DNA from: Hyphomicrobiales bacterium
GTDB lineage: Bacteria > Pseudomonadota > Alphaproteobacteria > Rhizobiales > Xanthobacteraceae
DNA: 50,207 nucleotides
Direction of reading: 5' to 3'
NCBI GenBank assembly: GCA_017305715.1
Contig: JAFKKG010000044.1
Coordinates: 1 to 50,207, forward strand
Position numbers and translations under genes: made by a program. Position 1 is the first letter of the stretch. Each line of letters opens with the position of its first letter. Positions 1 through 50,207 of the stretch are shown piece by piece. The notes under the pieces were generated by a model. It worked only from the letters and a program-made list of their open reading frames with translations, had not been told where the DNA came from and ran no database searches.

Positions 1-141
1 GCGGCCCACTCGAGTTCGCTCGCCTGGTCCGAGCAAACCTTATGCAAAGACGACCGATCGACCGACTGCTCGAACCGTTACTGCCAATTCCCATATGTCC
101 AAATCAGTTGAAACTTGGATTATACTTCCAATGAACCGGAC

Positions 142-225
142 AGCCGTGGCCTTGTGCCGGGCATCCACGTCTTGCTTCGCTCAAGGAAGAAAGACGTGGA
201 TGGCCGGGACAAGCCCGGCCATGAC
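142..225. repeat. Imperfect inverted repeat in intergenic DNA
   Basis: The two arms (about 142-173 and 191-225) both contain the string ATCCACGTCTT or its complement, followed by GC-rich CCGGGC/GCCCGG blocks. The right arm also holds an internal palindrome (GGCCGGGACAAGCCCGGCC). It lies just past the end of the aldehyde dehydrogenase gene and could form a hairpin in RNA running off that gene. I see no gene in bases 1-248; any partial gene at the left edge is not recognisable. Confidence 0.6.
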
Positions 226-248
226 GAAGAGTATGTTGCGGCGACTCC

Positions 249-1745
249 CTAACCGGTCTTGATCCAGACCGCCTTGACGTTGAGATATTCCTCGAGGTGC
301 TGCTTGCCGGACTCGCGGCCATAGCCGCTCATCTTGTAGCCGCCGAACGGCACCGCCGGGTCCATCGCCTGGTAGCAATTGACCCAGACCGAGCCGGCGC
401 GCAGCGATTTTGCCACTTGGTGCGCCTTGCTGACATTGGTGGTCCAGACGCCGCTGCCGAGGCCAAAGGTGGTGGCATTGGCGCGCGCGATCAGATCGTC
501 GGTGTCTTTGAAGGAGATCGCCGAGATGACGGGCCCGAAGATTTCCTCCTGCGCGATCCGCATATTGTCCTGCACGTTGGCAAACACGGTCGGCGGCACG
601 AAATAGCCCTTCGACAGGGCGCCCTCGGTCAGCGGCGCGCCGCCGGCGAGCGCCTTGGCGCCTTCCTGCTGGCCGAGCGAGAGATAGCCGGAGACGCGCT
701 TCATCTGCTCGGCCGACACCAGCGGTCCGATTTGGGTGTTGGGATCGAGCCCGTTGCCGACCTGCAGCTTCTTGCCGAATTCGGCGACGCGGCCGACGAA
801 CTCGTCATAGACCTTGTGTTCGACGAACAGCCGCGTGCCCGCGCTGCAAATCTGCCCGGAATTGGCGAACACCGCCATCGCGGCCCCCGGCACCGCCGCA
901 TCGAGATCGGCATCGGCGAACACGATGTCCGGCGACTTGCCGCCGAGTTCGAGCGACACGCGTTTGAGATTGCCGGCGGACGCCCTGACGATGGCTTGCC
1001 CGGTCAGATGCGAGCCGGTGAAGGCGACCTTGTCGACACCGGGATGCGAGGACAGCGCAGCGCCCGCCGTTTCGCCGTAGCCGGGCACCACATTGACGAC
1101 GCCGGGCGGAATGCCGGCTTCCATGCAGAGTTCGGCGAGCCGCAGCGAGGTCAGCGGCGCCTCTTCGGCCGGCTTGAGGATCACCGTGCAGCCGGTCGCG
1201 ATCGCCGGACCGATCTTCCAGACGCTGGCGCTGAGCGGGCCGTTCCAGGGAATGATCGCGCCGACGACGCCGACCGGCTCCTTCAGCGTGTAGGAGAAGA
1301 TCTCGCCGGGCAGTGAGTTTTCGATGGTCTCGCCATGCAGCGCGGTCGCCTGCCCGGCATAGTAACGGAGCATGCCGAGCACGCGCAGTCTGTTGCCGCG
1401 GGTACGGCTGATCGGCGCGCCCATGTCGAGCGTGTCGAGCTGCGACAATTCCTCGAAATTCTTCTCGACGAGATCGGCGAGCTTCAAGAGCAGGTTCTGC
1501 CGTTCGAACGGCTTGACCTTGCTCCAGGGCCCCTCGAAGGCGCGGCGGGCCGCCGCCATCGCGCGGTTGATGTCCTCGGCATCGCCCTCGGCGACCGTCG
1601 CCAGCAATTCGCCGGTGGCGGGGTTATGGGTCTCGAACTTCTTGCCGGAGGCCGCATCGACCCATTTGCCGTCGATCAGCATCTGCTTGTAGGAGCCATC
1701 CGCATAGGGGTGGCGCGTGATCGGAATTGCCTGTGAAACAGCCAT
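249..1745 (-). CDS. NAD(P)-dependent aldehyde dehydrogenase
   Basis: This 498-residue protein oxidises an aldehyde to the carboxylic acid with NAD(P)+ and is expected to be cytoplasmic. It has the full length and landmarks of the ALDH superfamily: the PWN motif with Asn168 for the oxyanion hole, Glu266 in the LELGGK motif as general base, the catalytic Cys300 in the SGQIC motif, and EEIFGPV near residue 390. The ATG at 1745 is preceded by AGGGAG seven bases upstream, which supports this start. The substrate cannot be read from the sequence; the overall pattern is that of broad-specificity or betaine-aldehyde-type enzymes. The upstream neighbour on the same strand is only a PEP-CTERM gene tail that stops 15 bases before this start, so the native promoter may have been replaced or lie inside that remnant. 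Confidence 0.93.
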   Translation of the reverse strand: MAVSQAIPITRHPYADGSYKQMLIDGKWVDAASGKKFETHNPATGELLATVAEGDAEDINRAMAAARRAFEGPWSKVKPFERQNLLLKLADLVEKNFEELSQLDTLDMGAPISRTRGNRLRVLGMLRYYAGQATALHGETIENSLPGEIFSYTLKEPVGVVGAIIPWNGPLSASVWKIGPAIATGCTVILKPAEEAPLTSLRLAELCMEAGIPPGVVNVVPGYGETAGAALSSHPGVDKVAFTGSHLTGQAIVRASAGNLKRVSLELGGKSPDIVFADADLDAAVPGAAMAVFANSGQICSAGTRLFVEHKVYDEFVGRVAEFGKKLQVGNGLDPNTQIGPLVSAEQMKRVSGYLSLGQQEGAKALAGGAPLTEGALSKGYFVPPTVFANVQDNMRIAQEEIFGPVISAISFKDTDDLIARANATTFGLGSGVWTTNVSKAHQVAKSLRAGSVWVNCYQAMDPAVPFGGYKMSGYGRESGKQHLEEYLNVKAVWIKTG

Positions 1746-1760
1746 GGTTGAACTCCCTTG

Positions 1761-1913
1761 TTATCGATTATTGTCGATCTTGCTAATTGTCGGGGCCGTC
1801 CGTTTGTGCCGACGATAAGCCATGAAGCCGACGCCAGCAAATCCGAGCATCATCATCGCCCGGGTCGACGGTTCGGGAACGGCACCGACATCGAGGATGC
1901 CGCAGCGACGCAT
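1761..1913 (-). pseudogene. Remnant of a PEP-CTERM protein gene (sorting tail only)
   Basis: The last 40 or so codons encode a clear PEP-CTERM sorting tail: VPEPSTRAMMMLGFAGVGF, then AYRRHK and a short basic end. In intact family members this tail follows a signal peptide and a secreted domain, and is recognised by exosortase. Here the frame upstream shows no signal peptide or recognisable secreted domain, so I read it as the 3' relic of a deleted gene. The usual Trp after PEPST is Arg here, which fits relaxed selection. Two intact genes with nearly the same tail lie at 16441-16995 and 19846-20613. The exact 5' limit is arbitrary; I used an in-frame ATG. Confidence 0.65.
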
Positions 1914-2049
1914 AAAGCGGCAATGGACAATCGACGCATAACACTCACCCTCACTATATTCAATTAAATATAGCGCTATCGGAGCAAAGACGCATGTCAA
2001 ATCCAGGTTCCGAGTTAGCTTGTTTCCATGGCCGGCCTTCCGCTCTCGT

Positions 2050-2069
2050 GATATATGGTGAACTATATC
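2050..2069. promoter_or_regulatory. Candidate ModE (Mo-box)-like palindrome
   Basis: The 20-base string GATATATGGTGAACTATATC has arms GATATA and TATATC around an 8-base spacer. ModE binding sites in proteobacteria are built from TATATA-type half sites separated by 6-8 bases, so the resemblance is real but partial. It lies about 250 bases upstream of the molbindin start in a gap (1914-2317) where I see no gene. The functional assignment is inference from context. Confidence 0.35.
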
Positions 2070-2317
2070 GAGACAGGTGGTTTCGGCAGGGAAAGCCGGG
2101 GCGATCACGCGGGATCGGGGACGGTCCGCGAAGTCTTCAAGTAACGCCGGCGACTGGCGCACTTACGACCGGAATTGGTGGCAGCATGTCAGGTTTGGAC
2201 GAAAAGGCCCAGATTCAGGCTTCGCGGAGATCGATTTGGCCGCAACCCCGTCACGTATCGTGTGATATCCGGTAGCCTGTCCGGCCTGTCGAAGCCAAAT
2301 AGCGGAAGGATCAGTTC

Positions 2318-2527
2318 ATGAAACTCAGCGCACGCAACCAGCTCAAGGGCACCATCGCCGATATCGTCAAGGGCGCGACCACGTCGCATGTCCGGATCGA
2401 CATCGGCGGCGGCGTTGTCGTCACGGCGTCGATCACCAATGAAGCGGTCGACGATCTCAAGCTCGCCAAGGGCAAGGCTGCCACCGCCGTGATCAAGGCC
2501 AGCGACGTCATGGTGGGTGTCGATTGA
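2318..2527 (+). CDS. Molbindin-type molybdopterin/molybdate-binding protein (single TOBE domain)
   Basis: A 69-residue protein made of one TOBE/Mop domain, opening MKLSARNQLKGTI and containing the typical run SHVRIDIGGGVVVTASIT and a C-terminal AVIKASDVMVGV strand. Proteins of this family (Mop, molbindins) assemble into hexamers that bind and store molybdate or tungstate in the cytoplasm. GGAAGGATC upstream of the ATG serves as ribosome binding site. Its TGA stop overlaps the TTG start of the next gene (TTGA), so the two are almost certainly translationally coupled. That coupling is the main reason to think that the following transporter handles an oxyanion of molybdenum or tungsten rather than iron or cobalamin. 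Confidence 0.92.
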   Translation: MKLSARNQLKGTIADIVKGATTSHVRIDIGGGVVVTASITNEAVDDLKLAKGKAATAVIKASDVMVGVD

Positions 2528-3549
2528 TCGACCGCCGCGCACTGCTCGCGGGCCTGTCGGCCGCGGCCCTGATCGGGCCGCGCCGGGCATTTGCGGCCAC
2601 CGTGAAGGATGCCGCGGGCCGTGCGGTGCCGGTCCCGGCCAAGGTCGCGCGCGTGTTTCCGGCCGGACCGCCGGCGGCGATCCTGCTCTATACGCTGGCG
2701 CCGGACCTGCTGATCGGCTGGCCGCGCGTCAACCGGGCTGAAGAATGCGCCTACATGCTGCCGGAAATCTGCGCGCGGCCGGAAGTCGGCCGCATCACCG
2801 GACGCGGCAACACCGCGAATCTGGAAACCGTGCTGGCGCTGAAGCCCGATCTCATCCTCGATGTCGGATCGACCGGCGCGACCTTCGTCTCCCTGGCGGA
2901 AAAGGTGCAGGAGCAGACCGGGATTCCCTACGCCCTGCTCGACGGCCGCTTTGCCGGCATCGCTGCTACCTATCGCGCGCTCGGTGAACTGATCGGGCGA
3001 GCCGAGGATGCCGAGAAGCTGGCGCGCTATACCGAAGACACGCTGAAAACCATTCTGGACCGCATCGCGCCGGTCGCGGGGGGCGAACGCCCAAAAGTCT
3101 ATTACGCGCGCGGGCCGCGCGGGCTTTCGACCGGCCTTGGCGGCTCGATCAATGTCGAGACCATCGAAATGCTCGGCCGCAATGTCGCCGGCGAGACCCA
3201 GGGCGGGCTCGGCAACGTTTCGATCGAACAGGTGCTGGTGTGGAATCCCGATGTGATCGTGACCATCGACCAGGAATTCGCCGCCAATGTGCGCAGCGAT
3301 CCGGCCTGGGCCCCGGTCAAGGCGGTGCGCGACAACCGGGTGCATCTGTCGCCCAAACTGCCGTTCGGTTGGGTGGATTTTCCGCCTAGCGTCAATCGCC
3401 TGATCGGGCTGTGGTGGCTCGCCAAGCTGCTATACCCCGATCGCTTTCCGGAAGATTTGCGCGCGCTGACAGCGGACTTCTATTCCCGCTTCTACCACGT
3501 CACCCCGACGGCGGCGCAAATCGACCATGTAATTGCAGGCCGGGACTAA
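2524..3549 (+). CDS. BtuF/MolA-type ABC transporter substrate-binding protein
   Basis: A 341-residue periplasmic binding protein of the TroA/BtuF cluster (class III). The N-terminus has a twin-arginine-like or Sec signal (MIDRRALLAGLSAAALIG...AFA). Family landmarks follow: NLETVLALKPDLIL near residue 105, IEQVLVWNPDVIV near 235, and PPSVNRLIGLWWLAKLLYP near 285-303. The start is a TTG overlapping the molbindin stop by four bases. Such proteins usually carry Fe-siderophore, haem or B12, but H. influenzae MolA of the same fold binds molybdate, and the fused translation with a molbindin favours that. The matching permease and ATPase (5632 and 6648) lie 2 kb downstream beyond two unrelated genes, so the operon appears to be split. 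Confidence 0.88.
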   Translation: MIDRRALLAGLSAAALIGPRRAFAATVKDAAGRAVPVPAKVARVFPAGPPAAILLYTLAPDLLIGWPRVNRAEECAYMLPEICARPEVGRITGRGNTANLETVLALKPDLILDVGSTGATFVSLAEKVQEQTGIPYALLDGRFAGIAATYRALGELIGRAEDAEKLARYTEDTLKTILDRIAPVAGGERPKVYYARGPRGLSTGLGGSINVETIEMLGRNVAGETQGGLGNVSIEQVLVWNPDVIVTIDQEFAANVRSDPAWAPVKAVRDNRVHLSPKLPFGWVDFPPSVNRLIGLWWLAKLLYPDRFPEDLRALTADFYSRFYHVTPTAAQIDHVIAGRD

Positions 3550-3640
3550 CAGCGCGTCCAGCGACGTGGGGCGCAGGCGGTCTCCCCCGATCCGTCGAAA
3601 CCCATTGCCGGGCCGCGAGGGCGGTCCTACGGTCGCGACG

Positions 3641-4705
3641 ATGAAGGGCCCGGGTACCAGCGCTGCCATGATGCAAGAGTCGGAAGGCGCCACGGCGTCG
3701 TCCGATGTGCACGTCGCCGGCTTCACCGATCCGGAAGCATACGCATTCGAGGCCGTCAAACTTGCTGCCGGCGCCAGCGTTCGAGGCTTTGGCGGCAAGA
3801 TCGATAAGACATTCCGCGCGATACTTACGCGCGTGGGCCTCGACCGGCTGACCATCGGACTGGGCAAGGCGTCGGCGTCCGTTTCGCTTTCCTCGGGTGT
3901 CCCCAACGCGCATGTCTTCATGTTCGCGACCGCACCCGCCGCCGCGCGCCGTATCTCCGGCTGGACCGTCGGCCACCAACATATCTTTCACCCGCGGCCC
4001 AATGACCATGCGTTCGCCATTTCTCAGCCAGGGCCCTCTGCCGTCATTACCGTGCCATTCGATCTGCTGACCGACTACGGCTCCGGTGTCAGCGGCCCTG
4101 GCCCCCGCATCCCGGCGCATGACGACCGGTTGTTCTTGACCTCCGAGGTTCATCGGATGCGGCTCATTTCCCTGATGAACGATGTGGAGCGTCTCGCCAG
4201 GGAGGAACCTTGGGTCGTCCAGATGCCGGAGCCGGCCAGGGCGTTGCAGGGCACGATCATTGAGGCCCTGCTCGCCTGCCTGACCCTGGGCCAGCCGAGC
4301 CGGGATCGTGTGGCTCCGGGCCGCCATCGCCGCATCGTCGCGCGCCTGGAGCGAGCACTGCGCGAGCGCCCCGAAGGGATGCTGTCGCTGCCGGACCTCT
4401 GCGCCGAGGTTGGCGTGGCCCAGAGAACCCTGAACCTCGCCTGCCAGGAGTTTCTCGGTCAGGGCGCGATGCAATACGCCCGCGGGTGTCGCCTCGACCA
4501 TGTTCGCCAAACTCTGCTGATCTCCGACCCGGCCTCGACTCAGGTTACCGGCGTCGCAATGCGGTACGGCTTTTGGGAACTCGGCCGATTCGCTCAGGCT
4601 TATCGCCTTCGTTTTGGGGAAAGCCCGTCGAAAACCCTGCGTCGCAACGCAGCCCCGTCCGAGATTCGCCACGAAGCCCAATCTGTTCATGCCAGAATCG
4701 CATAG
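3641..4705 (+). CDS. AraC-family transcriptional regulator
   Basis: The C-terminal third carries a two-helix-turn-helix AraC domain: LPDLCAEVGVAQRTLNLACQEFL (first HTH) and VAMRYGFWELGRFAQAYRLRF followed by GESPSKTLRR (second HTH), the classical signature. The N-terminal 200 residues are a sensing domain with no ligand motif I recognise. The open frame extends back into the preceding gene, so I chose the ATG at 3641 (354 residues); ATGs at 3668 and 3671 are alternatives. It is followed 81 bases later by a peroxiredoxin on the same strand, and the pair probably forms one unit inserted between the two halves of the transporter. Control of the peroxiredoxin by this regulator is plausible but not shown. 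Confidence 0.85.
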   Translation: MKGPGTSAAMMQESEGATASSDVHVAGFTDPEAYAFEAVKLAAGASVRGFGGKIDKTFRAILTRVGLDRLTIGLGKASASVSLSSGVPNAHVFMFATAPAAARRISGWTVGHQHIFHPRPNDHAFAISQPGPSAVITVPFDLLTDYGSGVSGPGPRIPAHDDRLFLTSEVHRMRLISLMNDVERLAREEPWVVQMPEPARALQGTIIEALLACLTLGQPSRDRVAPGRHRRIVARLERALRERPEGMLSLPDLCAEVGVAQRTLNLACQEFLGQGAMQYARGCRLDHVRQTLLISDPASTQVTGVAMRYGFWELGRFAQAYRLRFGESPSKTLRRNAAPSEIRHEAQSVHARIA

Positions 4706-4786
4706 CGCGCGACGGGCGCTGCCTGCAGAAGGGCGCCACCCGCCGGGCGCCGCATCGGTCCCGGGGCTCGACAGGAGGACCAGGAC

Positions 4787-5449
4787 ATGTCTCTTCGTAT
4801 CAACGCCGTGGCTCCGAACTTCAAGGCCAACACCACGCAGGGGCCGATCGACTTCCACCAGTGGATTGGCGACGGGTGGGCCATTCTGTTCTCGCATCCC
4901 AAGGACTTCACCCCGGTCTGCACGACCGAACTCGGCTACATGGCCGGGCTGAAACCGGAATTCGACAAGCGAAACACGAAGATCATCGGCCTCAGCGTCG
5001 ATCCGGTCGAGAACCACGCGAAGTGGTCACAGGACATCGAGGAAACGCAGGGCCACGCCGTCACCTACCCGATGATCGGCGATACCGAGCTCGAGGTGGC
5101 GATGGCATACGACATGCTGCCGGAGGGCGCGGGGACCACGTCCGAGGGTCGCACCGCTGCGGACAATGCGACGGTGCGTTCGGTATTCGTCATCGGCCCG
5201 GACAAGAAGGTCAAGGCGATGCTGACCTATCCGATGACCACCGGCCGCAACTTCGACGAGGTGCTGCGCCTGCTGGACTCCTGCCAACTGACCGCCAAGC
5301 ACATGGTGGCAACGCCGGTGAACTGGAAGCCCGGCGACGACGTCATCATTCCGCCCGCGGTGTCCAACGAGGCCGCCGCCGCGAAGTACCCGGACGGTTG
5401 GAAGACACTGAAGCCGTATCTGCGGGTGGTCGCCCAGCCACGAGGTTGA
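4787..5449 (+). CDS. 1-Cys peroxiredoxin (Prx6 type)
   Basis: A 220-residue thiol peroxidase that reduces hydrogen peroxide and organic peroxides in the cytoplasm. The peroxidatic cysteine is Cys45 in HPKDFTPVCTTELG. The C-terminal part, with DSCQLTAKHMVATPVNW and KPGDDVIIPP, is the extended C-terminal region typical of the Prx6/1-Cys subgroup rather than AhpC. A second cysteine is present in DSCQLT, but there is no AhpC-type C-terminal VCP motif. AGGAGG lies just upstream of the ATG at 4787, a strong ribosome binding site. Its regulator is probably the AraC protein directly upstream. Confidence 0.93.
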   Translation: MSLRINAVAPNFKANTTQGPIDFHQWIGDGWAILFSHPKDFTPVCTTELGYMAGLKPEFDKRNTKIIGLSVDPVENHAKWSQDIEETQGHAVTYPMIGDTELEVAMAYDMLPEGAGTTSEGRTAADNATVRSVFVIGPDKKVKAMLTYPMTTGRNFDEVLRLLDSCQLTAKHMVATPVNWKPGDDVIIPPAVSNEAAAAKYPDGWKTLKPYLRVVAQPRG

Positions 5450-5458
5450 GGCCGCGCA

Positions 5459-5483
5459 ACCCGGGCGACGCTGTCGCCCGGGT
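5459..5483 (+). terminator. Hairpin after the peroxiredoxin gene
   Basis: An 11-base perfect stem (ACCCGGGCGAC / GTCGCCCGGGT) with a 3-base loop lies 10 bases past the stop codon. There is no T-run, so it may act as a stabilising hairpin or a weak terminator. If it terminates, the permease at 5632 needs its own promoter in the 150 bases that follow. Confidence 0.5.
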
Positions 5484-5631
5484 CCTGTCCCGTCATCGCA
5501 GCCCCGGCGAAGCATCGTGCCCATCTTCATCGACCGTGGGGCCGGTTTGCGTCAGGAAGACGCGTCAGGACAACGAATCCAGGGCCACGTTCCGATTTTA
5601 TCGAAACGGAAAAGGCTCTAGCTTCGCCCGC

Positions 5632-6651
5632 ATGAACAATGCCAGGTCTGCCGTGCCCGGATTTGCGATCGCAATCGCAGTGCTGATCGCCGGCCTGCTG
5701 CTCGCGCTCACCGTCGGCCGCTATCCCGTGAGCCTTGGCGATCTTCTCAGCGTGCTCACTGCAAAGCTTTGGGGCCATCGCGCCGACGTCGCGCCGGCGG
5801 TCGAAAGCGTCATTTTCCAGGTGCGCGGCCCGCGCGTGATCGCGGCCATGCTGGTGGGCGCGGCGCTCGCGGTCGCCGGCACCGCCTTTCAGGGGCTGTT
5901 TCGCAATCCCCTGGTGTCGCCGGATATTCTCGGCGCGTCCTCGGGCGCTGCGCTGGGCGCCGTGCTCGGCATCTATCTGTCGCTTGGCGTGTTCGCGATC
6001 CAGGCGATCGCCTTTGTCGGCGGTTTGATCGCGGTCGCCATCGTCTATGTGATCGGGGCTGCGGTGCGATCGCGCGATCCGATCCTGGTGCTGGTGCTGA
6101 CCGGCGTCGTGGTCGGCTCGTTGTTCGGCGCCGGCGTCGGCCTCGTGAAATATCTCGCCGATCCCTACAACCAGCTTCCGGCCATGACGTTCTGGCTGCT
6201 CGGCAGCCTGTCGGCGACCGGAATTGCGGACCTGCTGCCGCTGTTCGGCCCGGTAGCGCTCGGCACCGCCGTGCTGGTCGCGCTGCGCTGGCGCATGAAC
6301 GTGATGTCGCTGCCGGAGGAGGAGGCGCGCGCGCTCGGCGTCGCCACCGGGCCGTTGCGCATCGCCATTGTCGCGGCCGCGACGCTGGTCACTTCGGCGA
6401 GCGTTGCCACCGCCGGGATCATCGGCTGGGTCGGGCTCGTGGTGCCGCATCTGGCGCGGTCGCTAGTCGGACCGGACTTCGCGCGGCTGTTGCCGGCAGC
6501 GGCGATCCTCGGCGGCGGCTATCTGCTGCTGATCGACACGCTGGCGCGCACCATGGCGCAGGTCGAAATTCCCTTGGGGATTCTCACCGCCGTGATCGGC
6601 ACGCCGTTCTTCATCTGGCTGCTCGCCAGCGTGCAGAAGAACTGGTCATGA
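5632..6651 (+). CDS. FecCD/BtuC-type ABC transporter permease
   Basis: A 339-residue polytopic inner-membrane permease of the type II importer family. The start MNNARSAVPGFAIAIAVLIAG begins the first membrane segment; about ten hydrophobic segments follow. Family signatures are visible: RGPRVIAAMLVGAALAVAG, then FQGLFRNPLVSPDILG near residue 85, and GWVGLVVPHLARSLVGPD near 265-282, the coupling-helix region that docks on the ATPase. The open frame extends far upstream but without family similarity, so the ATG at 5632 is chosen. The stop overlaps the next start as ATGA. It probably works with the binding protein at 2524 and the ATPase at 6648. Confidence 0.9.
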   Translation: MNNARSAVPGFAIAIAVLIAGLLLALTVGRYPVSLGDLLSVLTAKLWGHRADVAPAVESVIFQVRGPRVIAAMLVGAALAVAGTAFQGLFRNPLVSPDILGASSGAALGAVLGIYLSLGVFAIQAIAFVGGLIAVAIVYVIGAAVRSRDPILVLVLTGVVVGSLFGAGVGLVKYLADPYNQLPAMTFWLLGSLSATGIADLLPLFGPVALGTAVLVALRWRMNVMSLPEEEARALGVATGPLRIAIVAAATLVTSASVATAGIIGWVGLVVPHLARSLVGPDFARLLPAAAILGGGYLLLIDTLARTMAQVEIPLGILTAVIGTPFFIWLLASVQKNWS

Positions 6652-7409
6652 TCCTCGAAGGCGATCAGCTCACGATCGGCTACCCCGACCGCGTGGTCGG
6701 CGCCGCCCTCGATGTCAGGCTGGAAACCGGCGAGGTGCTGGCGCTGCTGGGACCGAACGGCGGCGGCAAGACCACACTCTTGAAAACCCTGCTCGGATTA
6801 TTGCCGCCACGAGCGGGCGAGGTGAGAATCGACGGCGCGGCGCTGTCGTCCCGCTCGATCCGCGAACGCGCGCGGCTGATCGCCTATGTGCCGCAAACCC
6901 ATGTCGCGACCTTTGCATTCACGGTCGAAGCCGTGGTGCTGATGGGCCGCACCGCGCATGGCGATCTGTTTGCGCGACCGACGGCACAGGATCGCATGGT
7001 GGCAGCATCGATGCTCGACCGGCTCGGGATCGCAGCGCTGGCGGATCGGCCTTACACCATGATTTCCGGCGGCGAGCGCCAATTGGTGCTGCTGGCGCGG
7101 GCGCTGGCGCAGGAGCCGCAATTCATCGTGCTGGACGAGCCGACCGCCAATCTCGACTTCGGCAACCAGGGCAAGGTGATGCGCGAGATCCGCGCGCTGG
7201 CCGCGTCCGGGCTCGGCGTGCTCTTCACCACCCACGACCCCAACCACGCGCTGCGCGCCGCCGACCGCGCCTATCTCTTGCGCGGCGGCGAACGCATCGC
7301 CGAGGGGCCGACCAAGGAAATTTTGACGCAGGCGCGGCTGGAAGCGCTGTACGGCGCACCGGTGCGGGTGATTACGGATGCGAGCGGGACGGCGTTCGTG
7401 CCGGGGTGA
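6648..7409 (+). CDS. ABC transporter ATP-binding protein (FecE/BtuD/MolC type)
   Basis: A 253-residue nucleotide-binding subunit. Walker A is GPNGGGKTT near residue 33, the Q-loop is YVPQTHVATFAFTVEAVVLMGR, the signature is ISGGERQL, Walker B is FIVLDEPTANLD, and the switch histidine is in TTHDPNHAL. The start overlaps the permease stop by four bases (ATGA), indicating translational coupling. It powers import by the permease encoded just upstream. The YVPQ and VLMGR pattern is that of the Fe3+-siderophore/B12/MolBC subfamily, not of ModC, and no TOBE domain is attached; the separate molbindin at 2318 may supply that part. Confidence 0.92.
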   Translation: MILEGDQLTIGYPDRVVGAALDVRLETGEVLALLGPNGGGKTTLLKTLLGLLPPRAGEVRIDGAALSSRSIRERARLIAYVPQTHVATFAFTVEAVVLMGRTAHGDLFARPTAQDRMVAASMLDRLGIAALADRPYTMISGGERQLVLLARALAQEPQFIVLDEPTANLDFGNQGKVMREIRALAASGLGVLFTTHDPNHALRAADRAYLLRGGERIAEGPTKEILTQARLEALYGAPVRVITDASGTAFVPG

Positions 7410-7413
7410 GGTA

Positions 7414-7540
7414 CGTCGTCCCGGCGAAGGCCGGGACCCATAGCCACCGGCTGCGATTGTTTTGCGCGATGGCCGTTATCTTTCTTCTTTTGACGACACC
7501 GGCCGCGGCGTGATGGGTCCCGGCCTTCGCCGGGACGACG
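7414..7540. repeat. Inverted repeat with 28-base perfect arms
   Basis: Arms at 7414-7441 and 7513-7540 are exact reverse complements built around CCCGGCGAAGGCCGGGACCC. The interior is about 70 bases. A related copy in the opposite orientation is at 41265-41386. It sits between convergent genes and could act as a bidirectional terminator. Copies of this kind are common between genes in Bradyrhizobium-type genomes (general knowledge). Confidence 0.8.
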
Positions 7541-7541
7541 G

Positions 7542-8201
7542 TCAGATCGCGTTGATGTCCTCGCTCTCCAGCACCGGCTTCGGATAGCCATCGCGCGCGA
7601 CCTTGATCATGGCGCGGCCGAGTTGTTCGGACGTGGTCATGAATTTCGGCGAGGTCCGCGCGAGGTATGACAATAACGGCGCGGCGACGACGTAGATCGC
7701 ATTCACCCATGATGTTTTGGAGCGCACACCGTGCAGCGGCTGGATGCCGGCGGGCCGGAACATGTAGGCGGCCTTGAACGGCAGCTTGAGCAGGTCGTTC
7801 TCGGTCTTGCCTTTGACACGTGCCCAGCGCACCGGCCCCTGTTCGGTCGAGTCGGTGCTACGGCCGGTGACGTAGGTGAACACCATGTCCGGGTTGAGCC
7901 GCACCAGCGTGTTCGCCGCGGCCATGGTGACGTCATAGGTCAGGTGCCGGTAGCGCTCCGCGTCCATGCCGACCGAGGAGACGCCGAGGCAGAAGAAGCA
8001 GGCGTCGTATCCGGTGAGATCGGATTCGATGGCGGAAAAATTCGTGAAATCCTGGTGCAGGACTTCGCGGAGCTTGGCGTGCTGCTGCCCGGTCGGGCTG
8101 CGCCCGACCACCAGCACGCGCTCGACGTCAGGCTCGACCAGGCATTCGCGGAGTACGCCCTGCCCGACCATGCCGGTGGCGCCGAACAGAATGACCTTCA
8201 T
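7542..8201 (-). CDS. NAD(P)-binding Rossmann-fold protein (atypical SDR/epimerase-like)
   Basis: A 219-residue protein opening MKVILFGATGMVGQGVLREC, a glycine-rich dinucleotide-binding motif at residues 7-15, followed by a basic residue (VVGRSP) that fits NADP(H). The rest matches the small nucleoside-diphosphate-sugar epimerase-like group of extended or atypical SDRs; no YxxxK catalytic pair stands out, so activity is uncertain. An alternative ATG at 8222 would overlap the stop of the upstream hydrolase gene as ATGA and add seven residues; I prefer 8201 because the nucleotide-binding strand begins there. The gene is the last of a minus-strand run. Confidence 0.8.
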   Translation of the reverse strand: MKVILFGATGMVGQGVLRECLVEPDVERVLVVGRSPTGQQHAKLREVLHQDFTNFSAIESDLTGYDACFFCLGVSSVGMDAERYRHLTYDVTMAAANTLVRLNPDMVFTYVTGRSTDSTEQGPVRWARVKGKTENDLLKLPFKAAYMFRPAGIQPLHGVRSKTSWVNAIYVVAAPLLSYLARTSPKFMTTSEQLGRAMIKVARDGYPKPVLESEDINAI

Positions 8202-8218
8202 GCCAGGGTGAGTTCCGC

Positions 8219-9043
8219 TCATCCCTTGATGAAGGCAAGCAGGTCGGCGTTGATGGTGGCGGCTTCCGTGGTCGGCATGCCGTGCGGAAAACCCTTGTAG
8301 GTCTTCAGCGTGCCGTTCTTCAGCAGTTTTGCGGACAATGGTGCGGAGTCGGCATAGGGCACGATCTGGTCGTCGTCGCCATGCATCACCAGCACGGGCA
8401 CATTGATCTTCTTCAAATCCTCGGTGAAATCGGTCTGCGAGAAGGCGACGATGCCATCGTAATGCGCCTTGGCGCCGCCCATCATGCCCTGGCGCCACCA
8501 GTTCTGGATGATGGCTTCGGACGGCTTCGCGCCGGGGCGGTTGTAGCCGTAGAACGGGCCCGCCGCGACATCGCGATAAAAGCCCGAGCGGTTGGCCAAG
8601 AGTGCCGCCTGGAAACCGTCGAACACGTCCTTGGGCAGGCCGCCGGGATTGGCCGCCGTCTTCACCATCAGCGGCGGCACCGCGCTGAGGATCGCGGCCT
8701 TCGCGACCCGGCTCTCGCCGTGGCGGGCAATGTAGTGCACCACCTCGCCGCCGCCGGTGGAATGGCCGACATGAACCGCGTTCTTCAGATCGAGATGCGC
8801 CGTCACCGCCGCGAGGTCGTCGGCATAATGGTCCATGTCATGGCCGTCGCCGACCTGGGCGGAGCGGCCATGGCCGCGGCGGTCATGGGCAACCACGCGA
8901 AAGCCGTGGTTGAGGAAGAACAGCATCTGCGTGTCCCAGTCGTCCGACGACAGCGGCCAGCCGTGGCTGAACACGATCGGCTGACCGGAGCCCCAGTCCT
9001 TGTAGAAGATTTCGACGCCGTCTTTCGTTGTGACCGTGGGCAT
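8219..9043 (-). CDS. Alpha/beta hydrolase, non-haem chloroperoxidase type
   Basis: A 274-residue enzyme with the catalytic triad of the alpha/beta hydrolase fold: nucleophile Ser95 in VGHSTGG, acid Asp in HGDDDQIVP near residue 224, and His254 in GFPHGMP. The oxyanion-hole segment is [12 protein letters not shown] at residues 25-36. This pattern is that of cofactor-free chloroperoxidases and related esterases, which carry out perhydrolysis or ester hydrolysis; the true substrate is unknown. No signal peptide, so it is cytoplasmic. GGAGTCC precedes the ATG. It is possibly co-transcribed with the NAD(P)-binding protein that follows after 17 bases. Confidence 0.9.
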
Positions 9044-9064
9044 GATGGACTCCTCTGGGATGTC

Positions 9065-9142
9065 GTCATTCCGGGATGGTGGGTCAGCAGACCCGGAATC
9101 TCGGGATTCCCGGTTCGATGCCGCGCATCGCCCCGGAATGAC
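9065..9142. repeat. Small palindromic element with 11-base terminal inverted repeats
   Basis: The ends are GTCATTCCGGG and CCCGGAATGAC, exact reverse complements, and the interior has two nested hairpins (CCCGGAATCTC...GATTCCCGG and GATGCCGCGCATC). A relative lies at 28744-28822. It fills the gap between a hydrolase and a membrane protein gene. Confidence 0.7.
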
Positions 9143-9149
9143 AGGAACG

Positions 9150-9662
9150 TCAGGCGTACGTGGCCGTCGGCCGGTAGCGCCTGATGACGCCGATGATGAC
9201 GATCACGAAGAACACCAGCACGATGCCCTGGGCGATGGCGAACGGCGGCTCGGCCGGCGGCACGCTTGGCGCCAGCGCATGCAGCGCCGGCACTTTCAGG
9301 AACGACTGGATCACCAGCACGAACACATTGAGATAGAGCGACACCAGCGCGGTCAGCGCGTAGATCCAGCGCCAGGCGCCGCGGAGATTCATGACATAGA
9401 GCGCAACGCAGGCGATCGCCAACAGCACCAGCGAGAGCAGTCCGACGATGTGCGACGGCAGCGTCTTGTCGAACAGCAGCGGCGGAATCAGAAAACCGGT
9501 GGCGCTGGTCAGGATCGTGGTCAGCAGGAAGATCGCGGTCAACCCCGGCTGCCGCTTCGAGCCGAGCATGCCGAACATCACGATGAGGCCGGCGACGATC
9601 CCGATCAAACTGATGACGACGTGGACCTGAACGAATGTCGAAACGCTCATACCCAAAATCAT
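9150..9662 (-). CDS. Small integral membrane protein, unknown function
   Basis: 170 residues with about four hydrophobic segments: [57 protein letters not shown] plus a following pair around [20 protein letters not shown], and a last segment [15 protein letters not shown] chose the ATG at 9662 because AGGGGG lies eight bases upstream; an ATG at 9650 is the alternative. I do not recognise the family with certainty; no catalytic motif is visible. It is monocistronic by spacing (105-145 bases to either neighbour). Confidence 0.75.
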
Positions 9663-9807
9663 GGTCCGCCCCCTTTTGAACCCACCAAATCCTACGGCGC
9701 TCGGCGGGCAATTGCCATTCACCAAACCGTGCGGCGGGCCAAGCAAGACGCACACCGCGCCTTGTTCACGCGCACCGGCTTCCAGTCCGTTCGAAAACCT
9801 CCCGGGT

Positions 9808-10752
9808 TCAGCGATCGAGAAATTCGACCAGCTTCGGAATCACCTGATCCGGCGCCTCCTCCATCAACCAATGGCCCCGGTCTTTCACCAATACGCCCTC
9901 GACATTGGTTGCGACCATCTTGCCCTGCTCGATCAGGAACGAGCCACCGGCCTTCTCGCCCGACAGCACCAGGAGCGGCATCGACAGTTTGGTCCTGGCA
10001 AACTCTGCAAAGTCCTTTGCGTCGGTCGGGAAAGCGCGGAAGACTTCCATGCCGGCCTTCATGTGGCCGGGCCTTGCATATTCCTTTGCATAGAACTTGC
10101 GGTCAGCCTCCGGCACCGACCTGGTCGGGTCGGCGGCAAAGTCGTTCCAGAAATGTTCGAGGTAGATTCGCTCGCGCCCGGTCACCAGCGCCAGCGGCGT
10201 CTTGCCGAAGAAATGGAAGTGCCAGAGATCACGCAGCAGGAAGACGTTGTTCCAGTCGCCGACCCCAGGCAGGAAGGCCTCCATCAGCACCAGCCGGTCG
10301 ACCTTGTCAGGGTATTGCGCGGCATAGGCGTAAGCGACCATCAGCCCGATATCATGACCGACCAGCCGGATACGGTCGTATTTGAGACTCTCGACCAGCG
10401 CATGGATGTCCTGCGCCATCGCTTTCTTGGTGTAGCCGCTTTCCGGCGAGGCCGATTGGCCGAAGCCGCGCAGGTCCGGCGCGATCACGGTGTGCTTGTC
10501 GGAAAGTCTTGCGATCAGCGGCCGCCACATGTGGCTGGTTTCGGCAAAGCCATGCAGCAGCACGACGGGATCGCCCTTGCCGGCAATGAGGTAATGCAGC
10601 CTGACGCCGTTGACCTCGGCGAATTTGTCCTGCGGCGCCTGCGCGAAAGAGAGGCTGGAAGGCAGCGCGACCGATAGCGCCATCAACACGACATAAGCGA
10701 TGGCACGAAACGGTCTCGATGCGCAAAGCATGCGATTTTGCTCGTTCTTCAT
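9808..10752 (-). CDS. Secreted alpha/beta hydrolase, epoxide hydrolase/dehalogenase-like
   Basis: 314 residues with a signal peptide (IAYVVLMALSVALPSSLSFA). The hydrolase fold follows: HGFAETSHMW near residue 67, the nucleophile elbow VGHDIG with Asp134 in place of Ser, and a C-terminal catalytic His in DRGHWLMEE. An Asp nucleophile is typical of epoxide hydrolases and haloalkane or fluoroacetate dehalogenases, so the enzyme probably attacks an epoxide or C-halogen bond in the periplasm; the substrate is not deducible. The start is 10 bases from the stop of the UBP zinc-finger gene, so the two are likely in one operon. An ATG at 10731 is a possible later start. Confidence 0.88.
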   Translation of the reverse strand: MKNEQNRMLCASRPFRAIAYVVLMALSVALPSSLSFAQAPQDKFAEVNGVRLHYLIAGKGDPVVLLHGFAETSHMWRPLIARLSDKHTVIAPDLRGFGQSASPESGYTKKAMAQDIHALVESLKYDRIRLVGHDIGLMVAYAYAAQYPDKVDRLVLMEAFLPGVGDWNNVFLLRDLWHFHFFGKTPLALVTGRERIYLEHFWNDFAADPTRSVPEADRKFYAKEYARPGHMKAGMEVFRAFPTDAKDFAEFARTKLSMPLLVLSGEKAGGSFLIEQGKMVATNVEGVLVKDRGHWLMEEAPDQVIPKLVEFLDR

Positions 10753-10762
10753 TGAAGAGGCA

Positions 10763-11074
10763 TCAGTAATAACGGGGTATCGGTCCGTTGTGTAGGGTCT
10801 TTCGTCCGGACAGGTCGAACAGGACCTCGTCGACATAGCACCAGCCCCAGCCTTCCGGCGGATCGTAGCCTTCGATCACGGGATGGCCGGTGGCATGGAA
10901 GTGCGCGGTCGCGTGCCGGTTCGGGGAATCGTCGCAGCAGCCGACATGGCCGCAGCTACGGCAGATCCGCAGATGCAGCCACTTGCTGCCGCTCTTGAGG
11001 CATTCCTCGCAGCCGAGCGCGCTCGGCGTGACGTCCTGGATACCGGCGATGTGGCGACAACCCTTTGAACTCAT
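10763..11074 (-). CDS. UBP-type zinc-finger protein
   Basis: A 103-residue stand-alone UBP/BUZ zinc finger. The ligand set appears complete: C..H near residue 6, CEEC, then W.HLRICRSCGHVGCCDD and HATAHFHATGHPV. In eukaryotes this domain binds the free C-terminus of ubiquitin; its role in bacteria is not established. The C-terminal YDPPEGWGWCYVDE is also typical of the family. The gene lies 36 bases after a cNMP-domain flavoprotein gene and 10 bases before a secreted hydrolase gene. Linkage of this finger with a thioredoxin-reductase-like protein is seen in other bacteria to my knowledge, suggesting a working pair. Confidence 0.9.
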   Translation of the reverse strand: MSSKGCRHIAGIQDVTPSALGCEECLKSGSKWLHLRICRSCGHVGCCDDSPNRHATAHFHATGHPVIEGYDPPEGWGWCYVDEVLFDLSGRKTLHNGPIPRYY

Positions 11075-11110
11075 TTGGCCTCACGGGTCTTGCGGAAACT
11101 CATCGCGCAA

Positions 11111-12817
11111 CTATAGCGCAGGCTTCGAACCGTCGGCGAGAAACCCGTGCAATGCCGCCACCACCTGGGCGCCCTCGCCGATCGCGCCGCCGACCCGCTT
11201 GACCGAACCGGAGCGGACGTCGCCGACCGCGAACACGCCGGGCACCGTGGTTTCCAGCAGCGGCACCGGACGCCCGCCATCCTGTCCGTTCTGAACGCCG
11301 GTGAGCACAAAGCCGGCGCGATCGACCCTAACGCCGCAACCTTCGAGCCAGCCGGTCGCGGGATCGGCGCCGACGAACAGAAAGAGATTGCGGGTGTCGA
11401 AACTCTGCACCTCGTCCGGCGCCAGGCGGCTGCGCCAGCGCACCCGCCGCAGCGAAGCGTCCTCGCCCTCAAGGCCGACCACTTCGGCATTGAAGATCAA
11501 TTCGATGTTGTCGGTCGCTTCGATGCGCTCGATCAGATAATGCGACATGCTGGCGCCGAGGCCGCCGCCGCGGATGATCATGTAGACTTTTCGCGCGTGG
11601 GTGGACAGAAACACCGCGGCCTGTCCGGCTGAATTGCCGCCGCCGACCAGCACGACATCCTGATCCTTGCACAGCCTGGCCTCGATCGGCGAGGCCCAGT
11701 ACCAGACGCCGCGGCCCTCATAGGCGTCGAGGTTCTCGATCTCGGGCCGGCGGTAGCGCGCGCCGCTCGCGACCACGATCGATTTCGCCCGCAATGACTG
11801 GCCGCATTCGGTCGCCAGCGCGAACAGGCCATCGGGCTTCGAGCAATCCAGCGATCTGATCGAGACCGGGATCAGCATGTCGGCGCCGAATTTCTGCGCC
11901 TGGTTGTAGGCGCGCCCGGCCAGCGCCTGGCCGGAAATGCCGGTCGGGAATCCCAGGTAATTCTCGATTCGCGCGCTGGCGCCGGCCTGGCCGCCGAAGG
12001 CGCGGGAATCGAACACCGCGACCGACAAGCCTTCGGATGCGGCATAGACCGCCGTGGCAAGCCCGGCCGGGCCGCCGCCGACCACGGCGACGTCGTAGAG
12101 CTTGTCATTGGCATGGTTGGTGATCATGCCCATGGCGAGCGCCAGCGAGGTTTCCGATGGATTGCGCAGCACGGTACCGTCGGGACAGACGACCAGCGGC
12201 AGATCGCTGCGCTCGGCCGCATAACGCGCGACGAGATCGGCGGCATCCTTGTCGGTCTCGGGATCGAGCAGGTGATGCGGCTGGCCGTTGCGCGTCAAAA
12301 AATTCTGCAGGCGCGCCATGTCGCCGAGCAAGGCCGGGCCGATCAGCACCGGTCCGCCGGCGTTGCCCTGGATCAGGCTGACGCGGCGCAGAACCAGCGC
12401 GCGCATGATGCGTTCGCCGAGATCGGCTTCGGCCATCAACAGCGCGCGCAGCCGGTCCGGCGGAATCAGCAACGTCTCGACATCGCCCTCGGCATGGCCG
12501 TCGACCAGCGCCACACGGCCCGACAGTTGTCCGATCTCGGCGAGAAATTGCCCCTCCCCCTGATCGATCACGGGCGTGACATGGCCAAGCCCGTCGCGCA
12601 GCGTGATCGCGACATGACCCGACAGCACCACGAACATGCCGGGACCAGGCTTGCCGGTCTCGAACAGCGCCTCGCCATGCCTAAAGCTGCGCAATTCGCC
12701 GAACCGGCGCATGCGCCCGATCTCGTGGGGGGTCAGCGTCGGAAACGTCTGCTCGAGGCGCGGAAAGGCCGAGGTATTCTGGCCGGTCGCCGGACCGGTT
12801 GCCGTGTCTGCACTCAT
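11111..12817 (-). CDS. Cyclic-nucleotide-binding-domain thioredoxin-reductase-like flavoprotein
   Basis: 568 residues in three parts: a cNMP-binding-type beta-roll (about 25-145, e.g. HGEALFETGKPGPGMFVVLSGHVAI), a thioredoxin/glutaredoxin-like middle (about 150-235), and a thioredoxin-reductase-like C-terminal half with an FAD motif (VVGGGPAGLATAVYAASEG) and an NADPH motif (VLVGGGNSAGQAAVFLS). The redox-active CxxC of true thioredoxin reductases is replaced: the segment reads GVWYWASPIEA, with neither cysteine. Disulfide chemistry through that site is therefore unlikely, and the electron acceptor is unknown. The ATG at 12817 is preferred to the TTG at 12829. It leads the cluster with the UBP finger and the secreted hydrolase. 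Confidence 0.9.
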   Translation of the reverse strand: MSADTATGPATGQNTSAFPRLEQTFPTLTPHEIGRMRRFGELRSFRHGEALFETGKPGPGMFVVLSGHVAITLRDGLGHVTPVIDQGEGQFLAEIGQLSGRVALVDGHAEGDVETLLIPPDRLRALLMAEADLGERIMRALVLRRVSLIQGNAGGPVLIGPALLGDMARLQNFLTRNGQPHHLLDPETDKDAADLVARYAAERSDLPLVVCPDGTVLRNPSETSLALAMGMITNHANDKLYDVAVVGGGPAGLATAVYAASEGLSVAVFDSRAFGGQAGASARIENYLGFPTGISGQALAGRAYNQAQKFGADMLIPVSIRSLDCSKPDGLFALATECGQSLRAKSIVVASGARYRRPEIENLDAYEGRGVWYWASPIEARLCKDQDVVLVGGGNSAGQAAVFLSTHARKVYMIIRGGGLGASMSHYLIERIEATDNIELIFNAEVVGLEGEDASLRRVRWRSRLAPDEVQSFDTRNLFLFVGADPATGWLEGCGVRVDRAGFVLTGVQNGQDGGRPVPLLETTVPGVFAVGDVRSGSVKRVGGAIGEGAQVVAALHGFLADGSKPAL

Positions 12818-12898
12818 CTCGCCACCCAATTGGAATTTTCAGAGTTTGCGGAACATGTTTCGGGCCGCCCGGCGAGCGGCCAGGAATTTTCCTGTCCG

Positions 12899-13099
12899 CT
12901 ACTGGCCCGGCTTGTCGCCGCCCGCGTCATCTAGGAAGACATCGGCGGTTTCGGAAGATGCGGCGGCTTCGTCGTTGCGCCCTCGCGCCTGCGACTTCCG
13001 CCGTTTGAGGTTTTCACGCAGCGCCAGTTTCAACCGCTGGTGTCGCGAATCCTTCACGTCGCGGCCGGTCCTTTCACGCTTGTCCTGATCGTTCTGCAT
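12899..13099 (-). CDS. Small basic conserved-looking protein
   Basis: 66 residues, strongly basic in the middle (RLKLALRENLKRRKSQARGR) with an acidic tail. This core looks like a short protein of Rhizobiales that I have seen annotated as hypothetical; function unknown. The longer open frame upstream runs antisense through the tRNA-Thr gene and is not coding, so I chose the ATG at 13099. The helix is predicted amphipathic by eye and could bind nucleic acid, which is only a guess. Confidence 0.65.
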   Translation of the reverse strand: MQNDQDKRERTGRDVKDSRHQRLKLALRENLKRRKSQARGRNDEAAASSETADVFLDDAGGDKPGQ

Positions 13100-13416
13100 T
13101 CCCGGGCCTTGTTGCCTGACGCCGTCGCGGCGTCTTGTGTTTTCGCCGGGCATATTGGATTTCGTACCGCTGCCGCGCAATCGACGCCCGGACGGATGCT
13201 TCGTCGGCACCGCCCTCCGGGCCGGCCCGCGGCCGAAATGGAGCCGGATCGGCCCCGAGTTGAGCCGATTGGCGGGGAAGCAGGGCAGCCACCCAGATTT
13301 TTGCCCGTTTTGGGCCCTTTCCGGCCCTGCCGCGTGCTTGCGCCTGAGGGGCCCTTGTGGCAAGAACCGCCCGCCTGTAGGGGCCTTTTGGGGCCGATTC
13401 TTCGGATACCGGGCAT
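13100..13416. other. Gene-free gap between small ORF and tRNA-Thr
   Basis: About 317 GC-rich bases. Open frames here on both strands read into the tRNA and show no family similarity. It should contain the tRNA promoter, but I cannot point to convincing -35 and -10 boxes. Confidence 0.5.
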
Positions 13417-13491
13417 GCTGCCGTAGCTCAGTGGTAGAGCACTCCATTGGTAATGGAGAGGTCGACAGTTCAATCCTGTCTGGCAGCACCA
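13417..13491 (+). tRNA. tRNA-Thr (anticodon GGT)
   Basis: A 75-base cloverleaf. The acceptor stem GCTGCCG pairs with TGGCAGC, the D arm contains GCTCAGTGGTAGAGC, the anticodon stem CTCCA/TGGAG encloses the loop TTGGTAA with anticodon GGT, and the T arm is ACAGTTCAATCCTGT-like. The discriminator A and an encoded CCA (13489-13491) complete it. The gene's 3' end served as an integration site: its last bases are repeated at 15615-15640. Confidence 0.97.
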
Positions 13492-13492
13492 T
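13467..13492 (+). repeat. attL-type repeat: 3' end of tRNA-Thr
   Basis: These 26 bases, starting AGTTCAATCC and ending GCAGCACCAT, are identical to 15615-15640. They cover the T arm, acceptor 3' strand and CCA, the usual crossover segment for tyrosine integrases. A broken integrase gene starts 81 bases downstream. Confidence 0.9.
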
Positions 13493-13572
13493 CCATCCTA
13501 TTGGCTGCATTGATTTTCCTGGAAATTCGGTCCTGAGGGCCACACGGACCAATGGTTTCCTTGAAGTTTTCT

Positions 13573-13914
13573 ATGGCTAAACGAGCCCGCTCCAGCGTTC
13601 CCCAATTCCGAATCCGCGTCCCCGCGAAGGTCATCGACCGACTACGCGGCAGGCATGTCCTGCTCAACCTTTCAAACCGCAACGATCCGCCTTGTATCAA
13701 AGTCGCGAAGATCGCTGACGATGTCTCGTTCAGCCTCGAAACAACTGATCGCATCATCGCGGAGGCACGGTCGGCGAACGCACTGGGCCACCTCAAGCGG
13801 CTTTTCGAACTGACGGAAGCGTGCACCTTTCGCACCAAGAACTGGTTGCGCTGAGCGGCGAGACTTACCGGCTCTACAACGAAATCCACGGCGACAATCC
13901 CGGTGAACCAAGCT
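13573..13914 (+). pseudogene. Frameshifted N-terminal part of a phage-type integrase
   Basis: The first frame (13573-13821) reads MAKRARSSVPQFRIRVPAKV and goes on with LRGRHVLLNLSNRNDPP to FELTEA. The matching continuation is in another frame from 13821: HLSHQELVALSGETYRLYNE, then IHGDNPGEP. Together they resemble the N-terminal, arm-binding and core-binding part of a group of Rhizobiales site-specific integrases (my recollection of the family). The junction implies loss of about one base near 13820. Similarity ends near 13914, far short of the catalytic domain, so the gene is dead. Its position directly after a tRNA-Thr attachment site fits the family. Confidence 0.7.
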
Positions 13915-13990
13915 GTGAACGCCTTACAGGCGATGTGCCGGGCATCCGATCAGTATTCGGCTGGGGCGTTGACAACCGGAAGCCGACAAG

Positions 13991-14134
13991 AATCCGGCCG
14001 ATGCAATCAAGGTCAAATCGGAGAAGAAAATCCGGACCCGATCGAAGGGCTTCACCTGTTACACCGGTTGCCGGATTGCTGAGGCGCTACAGCTTCGTAA
14101 ATCGCGGAGATCAAGAGGTTTGATGATATTTTGA
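13991..14134 (+). pseudogene. Fragment of a tyrosine recombinase catalytic domain
   Basis: The frame contains YTGCRIAEALQL at 14060-14095, which matches Box I of tyrosine recombinases (consensus YTG.R..E.L.L), with the catalytic Arg codon at 14072-14074. The frame stops at 14132 and no Box II (H.LRH, Y) follows. It may be the decayed continuation of the integrase remnant just upstream or a second element. Only the motif supports it. Confidence 0.5.
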
Positions 14135-14351
14135 GTCCACGAATGTTGGCGTGACTTTCGGGCAGCGGATTGCGGCCAGCCAAGAAAACTCCGGAAAATC
14201 CATACATTTCGCTGTTGCGCAATAGCTACGCAGGCCTGGGATTCAGTGTAACCATGCACTTCCGGGGCGGAAACGGGGGGGCATTCACTTGTGGGATGCA
14301 TGGGTAGTGCGGTACTGCTCAACCAAGCAATCAGGCTGGAGGTTGGGCCGA

Positions 14352-15113
14352 ATGCGTTACAAAGTTTTGAGTCTATTGGCAGCGGCGTTGAGCCTCGGCG
14401 TCGCGCGAGCCGCTTCGGCCGCCGACATGCCGGTCAAAGCCCCGGTCGCTGCGCCGGTTTACAATTGGACCGGCTTTTATATCGGCGGAAACATCGGCTA
14501 CGGTTGGGGAAGATCCGACAATGATTTCGCCGACGCGGTTACCGGTTTTGCGACGCTCCCCATGGGTAGCGACACCACAAAAGTGAATGGCGTTATCGGC
14601 GGCCTTCAGGCTGGTTACAACTGGCAGACCGGCTCGTTTGTTTTCGGGCTTGAGACCGACCTTCAGCTGTCGGGACAGAAAGGAAGCGGAGCGGCAATCT
14701 GTCCGGCGGCGTCCTGCGGTCCGGGTGGCACGGTCACCCACACTGAACAGCTTACTTGGTTTGGAACGACCCGCGGCCGCTTCGGGTGGGCCTTCAATCG
14801 CTGGTTGATCTATGGAACGGGCGGAGTTGCCTATGGCGCCGTGGAAAGCAGCGGCAGCATGAATTTTTTCATTCCCGTCAGATTGACTGGCCCCTATAGC
14901 GGCTCCGCCACGCGCGCCGGCTGGGTTGCGGGCGCCGGCTTGGAAGGCGCCATAACCCAAAACTGGACTGCCCGTGTCGAGTACCTTTATATCGACTTTG
15001 GTACGGCGAACTTCTCATCGCCAACAACGTTCCCGCTCGCGGCCGGCGCAATTACCGATTCGGTGCACCTGCGCGACAACATCGTCCGTGTTGGATTGAA
15101 CTATCGGTTCTAG
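14352..15113 (+). CDS. Omp25/porin-family outer membrane beta-barrel protein
   Basis: 253 residues with a signal peptide (VLSLLAAALSLGVARAASA) and the family opening YNWTGFYIGGNIGYGWG. Alternating beta strands follow with repeated G-Y-aromatic patterns (GVIGGLQAGYNWQTGSFVFG, TRGRFGWAFNRWLIYGTGGVAYG) and the typical end DNIVRVGLNYRF with terminal Phe. It belongs to the eight-stranded barrels abundant in alphaproteobacteria. GGAGG lies ten bases before the ATG at 14352. It is the only intact gene I see between the two tRNA-Thr repeats, hence a possible cargo gene of that element. A second member of the family is at 25705. Confidence 0.92.
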   Translation: MRYKVLSLLAAALSLGVARAASAADMPVKAPVAAPVYNWTGFYIGGNIGYGWGRSDNDFADAVTGFATLPMGSDTTKVNGVIGGLQAGYNWQTGSFVFGLETDLQLSGQKGSGAAICPAASCGPGGTVTHTEQLTWFGTTRGRFGWAFNRWLIYGTGGVAYGAVESSGSMNFFIPVRLTGPYSGSATRAGWVAGAGLEGAITQNWTARVEYLYIDFGTANFSSPTTFPLAAGAITDSVHLRDNIVRVGLNYRF

Positions 15114-15185
15114 AGCCCCATCGAAGTGGGTAGGGGTACATCCGCCCTTTCACCACGACGATGGTTCTCTCTTCCCGGCCGAGGA

Positions 15186-15320
15186 TCAGGTGTATTCGGA
15201 CTCACTGTCGTGAGCGCGCCAGTTCATCGACTCGTTGATGCGGCGCTGGATCAGTGTTGCGAGCGCTTCGGGGTCATGACTCCCGCCGTTGATGTGGATG
15301 GCCACATTGCCCGAAACCAT
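15186..15320 (-). pseudogene. Probable C-terminal remnant of a phage tail tape-measure-like protein
   Basis: The last 44 codons read GNVAIHINGGSHDPEALATL, then IQRRINESMNWRAHD and an acidic end. The pattern (short beta strand, N-G-G, DPEALA..VQRR.DE) is that of C-termini of tail tape measure proteins in rhizobial prophages, as I remember them. The frame stays open upstream to 15614 and starts with a hydrophobic stretch (VILFNVEFIVIFGLIASG), but that part shows no phage similarity. I treat it as a relic; an intact 142-residue chimera starting at 15614 is the alternative. Confidence 0.45.
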
Positions 15321-15904
15321 GCGGGCATCACCTCCGAAGCGGAGCCGATGGGCGAGCGGCCCGATTTCGCCACGTTTTCCATCAGCCATTCGCGGGACCC
15401 TTTGCTTGAGCTCAGTCGCTTCGGCCCTGCGAAATCCAGCGGCTTGCTTGTCGGCGGCTCCTATCTGCCATGGCACCAAGTCAAGCGAGTATCTTTTCGG
15501 AGCTACCGTCCGGTGATACGACATGCAAATAGCGCCGCACGAAAGTGCCACACAACCTGAAGCAATCAGGCCGAAAATCACAATAAATTCAACGTTAAAC
15601 AGGATCACGACCAAAGTTCAATCCTGTCTGGCAGCACCATTTTTGCCAAGACAATCAACGTTCGTGCTGAAAGCGCTCGGCGCTTCAATGGTATCCGTGC
15701 CCGGAACGTGGCGGGCAAAATCCGTCAAGCACAGTATGTGGATCGCGGCGGACGTCCCAAATCCGCCGTGCTCTCTGCCGGTTAAAACGACGGGATGCGG
15801 GCGAGTGTTGTTCATTCCGCGCGCCCCTAACCCGTTCGGTATATTGTCCTGATTTCGACTGCACTCGAATTTACCGGCTCGATGACTCGCCGGGATTGAC
15901 GGGA
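15321..15904. other. Gap spanning the right end of the element
   Basis: Contains the 26-base tRNA repeat at 15615-15640. On both sides I find no frame with convincing protein similarity. The DNA between 15641 and 15904 is noticeably less GC-rich in codon third positions of any frame than neighbouring genes, which fits non-coding sequence. Confidence 0.4.
15615..15640 (+). repeat. attR-type repeat: second copy of the tRNA-Thr 3' end
   Basis: Exact 26-base copy of 13467-13492. The preceding and following bases differ from the tRNA copy, so the match is bounded precisely at the tRNA 3' part. The distance between repeats is 2148 bases. Confidence 0.88.
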
Positions 15905-16084
15905 ATGCAGGAATACCTCGCTTACGTGCTTGACCATGACGGCCACATCAAGCACCGAATTGGCCTGATCTGCGGAGACGAACAAGCCGCTAAAGAGCGC
16001 GCAAAGCAGTTGGTCGACCGTCATGACGTGGAGCTATGGCAAGGCTCCAGAAAGATCGCCACGTTCCACCGCCTCAACAGCTAG
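15905..16084 (+). CDS. Small hypothetical protein
   Basis: 59 residues: MQEYLAYVLDHDGHIKHRIG, then a segment with DEQAAKERAKQLVDRHDVELW and a final RKIATF. I have seen similar short proteins annotated as hypothetical in Bradyrhizobium, often in several copies per genome. The alternating hydrophobic pattern suggests a beta-beta-alpha-beta fold; no function is known. ATG at 15905 is preferred to the TTG at 15896. Confidence 0.65.
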   Translation: MQEYLAYVLDHDGHIKHRIGLICGDEQAAKERAKQLVDRHDVELWQGSRKIATFHRLNS

Positions 16085-16096
16085 CACCGTCCATAT

Positions 16097-16249
16097 ATGC
16101 CCCCAAAGCAGCAGCCGACTGCGGGCGAGCGGCTACCTTGCCCCAAATGCGAGATGAAGATGGTTTCAACCGCTCGGCAGCCCACCGGGGAAAAGACCTT
16201 TGAATGCCTGCGCTGCGGCTACACTGAAACGCGCAAGGTCGACGAGTAA
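16097..16249 (+). CDS. Tiny zinc-ribbon protein
   Basis: 50 residues with two CxxC knuckles: LPCPKCEMKM near residue 15 and FECLRCGYTETRKV near 36, a classic zinc ribbon. The spacing of 18 residues between knuckles fits one zinc site. It begins 12 bases after the preceding small ORF stops, so the two may be co-transcribed. Zinc ribbons of this size can bind nucleic acid or proteins; nothing more specific is visible. Confidence 0.7.
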   Translation: MPPKQQPTAGERLPCPKCEMKMVSTARQPTGEKTFECLRCGYTETRKVDE

Positions 16250-16440
16250 GGCCGCCTCTCGAGGCTCGCCAACGGAGACATCGCGCTGGCGCCGCTGGAC
16301 CCAGAAATCGCCGAGCGAGATCAGAACCGGATAGCTTGCGGCCGCCGCGAACCCCGCTGCCAGCTCATCGTCTGGCGTACTGCCTGCCGTTCGGAAAATG
16401 CTGGCTCGATCAGAGCCGATCGAAACTGCAATGGAGCAGA

Positions 16441-16995
16441 TCAGGCCACGCCCACAGCCGTCCTGCTTTTCCGGCGATAGGCGATCGTGCCGAGGCCGAC
16501 GAAGCCCAGGATCATCATCGCCCAGGTGGACGGCTCGGGAACCGCGCTTGCGATGGTCAGGGATGCATCCGGGCTGACGCCGATCCGGGTGATGTCGATT
16601 CCGAATACGCCAAGCTGCGCAAAGGTGCCGTCGGCGAAGAATATCGTTCCGCTTCCGGTGCCGCCATGGCCATCGTCATAACCGAGTTCGATGAGGTCGT
16701 AGTACAATGGGGTTTGCGGGTTGGACGGGTCGAAATTGACGTCGAAATGAGGTTTGAAGTTGGAGGGGCCGCATGAAAACCCGGCGGCCCCTCCACTGAG
16801 CGAACAATTGCTCAACGCAACGCCAAGAACGTCAGTGGTGATGAAATCGGTGGATACGAAGCTGAAGCTGAAATTGTTGTTTCCGAGCTGGCCGTTGAGA
16901 CTTCCCGAAGCGGAGTAGGTCACCGCCGACGCCTGAGCGCCGGTGCAAATCGCGCAAACTGACAGTGCTGCAACGAGGGCTGCCAAACGACGCAT
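16441..16995 (-). CDS. PEP-CTERM sorting-domain protein
   Basis: 184 residues: signal peptide (LAALVAALSVCAICTGAQASA), a Gly/Asn/Ser-rich secreted domain of about 130 residues without recognised fold, and the C-terminal PEP-CTERM tail AVPEPSTWAMMILGFVGLG followed by IAYRRKSR. The tail is the exosortase recognition signal: after export the protein would be cut near PEP and released or anchored at the surface. Two cysteines (SNCSLSGGAAGFSCGPS) may form a disulfide. The exosortase itself is not in this window. It lies directly downstream of the kinase/regulator pair on the same strand (145-base gap). Confidence 0.88.
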   Translation of the reverse strand: MRRLAALVAALSVCAICTGAQASAVTYSASGSLNGQLGNNNFSFSFVSTDFITTDVLGVALSNCSLSGGAAGFSCGPSNFKPHFDVNFDPSNPQTPLYYDLIELGYDDGHGGTGSGTIFFADGTFAQLGVFGIDITRIGVSPDASLTIASAVPEPSTWAMMILGFVGLGTIAYRRKSRTAVGVA

Positions 16996-17140
16996 ACGAC
17001 ATCTCCAATCCTGAAGTGAAAGCCGTTAAAGAATATCGTTCGGAGTCTATCGAGGCGTTCGCGCTGATCAATCCGTCGATTTCGACAGATGGACGTTTCA
17101 GGCGCCGTGAATGCCGAAAGATTCGGCGGGCGACGTTGGC

Positions 17141-18925
17141 TCACATCAGCGCGGCGCGCAGGTTGATCGGCTTGAGCGGCTTGCGAAGTATCCGCAGCTT
17201 CCTGGCATGGGCTTCGCTGAGAATCGCCTCGTCCGTCTCCGCCGTCATCAGGAACATGACGATGTCGTCGCCTTCCGCCTGCCTGATGCGCTCGGCGAGG
17301 CGAATGCCATTGTCCGGACCGGCCAGCCGGTAATCCAGCAGCACCCGCCATCGCCGCGAGCGGTCACGCCGGCCGAACAGCGCAAGCGCTTCGTCGCCAT
17401 TTTGGCACGCCAACACCATGACATCCCATGACGTCAGCAATCGCACCGTCGCATTCCTCACCAGAGGATCGTCATCGACGAAAAGCACGGCAATCCTCTG
17501 CATCCGTTCGGCATCCTGCTCGGAGGCTTGCGCCTCGCGCGCAGCAACGATGCCGGGTGGCGCCTGCGGAACGGAGACCTTGAAGGTGCTACCCTTGCCG
17601 GGGATGGAGTCGAACTTCAGCGGCCACCGCATCCCGACGGAGAGGCGATGGACGATCGCAAGCCCGAGGCCAAATCCCTTGAGCTGATTCCGTTCGGGAT
17701 TGTCGACCTGATAGAAATCCTCGAAGATTCGGCGGTGGTGGTGTTTCTCGATGCCGATGCCGGTATCGACCACCCATATCTCGATCCTGCTGGCCCTCAG
17801 CCTGGTGCCGATCAATATCGATCCCGAGGGCGTGTATCGCACGGCGTTCATCAACAGATTGAGCAGGATCCGCTCCAGCGGATTGGCCGAAGCCAGAACC
17901 CATCGCGATGTCGGCACGCAGCGGATTTCGAGTTGCTTGACGTCGGCTTGCGGTCTGACGCTCGCGATGACCCTGTCGATGATCGCCTGCAACGGCAGGG
18001 CGATCGGTTTGTCCTTTTCGATCACCGCGTCGACCTCGGTAACACCGAGGATGGCGTTGAACTGACGGTCGAGGCTGTCGACGCATTGAACCAGCTGGCT
18101 GACGATATCGCGCCGCGCCGATTCCTCGGTCGTCGAATCCAGTACCGACATGTAGAAATCCAGCGCCTGGAGCGGCTGGCGCAAATCGTGGCTGGCGGCG
18201 CTGAAAAAGCGCGTGCGCTCCGCGGTGACTTCCTTCAGCCGGGTGATGAACCGGTTCTGCTGTTCCAGCAGGTTGGCAATATCCAGCCGGGCGGCAATGG
18301 CAAATCCGTAATTCCGGATCGAGAGCCAGCCGATCGCGAAAGCCGCGGGCAGGAACACCAACATGCTCGTTCCTATCGCCGTTTCCAGCGCGGCGCCGCG
18401 CGATATCAGGAAGAAGGCCGCGGGCGCGATGCACGCGGTCATCATCAGATACATGCTGGGCGCAAAGGATGCCGACGCGAACACGGTTCCCGAGACCGCG
18501 ATCATGATCGCCCAGGCCGGCGCAAGCACGGAAATGAGTTCGCCCTCGACATGAAGAAAGATCGCGCCGGAACTCAGGACCACCCCATCGACCGCGGTGG
18601 CGGCGGCCTTGATCCAGGCCCAGCGGCCAAGCCGGTCATCGGACAAGTGCGCGCGTTTCACCAAATAGTTGAACGCCGTCAATCCGGATTCCGCCAGGAC
18701 GACCAGCAGGACCCAGATGATGGCCTGGCCGCTGGAGACGGTTGAGAGCGCGCCGACGAGCCCCGCCACGCAGGCGGCGCCCACGATGACGAGCAGATGA
18801 AAAATGATGGATGCCTTGTCGTCGGTGATGACAAAGAGGCGCAGCCGTTCGGTCGTGATCAAATGCGGCCGCCGCTCCGCCCACGCCGTCCCCAAACCGT
18901 CTGCTTCGACCTCAGGCGTTACCAC
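17141..18925 (-). CDS. Hybrid sensor histidine kinase/response regulator
   Basis: 594 residues. The first 210 residues form about six membrane segments without a recognised ligand domain. A short coiled coil leads to the H-box ASHDLRQPLQAL with His246, the N-box LLNLLMNAVRYTP near 356, the G-boxes VVDTGIGIE and GFGLGLAIV, and a C-terminal receiver (VLFVDDDPLVRN, phospho-acceptor Asp531 in LLDYRLAG, Lys582 in LRKPLKP). Autophosphorylation at His246 should feed the internal receiver and the separate LuxR-type regulator encoded seven bases upstream. The HDLRQPL kinase subtype also occurs in the larger kinase at 31702. The stimulus is unknown. Confidence 0.92.
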   Translation of the reverse strand: MVTPEVEADGLGTAWAERRPHLITTERLRLFVITDDKASIIFHLLVIVGAACVAGLVGALSTVSSGQAIIWVLLVVLAESGLTAFNYLVKRAHLSDDRLGRWAWIKAAATAVDGVVLSSGAIFLHVEGELISVLAPAWAIMIAVSGTVFASASFAPSMYLMMTACIAPAAFFLISRGAALETAIGTSMLVFLPAAFAIGWLSIRNYGFAIAARLDIANLLEQQNRFITRLKEVTAERTRFFSAASHDLRQPLQALDFYMSVLDSTTEESARRDIVSQLVQCVDSLDRQFNAILGVTEVDAVIEKDKPIALPLQAIIDRVIASVRPQADVKQLEIRCVPTSRWVLASANPLERILLNLLMNAVRYTPSGSILIGTRLRASRIEIWVVDTGIGIEKHHHRRIFEDFYQVDNPERNQLKGFGLGLAIVHRLSVGMRWPLKFDSIPGKGSTFKVSVPQAPPGIVAAREAQASEQDAERMQRIAVLFVDDDPLVRNATVRLLTSWDVMVLACQNGDEALALFGRRDRSRRWRVLLDYRLAGPDNGIRLAERIRQAEGDDIVMFLMTAETDEAILSEAHARKLRILRKPLKPINLRAALM

Positions 18926-18932
18926 GGCGGCA

Positions 18933-19532
18933 TCAAATCAGGCCCAGCCGCAGCGCCTTCACGACGGCCTCGGTCCGATTGCCCGCTTCGAGGCGCACGA
19001 AGATGTGCTGCCAGTGATTCCGGACCGTGCTTTCGGAAATATCGAGCTGCTCGCCGATCTGCTTGTCCGGATATCCCTTGCCGGCCAGTTGCAATATCTT
19101 GCGACGCCGGATCGACAGGGACCGGGAGGATGACGTCGGCACCAGGCTCTCGTCGAAGACGAGTCCGCCGTTGAAGATCGTATCGATCGCCGAGGCGAGG
19201 GAATCCGTGTCTCTGTCCTTGGACAGACAGGCAACGCCGCCGATCGCTTTCAGACGATCAACGATGCCGGCGGGCGGATCGGCGCACAGCAACCCGATGG
19301 CGATCTCCGGATAGCGAAGGCGGATCTCGTCCAGCAGCGAAGCGCCGTCGCCGTCGGCGAGGCGATAATCCGCCAGGCAAAAATCGATGTCGCCGGCATC
19401 CTCGAGCAGGCCCAGGGCGGCCTCGGCTCCCGCGGCCGTCAGAACCCGGATGTCCGGCAACGCATCGGCGAGCGCGCGCTGCAAGCCGTCGCGATAAATT
19501 GGATGGTCATCGACAAACAGCATCGTTTTCAC
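18933..19532 (-). CDS. LuxR/FixJ-type response regulator
   Basis: 199 residues: receiver domain with the acidic pocket VDDH at 8-10 and phospho-acceptor Asp55 in LADYRLAD, then a LuxR-type helix-turn-helix (SIRRRKILQLAGKGYPDKQI, then ISESTVRNHWQHIFVRLEAG). The conserved receiver Lys is in LSKDRD near residue 104. It is transcribed just before the hybrid kinase with a seven-base gap and is its probable output. The upstream gap holds three 16-base repeats (19573-19620) that could be its own binding sites. Confidence 0.92.
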   Translation of the reverse strand: MKTMLFVDDHPIYRDGLQRALADALPDIRVLTAAGAEAALGLLEDAGDIDFCLADYRLADGDGASLLDEIRLRYPEIAIGLLCADPPAGIVDRLKAIGGVACLSKDRDTDSLASAIDTIFNGGLVFDESLVPTSSSRSLSIRRRKILQLAGKGYPDKQIGEQLDISESTVRNHWQHIFVRLEAGNRTEAVVKALRLGLI

Positions 19533-19572
19533 AGCGCTGCACCTTTCCGAACCGCACCGGCGTGACCGACCC

Positions 19573-19620
19573 TGAACTTACCGCCCACGAAACTTGCCGC
19601 CCAAGAAACTTACCGCCCAG
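19573..19620. repeat. Three tandem 16-base repeats upstream of the response regulator
   Basis: Units TGAACTTACCGCCCAC, GAAACTTGCCGCCCAA and GAAACTTACCGCCCAG follow one another without spacing (core AACTTRCCGCCCA). They sit 40 bases upstream of the response regulator start and about 225 bases upstream of the divergent PEP-CTERM gene, in a 313-base gap (19533-19845) with no other visible gene. A regulator-binding array is a reasonable reading; a chance microsatellite is the alternative. Confidence 0.7.
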
Positions 19621-19845
19621 GACATGGGTGAGCTGACGGCGAACCGGGCCGGCTTCCGGCCCAAATGACTGATCATGAGGCGGAACTGCAAAAAATCAAT
19701 GAGCGACGATCGAGTATGCCCCAGCCTGAGCCGATTGCGACCTAGCGAAATCGATAGATAGCAGAATCGCCAGATTGTGCACCCCAACTCCCGGTTGGAT
19801 ATTCCGGCGTCATTAAATCCAAGAATACGGAGCAGGGAATTTAAT

Positions 19846-20613
19846 ATGAAGAAAGTTATTCATCTTGCACTGGCGGCGACATTCTTGGCGCTTGCTGCGC
19901 CGTCGGCCGGTCACGCCGTGACCTACAATCTCTCGACCGACTTCAGCAACAGCGCGAACCCCAACAGCGTCTGGTCCTACGTGTATGGCAACACCCCCCT
20001 GCCAAATCAGCCTGCCGCCATTGCCAACGGCAACTCATTTCAACCCGCGACCGCCGGCGGCTATTTCAGCACCGGCAACAATCTCAACCAGGATACGCCG
20101 TTCGTGGCGAGGGCCGCCGTCAATGGCAGCGCCGCCGGCGGAACCAATCTGGATTTTGTTGCGGGTGACATCGTCATCCACTCTCCGAATGACGGCACGG
20201 CGCTCAGCATCCGCTGGACCGCGCCCAGCGACGGCCTGATCGATTTCCATACGCTCGTCTGGTACGCGCATTCATCGGTCGACCGCTCGAATGACGTCAG
20301 CCTGCTGCTCGGTGGCAACCCGTTTGATACGGTCCTCGTCAACACGGCGTCCTACACGAACAATACCGACCGCTGGGATGTGACCGGCAATGGCTTTTCG
20401 GTCGCCGCCGGAGAAATACTCGAACTCGTCTTCGCCAAGACGGCCGGCCAACCATTCGGTTCGCTGAACGGCCTTTCTTTCGATGTCGACTTCACCCCGA
20501 ACGTCTCGGCCGTGCCCGAGCCTTCTACCTGGGCCATGATGATCCTCGGCTTTGCCGGCGTCGGCTTTGTCGCCTATCGCCGGAAGGCGAAGCTGGCTTT
20601 GACGACCGCCTGA
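19846..20613 (+). CDS. PEP-CTERM sorting-domain protein
   Basis: 255 residues. A signal peptide (KKVIHLALAATFLALAAPSAGHA) precedes a beta-rich secreted domain of about 200 residues with many Asn, Ser and Gly, and the tail AVPEPSTWAMMILGFAGVGF followed by VAYRRKAK. The tail differs from that of the protein at 16441 by only a few residues, while the secreted domains are unrelated by eye. AGCAGGGA upstream supports the ATG at 19846. It is divergent from the kinase/regulator pair and followed by a good terminator. Likely a surface or extracellular matrix protein; ligand unknown. Confidence 0.88.
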   Translation: MKKVIHLALAATFLALAAPSAGHAVTYNLSTDFSNSANPNSVWSYVYGNTPLPNQPAAIANGNSFQPATAGGYFSTGNNLNQDTPFVARAAVNGSAAGGTNLDFVAGDIVIHSPNDGTALSIRWTAPSDGLIDFHTLVWYAHSSVDRSNDVSLLLGGNPFDTVLVNTASYTNNTDRWDVTGNGFSVAAGEILELVFAKTAGQPFGSLNGLSFDVDFTPNVSAVPEPSTWAMMILGFAGVGFVAYRRKAKLALTTA

Positions 20614-20631
20614 TCTGCGACCAGAAGATTC

Positions 20632-20655
20632 AAGAGCCGCCTTCGGGCGGCTCTT
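20632..20655 (+). terminator. Rho-independent-type terminator after PEP-CTERM gene
   Basis: Stem AAGAGCCGCC / GGCGGCTCTT with a short TTCG-type loop, 18 bases past the stop codon, followed by TTCTC. The rest of the gap to 20919 shows no gene. Confidence 0.75.
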
Positions 20656-20919
20656 CTCGCACTTGCGGATGCAGGGCCGGTCGTAGCGATGAAACCAATT
20701 CATATAGCGCAGCGCTTGATCGATATCTGTGCGCTAAATCACAGAACCGTGCGCCGTGGCTCATCACCTTCGCTGCGGCAAATCCGCCAATCACGTGCTC
20801 GCGCTGATGGACATTCCCGCGGGTCATCATAGGATGATGTTTTATTGCGATCATGCGCGCGAGCTATTCACTGCTGCCCGCGACCATAGCGAGCGCCAAT
20901 TCTTTTCAGGGAGATTTTT

Positions 20920-22173
20920 ATGAACGTTGCTCGATTTTCCGCGACCATGGGCCTCTGCGTTTTCTCCAGCTTGCTGGCCGCAACCGCGCAAGCGCAAACC
21001 TCACCGCCCCCCGCCGGTGCGCCGACGCCGCCTCCGGCAGCCGCCGCACCACCACCGACGCCGATCGCATTCGAGGCCGCGCTGCTGAAGGCGGCGAACG
21101 ACCTTTTCTCAAAGGCCAATCTGAGCGGGACCGACAAGGTCACATTGGTGATCGACCCTCTCATCGACGGCGTCACCGGCTGGCAATCCAACGCCACGCG
21201 TCTTGAAGAAAAGAAGGTCATCGAACTGGTCAAGAGCAACTATCCACGCTTTCAGGTCGCCCGCTTTTCTGCCGACACGGTCGCCAAGGCGCCGGTGGTG
21301 CTGATCGGCACGTTCACCGCCGTCAACAATGCCGGCGTCGCAGGCGGACCGAAAGACGCCTATCGCATCTGCCTTGCCCTCGCCGATCTGAAATCCAAGA
21401 CGATCATTTCGAAGGGCGTCTCGCGCGCGCTGCCGGAAGGTGTCGACCCGACGCCGGCGGCCTTCTTCAAGGACAGCCCGGTATTCTCCAAGGATGCCGC
21501 CACCGATGCCTATATCAAGAGCTGTCAGGGCACGAAGGTCGGCGACACCGTCGATCAGGCCTATGCCGACCGCATCCTCGTGGCGTCGCTGATCAATGAC
21601 GGCATCGAGGCTTACGACAACAAGCGATACCGCGATGCGCTCGACGTCTATCAGGCCGCGCTCAAGACGCCGGGCGGCGAGCAACTGCGCGTGTACAACG
21701 GCATCTATCTCGCCAACCAGAAGCTCCATCGCACCAGGAGCGCCATGACGGCGTTCGGCAAGATCGTCGACTACGGCTTCAAGAGCGACAAGCTTTCCGT
21801 CAAATTCCTGTTCAAGCCCGGCACGACCCAATTCGCCACGGATCGCAAGAACAGGGCGCCCTATTATTCCTGGCTGGACAAGCTTGCCGAACGGAGCGCT
21901 GCGAACGATGGCTGCCTCGAAATAATCGGCCATACCAGTGCGACGGGTCAGGCGGCCAACAACGATCGCCTGTCCGGCGATCGTGCCGAATACATCAAGG
22001 GTCAGCTCGAAGCCGAGGATCGCAAGTTGAAGGGAAGGCTGATTTCCACCGGAAAAGGCTCTCGTGAGTTGCTGGTCGGGACCGGCAAGGACGATGCGAG
22101 CGACGCGCTCGATCGCCGGGTGGAATTCAAGACCATCAAGTGCGGATCCGACGGGAAGCCTGTTCGCGCCTGA
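20920..22173 (+). CDS. OmpA-family C-terminal domain protein, exported
   Basis: 417 residues: signal peptide (MGLCVFSSLLAATAQAQA-like), a Pro/Ala-rich linker (residues 28-48), a CsgG/LpoB-like middle domain of about 150 residues that I assign only tentatively, a short TPR-like helical region (SLINDGIEAYDNKRYRDALDVYQAAL) and a C-terminal OmpA peptidoglycan-binding domain (FKPGTTQFA, IIGHTSATGQAANNDRLSGDR and the end DRRVEFK). It probably links the outer membrane or periplasm to the cell wall. The Asp and Arg that contact diaminopimelate in OmpA fit NDRLSGDRA. GGGAG precedes the ATG. Terminator at 22201. Confidence 0.82.
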   Translation: MNVARFSATMGLCVFSSLLAATAQAQTSPPPAGAPTPPPAAAAPPPTPIAFEAALLKAANDLFSKANLSGTDKVTLVIDPLIDGVTGWQSNATRLEEKKVIELVKSNYPRFQVARFSADTVAKAPVVLIGTFTAVNNAGVAGGPKDAYRICLALADLKSKTIISKGVSRALPEGVDPTPAAFFKDSPVFSKDAATDAYIKSCQGTKVGDTVDQAYADRILVASLINDGIEAYDNKRYRDALDVYQAALKTPGGEQLRVYNGIYLANQKLHRTRSAMTAFGKIVDYGFKSDKLSVKFLFKPGTTQFATDRKNRAPYYSWLDKLAERSAANDGCLEIIGHTSATGQAANNDRLSGDRAEYIKGQLEAEDRKLKGRLISTGKGSRELLVGTGKDDASDALDRRVEFKTIKCGSDGKPVRA

Positions 22174-22200
22174 CCGGCGGCCCTGACTGGATTGGCGGCG

Positions 22201-22240
22201 GGACCGGTTCTGAGGCCATCGGAACCGGTCCTGTCTTTTT
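22201..22240 (+). terminator. Rho-independent-type terminator
   Basis: Stem GGACCGGTT / AACCGGTCC with a 13-base loop, then TGTCTTTTT. It closes the OmpA-like gene and separates it from the GH16 gene. Confidence 0.75.
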
Positions 22241-22273
22241 CGAGTCCGCGACCTGCTGTACCCTTCGGCATCC

Positions 22274-23269
22274 ATGCATGAAGAGGGGATCAACGGGTTG
22301 AGGCCGCACGCTCTCGCATTGATCTTCTGCCTTTTCGTCGCGGCGCCGGCTTCGGCGCAAAGCGATCCCGCGCCGGCGTTGCCTAAGCTTACCCTGCCGG
22401 CGCCGACCGGCGCGGTTGGCGATCGATGCCGCAAGATCGAAGCCGGCGATCTGCTCGTGCCGGTGTCGCTGCGGCGGACCTTCCATGATGATTTCGACGT
22501 GCATCCGCTGGCCGGCGCCAGGTGGGTGCCGCACTACGCCGGTGGCGCCGCCTGGCCGGAGGCGCAGTACTGGGGCGGCAAGGGTTCCGATTTCAAGCGC
22601 AAGACTGCCTGGAACGGTGAACAGCAGATCTATGTCGATCCACGCTATGGCGGGAGCAATACGACACCGCTGGGACTCGATCCGTTCCGGGTCAAGGAGG
22701 GCATTCTTACGATCGTCGCCAGCCGCACGCCGCCTGAACTCAAATCCGTTCTGTTCAACAATGAATACGTCTCGGGCATCCTGACGACGCAGGGCAAATT
22801 CACTCAGAAGTACGGCTATTTCGAAATGCGCTCCAAGATACCGGCCGGCGTCGGCGTTTGGCCGGCGTTCTGGATGCTCGCCGATGACGGCGGCTGGCCT
22901 CCGGAAATCGACGTGATGGAAGGACGCGGACAGCAGCACGACAACATCGTCATGACGACGCATTGGCGGATACCGGCCACTGGCGTCGTCGAACATTGCG
23001 GGTTCGATTTCGCGGTAGCCGATACGAGGAACGAATTCCACAATTATGGCGTGCTGTGGCTGCGCGACCGCATCATCTATTACATCGACCGCAGGCCGGT
23101 GTCGGAAATCAAGGTGCCGGTCGGCTTCGACGCGCCGATGTACATGATCGTCAATTTGGCGATGGGCTCGAAGACCCTGGAGGGCGTCGGATTCGTCGAC
23201 GGCCTGTCGCCGAACGTGGTTGAATTCGATATCGACCGGATTTCGGTCTATCAAATTGATGCATACTGA
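22274..23269 (+). CDS. Secreted glycoside hydrolase family 16 (beta-glucanase type)
   Basis: 331 residues with a signal peptide ending ASA near residue 28 and a GH16 jelly-roll domain. The catalytic motif EIDVMEG gives Glu211 as nucleophile, Asp213 as helper and Glu216 as acid/base; flanking landmarks are GYFEMRSKIPAGVGVWPAFWML and the final DIDRISVYQ. GH16 enzymes of this kind cut beta-1,3- or mixed beta-1,3-1,4-glucans. The Tat-exported GH1 beta-glucosidase next door could finish the breakdown to glucose, which suggests glucan scavenging or trimming of the cell's own beta-glucan. A TTG at 22298 with AGAGGGG eight bases upstream is an attractive alternative start. Confidence 0.9.
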   Translation: MHEEGINGLRPHALALIFCLFVAAPASAQSDPAPALPKLTLPAPTGAVGDRCRKIEAGDLLVPVSLRRTFHDDFDVHPLAGARWVPHYAGGAAWPEAQYWGGKGSDFKRKTAWNGEQQIYVDPRYGGSNTTPLGLDPFRVKEGILTIVASRTPPELKSVLFNNEYVSGILTTQGKFTQKYGYFEMRSKIPAGVGVWPAFWMLADDGGWPPEIDVMEGRGQQHDNIVMTTHWRIPATGVVEHCGFDFAVADTRNEFHNYGVLWLRDRIIYYIDRRPVSEIKVPVGFDAPMYMIVNLAMGSKTLEGVGFVDGLSPNVVEFDIDRISVYQIDAY

Positions 23270-23329
23270 TTCATTTGCACCGGCCGGGACATGCAAGCCG
23301 GCAGCAACGAGGCTGACGGGAGAACAAAG

Positions 23330-24799
23330 ATGTCCGGAAAATTCTCGCGCCGGCAGTTTACCAAACTGGCGGGCCTCTCCGCGCTCGGCATCGCCGCAGG
23401 CCCGGCGAATGCGGCGACCAAACAAACGCCGGCCGCCGGTCCGCATGCCCCGGCCCGTTTTCCGAAAGACTTCGCATGGGGGACCGCGACATCGGCCTAT
23501 CAGATCGAGGGCGCCGTGGCCGAGGACGGCCGCGGCCGCTCGATCTGGGATACGTTTGCCCACACCCCCGGCAAGATCGAGGACAAGACCACCGGCGACC
23601 GCGCCAACGAGCATTATCATCGCTACAAGGAAGACGTTCAGCTCATCAAAGCGCTCGGCGCCAAACATTACCGGTTTTCGATCGCATGGCCGCGGGTGTT
23701 TCCGGAAGGCACCGGCAAGCCCAATCCCAAGGGGCTCGACTTCTATAACCGGCTGATCGACGAACTCCTGGCAAACGGCATCGAGCCCTACGCCACGCTG
23801 TATCATTGGGACCTGCCGCAGGCGCTGCAAGACCGCGTCGGCGGCTGGCAATCCAGCGACACGTCAAAGGCGTTCGCGGATTACGCGGGCTATGTCGCCG
23901 AACGCGTGACCGACCGCGTCAAATATGTCTTCACGCTGAACGAGGCCGGACGCTTCCTGAATTTCGGCTATGGCTGGGGCATCGACGCGCCCGGCCTCAA
24001 GCTGCCGGCGGCGGAATTGAACCAGGCACGGCACAACGTGGTGCTCGGCCATGGCCTGGCGGTGCAGGCGATCCGCGCCAAAGGACGCGCCGGCACCAAG
24101 GTCGGCCCGGCCGAGAACATCGCAGCCTGCGTGCCGGTCTATGATACGCCCGAAAATGTCCGCGCCGCCGAGATGGCGACGCGCGAACTGAATGCGGGGC
24201 TGCTCGGCGTCATGCTGGAGGGCAAATACACCGACGGCTTCCTCGAATATTCCGGGAAGGACGCCCCGAAATTCACGGCTGAAGAGCTGAAGATCATCGG
24301 CTCGCCCAATGATTTCGTCGGCCTCAACATCTACGCGCCGCAATTCTACATCGCCGCGTCTGACAAGAAGCCGGGCTGGTCGGTGCTGCCCTTTCCCGGC
24401 TCGTTCCCGCACATGAATTCCGAATGGCTGCGGATCGGCCCGGAGGTGATCTATTGGGCGCCGCGGCTTGCGGCGAAAGTCTGGAACATCAAGACCCTCT
24501 ACATCACCGAGAACGGCACCTCGTCGGAAGACAAGGTGCATGCCGACGGCAAGATCTACGATCTCGACCGCATCATGTTCCTGCGCAATTATCTGCAGCA
24601 ATTGCAGCGCGCGGTGGCCGAGGGCGTACCGGTCCGCGGCTATTTCCTGTGGAGCCTGATGGACAATTTCGAATGGATCTTCGGCTACGAAAAACGCTTC
24701 GGGGTCGTCCACGTGGATTTTGAAACCCAGAAGCGGACGCCGAAACTCAGTGCGGCGTTTTACCGCGACGTCATCGCGCGCAATGCGATCGGGGCCTGA
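23330..24799 (+). CDS. Tat-exported family 1 beta-glucosidase
   Basis: 489 residues. The N-terminus SRRQFTKLAGLSALGIAAG is a twin-arginine signal ending in ANA near residue 28, so the folded enzyme should act in the periplasm, unlike most GH1 members, which are cytoplasmic. The barrel has the family start FAWGTATSAYQIEGA, acid/base Glu205 in FTLNEAG and nucleophile Glu394 in YITENGTS. The usual NEP is NEA here. Near the end, GYFLWSLMDNFEWIFGY and KRTPKLSA are classic. GGGAG precedes the ATG at 23330. It follows the GH16 gene by 60 bases without a terminator, so both are probably one transcript. Confidence 0.93.
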   Translation: MSGKFSRRQFTKLAGLSALGIAAGPANAATKQTPAAGPHAPARFPKDFAWGTATSAYQIEGAVAEDGRGRSIWDTFAHTPGKIEDKTTGDRANEHYHRYKEDVQLIKALGAKHYRFSIAWPRVFPEGTGKPNPKGLDFYNRLIDELLANGIEPYATLYHWDLPQALQDRVGGWQSSDTSKAFADYAGYVAERVTDRVKYVFTLNEAGRFLNFGYGWGIDAPGLKLPAAELNQARHNVVLGHGLAVQAIRAKGRAGTKVGPAENIAACVPVYDTPENVRAAEMATRELNAGLLGVMLEGKYTDGFLEYSGKDAPKFTAEELKIIGSPNDFVGLNIYAPQFYIAASDKKPGWSVLPFPGSFPHMNSEWLRIGPEVIYWAPRLAAKVWNIKTLYITENGTSSEDKVHADGKIYDLDRIMFLRNYLQQLQRAVAEGVPVRGYFLWSLMDNFEWIFGYEKRFGVVHVDFETQKRTPKLSAAFYRDVIARNAIGA

Positions 24800-24805
24800 A
24801 CGCGC

Positions 24806-25042
24806 TCAATCATATCGTGAGCGCTGCGGCACCGGGATCGAAGCGTGATGAGCAGACAGGCGGTTTGTCTTGATTGCCACAGTCGTGGCGGGTTCGTGCC
24901 GCAGGTTTCGCGATGATTCGTGACTGCTGAACGTGGCGGCGGCGCTGAGCAGCAGCACGACATATACGCCAATCACACCGGTGACCCATCGCCAATAAAC
25001 ATGACGGCTGTCAGGGATGAGGTTTTCGATTAAACGGCGCAT
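24806..25042 (-). CDS. Small single-pass membrane protein
   Basis: 78 residues: a short cytoplasmic start (MRRLIENLIPDSRHVYWRW), one membrane helix (VTGVIGVYVVLLLSAAATF) and a polar tail. GAGGAGG lies six bases before the ATG at 25042, a very strong ribosome binding site that argues for a real gene. It converges on the GH1 gene with a six-base gap and diverges from the XRE-type regulator. No family recognised. Confidence 0.65.
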   Translation of the reverse strand: MRRLIENLIPDSRHVYWRWVTGVIGVYVVLLLSAAATFSSHESSRNLRHEPATTVAIKTNRLSAHHASIPVPQRSRYD

Positions 25043-25139
25043 CGCGGCCTCCTCAGGCGTGAGTGCGCCGCGTATAGCCGGGCATCCCGACCCCGGTGTG
25101 TGACCTACCGCACAGAAATCGCTTGAAGACGGAGAACAC

Positions 25140-25460
25140 GTGACCGGCCTGGAATTGAAGAAGCTGCGCGAAGACCTCGGAGAGGCGATCGGCCGCCCCC
25201 TGACCGTTGCCGACATGGCCAAGCTCTGCAAACTGCCGCCCAAGGACGGCGCCGACACCATTCGCAAATGGGAAGTCACCGGCCCGACCGGTCCCGTGGC
25301 CGAACTGCTCCGTATCCTGGCGATGGCCAGCGACCGCTATCCGATCCTGGAAATGTTCAACGTGTTCGATCGCCATGACGTCGCCGAAAAGGATCGGCCG
25401 GCGCGCCGGCAGGCGTTCCGCGAACAGATGCGCAGCGACGTGCGGCGGCGCATTGGTTAA
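25140..25460 (+). CDS. XRE-like helix-turn-helix protein
   Basis: 106 residues with a GTG start behind GGAG. The HTH segment is TVADMAKLCKLPPKDGADTI followed by RKWEVTGPTGPVAELLRIL, the pattern of short XRE-family proteins in alphaproteobacteria (ADTIRKWE recognition helix). The basic C-terminal tail (PARRQAFREQMRSDVRRR) may help DNA binding. It ends just before a cluster of TTAAGC sites and an outer membrane protein gene that it might regulate. Confidence 0.8.
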   Translation: MTGLELKKLREDLGEAIGRPLTVADMAKLCKLPPKDGADTIRKWEVTGPTGPVAELLRILAMASDRYPILEMFNVFDRHDVAEKDRPARRQAFREQMRSDVRRRIG

Positions 25461-25563
25461 GCAAAGCTTGCGCGCACCTCGCCCGAGCAAGGCTGATTTT
25501 AAGCCTTCCTTAGGCTTTGCTTAGGGCGCTGTTAAGCACACAAAATAGCACTTCATTAAGCAC
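25457..25563. promoter_or_regulatory. Cluster of TTAAGC sites upstream of omp gene
   Basis: TTAAGC occurs at 25457, 25499, 25532 and 25556; the last two are TTAAGCAC spaced 24 bases. A small hairpin AAGCCTTCCTTAGGCTT lies at 25501-25517. The region precedes the outer membrane protein gene at 25705 and is AT-rich compared with its surroundings. Operator function is a guess. Confidence 0.4.
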
Positions 25564-25704
25564 AAAAAACGTTTGTTCCCCAATAGGTTGGGTTATCAAA
25601 CGGTGTGCCCGGCAAGTGACAGCATTTTATTCAAAAGCTGTCTAACTGATCGCCATGGACGGCGCCGGCATGCGGTGCCTCCCAACGAATTTGCCGGAGA
25701 CCCC

Positions 25705-26433
25705 ATGATGAAGAAGTTCCTGCTCGCTACCGTCGCCCTCGCAGCCCTTGGCGCGACGGCCCCGGCCCTTGGCGCTGATCTTGGCGCGCGGCCCTACTAC
25801 AACAAGGCGCCGGCCTATGCGGCTCCGCTCTACAACTGGACCGGCTTCTATCTCGGCGGCCATCTCGGCGGCGCCTTCTCCGGCAGCAACAATTTCAACG
25901 GCCTGGTGCTCAGCGACTACAGCGCCCGCCTGCTCGGCGGCGTGCAGGCCGGTGCCGACTATCAGTTCGCGCCGAACTGGGTCGTCGGCGCCGAGGGCCA
26001 GTACAGCTGGCTCGGCAACAGCAACCTCAATGCGATCTTCCCGAACGGCCTCGTCTATAACAACAACCAGCGTGCGATCGCTTCGATCACCGCCCGCCTC
26101 GGCTACACCTGGGGACCGGGCATGGTCTACGTCAAAGGCGGCTATGCCTATTCCGACAACAGCGAAACCCTGAGATTTGCGGGCGTTCCTGTCGGCTTCG
26201 CGCTCGATGGCAATCACAGCAATGGCTACACCGTCGGTGCCGGCGTCGAATACATGTTCGCCCCGAACTGGTCCGCCAAGGCCGAGTACATGTATTACGA
26301 CTTCGGCAGCACCCGCTTCGTGGCCCCGGTCGCGCTGGCTCCCTTCGGCTCCTGGCGTAACGACGAGCATACGTTGAAACTGGGTGTCAATTATCGCTTC
26401 AACTTCGCAGCGCCGGTCACCGCGCGTTACTGA
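25705..26433 (+). CDS. Omp25/porin-family outer membrane beta-barrel protein
   Basis: 242 residues: signal peptide (KKFLLATVALAALGATAPALGA), short linker, then the family start YNWTGFYLGGHLGGAFSG and alternating strands to the end LKLGVNYRFNF. Most of the strands show the same order as in the protein at 14352, yet sequence identity outside the motifs looks low. CCGGAGA precedes the double ATG at 25705/25708. A strong terminator follows. Confidence 0.93.
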   Translation: MMKKFLLATVALAALGATAPALGADLGARPYYNKAPAYAAPLYNWTGFYLGGHLGGAFSGSNNFNGLVLSDYSARLLGGVQAGADYQFAPNWVVGAEGQYSWLGNSNLNAIFPNGLVYNNNQRAIASITARLGYTWGPGMVYVKGGYAYSDNSETLRFAGVPVGFALDGNHSNGYTVGAGVEYMFAPNWSAKAEYMYYDFGSTRFVAPVALAPFGSWRNDEHTLKLGVNYRFNFAAPVTARY

Positions 26434-26455
26434 TCGCTTCTACAGGGGGGGCGCG

Positions 26456-26484
26456 AAAAGGCCGGCTTGACGCCGGCCTTTTTT
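26456..26484 (+). terminator. Rho-independent terminator
   Basis: Perfect 11-base stem AAAAGGCCGGC / GCCGGCCTTTT with a five-base loop and a run of six T, 22 bases after the outer membrane protein gene. Confidence 0.92.
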
Positions 26485-26594
26485 CATGGCGCCCGCCGAA
26501 AATCGTGAAAAGCGTTCGTATTTTCCAAAGTTATTAACCGGGTACCACGATACTGCCGCGTGGGGATTCATTCAGGGAAACGGGGCGGCGGCAG

Positions 26595-28733
26595 ATGGCG
26601 TTTGGCATCGGAAGATTTCGGCTCAAGGGTTTCAGCCTTCCTCGATTCGGCGTCAGGGGCAGCCTGTTTGCCGCCTTCGCCGTCATCGCGGGCATGGCGA
26701 TCGTCATCAGCGCCGGGGCGGGCTTCGTGCTGAACCATCTCGGCGGCGCGATCACCGACCTCAGCGGACGGGATATTCCCCGCCTTGCCGCCAGCCTGCA
26801 ATTGTCGGCGGAGAGCGCCAGCCTAGCCAGCCAGGGGCCGGGATTGCTGGCCTCACGCAGCGAGGAGACGCTGAACGAACGTTCCAAGAAGATGCAGGAA
26901 GCGTTGCAGGTCATCCTGCACAAGCTCGGCGAGATCACCCGATTCGGCGCCAACAAGGAGACGGTTTCGGCCCTCACCGAGACGGTGAAGAACATCGAGG
27001 ACATGATCAAGAGCCTCGGCGGCGCGGCGCGCGAGCGGCTGGAAACCGGCGCCCAGCACGAAAAACTGTATGAAGCGCTGCGCACGGCGCAGGCCGCGTT
27101 CGTCAAGGCCGCAGCCCCCGCGATGGTCGACGCGCAAACCCAGCTCAACGGCATTTTCGGCGCCGCCAATTTCAACCAGGACGAAGCCACCAGGGCGGAG
27201 AAAACCGTCGAGCAGATCAGCGAGATCATCGCCGCCGGCAATCTGACGGCATTCAACATGATGGCCGCCCTTTCATCCGAGAGCAGCGACACGCTCGAGA
27301 CCATCGAGAAGCAGACGCGCACCGCACAACAGCGCCTGAAATCCAATCTCGACCAGTTGCCGAAGGGCTCGCTGACGACGGCGCTGGGCAACGCCACCAA
27401 GGCCCTGCTGGCGCTGGGCGAAGGCAAGAGCGGCGTCTTCAAGGTCCGCCAGAAGGAACTGGATGCCGCCGATTACGGCCAGACCATCTTGGAGGAAACC
27501 CGCAAGCTCAATGTCGGCCTCGGCATCAGCGTGCAGCAACTGGTCGATGGCGTGCGCAAAGAGACCGATGCTGCGACCTTGCAGGCGGGCCAGGAGATTT
27601 CGCTGGCCACCACCGTCATGCTCGGCCTCGGCGCGGCCACGCTGGTCGGTTCGATCCTGTTCGTCTGGCTCTATGTCGGCGGCAACATCCTGCGCCGCAT
27701 CCACAGCCTGCAGCGTTCGATGCAGCTGTTGTCCGACGGCGACCTCGAATCCGAAATCTATCAATCGAGCCAGAAGGACGAGATCGCGGCCATGGCCAGT
27801 TCGCTGCATGTGTTCCGCGAGAGCATGATCCAGAGCCGCGCGCTCACCGCCGACCAGGACAAGGACCGCCTCGCCAAGTCCGAACGCGCCGCCCGCATGG
27901 AAGCCCGCATCGTCGAGTTCGAAGCCACCGTCCGCATCGCGCTGGAGAGTTTGCAGGAAGCCGCCGGCTCGATGCAGACCACCGCGCAGAGCATGTCGGC
28001 GACCGCCGATCAGTCCAGCGCGCTGGTGAGCGCGGTGGCCTCCGCCGCCGAGGAAACCTCGGTCAACGTGCAGACCGTGTCGTCGGGCACCGAGGAACTG
28101 TCCTCGTCGATCGAGGAAATCGGCCGTCAGGTCGTCACCTCGGCCGAAATCGCCCGCAAGGCGGTCGAGGAAGCCGGCGCCACCGATGCCACCATGCAGG
28201 GGCTAGCGGACAATGCCGGGCGCATCAGCGTGGTGGTCGACCTGATCCAGACCATCGCCTCGCAGACCAATCTGCTGGCGCTGAACGCCACCATCGAAGC
28301 CGCGCGCGCCGGTGAAGCCGGCCGCGGATTCGCCGTCGTCGCCTCCGAGGTGAAGAACCTCGCCACCCAGACCGCGAAGGCCACCGACGAGATCCGCCAG
28401 CAGATCGCCAGCATGCAGACGGTGACGACATCGGCGGTATCGGCGATCCGCAGCATCGGCACCACGATCGGCGAGATCAACGACGTCACGACCGCAATCG
28501 CCGCCGCCGTCGAGGAGCAGGGTGCGGCAACCCGCGAGATCGCGCGCAACATCTCGCACGCCGCCGGCGGCACCAGCGAGGTCTCCAGCAACATCGTCGG
28601 CGTCTCCTCAGCCTCGGCCGAAGCCGGAACCGCCGCCAGCGAGGTCTTGACCGCCTCCGGCGCGCTCCGCCGCGAGGCCGACATACTGCGCGCGGAAATC
28701 GACGCGTTCCTGCAAAATATCCGGGCGGCGTAA
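26595..28733 (+). CDS. Methyl-accepting chemotaxis protein
   Basis: 712 residues: membrane helix near 22-48, a periplasmic helical sensor domain of about 290 residues (50-335), second membrane helix [20 protein letters not shown] near 340, HAMP domain about 360-415, and the cytoplasmic coiled-coil signalling domain about 440-700. The hairpin tip that contacts CheA and CheW is intact: [20 protein letters not shown], then [18 protein letters not shown] near residues 553-590. The sensor domain has no ligand signature I recognise; it resembles large helical-bimodular receptors. No che genes are nearby, so it is an orphan receptor. There is no C-terminal CheR-tether pentapeptide (ends LQNIRAA). 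Confidence 0.92.
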
Positions 28734-28743
28734 AGGGTCGTCC

Positions 28744-28822
28744 GTCATTCAGGGGCACGCGCCAGCGTGAACCCGGAATCTCGAGCTTCCGGGTTCTATG
28801 CTTCGCATAACCCCGGAATGAC
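28744..28822. repeat. Small palindromic element, relative of 9065-9142
   Basis: Shares the outer GTCATTC / GGAATGAC ends and the inner ACCCGGAATCTCG and ATGCTTCGCAT hairpins with the copy at 9065-9142. Lies between the chemoreceptor and MBL-fold genes. Confidence 0.7.
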
Positions 28823-28918
28823 GGCGCGGGCGTACCGTCCGCAACCCATGCCTTTTATCCCGACCGGGGCCTGCTTTTTCGGCTAGCGCCGCGCCGATTG
28901 TGCGGTTATGCCGGTACC

Positions 28919-29980
28919 ATGCACAAGAAAACAGACCCCGTTCAGTCCTCCGCCGAAGCCCTGCGATACCCCTGGGAAACCCACCCCGGCCAGGATCAGG
29001 TCGTCGAGGTGATGCCGGGCGTCCTGTGGGCGCGGCTGAAACTGCCGTTCCGGCTCAACCATGTGAACGTCTATCTGCTCGCCGACGGCGACGGCTGGGC
29101 GATGGTCGATTCCGGTTTCGGCGATGAGGAAACCATCGCGGCCTGGACCAAGCTGTTCGAGGGCCCGCTCCGGCACGTGAAAATCTCCCGGCTGATCGTG
29201 ACCCATTCGCATCCCGACCATGTCGGTCTCGCCGGGTGGATCACCGAGCGCTTCGCCTGTCCGCTACAGATGTCGCAGGTCGAATATCTGCAATCGATCT
29301 ATCACCAGAACCGCGGCACCGAGGAGCGGCGCAACGCGCAGCGGCTGTTCTTCCGCCGTCACGGCATGGACGAGAGCCTGACCGACACGCTGCTCAGCCG
29401 CGGCCAGGATTATCTGAAACAGGTGTCGGTGCTGCCGCCGGCCTATCACCGCATTTCGCATGGCGACGAGATTTCGATCGGCACGCGGCGCTTCAAGGTC
29501 ATCACCGGGGGCGGCCACGCGCTCGACCAGGTGATGCTGTATTGCGCCGCCGACAAGCTGTTTCTTTCCGCCGACCAGGTCCTGAGCAAGATCTCGCCCA
29601 ATGTCAGCGTCTGGGCGGTCGAGCCGGAGCAGAACTCGCTCGGCGAATATCTGGCCTCGCTGGCGAGCCTGACCACCACGTTGCCCTATGACGTGATGGT
29701 GCTGCCCGGCCATGGCGTGCCGTTCTACGGCCTCAAGACCCGGATCAAGCAGCTGGCCGACCATCACGAGGACCGCTGCCGTCTGATCGCCGAAGCCTGC
29801 CGGACCGTTCCGCAGACCTCGAAGGAGCTGGTCCCGGTGGTGTTCCACAAGCATGTGCTGGACGCCCACCAGATGGGCTTTGCCGCCGGCGAGCTGATCG
29901 CCCACGTCAACTACATGCTGGTCGAAGGCCGGCTGATCTCCGAAGTGACCGACGGCGTGCTGCGTTTCCGGACCACTTGA
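28919..29980 (+). CDS. MBL-fold metallo-hydrolase
   Basis: 353 residues. The metal-binding motif THSHPDH gives His96, His98, Asp100 and His101; later ligands fit GGGHALDQV and LFLSADQVL, and LPGHGVPF supplies the last histidine. The fold is that of metallo-beta-lactamase-like hydrolases with a C-terminal extension of about 80 residues (LACTB2-like winged-helix region), typical of a Rhizobiales subgroup that hydrolyses thioesters or other esters; the exact substrate is unknown. The ATG at 28919 is preferred to a GTG at 28898. Confidence 0.88.
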   Translation: MHKKTDPVQSSAEALRYPWETHPGQDQVVEVMPGVLWARLKLPFRLNHVNVYLLADGDGWAMVDSGFGDEETIAAWTKLFEGPLRHVKISRLIVTHSHPDHVGLAGWITERFACPLQMSQVEYLQSIYHQNRGTEERRNAQRLFFRRHGMDESLTDTLLSRGQDYLKQVSVLPPAYHRISHGDEISIGTRRFKVITGGGHALDQVMLYCAADKLFLSADQVLSKISPNVSVWAVEPEQNSLGEYLASLASLTTTLPYDVMVLPGHGVPFYGLKTRIKQLADHHEDRCRLIAEACRTVPQTSKELVPVVFHKHVLDAHQMGFAAGELIAHVNYMLVEGRLISEVTDGVLRFRTT

Positions 29981-30194
29981 CGCCCGGCCTCGACATTCGA
30001 GCCTTCCCCACCCGCGGCGTCGATTTGACGCCGTCGTGCTGATCCGCCCGGCGGGCATCCTACAACGCCGCCTCGCCGCCAATCGCGCGATCAAGGAACT
30101 CGACTCCCAGCCGGACCGGCATTGCCCCACCGGCGATCCATGGCTGTTCGGCTTCGCGGGCAAAATACCGGGACCATGAATCGCGCCTAGCGTA

Positions 30195-30208
30195 TTGATC
30201 GGGATCAA
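30195..30208. promoter_or_regulatory. FNR/FixK-type box upstream of hemA
   Basis: TTGATCGGGATCAA is a perfect palindromic match to the TTGAT-N4-ATCAA consensus of FNR, FixK and related Crp/Fnr activators. It is centred about 133 bases before the hemA ATG, in a 354-base gap (29981-30334) with no other gene visible. Low-oxygen control of hemA through such boxes is established in Rhodobacter, Rhodopseudomonas and Bradyrhizobium. Confidence 0.8.
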
Positions 30209-30334
30209 GATTTGCCCTGCCTCCGGTGCATCCCGGGGGTCCGGTCAAATGCCGGATTTCACATGGACATCAAACCTGGAAAAGCTCTAAAAAGAGGCAC
30301 GCCGCTCCGGCCGGTTCCCGTTTCAGGTCTCGTG

Positions 30335-31564
30335 ATGGATTACAGCAAATTCTTCTCCGCCGCCCTCAACCGCGTGCATGACGAGCGCCGTTACCGGGTT
30401 TTCGCCGACCTCGAGCGGATCGCAGGCCGCTTCCCGCATGCGGTCTGGCATTCGCCTGCCGGCGCCCGCAACGTCGTGATCTGGTGCTCCAACGACTATC
30501 TCGGCATGGGCCAGCATCCCAAGGTGGTCGGCGCCATGGTCGAGACCGCCACGCGCGTGGGCACCGGCGCCGGCGGCACCCGCAACATCGCCGGCACCCA
30601 TCACCCGCTGGTGCAGCTCGAGGCCGAACTGGCCGATCTGCACGGCAAGGAAGCGTCACTGTTGTTCACGTCCGGCTACGTCTCGAACCAGACCGGCATC
30701 GCGACCATCGCGAAACTGATTCCGAACTGCCTCATTCTCTCCGACGCGCTCAACCACAATTCGATGATCGAGGGCGTTCGCCAGGCCGGCTGCGAGCGCC
30801 AGATTTTTCGTCACAGCGACGTCGCGCACCTCGAGGAACTGCTGATCGCCGCAGGCCCCGACCGGCCGAAGCTGATCGCCTGCGAGAGCCTTTATTCGAT
30901 GGACGGCGATGTCGCGCCGCTGGCGAAAATCTGCGATCTGGCCGAAAAATATGGCGCGATGACCTATGTCGATGAAGTCCACGCGGTCGGCATGTACGGC
31001 CCGCGCGGCGGCGGCATCGCCGAGCGCGACGGCGTCATGCACCGCATCGACGTGCTGGAAGGCACGCTTGCAAAGGCGTTCGGCTGCCTCGGCGGCTATA
31101 TCGCCGGCAACGCCGACATCATCGACGCGGTCCGCTGCTACGCGCCGGGCTTCATCTTCACGACCGCGCTGCCGCCGGCGATCTGTTCGGCCGCGACCGC
31201 CGCGATCCGCCATTTGAAAACATCGAACTGGGAGCGCGAGCGCCACCAGGACCGCGCCGCCCGCGTCAAGGCGATCCTGATCGCCGCCGGCCTGCCCGTG
31301 ATGTCGAGCGACACCCATATCGTGCCGCTGTTCGTCGGCAATCCCGAGCAATGCAAAACGGCGTCCGACATCCTGCTCGAAGAGCACGGCATCTACATCC
31401 AGCCGATCAACTATCCGACGGTCGCCAAGGGAACCGAGCGCTTGCGGATCACGCCCTCGCCCTACCATGACGACGCCCTGATCGACGGGCTCGCCGACGC
31501 GCTGCTGCAGGTCTGGGAACGGCTCGGCCTGCCGCTGAAGCAGAAGTCGCTGGCGGCCGAGTAA
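30335..31564 (+). CDS. hemA: 5-aminolevulinate synthase
   Basis: 409 residues, the usual length for Bradyrhizobium HemA. It condenses glycine and succinyl-CoA to 5-aminolevulinate with PLP, the first step of haem and tetrapyrrole synthesis by the Shemin (C4) route. Landmarks: start [64 protein letters not shown], and the PLP lysine Lys247 in [10 protein letters not shown]. The frame extends upstream with an ATG at 30263, but the family start at 30335 is chosen; the Shine-Dalgarno sequence there is weak (AGGT). The FixK-type box upstream suggests induction at low oxygen. Confidence 0.97.
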
Positions 31565-31701
31565 CCCTACCCTTCCCAATCCTCACGAATTGGGCCGGTA
31601 GCGCGATGCGCCGCCGGCCCAATGCGTTTATACTGCACCTTCCGGCCGGCACGGGTGCACAGCACGCTCCCGGACCGGGGCCGTGAAGGGAGACAGCAGC
31701 A

Positions 31702-34700
31702 ATGCTGCACGACTGGGGCGTCATCGCCGCCGCATTCGCCTATATCGGACTGTTGTTCTTCGTCGCCAGCTATGGCGACCGCCTGTCGCCGAGCCAACGC
31801 GGCCGCGCCAGCATGATGATCTATCCGCTGTCGCTGGCGATCTACTGCACCTCCTGGACCTTCTTCGGCTCGGTCGGCTTCGCCAGCCGCACCAGCGTCG
31901 ATTTCCTCGCGATCTATATCGGTCCGGTGCTGATGGTCGGACTGTGCACGCCGCTGCTGCGCCGGGTGATCCAGCTCGCCAAATCGCAGAACATCACCTC
32001 GATCGCCGACTTCATCGCCGCCCGCTATGGCAAGAGCCAGGCGGTGGCCGCGACCGTGGCGGTCATCGCCATCATCGGCTCGGTGCCCTACATCGCGTTG
32101 CAGCTCAAGGCGATGTCGTCGTCGCTGGAGACGATCCTGAGCGAGGACAAGGTTTTCTCCTCGATCCCGATCATCGGCGACATCGCGCTGGTGGTGATGC
32201 TGGCGATGGCGGTATTCGCCGTACTGTTCGGAACCCGCCAGACCGACGCCACCGAGCACCAGCACGGCCTGATGCTGGCGATCGCCACCGAATCGATCGT
32301 CAAGCTGGTGGCGTTTCTCGCCGCCGGCCTGTTCGTCACGTTCTGGATGTTCTCGCCCGTCGAGTTGATCGAACGCGCCATGAAGACCCCGGAGGCGGTG
32401 CGCGCGATCAGCTACACGCCGTCGGTCGGCAATTTCCTGACCATGACGCTGCTGTCGTTCTGCGCGATCATGCTGCTGCCGCGGCAGTTCCATGTCAGCG
32501 TGGTCGAGAATTCCTCGCTCGCCGAGGTCAGCCGCGCACGCTGGCTGTTCCCGCTCTACCTGGTCGCCATCAACCTGTTCGTGATCCCGATCGCGATCGC
32601 CGGCCTCGTCACCTTCCCGTTCGGCGCCGTCGACAGCGACATGTACGTGCTGGCGCTGCCGATCGAGGGAAATTCTCCCCTGCTCAGCATCGCCGTCTTC
32701 GTCGGCGGGCTGTCGGCCGCGACCGCGATGGTGATCGTGGAATGCGTCGCGCTTTCCATCATGGTCTCCAACGATATCGTGCTGCCGCTGGTGTTGCAGC
32801 GAAGTCCCGGCGCTCAGCCCGGCCAGCAGGATTTCGGCGACTTCCTGCTCAAGGTGCGGCGCTTTGCGATCTTCGCCATCATGGTGATGGCGTATTTCTA
32901 CTATCGCGCGCTCGGCAACACCCAACTGGCGGCGATCGGCCTGCTGTCCTTCGCGGCCATCGCCCAGCTTGCGCCGGCGTTTTTCGGCGGGCTGTTCTGG
33001 CGGCCGGGCACCGCGCGCGGCGCCATGGGCGGCATGCTGATCGGCGTCGCCGTGTGGATCTACACGCTGTTCCTGCCGAGCTTCCTCGAAACCACCACGG
33101 CAGGGCTGCAATTCCTGCAGCACGGACCGTTCGGCATCGAGGCGCTGCGTCCGCAGGCGCTGTTCGGGGCCGATCTGCCGCCGCTGCTGCATGGCGTATT
33201 GTGGTCGCTCGGGCTCAATATCCTGACCTATGTCACGATGTCGCTGGCGCGCCAGCCATCATCGATCGAACGGGTACAGGCCGATCTGTTCGTGCCGAAC
33301 ACGCTGACCCCGATCGCGCCGACCTTCCGGCGCTGGCGCTCTACGGTCACGGTGCAGGATATCCAGAGCACGGTGGCGCAATATCTCGGCCCCGACCGCG
33401 CCCGCCAGGCGTTCGAGACCTTCACCGCCGGGCATCCCGGCCAACTCGATCCGGCGGCACCCGCCGATTTCGAGTTGCTGCAGCACGCCGAGCGCCTGAT
33501 CGCTTCCTCGATCGGCGCGGCGTCCTCGCGCCTCGTGATGTCGCTGCTATTGCGCAAGCGCACGGTCTCCGCCAAGGCGGCGCTGAAGCTGCTCGACGAT
33601 TCGCACGCCGCGTTGCATTTCAACCGCGAGATCCTGCAGACCGCGCTGAACCATGTGCGGCAGGGCATCGCGGTATTCGATGCGGATCTGCAGTTGATCT
33701 GCTCGAACGCGCAGTTCGGCGAACTCCTCGCGCTGCCGCCGCATCTGGTGCAGCTCGGAATCCCCCTGCAGGAAATCCTCGAATTCATGGCCGCCGTCGG
33801 CCCGCCTGCCGCCGGCGACAGCGATAGCATGCTGGCACGGCGGCTCACCGCCTACACCACCGAGGGCGAGCCCTATCTGGAGCGGCTGCCGGACCGCCAC
33901 ATGGTGATCGAGGTCCGCTCCAACCGGATGCCCGGCGGCGCGCTCGTGATCACCTTCTCCGACGTCACGCCGAGCTTCGAGGCGGCCGAAGCGCTGGAGC
34001 GCGCCAACGCGACGCTGGAAAAGCGGGTGCGGGACCGCACCGAGGAACTCACCCGCCTGAACTCCGAACTGGCGCGGGCCAAGAGCACCGCCGAAGACGC
34101 CAATATCTCGAAGACGCGGTTTCTGGCGGCCGCCAGCCACGACATCCTGCAGCCGCTGAACGCGGCGCGGCTTTATGTCACGAGCCTGGTCGAGCGCCAG
34201 AGCGGCGGCGAGGATTCGCGCTTGGTCGAGAACATCGACGACTCCCTGGAGGCGATCGAGGAAATCCTCGGCGCGCTGCTGGACATCTCCAGGCTCGATG
34301 CCGGTGCGATGACGACCGCGATCACCAGCTTCAGGATGGGCGACCTGATGCGGTCGCTGGAAATCGAATTTGCCCCGATCGCCCGCGCCAAGGGGCTGGA
34401 GCTGACCTTCGTGCCCTGTTCGCTGCCGGTCGAATCCGACCGCGCGCTGCTGCGGCGGCTGTTGCAGAACTTCATCTCCAACGCCATCAAATACACCCCG
34501 CGCGGCCGCGTGCTGGTGGGCTGCCGCCGCCACGGGCAAAGCCTGCGGATTGGCGTGTTTGACACCGGCGTCGGGATTCCCGTGCAGAAGCGCGGCGAGA
34601 TCTTCAAGGAATTTCACCGCCTCGAACAGGGCGCGCGGATCGCGCGCGGCCTCGGCCTCGGGCTCTCGATCGTCGAGCGGCTGGCGCGCGTGCTCAACCA

Positions 34701-35211
34701 TGGTATCGCGCTGGACGCCAATGCCGGCGGCGGTTCGGTGTTTTCGGTGACGGTGCCGATCGCCACGGCGGTCAACCACACCGGCGCGGTCACCAGCGCG
34801 ACGCCGCTCTCCAAGACGCCGATGAGCGGCGCCCTGATCGTCTGCATCGAAAACGACCCGGCGATCCTCGACGGCATGAAGACGCTGCTGACGGCCTGGG
34901 ATGCCGAGGTGATCGCGGTGGCCGATCCGGAAATGGCGATCGCGGCGATCGAGGCTTCGGGGAGCAGTGTCACCGGCCTATTGGTCGACTATCACCTCGA
35001 CCGCGGCAACGGCGTCGCCGCGATCCGCGAAATCCGCCGTCGCTTTGGCGAGAGCATTCCGGCGATCCTGATCACGGCCGACCGCAGCCCGAACGTGCGG
35101 GCGGCCGCGCGCGAGGAACAGATCGCGGTGCTCAACAAGCCGGTCAAACCGGCCTCCTTGCGCGCTTTGCTCGGTCAGTGGCGTACGCAGCAGATGGTGG
35201 CGGCGGAGTAG
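31702..35211 (+). CDS. SSS-transporter/hybrid histidine kinase fusion (CbrA/CrbS/MxtR-like)
   Basis: 1169 residues. Residues 1-520 form a sodium:solute-symporter domain with about 12-13 membrane helices (SYGDRLSPSQRGRAS, ITSIADFIAARYGKS). A linker (STAC-like) and a PAS domain (about 645-760) follow, then a coiled coil, the H-box ASHDILQPLNAARLY with His813, N-box NFISNAIKYTP near 925, G-boxes FDTGVGIP and GLGLGLSIVERLA, and a receiver with Asp1096 in LLVDYHLD and Lys in LNKPVKP. CbrA, CrbS and MxtR with this build sense or couple to carbon-source uptake; CrbS/MxtR controls acetate use. GGGAG precedes the ATG. The likely partner is the regulator at 37982-38656. Confidence 0.92.
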   Translation: MLHDWGVIAAAFAYIGLLFFVASYGDRLSPSQRGRASMMIYPLSLAIYCTSWTFFGSVGFASRTSVDFLAIYIGPVLMVGLCTPLLRRVIQLAKSQNITSIADFIAARYGKSQAVAATVAVIAIIGSVPYIALQLKAMSSSLETILSEDKVFSSIPIIGDIALVVMLAMAVFAVLFGTRQTDATEHQHGLMLAIATESIVKLVAFLAAGLFVTFWMFSPVELIERAMKTPEAVRAISYTPSVGNFLTMTLLSFCAIMLLPRQFHVSVVENSSLAEVSRARWLFPLYLVAINLFVIPIAIAGLVTFPFGAVDSDMYVLALPIEGNSPLLSIAVFVGGLSAATAMVIVECVALSIMVSNDIVLPLVLQRSPGAQPGQQDFGDFLLKVRRFAIFAIMVMAYFYYRALGNTQLAAIGLLSFAAIAQLAPAFFGGLFWRPGTARGAMGGMLIGVAVWIYTLFLPSFLETTTAGLQFLQHGPFGIEALRPQALFGADLPPLLHGVLWSLGLNILTYVTMSLARQPSSIERVQADLFVPNTLTPIAPTFRRWRSTVTVQDIQSTVAQYLGPDRARQAFETFTAGHPGQLDPAAPADFELLQHAERLIASSIGAASSRLVMSLLLRKRTVSAKAALKLLDDSHAALHFNREILQTALNHVRQGIAVFDADLQLICSNAQFGELLALPPHLVQLGIPLQEILEFMAAVGPPAAGDSDSMLARRLTAYTTEGEPYLERLPDRHMVIEVRSNRMPGGALVITFSDVTPSFEAAEALERANATLEKRVRDRTEELTRLNSELARAKSTAEDANISKTRFLAAASHDILQPLNAARLYVTSLVERQSGGEDSRLVENIDDSLEAIEEILGALLDISRLDAGAMTTAITSFRMGDLMRSLEIEFAPIARAKGLELTFVPCSLPVESDRALLRRLLQNFISNAIKYTPRGRVLVGCRRHGQSLRIGVFDTGVGIPVQKRGEIFKEFHRLEQGARIARGLGLGLSIVERLARVLNHGIALDANAGGGSVFSVTVPIATAVNHTGAVTSATPLSKTPMSGALIVCIENDPAILDGMKTLLTAWDAEVIAVADPEMAIAAIEASGSSVTGLLVDYHLDRGNGVAAIREIRRRFGESIPAILITADRSPNVRAAAREEQIAVLNKPVKPASLRALLGQWRTQQMVAAE

Positions 35212-35222
35212 CGGCCTCCCGG

Positions 35223-36563
35223 TCACCGGCGTCGAACGTAGATGACACCCCAGCCGAGGCCGAGTGTGGCGGCGATCAGCGAGCCGAGGAGGACGCCGAG
35301 TTTTGCGGCCTTCAACAACCCTTCATCGGAGAAAGCGAGCATCGCGATGAAGATCGACATGGTGAAGCCGATCCCGGCCAGCAGGCCGACGAGACATACG
35401 CCGCCCCACGAAACGCCGGGAGCCAGGCGACACCAGCCAAGCCGTACCGCGACCCAGGTCGCGCCGACAATGCCGAGCGGCTTCCCGGCGACCAGGGCAA
35501 CCATCGTCCCCAGCATCACCAGATGTCCCGCGGCGGAGAGATCGGTGCCGGTCAGGCTGACGCCGGCATTCGCCAGCGCGAAAATCGGCATGACGACGTA
35601 AGCCACCCACGGATGCAGTGCCATCTGCACCCGCGAGACCGGCGGCAATATCTCGCGGTGAGCCACGCGAAGCTCGCGCAGCGGTTGCCCCAACCGATGC
35701 TGATCCCCCGCCTTCACCGCATCGCTGCTGCGCAACTGCTTGAGCACGCGCGACAGCATCTCCAGCGGCTGTTCCCGCATCGGCATGGGGCGCGCCGGAG
35801 TGATCAGCCCGAGTACGACACCCGCGAGCGTCGGATGGATGCCGGCCACCATGAACCCGAGCCAGACCAGCGAGCCGGGCAAGATGTAAAGCGGCGCGGA
35901 GCCGATCCCGATCCGCTGAAAACCCAGCACGGCGAGAACGCCAACCGACGCGATGGCAAATCCGCTGAACTGAAGGCTGGCGGTGTAGAAAATCGCAATG
36001 ATCAGCACCGCGATGATGTCGTCGATAATCGCCAGCGCGAGCAGGAAGACCCTCACATTGACCGGGATCGATCGTCCAAGCAGCGCGAGCACCCCGACCG
36101 CAAAGGCGATGTCGGTGGCGGTCGGCACGGCCCAGCCCTGGCCCCGCGCCGGATCGCTGTTGAGGCTCAGATAGATGAGTGCAGGCGCGATGACGCCGCC
36201 GGTGGCCGCGATCAACGGCAGGATGGCCTGGTCGGGTTTGCTCAGTGCGCCTTCATGAATCTCGCGCCGGATCTCCATGCCGACGACGAGGAAGAAGATC
36301 GTCATCAGCGCGTCGTTGACCCAGAAATGCAGCGACCGGGAAAACACCTGCTCGCCGACACCGATGGTGAGCGGCAGGTTCCAGAACACATGATAGCCAT
36401 GAGCGAACGGAGAATTCGCCCAGATCAGCGCCGCAGCGGCGGCAACCAGCAGCGCAGCGCCGCTGACGGCCTCGACATGCAGGAAGCGTTGAAGGGTGTT
36501 GAGGGCCTGTTCCGCCAGTTGTTGGGCACGCGGCAGGTCGTCAAGTGCAGGACGATCGTTCAT
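35223..36563 (-). CDS. nhaA: Na+/H+ antiporter NhaA
   Basis: 446 residues, about 12 membrane helices. It exports Na+ or Li+ in exchange for H+ and helps pH and salt homeostasis. The signature [16 protein letters not shown] and the ion-binding aspartate pair in [16 protein letters not shown] (equivalent to Asp163/Asp164 of E. coli NhaA) are intact; [18 protein letters not shown] and [10 protein letters not shown] are also typical. The ATG at 36563 is chosen over a start 19 codons earlier because MNDRPALDD fits the cytoplasmic N-terminus. It ends 11 bases from the end of the fusion kinase gene (convergent). Confidence 0.95.
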
Positions 36564-36699
36564 AGGACGCACACATTCCGCGTGGCGGCCCGACCATCGC
36601 TTGACCTGCCGCGGCTCCATGCAGCGAACACCCGGAGGCCGTTATACATCGCGATGGCGGCAATTCAACCTTAGAAACATCGGCAATGTCTGATCCGGA

Positions 36700-37140
36700 T
36701 CAACCGCTCCATGCCACCAGGATGGCACCCGCGGCAATCAAAACGACGCCGATCCAGTTGGTCGTTGACAGATGCTCGCCGAGGAACAAAACGCCAAACA
36801 CGGCGACGAGCACCACCGAAAGCTTGTCGATCGGCGCAACACGCGCCGCATCTCCAAGCTTCAGCGCCCGAAAATAGCAGATCCATGACGCTCCGGTGCC
36901 CAGGCCCGAAAGCAACAGGAAGAGCCAGCTGCGGGCCGGAACCGACGCTGGAGCTTGCCAGCCATTGGTGGCCGTCAGGATGCCGCCGAGGGCCGCGATC
37001 ACGACCAGCGTGCGCACGAAGGTGGCGAAGTCGGAGCCGATGTTGGTCACGCCGACCTTGGCGAAAATCGCCGTGAGCGCCGCGAACACGGCCGATAGCA
37101 GGGCCCAAAACTGCCAGAGGGCAAGGATTCCCGGTTTCAC
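36700..37140 (-). CDS. EamA-family half-size transporter
   Basis: 146 residues, one EamA domain with about five membrane helices (ALLSAVFAALTAIFAKVGVT, FVRTLVVIAALGGI, SWLFLLLSGLGTGASWICYF, LSVVLVAVFGVLFLGE, IGVVLIAAGAILVAW). Full-size DMT exporters have two such domains, so this one should work as a dimer. The GTG start at 37140 has AGGGAG 11 bases upstream; the substrate is unknown. A FixK-like box with one mismatch overlaps the stop codon and lies upstream of nhaA. Confidence 0.85.
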   Translation of the reverse strand: MKPGILALWQFWALLSAVFAALTAIFAKVGVTNIGSDFATFVRTLVVIAALGGILTATNGWQAPASVPARSWLFLLLSGLGTGASWICYFRALKLGDAARVAPIDKLSVVLVAVFGVLFLGEHLSTTNWIGVVLIAAGAILVAWSG

Positions 37141-37287
37141 GTTGATTTCTCCCTGTTCAAGCAAGGTACGGCTTCGGCGTGCCCGGCGCGCGCAACCGGG
37201 AATACTCGCACCCACTATCTGGCGTTCGTCAGGCTCGCATCAATCCGAATTGGCTGCGGGCTATTGAGCCCTGTCCCTCCGCCCCTG

Positions 37288-37962
37288 TCACCCCTTCATC
37301 GCCGCACCGACCATCCGAAGCAATTCCGGATCGTCAAAATTTGCAGCCGTCGTGACGGCACCCGCTGCGAGCAGATCGGCATGCGCAAGGCTGGTTCTTA
37401 TCCCGATCGTCGGGATGCCGGCGGCCGATGCGGATTGAATGCCGGAGCGGGAATCTTCGAATGCAACCGACCGCGCCGCCACCCCGCTCACCGCGCGCAA
37501 TCCTTCCAGATACGGCATTGGATGCGGCTTGCCATGGGCAAGCTCGTCGCCGATGACGACAGCCTTGAACCGGCCCCTGATCCCGAGTCCGGACAGCAGC
37601 ATTTCGGCATTCAGCCGCGGCGCGTTGGTCACCGCGACCATGGGGATGCCTGCGCGGTCGGCGTGCGCAAGCAACGGCATCAGGCCGGGCATTGGCTGAA
37701 TTTTTCCGGCGACGAGCGTGCGGAAGGCCGCTTCTTTTTCCCCCATGATCGCCAGCTGGCGCAGCGGCGGTTCGTCCGGCAGAAACCGCTCACCGATCGA
37801 GACGTTGGAGAATCCCTGCAGCTCCTTGGTGTAGCGCGCGTGATCGAAGACGTGACCACGGGAGCCCAGGACCTGATTGAACGCTTCAAGGTGAAGCGCG
37901 TCGGTATCGGCCAGCGTGCCGTCAATGTCGAACAGCAGCGCTTTCCCTGGTGCTGGCGGCAT
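37288..37962 (-). CDS. HAD-superfamily phosphatase (beta-phosphoglucomutase-like subgroup)
   Basis: 224 residues. Motif I is FDIDGTLADTDALH (nucleophile Asp and helper Asp), motif II is VAVTNAPR, motif III the Lys in HGKPHPMPYL, and motif IV FEDSRSGIQSA. A helical C1 cap lies between motifs I and II. Members hydrolyse small phosphate esters or move phosphate within sugars; the exact substrate cannot be told. It lies 19 bases downstream of the response regulator gene on the same strand, so they may share a transcript. Confidence 0.9.
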   Translation of the reverse strand: MPPAPGKALLFDIDGTLADTDALHLEAFNQVLGSRGHVFDHARYTKELQGFSNVSIGERFLPDEPPLRQLAIMGEKEAAFRTLVAGKIQPMPGLMPLLAHADRAGIPMVAVTNAPRLNAEMLLSGLGIRGRFKAVVIGDELAHGKPHPMPYLEGLRAVSGVAARSVAFEDSRSGIQSASAAGIPTIGIRTSLAHADLLAAGAVTTAANFDDPELLRMVGAAMKG

Positions 37963-37981
37963 CTTCTCGAATTCTTTGCCG

Positions 37982-38656
37982 TTACGCCGTCGGCGTACCC
38001 TGGCGCCACTGCCCGCCGGAGATTTTCGCGGCCGCGATCACCGCTTGCGTCCGGCTCTCGACGCCGAGCTTCTGCAGGATCGCAGAGACATGCGCCTTAA
38101 TGGTGGCTTCCGAGACGCCGAGCTCATAGGCGATCTGCTTGTTGAGCAGCCCCTCCGACAGCATCATCAGCACCCGCACCTGCTGCGGGGTCAGCGTCAC
38201 CAGCCGGTCGCGCAGCCGGGTCATGTCGGGATCGCCGGCCGAGGACAGATCGGTGTCCTGCGGAACCCAGACGTCGCCGTCCATCACCTTCATGATGGCG
38301 TCGCGCAACGTATCGACCCCGAAGCGCTTGGGGATGAAACCGGAGGCGCCGAAATCGAGCGACCTTCGGATGGTTCCGGCGTCGTCGCTGGCGGACACGA
38401 TCACCACCGGGATCGCTGGATACTGCGCCCGCAGATAGATCAGGCCGGAGAAGCCCGAAATCCCGGGCATGGTCAGATCGAGCAGGATCAGGTCGACATC
38501 GGAGTCCCGCTCCAGCAGCGCAGTCAGATCGTCGAACGAGCCCGCCTCGCTGATCACGGCCGAGTTCACGACGCTCGCTACCGCCTGCCGCAGGGCGTCG
38601 CGGAACAACGGATGGTCATCGGCGATGACGAGATGGGTAGTGGCGGCGTTCGTCAT
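37982..38656 (-). CDS. LuxR-type response regulator (CrbR/ErdR-like)
   Basis: 224 residues: receiver domain with the acidic pair DDH at 13-15, phospho-acceptor Asp60 in LILLDLTMPG, Thr/Ser in VSASDD and Lys in IPKRFG; a linker; then a LuxR HTH (LTPQQVRVLMMLSEGLLNKQ, followed by ELGVSEATIKAHVSAILQKLG). The receiver has the pattern DHPLFRDALRQAV seen in CrbR/ErdR regulators of acetate metabolism. No kinase is adjacent; the SSS-fusion kinase 2.8 kb away is the natural partner. It is divergent from the MFS permease. Confidence 0.92.
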   Translation of the reverse strand: MTNAATTHLVIADDHPLFRDALRQAVASVVNSAVISEAGSFDDLTALLERDSDVDLILLDLTMPGISGFSGLIYLRAQYPAIPVVIVSASDDAGTIRRSLDFGASGFIPKRFGVDTLRDAIMKVMDGDVWVPQDTDLSSAGDPDMTRLRDRLVTLTPQQVRVLMMLSEGLLNKQIAYELGVSEATIKAHVSAILQKLGVESRTQAVIAAAKISGGQWRQGTPTA

Positions 38657-38812
38657 GGATGTCTCGCAAACGGCTTGCGTAAGCCTTTAGTCGCTGGTCG
38701 CCTTTGTCTCCCGCCGGGCGGCGACGTGCAAGCGCGCAATCCTACCACGTTTGAAAGCAGTTAACCCGCATGATTGTGCGCTGCAATAGGGGGCGACCCT
38801 CCGCACTGATCT

Positions 38813-38842
38813 ATCGCAAAGATCGCAAAAAAGATCGCAAGG
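38813..38842. promoter_or_regulatory. Three ATCGCAA repeats in the divergent regulator/permease gap
   Basis: ATCGCAAAG, ATCGCAAAAAAG and ATCGCAAGG follow directly on each other. They lie between the divergent response regulator (start 38656) and MFS permease (start 38997) genes, in a 340-base gap without other genes. They may be binding sites of the adjacent regulator. Confidence 0.45.
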
Positions 38843-38996
38843 AATGCGCCCCCGCAAAGCCTGGAAAGGGCCAAAAGTCGTATTGGGAGGGATTTCACGG
38901 GGATGTTACCCTTGACGTGAAGCGTACAGCTCAATCCGGCCGAGATCGGCGACGGGCGCGCTGTGTTGCCAATAGATTTCATGGGGAGCGATCGAA

Positions 38997-40679
38997 ATGT
39001 CCACAATGACTGCGACGTCTGCGAGATCGGGGGGAATGACGAAGGACGAACGTTTCGTCATTCTCGCTTCCTCGCTCGGTACCGTGTTCGAATGGTACGA
39101 CTTCTATCTGTTCGGTTCGCTGGCCAGCATCATCGGCCTGCAATTCTTCAACATCATCGATCCGGCCACCAATCAGCCGATGTTCAACCAGGCCACCCGC
39201 GATATCTTCGCGCTGCTGGCCTTCGCTGCGGGCTTCATCGTCCGTCCGTTCGGCGCCATCGTGTTCGGTCGCGTCGGCGACATCGTCGGCCGCAAATACA
39301 CCTTCCTCGTCACTATCTTGATCATGGGCCTGTCGACCTTCATCGTCGGCATCCTGCCCAGCGCGGCAAGCATCGGCATTGCGGCGCCGATCATCCTGAT
39401 CGGTCTGCGCCTGTTGCAGGGCCTTGCGCTCGGCGGCGAGTATGGCGGCGCGGCAACCTACGTGGCCGAGCACGCCCCGATGGGTAAGCGCGGCTACTAC
39501 ACCTCGTTCATCCAGACCACGGCAACGCTCGGCCTGTTTCTGTCGCTGCTGGTGATTCTGTTCACCCGCGCCTGGCTCGGCGAGGCGGAATTCGCGAAGT
39601 GGGGCTGGCGCGTTCCGTTCCTGGTCTCGGTGCTCCTGCTCGGCATCTCGGTCTGGATCCGGCTGCGGCTCAATGAATCGCCGGTATTCCAGAAGATGAA
39701 GGACGAGGGCAAGAGTTCGAAGGCTCCGCTGACCGAAGCCTTCGCCAACTGGAGCAACGCCAAGATCGTCATCCTGGCGCTGATCGGCGGCGTGATGGGT
39801 CAGGGCGTGGTCTGGTACACGGGCCAGTTCTACGCGCTGTTCTTCATGCAATCGATCCTCAAGGTCGACGGTTACACCGCCAACCTCTTGATCGCCTGGT
39901 CGCTGCTGCTCGGCACCGGCTTCTTCATCGTATTCGGCGTGCTGTCCGACAAGATCGGCCGCAAGCCGGTCATCCTGGCGGGCTGCCTGATCGCGGCGCT
40001 GACCTTCTTCCCGATCTTCCGGATGATCACCACCAACGCCAACCCGGCGCTGGAAAAGGCCATCGAGTCGGTCAAGGTCGAGGTGGTCGCCGATCCGAAG
40101 GGCTGCGGCGATCTGTTCAACCCGGTCGGCACCCGCGTCTTCACCTCGCCTTGCGATGTCGCCCGCGCCTACCTCGCACAGCAGTCGGTCAGGTACTCGA
40201 CCCGCTACGAGGGGACCGGCGTGAAGGTGGTCGTCAACGGCAAGGACGTGCCCTACACGGACGCCAAGACGTCGAACGCACCGCTGCTCGCGGCAGTGCA
40301 GGCCGCTGGGTACCCGAAGGCGGGCGACGCCCAGATCGTGAAGATGGCACATCCGTTCGACATCTTCCGGCCGCAAGTCGCGGCGGTCATCGGACTGCTG
40401 TTCATCCTCGTGATCTTCGTCACCATGGTGTACGGGCCGATCGCGGCGATGCTGGTCGAACTGTTCCCGACCAAGATCCGCTACACCTCGATGTCGCTGC
40501 CCTATCACATCGGCAACGGCTGGTTCGGCGGTCTGTTGCCCGCGACCGCGTTCGCGATCGTGGCCTCGACCGGCGATATCTACGCAGGTCTCTGGTATCC
40601 GATCGTCTTCGCGGCGATCACCGCCGTCGTCGGCTTCTTCTTCCTGCCGGAAACCAAGGACGTCGACATCACGAAGTAA
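38997..40679 (+). CDS. MHS-family MFS transporter with soluble insertion
   Basis: 560 residues, about 110 more than typical MHS (metabolite:H+ symporter) members. The family start FEWYDFYLFGSLA, the loop GRVGDIVGRKY, RLLQGLALGGEYGGAATYVAEHAP and the later FGVLSDKIGRKPVIL are all present, so a proton-coupled importer of an organic acid or similar solute is likely. The extra segment (about residues 345-460, from NANPALEKA to KMAHPFDIF) lies between membrane helices and contains two cysteines (GCGDLF and SPCDVARAY) that could pair in the periplasm. Start at 38997 with GGGGAGC upstream. The divergent regulator suggests control by the CrbSR-like system. Confidence 0.9.
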   Translation: MSTMTATSARSGGMTKDERFVILASSLGTVFEWYDFYLFGSLASIIGLQFFNIIDPATNQPMFNQATRDIFALLAFAAGFIVRPFGAIVFGRVGDIVGRKYTFLVTILIMGLSTFIVGILPSAASIGIAAPIILIGLRLLQGLALGGEYGGAATYVAEHAPMGKRGYYTSFIQTTATLGLFLSLLVILFTRAWLGEAEFAKWGWRVPFLVSVLLLGISVWIRLRLNESPVFQKMKDEGKSSKAPLTEAFANWSNAKIVILALIGGVMGQGVVWYTGQFYALFFMQSILKVDGYTANLLIAWSLLLGTGFFIVFGVLSDKIGRKPVILAGCLIAALTFFPIFRMITTNANPALEKAIESVKVEVVADPKGCGDLFNPVGTRVFTSPCDVARAYLAQQSVRYSTRYEGTGVKVVVNGKDVPYTDAKTSNAPLLAAVQAAGYPKAGDAQIVKMAHPFDIFRPQVAAVIGLLFILVIFVTMVYGPIAAMLVELFPTKIRYTSMSLPYHIGNGWFGGLLPATAFAIVASTGDIYAGLWYPIVFAAITAVVGFFFLPETKDVDITK

Positions 40680-40731
40680 TCCGTTTTCGTCCGGCGGGTG
40701 GTAGCCGCCGGACGTTCACGTAACGAGCCAT

Positions 40732-40763
40732 CGGCCGCGGATCCCTCCGCGGCCGTTTTTTTT
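40732..40763 (+). terminator. Rho-independent terminator after the MFS gene
   Basis: Stem CGGCCGCGG / CCGCGGCCG, six-base loop, then eight T. It also faces the convergent yjbQ gene. Confidence 0.93.
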
Positions 40764-40774
40764 GCAGGCACGTC

Positions 40775-41248
40775 TCAGGTCGTCGCGCCGATGAACTGCA
40801 GCACGATCTCGCGCCGGTGCGGCCGCGCCCGGTGCTCGATCAGGTAGATCGCCTGCCATGTCCCCAGCGCCAGCGCGCCGCGCAGCACCGGGATCTGCAG
40901 CGAGGTCGCGGTCAGCATGGTCTTGATGTGGGCGGGCATGTCATCGGGCCCTTCGGTGTCGTGGCGCCACCCGGCGTTTTCGGGCGCGGCCCGGTTCAGC
41001 GCCGTCATGAGATCCACAAGCACCGTCGGGTCGGCATTCTCCTGGATCGTCAGCGACGCCGAGGTATGGCGGATGAACAGCGTTACCGCGCCCTCGCGCC
41101 CGCCGGCCTCGCGCACGAACGTGGCGACTTCGGCCGTAAGATCGGAAAAGCCCGCCCCCGGGGTTTGAACCGACAGCAGCGAGGAGACGATGGTGGTCGC
41201 CGTGACCGTCGAGGGCGCGGTGCGGGAGATTGATCCGGGTGATGTCAT
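40775..41248 (-). CDS. yjbQ: YjbQ/UPF0047 family protein
   Basis: 157 residues. Family motifs are complete: TLFIRHTSASLTIQENADP, HDTEGPDDMPAHIKTML and GTWQAIYLIEHR. Members form trimers with a bound metal at the conserved His residues; some have been reported to show weak thiamine phosphate synthase activity, and the physiological role is uncertain. The open frame continues upstream through a repeat element, so the ATG at 41248 is chosen. Confidence 0.9.
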   Translation of the reverse strand: MTSPGSISRTAPSTVTATTIVSSLLSVQTPGAGFSDLTAEVATFVREAGGREGAVTLFIRHTSASLTIQENADPTVLVDLMTALNRAAPENAGWRHDTEGPDDMPAHIKTMLTATSLQIPVLRGALALGTWQAIYLIEHRARPHRREIVLQFIGATT

Positions 41249-41264
41249 AAGAGCCAATCTTGCT

Positions 41265-41386
41265 GTCGTCCCGGCGAAGGCCGGAACCCATGCTCCGCGG
41301 CCGCGCGGTTTCGGGCAGCAGGAGTTGATCCTTTTTGCGAATAGCCAACGCCGGTGGCTACAGGTCCCGGCCTTCGCCGGGACGAC
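41265..41386. repeat. Inverted repeat, second copy of the 7414-7540 family
   Basis: Arms GTCGTCCCGGCGAAGGCCGG (41265-) and the complement near 41364-41386 match those at 7414-7540 with single-base differences. The interior TAGCCACCGG motif is shared in opposite orientation. Located between yjbQ and a periplasmic protein gene. Confidence 0.75.
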
Positions 41387-41391
41387 TGAAT

Positions 41392-41928
41392 TCAAATCCT
41401 GCCGTTGACGTCCTTCTGCACCCGGTTGGCCATATCCACCAACCGCCGCCAGGCTCGCTCGAGAAACGACATCATGCGATCCATGTCGCGGTCGCTCGGC
41501 AGCGGGATTTCGATCTTGCGTTCGCCCTCGGCGCTTTTGGGCTCGCTCTTCTTGAGCGAGTCGGATTTCGGCATCGGCTCTTCGATCTTGCCGGCCACCA
41601 CGGGTTCACGCGAGGCGAGATCGCTCTTGAGTTTTGCATTCTCGGACTGCAGCCGCCCGATCTCCGCATCCAGCGCCGCGCGCTCGTCGGGGACGGCATA
41701 GCAGGCCCAGCCGGCACCTGAATTGTTGCAGGTCGAAACCGCGCCGGTGCGGGTGTCGAGCCGCAGCACGCCGTCCGGCGTCGAGGACAGCGCATAGCGG
41801 CCGTTCTCGGTATCCGGCATCGCCTGCGGCGGCGCCGCCCTTACGCCGGCAAGACCCAGCGCCATCGCGGCAACCGGGATCGCAAGCATGGCGTGAAACA
41901 ATCGTGAGGACGAAGTTGCTGTACTCAT
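41392..41928 (-). CDS. Exported coiled-coil protein of unknown function
   Basis: 178 residues: signal peptide (AMLAIPVAAMALGLAGVRAA), a small beta domain with NGRYALSSTPDGVLRLDTRT and two cysteines in VSTCNNSGAGWACYAVP, then a coiled coil (DERAALDAEIGRLQSENAKL) and a polar tail. The Trp-Cys-Tyr pattern is shared with hypothetical proteins of Bradyrhizobium as far as I recall; no function known. Confidence 0.8.
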   Translation of the reverse strand: MSTATSSSRLFHAMLAIPVAAMALGLAGVRAAPPQAMPDTENGRYALSSTPDGVLRLDTRTGAVSTCNNSGAGWACYAVPDERAALDAEIGRLQSENAKLKSDLASREPVVAGKIEEPMPKSDSLKKSEPKSAEGERKIEIPLPSDRDMDRMMSFLERAWRRLVDMANRVQKDVNGRI

Positions 41929-41992
41929 GGGCTGGCTCCCGCCTTAAGGACAGTACCGGTTTCCTCAACCGCCAGAGCGCGTCACCGGCGCC

Positions 41993-42616
41993 CTAGACCT
42001 TTGAGCTATAGGCCGCCCGGCCGGACTTCAACGCATCGCCCAGCAATTCGATCCGGTCCTGTCCCCAGAACACTTCGCCATCCAGCACATAGACCGGTGA
42101 GCCGAACACATCGGCCGCCAGCGCATCCTGACGATTCTGCTCATAGGCCGCGCTGATCGCCTCGGTGGCGGAGCGCTCCACCAATTGCCTGCCGGGCAGC
42201 CCGGATTCGTCGGCCAGTTTCGCAATCGTGGCCGGATCGGCCAGATCGAGCTGATCCTCCCACACGCCGGCAAAGCCACGCCGCAGGAACCGATCGGGAT
42301 CGAGCCCCGCCTCGATCGCGGCGATCACGGTGCCGTCCGCAAGCCTGGCGTTGAACGGCCAGTTCGCCGGCTGAAGATGGAATTTCAAGCCGCGCTTGTC
42401 GCGCCAGCGCTGCAACTCCACCATCCGGTAGCGCTGCCGCACCGGATGGCGCTTCATCAGCGGCAACCCGCCGGTCTCCGAGAACAAATCGACCAGCACC
42501 ACCGGCCTGTGATTTACCTTGAGGCCGTAGGTCTTGACGAGGTCTTGAAACGGCCCATGGCCGATATAGGCCCACGGCGATTGAAACGAGAAATAATAAT
42601 CGACCTGGCGCGGCAT
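41993..42616 (-). CDS. 2-hydroxychromene-2-carboxylate isomerase-like protein (DsbA fold)
   Basis: 207 residues of the thioredoxin-fold kappa/HCCA isomerase family. The catalytic serine is in YYFSFQSPWAYIGH near residue 12, in place of the CxxC of DsbA; later landmarks are PANWPFNARLADG and FGSPVYVLDGEVFWGQDRI with the cis-Pro. Such enzymes use glutathione for isomerisation in aromatic degradation, but no other aromatic pathway gene is nearby. The actual substrate is uncertain. Confidence 0.87.
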   Translation of the reverse strand: MPRQVDYYFSFQSPWAYIGHGPFQDLVKTYGLKVNHRPVVLVDLFSETGGLPLMKRHPVRQRYRMVELQRWRDKRGLKFHLQPANWPFNARLADGTVIAAIEAGLDPDRFLRRGFAGVWEDQLDLADPATIAKLADESGLPGRQLVERSATEAISAAYEQNRQDALAADVFGSPVYVLDGEVFWGQDRIELLGDALKSGRAAYSSKV

Positions 42617-42883
42617 GCGGGCTCCGGAACGCTGACATCAGCGATGCAAACCGCATCCCAACAGACCGGCAAAACAGGCGCAAGGTCGCTCCGTACCGCA
42701 TAAGGACCTTTTGTTTTGACAGGTTTTCTTGAAGCGAACCGGCGGCCAAGCCGGGTCATTTCCAGGGCCCGCTTCGCTGGAAAACGCTTTTGCTGCTGCA
42801 CTGCGATTGCGGGTCCACAGGGCCGTGGAATATCTCTAAATAAACCCAGTCAAATCAACGCACTAACTGGTTACGACGCAATC

Positions 42884-42912
42884 TTGACTTGATTAGACGC
42901 GGTAAGTATGGT
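42884..42912 (+). promoter_or_regulatory. Candidate sigma-70 promoter of the F0 operon
   Basis: TTGACT and TATGGT separated by 17 bases, 66 bases before the atpI ATG. It is the best match in the 361-base gap (42617-42977), which holds no other gene I can see. Confidence 0.5.
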
Positions 42913-42977
42913 CCGCGCGGCTTTGAAGGGTGACGGGCGCAATTTCCATCAACCGCAGCATCGTTTAATGTCTTGGC

Positions 42978-43349
42978 ATGGCCAAAGACAAAAGCGACAC
43001 CGCAGGTGGAAATCGCGAACAATCGTCGTCCGATGAAGCTGCGCTTTCCGCAAGGCTCGGAAGTCTCGATCACCGGTTGTCCGAAATCCGTGACAGCCGC
43101 AAAATCGGGACTGACCAACCCGGCACTGAAAGCGGCGACAGGGCTGCCAGAGCTTCGGCGATGGCGCTTGGTTTCCGCCTTTCCTCGGAGTTGGTTGCGG
43201 GCGTTGCCGTCGGGGCAGGGATTGGCTGGGGTTTCGACCGCTTGTTGTCGACATCGCCGTTCGGTTTCATCGTGTTTTTGCTGCTCGGCTTCGTCGCCGG
43301 CGTCGTCAACGTGGTGAGATCTGCAGGCGTAGCCTCGGGCAGACGCTGA
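42978..43349 (+). CDS. atpI: F0F1 ATP synthase subunit I (AtpI/AtpZ type)
   Basis: 123 residues: a polar N-terminal 65 residues and two membrane helices ([20 protein letters not shown] and [19 protein letters not shown]). Members assist assembly of the c-ring or carry Mg2+; they are the usual first gene of the alphaproteobacterial F0 operon. Confidence 0.9.
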
Positions 43350-43422
43350 GCGCCGACGGGAAGTCACGACATTTGAAATTCGATTGCCGGCACCCCAGGC
43401 CGGCGGACCAAGGCCCGCGCGG

Positions 43423-44172
43423 ATGAAAATCGACCCGATTCATCAGTTCAATATCGAGCCCCTCTTCACGATCGGCCATATCGGCAACCAGGCGATCGTT
43501 TTCACCAATTCGTCGCTCTACATGTTCATCGCGGTGGCGCTGACTGCGGTGCTGATGCTCGGTGGCGGACGGCAGCTGGTTCCCGGCCGTTTCCAGTCGA
43601 TCGCCGAAATCTCCTACGAGTTCGTCGCGAGCACGATCCGCAGCACCGCCGGCTCGGAAGGCATGAAGTTCTTCCCGCTGATCTTCTCGCTGTTCATGTT
43701 CATCTGCGTCTCGAACCTCGTCGGGATCATCCCCTACACGTTCACGATTTCGAGCCACATCATCGTGACCGCCGCGCTGGCGTTCCTGGTGTTCTTCACG
43801 GTCCTGATCTACGGCCTCTACAAGAACGGCTTCAAATTCTTCAAGATTTTCGTGCCCTCCGGCGTGCCGATCTACATCCTGCCGCTGGTGATGTTCATCG
43901 AAATCCTGTCGTTCTTCCTGCGGCCGGTTTCGCACAGCGTCCGTCTGTTCGCCAACATGCTGGCCGGCCACATCGCGCTCAAGGTGTTCGCGGGCTTCGT
44001 CGCGATGCTCGGCGTTTCACTCGGCACGGTCGGCTGGATCGGCGGCATGTTGCCGCTGGCGCTTACTGTCGCACTGACCGCGCTGGAACTGCTGGTCGCG
44101 TTCCTGCAGGCCTACGTGTTCGCGATCCTCACCTGTATCTACCTCAACGACGCCATTCATCCGGGACACTAA
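43423..44172 (+). CDS. atpB: F0 ATP synthase subunit a
   Basis: 249 residues, membrane-embedded stator half-channel for protons. Key Arg is in [23 protein letters not shown]; the C-terminal helix has [20 protein letters not shown]. The family start [15 protein letters not shown] fixes the ATG at 43423 rather than a TTG 13 codons earlier. Confidence 0.97.
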
Positions 44173-44226
44173 GCGGTCCGGGGAATTTCCACCCACACTT
44201 TGTCTTTCTCTCAAGGAGCTCAAGAA

Positions 44227-44457
44227 ATGGAACCGGCAGCAGCAAAACTTATCGGCGCGGGCATCGCATGCATCGGCATGGGCGGTGCGGGCGTCGGCGT
44301 GGGCATCATCTTCGGCAACTACCTCGCCGCAGCGGTGCGCAATCCTTCCGCAGCCCAGGGCCAGTTCGGCAACCTGATCTTCGGCTTCGCCGTGACCGAA
44401 GCGCTCGGCATTTTCTCGCTGCTGATCGCGCTGCTGCTGCTGTTCGTTCCGCTCTGA
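44227..44457 (+). CDS. atpE: F0 ATP synthase subunit c
   Basis: 76 residues, two-helix hairpin of the proton-translocating ring. Helix 1 has the GxGxG pattern [11 protein letters not shown], the polar loop is AVRNPSAAQ, and the ion-binding Glu lies in [20 protein letters not shown] precedes the ATG at 44227. Confidence 0.97.
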
Positions 44458-44514
44458 GCTGAACCTCCTCGCGCCGCCGACCGGCGGCGCGCATGACAGC
44501 AACAGGAGTAACCC

Positions 44515-45084
44515 GTGGCTGAAAAGAGTCATGGCGCCCCGACCAAGGGCCAGACCGGCGCCCACACCGAGGCCGATGGTGGACATCACGGCGGAGGATT
44601 TCCTCCGTTCGAGTCCACCACCTTCGCTTCGCAGCTGGTGTCGCTGGTCATCGCCTTCGTCGCGCTCTATCTGATCGTATCGCGCCTTGCGCTGCCGCGT
44701 GTCGGCGGCGTGATCGATGCACGTCAGAACGCGATCGAAAGCGATCTGGCGGCAGCGCAGAAGCTGAAGGACGAGTCCGACGCGGCGCTGAAGGCGTATG
44801 AAAGCGAACTGGCTTCGGCGCGTTCCCGCGCCCAGGCCATCGGCAACGAGACTCGCGAGAAGCTGAACGCGACCTCGGAAGCCGAACGCAAGACGCTGGA
44901 AGACCAGCTTTCCGCCAAGCTGGCGCAGGCCGAGAAAACCATCGCGGCGACGCGCGAAACCGCCATGAGCAACGTCCGTGGCATTGCCGCGGACGCGGCC
45001 GGCGCGATCGTGCAGCGGCTGACCGGCGTGCTGCCCGACGGCGGCACGGTGAACAGCGCCGTCGATGCTTCGTTGAAGGGATAG
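44515..45084 (+). CDS. atpF': F0 ATP synthase subunit b'
   Basis: 189 residues, GTG start behind ACAGGAG. A polar, His/Gly-rich N-terminus of about 40 residues precedes one membrane helix ([20 protein letters not shown]) and a long charged coiled coil. It pairs with subunit b in the peripheral stalk; the duplicated b/b' arrangement is usual in alphaproteobacteria. Three bases separate it from atpF. It is also annotated as atpG in rhizobia. Confidence 0.94.
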
Positions 45085-45087
45085 ACG

Positions 45088-45573
45088 ATGTTTGCAGAGC
45101 CAGAAACCTGGGTTGCGATAGCGTTCGTCATCCTGTTCGCGTTGTTCGGCTATCTCGGCATCCACCGCACCGTGCTGAAGGCGCTCGACCACCGCGCCGA
45201 ACGCATCAAGGCCGAACTCGATGACGCACGCCGTCTGAAGGACGAGGCCGCCGCGCTGCTCACGGAATACAAGAGCAAGCGCTCCAGCGCCGAGCGCGAG
45301 GCCGAGGAAATCATCTCCAATGCCAAGGCCGAAGCCGAGCGCATCGCGGTCGAAGCCAAGGCCAAGATGGAAGATTTCGTCGCCCGCCACACCAAGACCG
45401 CCGAGAGCAAGATCGCGCTCGCCGAAGCCCAGGCGCTCGCCGACGTCCGTTCGGCTGCCGCCAATGCCGCGGTGGCCGCCGCCTCGACGATCCTGTCGCA
45501 ATCCGTCAAGGGTTCGGTGGCCGATGACCTCTTGGCCAAGGGTATTGCCGAGGTTCGCGCCAAGCTGAACTGA
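45088..45573 (+). CDS. atpF: F0 ATP synthase subunit b
   Basis: 161 residues: membrane helix [19 protein letters not shown] near the start, then a coiled coil with the [20 protein letters not shown] pattern. Last gene of the operon; F1 genes are not in this window, consistent with the split F0/F1 loci of Rhizobiales. Confidence 0.95.
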
Positions 45574-45596
45574 GCGGCATCGCCTCGCCCAACACA

Positions 45597-45627
45597 AACC
45601 GGCGCGATCATGTCGCGCCGGTTTTTT
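45597..45627 (+). terminator. Rho-independent terminator of the F0 operon
   Basis: Perfect 11-base stem AACCGGCGCGA / TCGCGCCGGTT, five-base loop, run of six T, 24 bases past atpF. Confidence 0.94.
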
Positions 45628-45640
45628 GTTGCGCGGATTC

Positions 45641-46300
45641 CTATTGCGTCGGCGCCGCCGGCTTCTTCTTCGGCGCGCGCGGCGGCGGGCGTTCCGGCTT
45701 CAGGGCTTGCGGGTCGAAGCCGATATAGAAGACGTAGGAATCGCCGGTGGCGCCCGGCGGCACCGGATAGACCAGATCCTCGGCCACCAGCGTAAAGGGT
45801 TCGCTGCCGCCCTCGGTCATCGTGACCGTGGTCTGATAGGCCTTGGTGGCGATGGTCTTTTCGTTGACCCCGCCCTGCACCACGGCCACGCGAAGCGGAA
45901 CCTGTACCGTCGCCGGCGCGCCGGCAGGCCCGGCAATGACGCGTCCCTGAATGCCGACCCGCGCCGTGATGACGTCCCCATTGAGGCTGCATTCCCGCGC
46001 GGTCTTGGTGATCGAGGCCTGGAAGCGCAGATCGTTGCCGACCGGCTGCTTGCCGGGGGCGGCCACCGCATAGGTCGATGCGCCGGCGCGGATCTTCACA
46101 TCCGGACAGGTCAGGTCGCCGACGTCCTGTTCGATCTTCGAGGCATCCGCATTGGGCGCGGGCTCGTCCGGCTTGCCGCCGAACAGGCTCTTGAAACGAT
46201 CGGTGATCGATTGCGCCGATGCCGGCGCGGCGAGACCACAGCCGAGTCCGGCCGTGACCACGGCCGCGAACGCGGCGTTGATCAAACGATTGTTACCCAT
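45641..46300 (-). CDS. Exported hypothetical protein
   Basis: 219 residues: signal peptide (NAAFAAVVTAGLGCGLAAPASA), a beta-rich domain with CPDVKIRAGASTYAVAAPG and a second Cys in TARECSLNGDV that could pair with it, and a Pro/Lys-rich tail (PERPPPRAPKKKPAAP). The segment FKSLFGG after the signal is common in Bradyrhizobium secreted proteins of this type. I do not know the function; the tail may contact the peptidoglycan or DNA-free polyanions. Confidence 0.82.
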   Translation of the reverse strand: MGNNRLINAAFAAVVTAGLGCGLAAPASAQSITDRFKSLFGGKPDEPAPNADASKIEQDVGDLTCPDVKIRAGASTYAVAAPGKQPVGNDLRFQASITKTARECSLNGDVITARVGIQGRVIAGPAGAPATVQVPLRVAVVQGGVNEKTIATKAYQTTVTMTEGGSEPFTLVAEDLVYPVPPGATGDSYVFYIGFDPQALKPERPPPRAPKKKPAAPTQ

Positions 46301-46398
46301 GCGACGTCCCTGCCATCCACGTCATCTCGAAGTCACGGCCTTATAACAGGCCAATGGCGGCGAACCCAAGGCACCTGGTCCGGCCCCGGACCCGGGAA

Positions 46399-46986
46399 TC
46401 AGCCGTGGAAATCCTCGTGCAGCATGCCGAACAGCAGATGGTCCTGCCAGACGCCGTTGATGCAGAGATAGCGCCGCGCCAGGCCCTCGCGGGTAAAGCC
46501 GCATTTCTCCAGCACCCGGATCGAGGCCCCATTGGTCGGAATGCAGGCGGCCTCGATACGGTGCAAATTGAGTTCGCCGAACAGTGACGGCAGCAGCACC
46601 CGCAGCGCCGTGGTCATGTAACCGCGGGAGGCATGGGGCTGGCCGATCCAATAGCCGATGGTGCCGGCCTGGACGATGCCGCGGCGGACATTGGCGAGCG
46701 TGATGCCGCCGATCATGGTGCCGTCCGATTCGCGGAAAATGATGAACGGATAGGACCGGTCGGCCGCGATGTCCTCGGCATAGCGGCGCAGCCGCCGCCG
46801 GAAGCCGGCCCGGGTAAGGTCATCCGACGGCCAGATCGGCTCCCATGGCGTCAGATAGGCCCGGCTCGATTCGCGCAGTTGCGACCATTGCAGGAAATCC
46901 GCCATCTGCGGCGCGCGCAGCAACAGGCCGTGGCCGCGCGGCACGAGTGCGGCCGGTCCGTTGGATGGCAAACGAAACAGGGCCAT
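46399..46986 (-). CDS. RimJ/RimL-type GNAT acetyltransferase
   Basis: 195 residues. The acetyl-CoA-binding motif A is GYWIGQPHASRGYMTTALRV, followed by LNLHRIEAACIPTNGASIRV, then LEKCGFTREGLARRYLCING and WQDHLLFGML, the RimJ signature for N-terminal acetylation of ribosomal proteins or similar. The ATG at 46986 is chosen because the frame upstream runs into a repeat. The M16 peptidase gene lies upstream on the same strand beyond that repeat. Confidence 0.92.
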   Translation of the reverse strand: MALFRLPSNGPAALVPRGHGLLLRAPQMADFLQWSQLRESSRAYLTPWEPIWPSDDLTRAGFRRRLRRYAEDIAADRSYPFIIFRESDGTMIGGITLANVRRGIVQAGTIGYWIGQPHASRGYMTTALRVLLPSLFGELNLHRIEAACIPTNGASIRVLEKCGFTREGLARRYLCINGVWQDHLLFGMLHEDFHG

Positions 46987-47010
46987 GGCCCTAACTCCCC
47001 TTACTTCCCC

Positions 47011-47125
47011 CTCGCCCCGCTTGCGGGGAGAGGGTCGGGTGAGGGGGACTCTCAACGAGCTGAGTTCGCGGAGAGTCCCCCTCACCCGGCGCTACGCGCG
47101 GACCTCTCCCCGCAAGCGGGGCGAG
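47011..47125. repeat. Large inverted repeat between GNAT and M16 peptidase genes
   Basis: Arms begin CTCGCCCCGCTTGCGGGGAG and end with its complement CTCCCCGCAAGCGGGGCGAG; the inner parts GGTGAGGGGGACTCTC and GAGAGTCCCCCTCACC pair as well. Each outer arm is itself a hairpin. This is a well-known kind of intergenic repeat in Bradyrhizobium-type genomes. Confidence 0.8.
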
Positions 47126-47142
47126 GTGAACAGCACCGCGCC

Positions 47143-48432
47143 TTAATGCAGCACCGTCTTCGCTTTCGCCTTCGTCAATCCTTCCGCAAAAGCCGCCGCC
47201 GTGTCCAGTCCCCTGCCGCTGCCCAGGGCTGCAACAGCCGGGCGGCTGCGCGACAGCAGGGCCCGCGCCGCATTGCGGGTCGATTCGACGCTTACCGCGT
47301 CGATCCGAGCAACCAGCTCTTCCGCCGTCAGCGGCCTGCCATAGGCCAGCATATGTCGTGCCAACTGCTCGGCGCGCGAGGAACAGCTTTCCAGCGCCAT
47401 CAGCAGCCCGGCCTTCATCTGCGCCTTGGCGCGGGCGACCTCGGCTTCGGTGATGGTTTCGGCAGCGTCATTGATGACGTCGACGATCACTTCCATCATC
47501 TCGGGCGCGTCGGCGGGGTCGGTGCCGGTATAGAGGCCGAAGAAGCCGGTGTCGGTATAGGGCGCGTGGAAGGTGTAGATCGAGTAGCACAGGCCGCGCT
47601 TCTCGCGCACTTCCTGGAACAGCCGCGACGACATCCCGCCGCCGAGCGTGTTGGTGAACACCTGCAGCGAGAACAGCGACAGGTCGGTCTGCGGCACGCC
47701 CTCGAGCGCCAGCGTCAGATGCGCCTGTTCGAGGTCGCGGTGCACGACGCGGGAGCCGCCCTTGCCGAACATCGCCGGTTGCGGTTTCGGCGCCGGCGTT
47801 GCCTCGAAGCTCGCAAAGCGCTGCGTCACGTCCTCGACGACGCGCTTGTGATCGACGGCGCCGGCGGCCGCGACCACCATGTCCGGGCCGCGGTAATGCT
47901 TGGTGAGATAGCCGCGCAGCATGTCGGGATTGAATTTCTTCAGCGTCTTGGTGGTGCCGAGCAGCGAACGCCCCATCGGCTGATCCGGGTAGCAGAGTTC
48001 GTTGAGGTGCTCGAACACGACGTCGTCGGGCGTATCCTGCGCCGCGCCGATTTCCTGGGCGATGACGCCCTTCTCGCGTTCGAGCTCGTCCGGCACAAAG
48101 GACGGATTGGTGAGGATGTCGGACAGCACGTCGAGCGCCAGCGGCACGTCGGCCTTCAGCACCCGCGCGTAATAGGCGGTGGTCTCGGTCGAGGTCCCGG
48201 CATTGAGGTCGCCGCCGACCGCCTCGATTTCCTCCACGATCTCGCGCGAGGTGCGCCGCGTGGTGCCCTTGAAGGCCATGTGTTCGAGCAGATGCGAGAT
48301 GCCGTGCTCGTCCGGCTTTTCGTCGCGGCCGCCGACGCCGGCCCAGACCCCGAGGGCGGCGGTCTCCAGATGCGGCATGGTGTCGGTGATGATGGTCAGA
48401 CCGGATGCAAGCTTGGTGACGTCAACGCTCAT
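47143..48432 (-). CDS. M16-family zinc peptidase (processing-peptidase-like)
   Basis: 429 residues. The inverted zinc motif HLLEH lies at His47-His51 with Glu50 as catalytic base; the third metal ligand fits the Glu in EREKGVIAQEIG about 75 residues later. The second half is the inactive M16 homologous domain with the glycine-rich loop region (GGGMSSRLFQEVREKRGLCY). Close to mitochondrial processing peptidase beta and bacterial PqqL/YmxG-like proteins. The start overlaps the thrC stop (ATGA), so it is translated from the thrC message; this order is common in the order Hyphomicrobiales. Confidence 0.94.
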   Translation of the reverse strand: MSVDVTKLASGLTIITDTMPHLETAALGVWAGVGGRDEKPDEHGISHLLEHMAFKGTTRRTSREIVEEIEAVGGDLNAGTSTETTAYYARVLKADVPLALDVLSDILTNPSFVPDELEREKGVIAQEIGAAQDTPDDVVFEHLNELCYPDQPMGRSLLGTTKTLKKFNPDMLRGYLTKHYRGPDMVVAAAGAVDHKRVVEDVTQRFASFEATPAPKPQPAMFGKGGSRVVHRDLEQAHLTLALEGVPQTDLSLFSLQVFTNTLGGGMSSRLFQEVREKRGLCYSIYTFHAPYTDTGFFGLYTGTDPADAPEMMEVIVDVINDAAETITEAEVARAKAQMKAGLLMALESCSSRAEQLARHMLAYGRPLTAEELVARIDAVSVESTRNAARALLSRSRPAVAALGSGRGLDTAAAFAEGLTKAKAKTVLH

Positions 48433-49847
48433 CCGGTAGCTCCCTGCTTGGCGGCACGGCTCACCGAGCGCACGAATCGCTCCACCTCGGCCGAATTGTT
48501 CTTCATCACCGTGATATGTTCAGATTTGGTCATCAGCCCATCGAGCCAGGCCGGCAAATGCGGGCGCACGCCACAGGCGGCCTCGACGGCATCGGGGAAT
48601 TTGGCCGGATGGGCCGTCGACAGCACGATATTGGGGATTTTCGAATCCGAGGTGTCGCGATCGGCCACCGCCAGCGCCACGGCGGTATGGGGGTCGACGA
48701 GGTCGCCGGCCTCGCGCCAGGCGGCGCGGATCGCAGCCGCGGTCTCGGTCTCGTCGGCGCGGCCGGCGTCGAACTCCTCGCGGATCGCGGCCAGCGTCGC
48801 ATCCGGCAGCACGAAACGCCCGGACTGTTTCAGCGACGCCATCAGGCGGCGGACGCTGTCGGCATCGCGGCGGCTGGCCTCGAACAGCAGCCGCTCGAAA
48901 TTCGAGGACACCTGGATATCCATCGAGGGCGAAGCCGAGGCGTGCACTTCACGCACCTCGTAGATGCCGGTCTTCAGCGTGCGCGGCAGGATGTCGTTGA
49001 TGTTCGAGGCGATGCGCAGCCAGCGGATCGGCAGGCCCATTTTCCTGGCGACGTAGCCGGCAAAGATGTCGCCGAAATTCCCGGTCGGCACCGTGAAATC
49101 CGCCGTGCGCGCGGGCGCGCCGAGCGCCACCGCGGAAGTGAAATAATACACGACCTGCGCCACGACCCGCGCCCAGTTGATCGAATTGACTCCCGACAGC
49201 GAGACCGCATCGCGAAATTCGTGATGATTGAACAGGTCCTTCACGATCGCCTGGCAATCGTCGAAATTGCCTTCGATCGCGAGCGCATGCACGTTGGCGG
49301 CGCCCGTCGTCGTCATCATCCGCCGTTGCACGTCGGAGATCCGGCCATGCGGAAACAGCACGATCAGATCGACATTGTCGCGCCCGGCGAAGGCGTCGAC
49401 CGCCGCACCGCCAGTATCGCCCGAGGTCGCGACCACGATGGTGGTGCGCTCTGCGCGCTGGGCGAGCACGTGGTCCATCAGCCGCGAGATCAACTGCATC
49501 GCGACGTCCTTGAACGCGAGCGTCGGCCCATGAAACAGTTCGAGCACGAACTGGCCGGAGCCGGTCTGGCGCAGCGGCACCACGGCGGGATGGCGGAACG
49601 TGGCATAGGCCTCGTTGGCCATGCGGCCGAGATCGGCGTCGGAAATCTCGCCGCCGACGAACGGCCGGATCACCTCGACCGCGACTTCCCAATAGGGCCG
49701 TCCGAAAAATCCGGCGATGACATCCGGCGAAAGCTGCGGCCAGGTTTCGGGCAAATAGAGGCCGCCGTCACGGGCGAGCCCGGTCAGCATCACATCGCAG
49801 AAACCCAGGGTGGGAGCCTCCCCCCGCGTCGAAATATACCGCGTCAA
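48429..49847 (-). CDS. thrC: Threonine synthase
   Basis: 472 residues from the TTG at 49847, which has GGAGGG at a good distance and begins TRYISTRGEAP, the family start. ATGs at 49871 and 49919 would add 8 or 24 residues. The enzyme converts O-phosphohomoserine to threonine with PLP; the PLP lysine is Lys113 in PTLAFKDVAMQ, and the phosphate-binding loop is TSGDTGGAA. Other landmarks: NSINWARVVAQ and PTGNFGDIFAGY. Cytoplasmic. Followed by the M16 gene with a four-base overlap. Confidence 0.95.
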   Translation of the reverse strand: MTRYISTRGEAPTLGFCDVMLTGLARDGGLYLPETWPQLSPDVIAGFFGRPYWEVAVEVIRPFVGGEISDADLGRMANEAYATFRHPAVVPLRQTGSGQFVLELFHGPTLAFKDVAMQLISRLMDHVLAQRAERTTIVVATSGDTGGAAVDAFAGRDNVDLIVLFPHGRISDVQRRMMTTTGAANVHALAIEGNFDDCQAIVKDLFNHHEFRDAVSLSGVNSINWARVVAQVVYYFTSAVALGAPARTADFTVPTGNFGDIFAGYVARKMGLPIRWLRIASNINDILPRTLKTGIYEVREVHASASPSMDIQVSSNFERLLFEASRRDADSVRRLMASLKQSGRFVLPDATLAAIREEFDAGRADETETAAAIRAAWREAGDLVDPHTAVALAVADRDTSDSKIPNIVLSTAHPAKFPDAVEAACGVRPHLPAWLDGLMTKSEHITVMKNNSAEVERFVRSVSRAAKQGATG

Positions 49848-50207
49848 ACCGCCCTCCAAAGACCGGCCCATCCGGCAAGCCTTTGATTTAAATAGGTTAA
49901 TACTCTTCGCCGATGACAAAGCGCTGGCGTACCATAAAGGGTTTCGGGAAGGATGTGAAATGCTGGAGTAACGAAAAGGCTGCGGCGAATAGGGGTTTGG
50001 TCGATTTGCGCGCTTCGGAGGATGACGGGAATACAGTTTCGCCTTCTCGCGGCGCTTGGCGCCCGAGCTTTGCTGTTATTTCCCGCCCTCTTCGAATGGA
50101 GGGCGCAGGGAATGCCGGATGCGCGCTGCACCCGCGGTCTCATGTGCAATGTGCACAGAGAAGTGCGCACATGAGCATACAGGGCAGCGGAGAACATCCG
50201 ACATTCC
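49848..50207. other. Upstream region of thrC with a terminal repeat-like hairpin
   Basis: About 360 bases without a convincing gene; open frames here are short and unlike known proteins. A perfect 9-base inverted repeat CTCATGTGC / GCACATGAG at 50139-50175 and the GC-rich string before it look like part of an intergenic repeat that continues past the window edge. The thrC promoter should lie near 49880-49960 in the AT-rich stretch, but I cannot define it. Confidence 0.45.

Follow-up and report, generated by a model that had tools for sequence, protein, structure and literature searches.

The window, the whole stretch of 50,207 nucleotides analysed here (Hyphomicrobiales bacterium, family Xanthobacteraceae, contig JAFKKG010000044.1 of assembly GCA_017305715.1), carries a tRNA-Thr(GGT) gene whose 3' end has an exact copy downstream at a spacing of 2,148 bases (Table 1). 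Between the two copies, which we call cores, lie the remains of a tyrosine integrase gene, one open gene for an outer-membrane β-barrel protein, the terminus of a phage tail gene and a short stretch alignable to the right ends of larger genomic islands. A long chromosomal block that is found in whole or in part at the same tRNA in relatives follows further downstream.

Table 1 Features of the tRNA-Thr(GGT) locus (positions are those of the window)
Feature	Position	Strand	Basis
tRNA-Thr (GGT), intact, CCA encoded; integration target	13417..13491	+	ARAGORN
attL core (25 nt up to the tRNA end; 26th base probably chance)	13467..13492	+	repeat and relatives' cores
Left inner motif, TTGATTTT	13510..13517	+	spacing after the core equal to that in the ten larger islands listed
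Integrase relic, N-terminal piece (roughly residues 10-133 of the 562-aa G005 integrase), frame-broken	13552..13913	+	alignment to G005
Integrase relic, middle piece, following an extensive internal deletion that measures 575 nt in the alignment	13929..14055	+	alignment
Integrase relic, third piece, T-G-x-R region (earlier the 'Box I' fragment)	14052..14100	+	alignment
Outer-membrane β-barrel gene, open, 253 aa, PF13505	14352..15113	+	GGAGG at 14338-14342 just upstream
Relic of phage tail protein gene, last ~50 aa	15186..15338	-	PHROG 1259, E 1.7e-10
Right end of island	15533..15614	+	alignable to right ends in G014, G005 and G282
Right inner motif, inverted copy of the left with one base changed (AAATTCAA for AAAATCAA)	15585..15592	-	
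attR core, exact copy of the tRNA 3' end	15615..15640	+	repeat and relatives' cores
Conserved chromosomal block, presumably GH16-GH1-barrel-MCP-MBL-hemA	22274..31564	+	whole or part downstream of the tRNA in relatives

The original prediction had described an exact 26-base duplication of the tRNA end with flanks that diverge at once, and a direct-repeat search recovered precisely this: similarity extends in neither direction and the remainder of the tRNA is not repeated. An exact pair of 26-mers 2.1 kb apart is not plausibly a product of chance. In the larger islands of two relatives (G005 and G014) the base following the core is not identical at the two ends, so the core probably comprises the 25 nt that end at the tRNA CCA (13491) and the shared 26th base (T) is probably a coincidence.

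Directly after the left core come three collinear pieces of a single integrase gene (13552-14100 overall), homologous to the integrase of the larger islands. The gene has lost roughly its C-terminal quarter and a large internal piece, and it has suffered several small frame-breaking changes. The integrase had rightly been called broken, but the recombinase Box I fragment once listed as a separate item is the third piece of the same gene; its T-G-x-R region is what we take to be Box I. A cognate integrase was not found elsewhere in the window's genome, where the best other match is 39% identical, and phage records searched with the integrase gave no match. At sites invariant in ten larger islands, the relic differs at 5/108, 7/129 and 4/20 sites in codon positions 1, 2 and 3, against 4/112, 4/133 and 2/22 for the intact integrase of G134; since several intact copies look similar, this test dates nothing. 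Another contig of the same genome (locus L169 on C2) holds an open related integrase, 39% identical, at about 9102-10145 beside a tRNA-Ser(CGA) gene (10699-10788), probably a second integrative element with another target.

The phage-tail relic, thought probable at the outset, is borne out by both profile and alignment. Along 50 aligned columns it is 78% identical to the C-terminal end of a tail protein of 1037 aa, and the family concerned, PHROG 1259 ('baseplate hub subunit and tail lysozyme'), is matched at 1.7e-10 by the relic-bearing open reading frame and at 2.6e-106 by the G005 protein. In G005 the tail protein of the larger islands lies at locus L036:4619-7732. As in those islands, the tail gene adjoins the integrase on the opposite strand. 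The left end, the integrase pieces, the tail-gene terminus and the right end have the order and strand seen in G005 and G014; in alignment, window pieces 13336-13909, 13929-14055, 14052-14100, 15160-15306 and 15572-15647 fall in sequence along G005 (the right end at locus L070). An inverted pair of motifs of the TTGATTTT type lies just inside the cores of each of the ten larger islands that were compared; in G227 and G250 the right-end variant is TTGATTCT. The window has the pair too, its right copy with one base changed within the homologous right end. These inverted inner motifs are possible integrase-binding sites.

The larger islands emerged when 60 genomes, the window's own included, were searched with window positions 12800-16300. 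A match was obtained in 59 of them, the distant ones mainly through the tRNA itself, and in G005 and G014 the window's left end, tail-gene piece and right end were scattered over 22 and 42 kb. Next, 265 genomes of the genus were queried with the tyrosine integrase of G005, a protein of 562 aa. Matches at E 1e-30 or better occurred in 84 genomes, and 12 encode an integrase at least 70% identical over most of its length. In every one of these 12 the integrase starts 46-68 bases past a copy of the core, and in 11 it is an open frame of 554-568 aa, the exception being G280, where it is in two pieces. Nine islands could be followed from core to core and measure 14.4-42.1 kb (G005, G014, G070, G134, G190, G282, G280, G227 and the first unit of G138, whose second core has one mismatch); those of G250, G218 and G201 were covered in part. 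The larger islands whose presence in relatives the original prediction had named as support do exist, at copies of the same core. Among the 11 other islands examined, 10 have the tail gene beside the integrase; the 14 kb covered of the G201 island gave no tail-gene match. The genes identified in the G005 island specify a phage tail protein, a DNA invertase and type IIG restriction cargo, and seven of its proteins scanned against PHROGs included no capsid protein. The larger islands could represent phage satellites or else defence islands that carry a tail.

Integrase fragments 73-84% identical occur in G065, G126 and G224 on stretches away from the tRNA-Thr core, so relics of the family are not tied to this site, which counts against the reading proposed below. 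The core copy preceding the integrase stands apart from any complete tRNA in G070 and G201, while G138 has an additional core about 21 kb on, for which reason these three loci look like tandem arrays, apparently as expected of island accretion at one tRNA. Cores in line number three in G138 (L153-L155), three in G070 (L139-L141) and two in G201 (L159-L161), where the integrase stands behind the second copy.

A different source for the downstream core has to be considered, namely that another tRNA-Thr gene, since decayed, ended there and that no integrative element was ever present. Second copies of this tRNA do occur at the locus in relatives, complete in G069 and partial in G173, G031, G219, G090, G157 and G254. 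The 50 bases preceding the copy at 15615, however, match the 5' part of the tRNA at 11 positions, inside the range of 9-19/50 at other sites with an att core only, and the DNA immediately before that copy is the right end of the tRNA-Thr island family. We regard a decayed tRNA as very improbable and reject it as the source of the copy, which is an att site, as had been proposed. With homologous ends, collinear relics and islands of 14-42 kb for comparison, the view of the 2.1-kb stretch as an eroded integrative element that has kept its att sites and lost most of its DNA is well supported.

With one mismatch allowed, the core pattern occurs in 259 of the 265 genomes of the genus: 211 have one copy and 48 have two or more, some of these far apart or on different contigs. 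Pairs less than 6 kb apart on one contig were found in 12 genomes, the window included. These two counts, 48 multi-copy genomes and 12 with a close pair, suggest that tRNA-Thr(GGT) may be a busy integration site in this genus. When the small elements were compared with proteins of at least 100 aa from the larger islands, those of G068 and G166 held distant integrase remains, while that of G224 had a 25% match to another G014 protein and a right-end motif in common with the tRNA-Thr island family; the other eight gave nothing at E 1e-6. The upstream gene is most similar (92-93%) in G012 and G196, and each has a second core copy. The two cores of G012 are on different contigs, and between those of G196 no match to a larger-island protein was found.

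Downstream of tRNA-Thr, the block of genes that we take from their protein sequences to be GH16-GH1-barrel-MCP-MBL-hemA is present in 14 of 34 loci of the genus, whole or to the end of the stretch covered, and it begins about 1 kb after the tRNA in four of them (L045, L047, L049 and L052). In the window, attR and the block are separated by about 6.6 kb that the compared relatives lack at this place, which makes this chromosomal flank variable; positions 15640-22270 may be a further acquisition. This interval contains small DUF6894-like and zinc-ribbon genes, two PEP-CTERM-type proteins, a hybrid histidine kinase with a response regulator and an OmpA-like protein, some of these names being our presumed assignments. 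The DUF6894-like gene at 15896-16084 is a weak match (E 0.061), and four matches to its DNA lie on separate contigs of G012. Only one relative, G138, has a related gene, presumably also of PEP-CTERM type, about 285 bases after its last core (75%).

We infer an empty site at this tRNA. The original prediction had looked for strains in which the sequence after 15640 directly follows tRNA-Thr, and none was found in the loci compared by local alignment of the 250 bases after the core. The best scores, 26 (G035), 23 (G032) and 22 (G008), against at most 21 in 30 shuffles each, are a slight excess in a few loci and no real match; with 700 bases, G035 had a 27-base stretch in common with window positions 16231-16258. 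Genomes with exactly one core (211 of 265) and loci with the native block (14 of 34) were found instead. The collections hold one genome per species, and among these genomes the relic is seen in the window's alone.

The one gene between the cores that had been called intact is indeed open. Its product, scored together with a short in-frame extension upstream, matches PF13505 at E 2.2e-19 and 70.7 bits, where the cut-off is 28.7. An AlphaFold2 model (alignment of 28; mean pLDDT 88.8) has eight strands across residues 41-252, and the protein therefore appears complete. Its N-terminus resembles a signal peptide, to judge by eye from its sequence and a predicted helix. Relatives of the barrel occur in all 265 genomes of the genus, the window's own included, but they are distant: among the matches listed, the best-scoring other protein is 52% identical and the highest identity is 55%. 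A scan across genome contigs gave at most 44% to the barrel by best segment in its best 80 loci. In a quick tree of 86 barrels the protein falls among relatives from the genus with weak support (81-90) and no close ortholog. The genome itself holds 22 other matches to the family, 34-49% identical (best-scoring 42%), and a recent copy of one of these paralogues was rejected on that account. Displacement of the native barrel into the island was likewise rejected: the native gene, at 25702-26433, is a different one, which shares 52-84% identity with the corresponding genes of the conserved block and only 31-36% with the barrel of the relic.

Phage origin of the barrel is possible, since phage-encoded barrels exist. 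Agrobacterium phage Rivra gp27 is 34% identical and a protein on an IMG/VR contig (L277), whose phage-type neighbours were judged by eye, is 36% identical; structure matches were also found in BFVD. A fold search returned generic small barrels (OmpT, OmpA, Ail, NspA) together with phage-encoded ones, with TM-scores of about 0.5 or less on the query, and a sequence search of solved structures with the barrel profile gave no match at E 0.01. Against PHROGs, among which a moron of a known phage family would be sought, the barrel had no match at E 0.01, and the quick tree does not place it close to Rivra gp27 or the L277 protein. In the phage (L278), gp27 is annotated as hypothetical and accompanied by an annotated tyrosine integrase; it is possibly a surface-changing gene.

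The barrel sits inside the interval between integrase and tail gene, which behaves like a cargo slot in that other genes are found there in G134 and G138 and after the integrase in G201, and it may have come as cargo in this interval. No barrel was found in the nine islands followed from core to core or in the covered parts of the G250, G218 and G201 islands; original cargo would accordingly be a reading of its position. A further proposal is that selection actively maintained the barrel as the remainder of the island disappeared, through some effect on the cell surface such as phage adsorption or envelope permeability. In its favour, the frame is open, the N-terminal helix and all eight strands are predicted with the confidence given above, and at the 3-4 small frame-breaking changes per 550 aligned bases counted in the relic a neutral barrel gene would be expected to have 4.2-5.5, with a probability of none of 0.016-0.004 (0.063 if 2 are counted). 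This calculation assumes that the barrel is as old as the decay and is suggestive only then; the gene may be younger. No relative is near enough for a test of selection, 22 other matches in the same genome suggest redundancy, and a scan for promoters of the sigma-70-like type found none in 13400-15700, where 1.0 would be expected by chance. That the gene was kept by selection, as the original prediction had it, is unsupported as stated: a barrel is absent from the nine complete islands, the 11 further small elements with att ends at this tRNA have none between their cores, and the highest identity listed is 55%. We consider selection possible but tentative, and the gene is at most a candidate for kept cargo.

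Recent arrival fits equally well, and we hold it with the same reserve. The barrel could have entered the relic late, by recombination or separate transfer, and be intact only because it is young. In favour of this, the gene is absent from the nine complete islands, it occupies the place expected for the C-terminal part of the integrase, and its upstream 250 bases match none of the loci compared. Against it, no near-identical donor appears among the matches listed from the 265 genomes, the best 80 scan loci or the paralogues of its own genome; no transposase or insertion repeat was recognised at the edges of the gene.

We propose that the 2.1-kb stretch is an eroded tyrosine-integrase island at tRNA-Thr(GGT), an att-bounded relic of CIME-like form with the barrel perhaps as cargo, and put the probability of this reading at roughly 0.88. 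An island of the family, which is now known from 12 further species sampled in the genus (11 with an open integrase, nine islands complete), would have integrated into the 3' end of the tRNA and rebuilt the tRNA end. Decay would have come next: most of the island was presumably deleted, and the integrase would have lost its internal piece, its C-terminal quarter and its frame. What remained would be two recombination ends, the phage tail-gene terminus and the open barrel gene, and such a relic should be unable to excise by itself. Mobility in trans is conceivable because both ends keep the inverted motifs of the larger islands: should an island of this family enter the cell, it could excise the relic or capture it. 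We think this unlikely; if true, a lone barrel gene would be spread between species and alter surface or phage-receptor traits.

Several known systems invite comparison. The barrel belongs with the PF13505 proteins of rhizobia by family match and predicted eight-stranded fold, and differs from them in its distance from the listed matches and its seat in a relic island. Lom-type morons are outer-membrane barrels carried by phages. With these, Rivra gp27 and the L277 protein, the window gene has in common a position beside phage-type genes, whereas its place in the quick tree and the PHROG result set it apart. The larger tRNA-Thr islands of the genus (G005, G070, G134, G190, G282 and others) have a homologous integrase and tail protein and alignable ends; they differ in their open integrase (two pieces in G280), their size and the lack of a barrel in the nine complete ones. 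In one study, tRNA-Thr(GGU) in Sinorhizobium meliloti is proposed as an integration hot spot with direct repeats, and the phage-related sequences measure 3.24-88.98 kb, each island studied there having an integrase gene (PMC11476347). The isoacceptor is the same and the host is another rhizobium genus; the relic in the window, by contrast, is 2.1 kb long with a broken integrase.

The closest likeness is to a CIME: attL and attR are retained as direct repeats, the element's own integrase is lost, and its seat is the 3' end of a tRNA gene, with several cores in line in G138, G070 and G201 as in accretion. The fit is one of att ends and lost integrase. A CIME would also derive from a conjugative or mobilisable element; on that side, the genes seen in the larger islands are an integrase and a tail protein and, in G005, also an invertase and type IIG restriction. 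Set against the literature in general terms, the relic is new as an instance and ordinary in mechanism, and it leaves the understanding of such elements unchanged. It is a clean end-state of island decay, in which the losses can be read because related larger islands have been sampled from 12 species.
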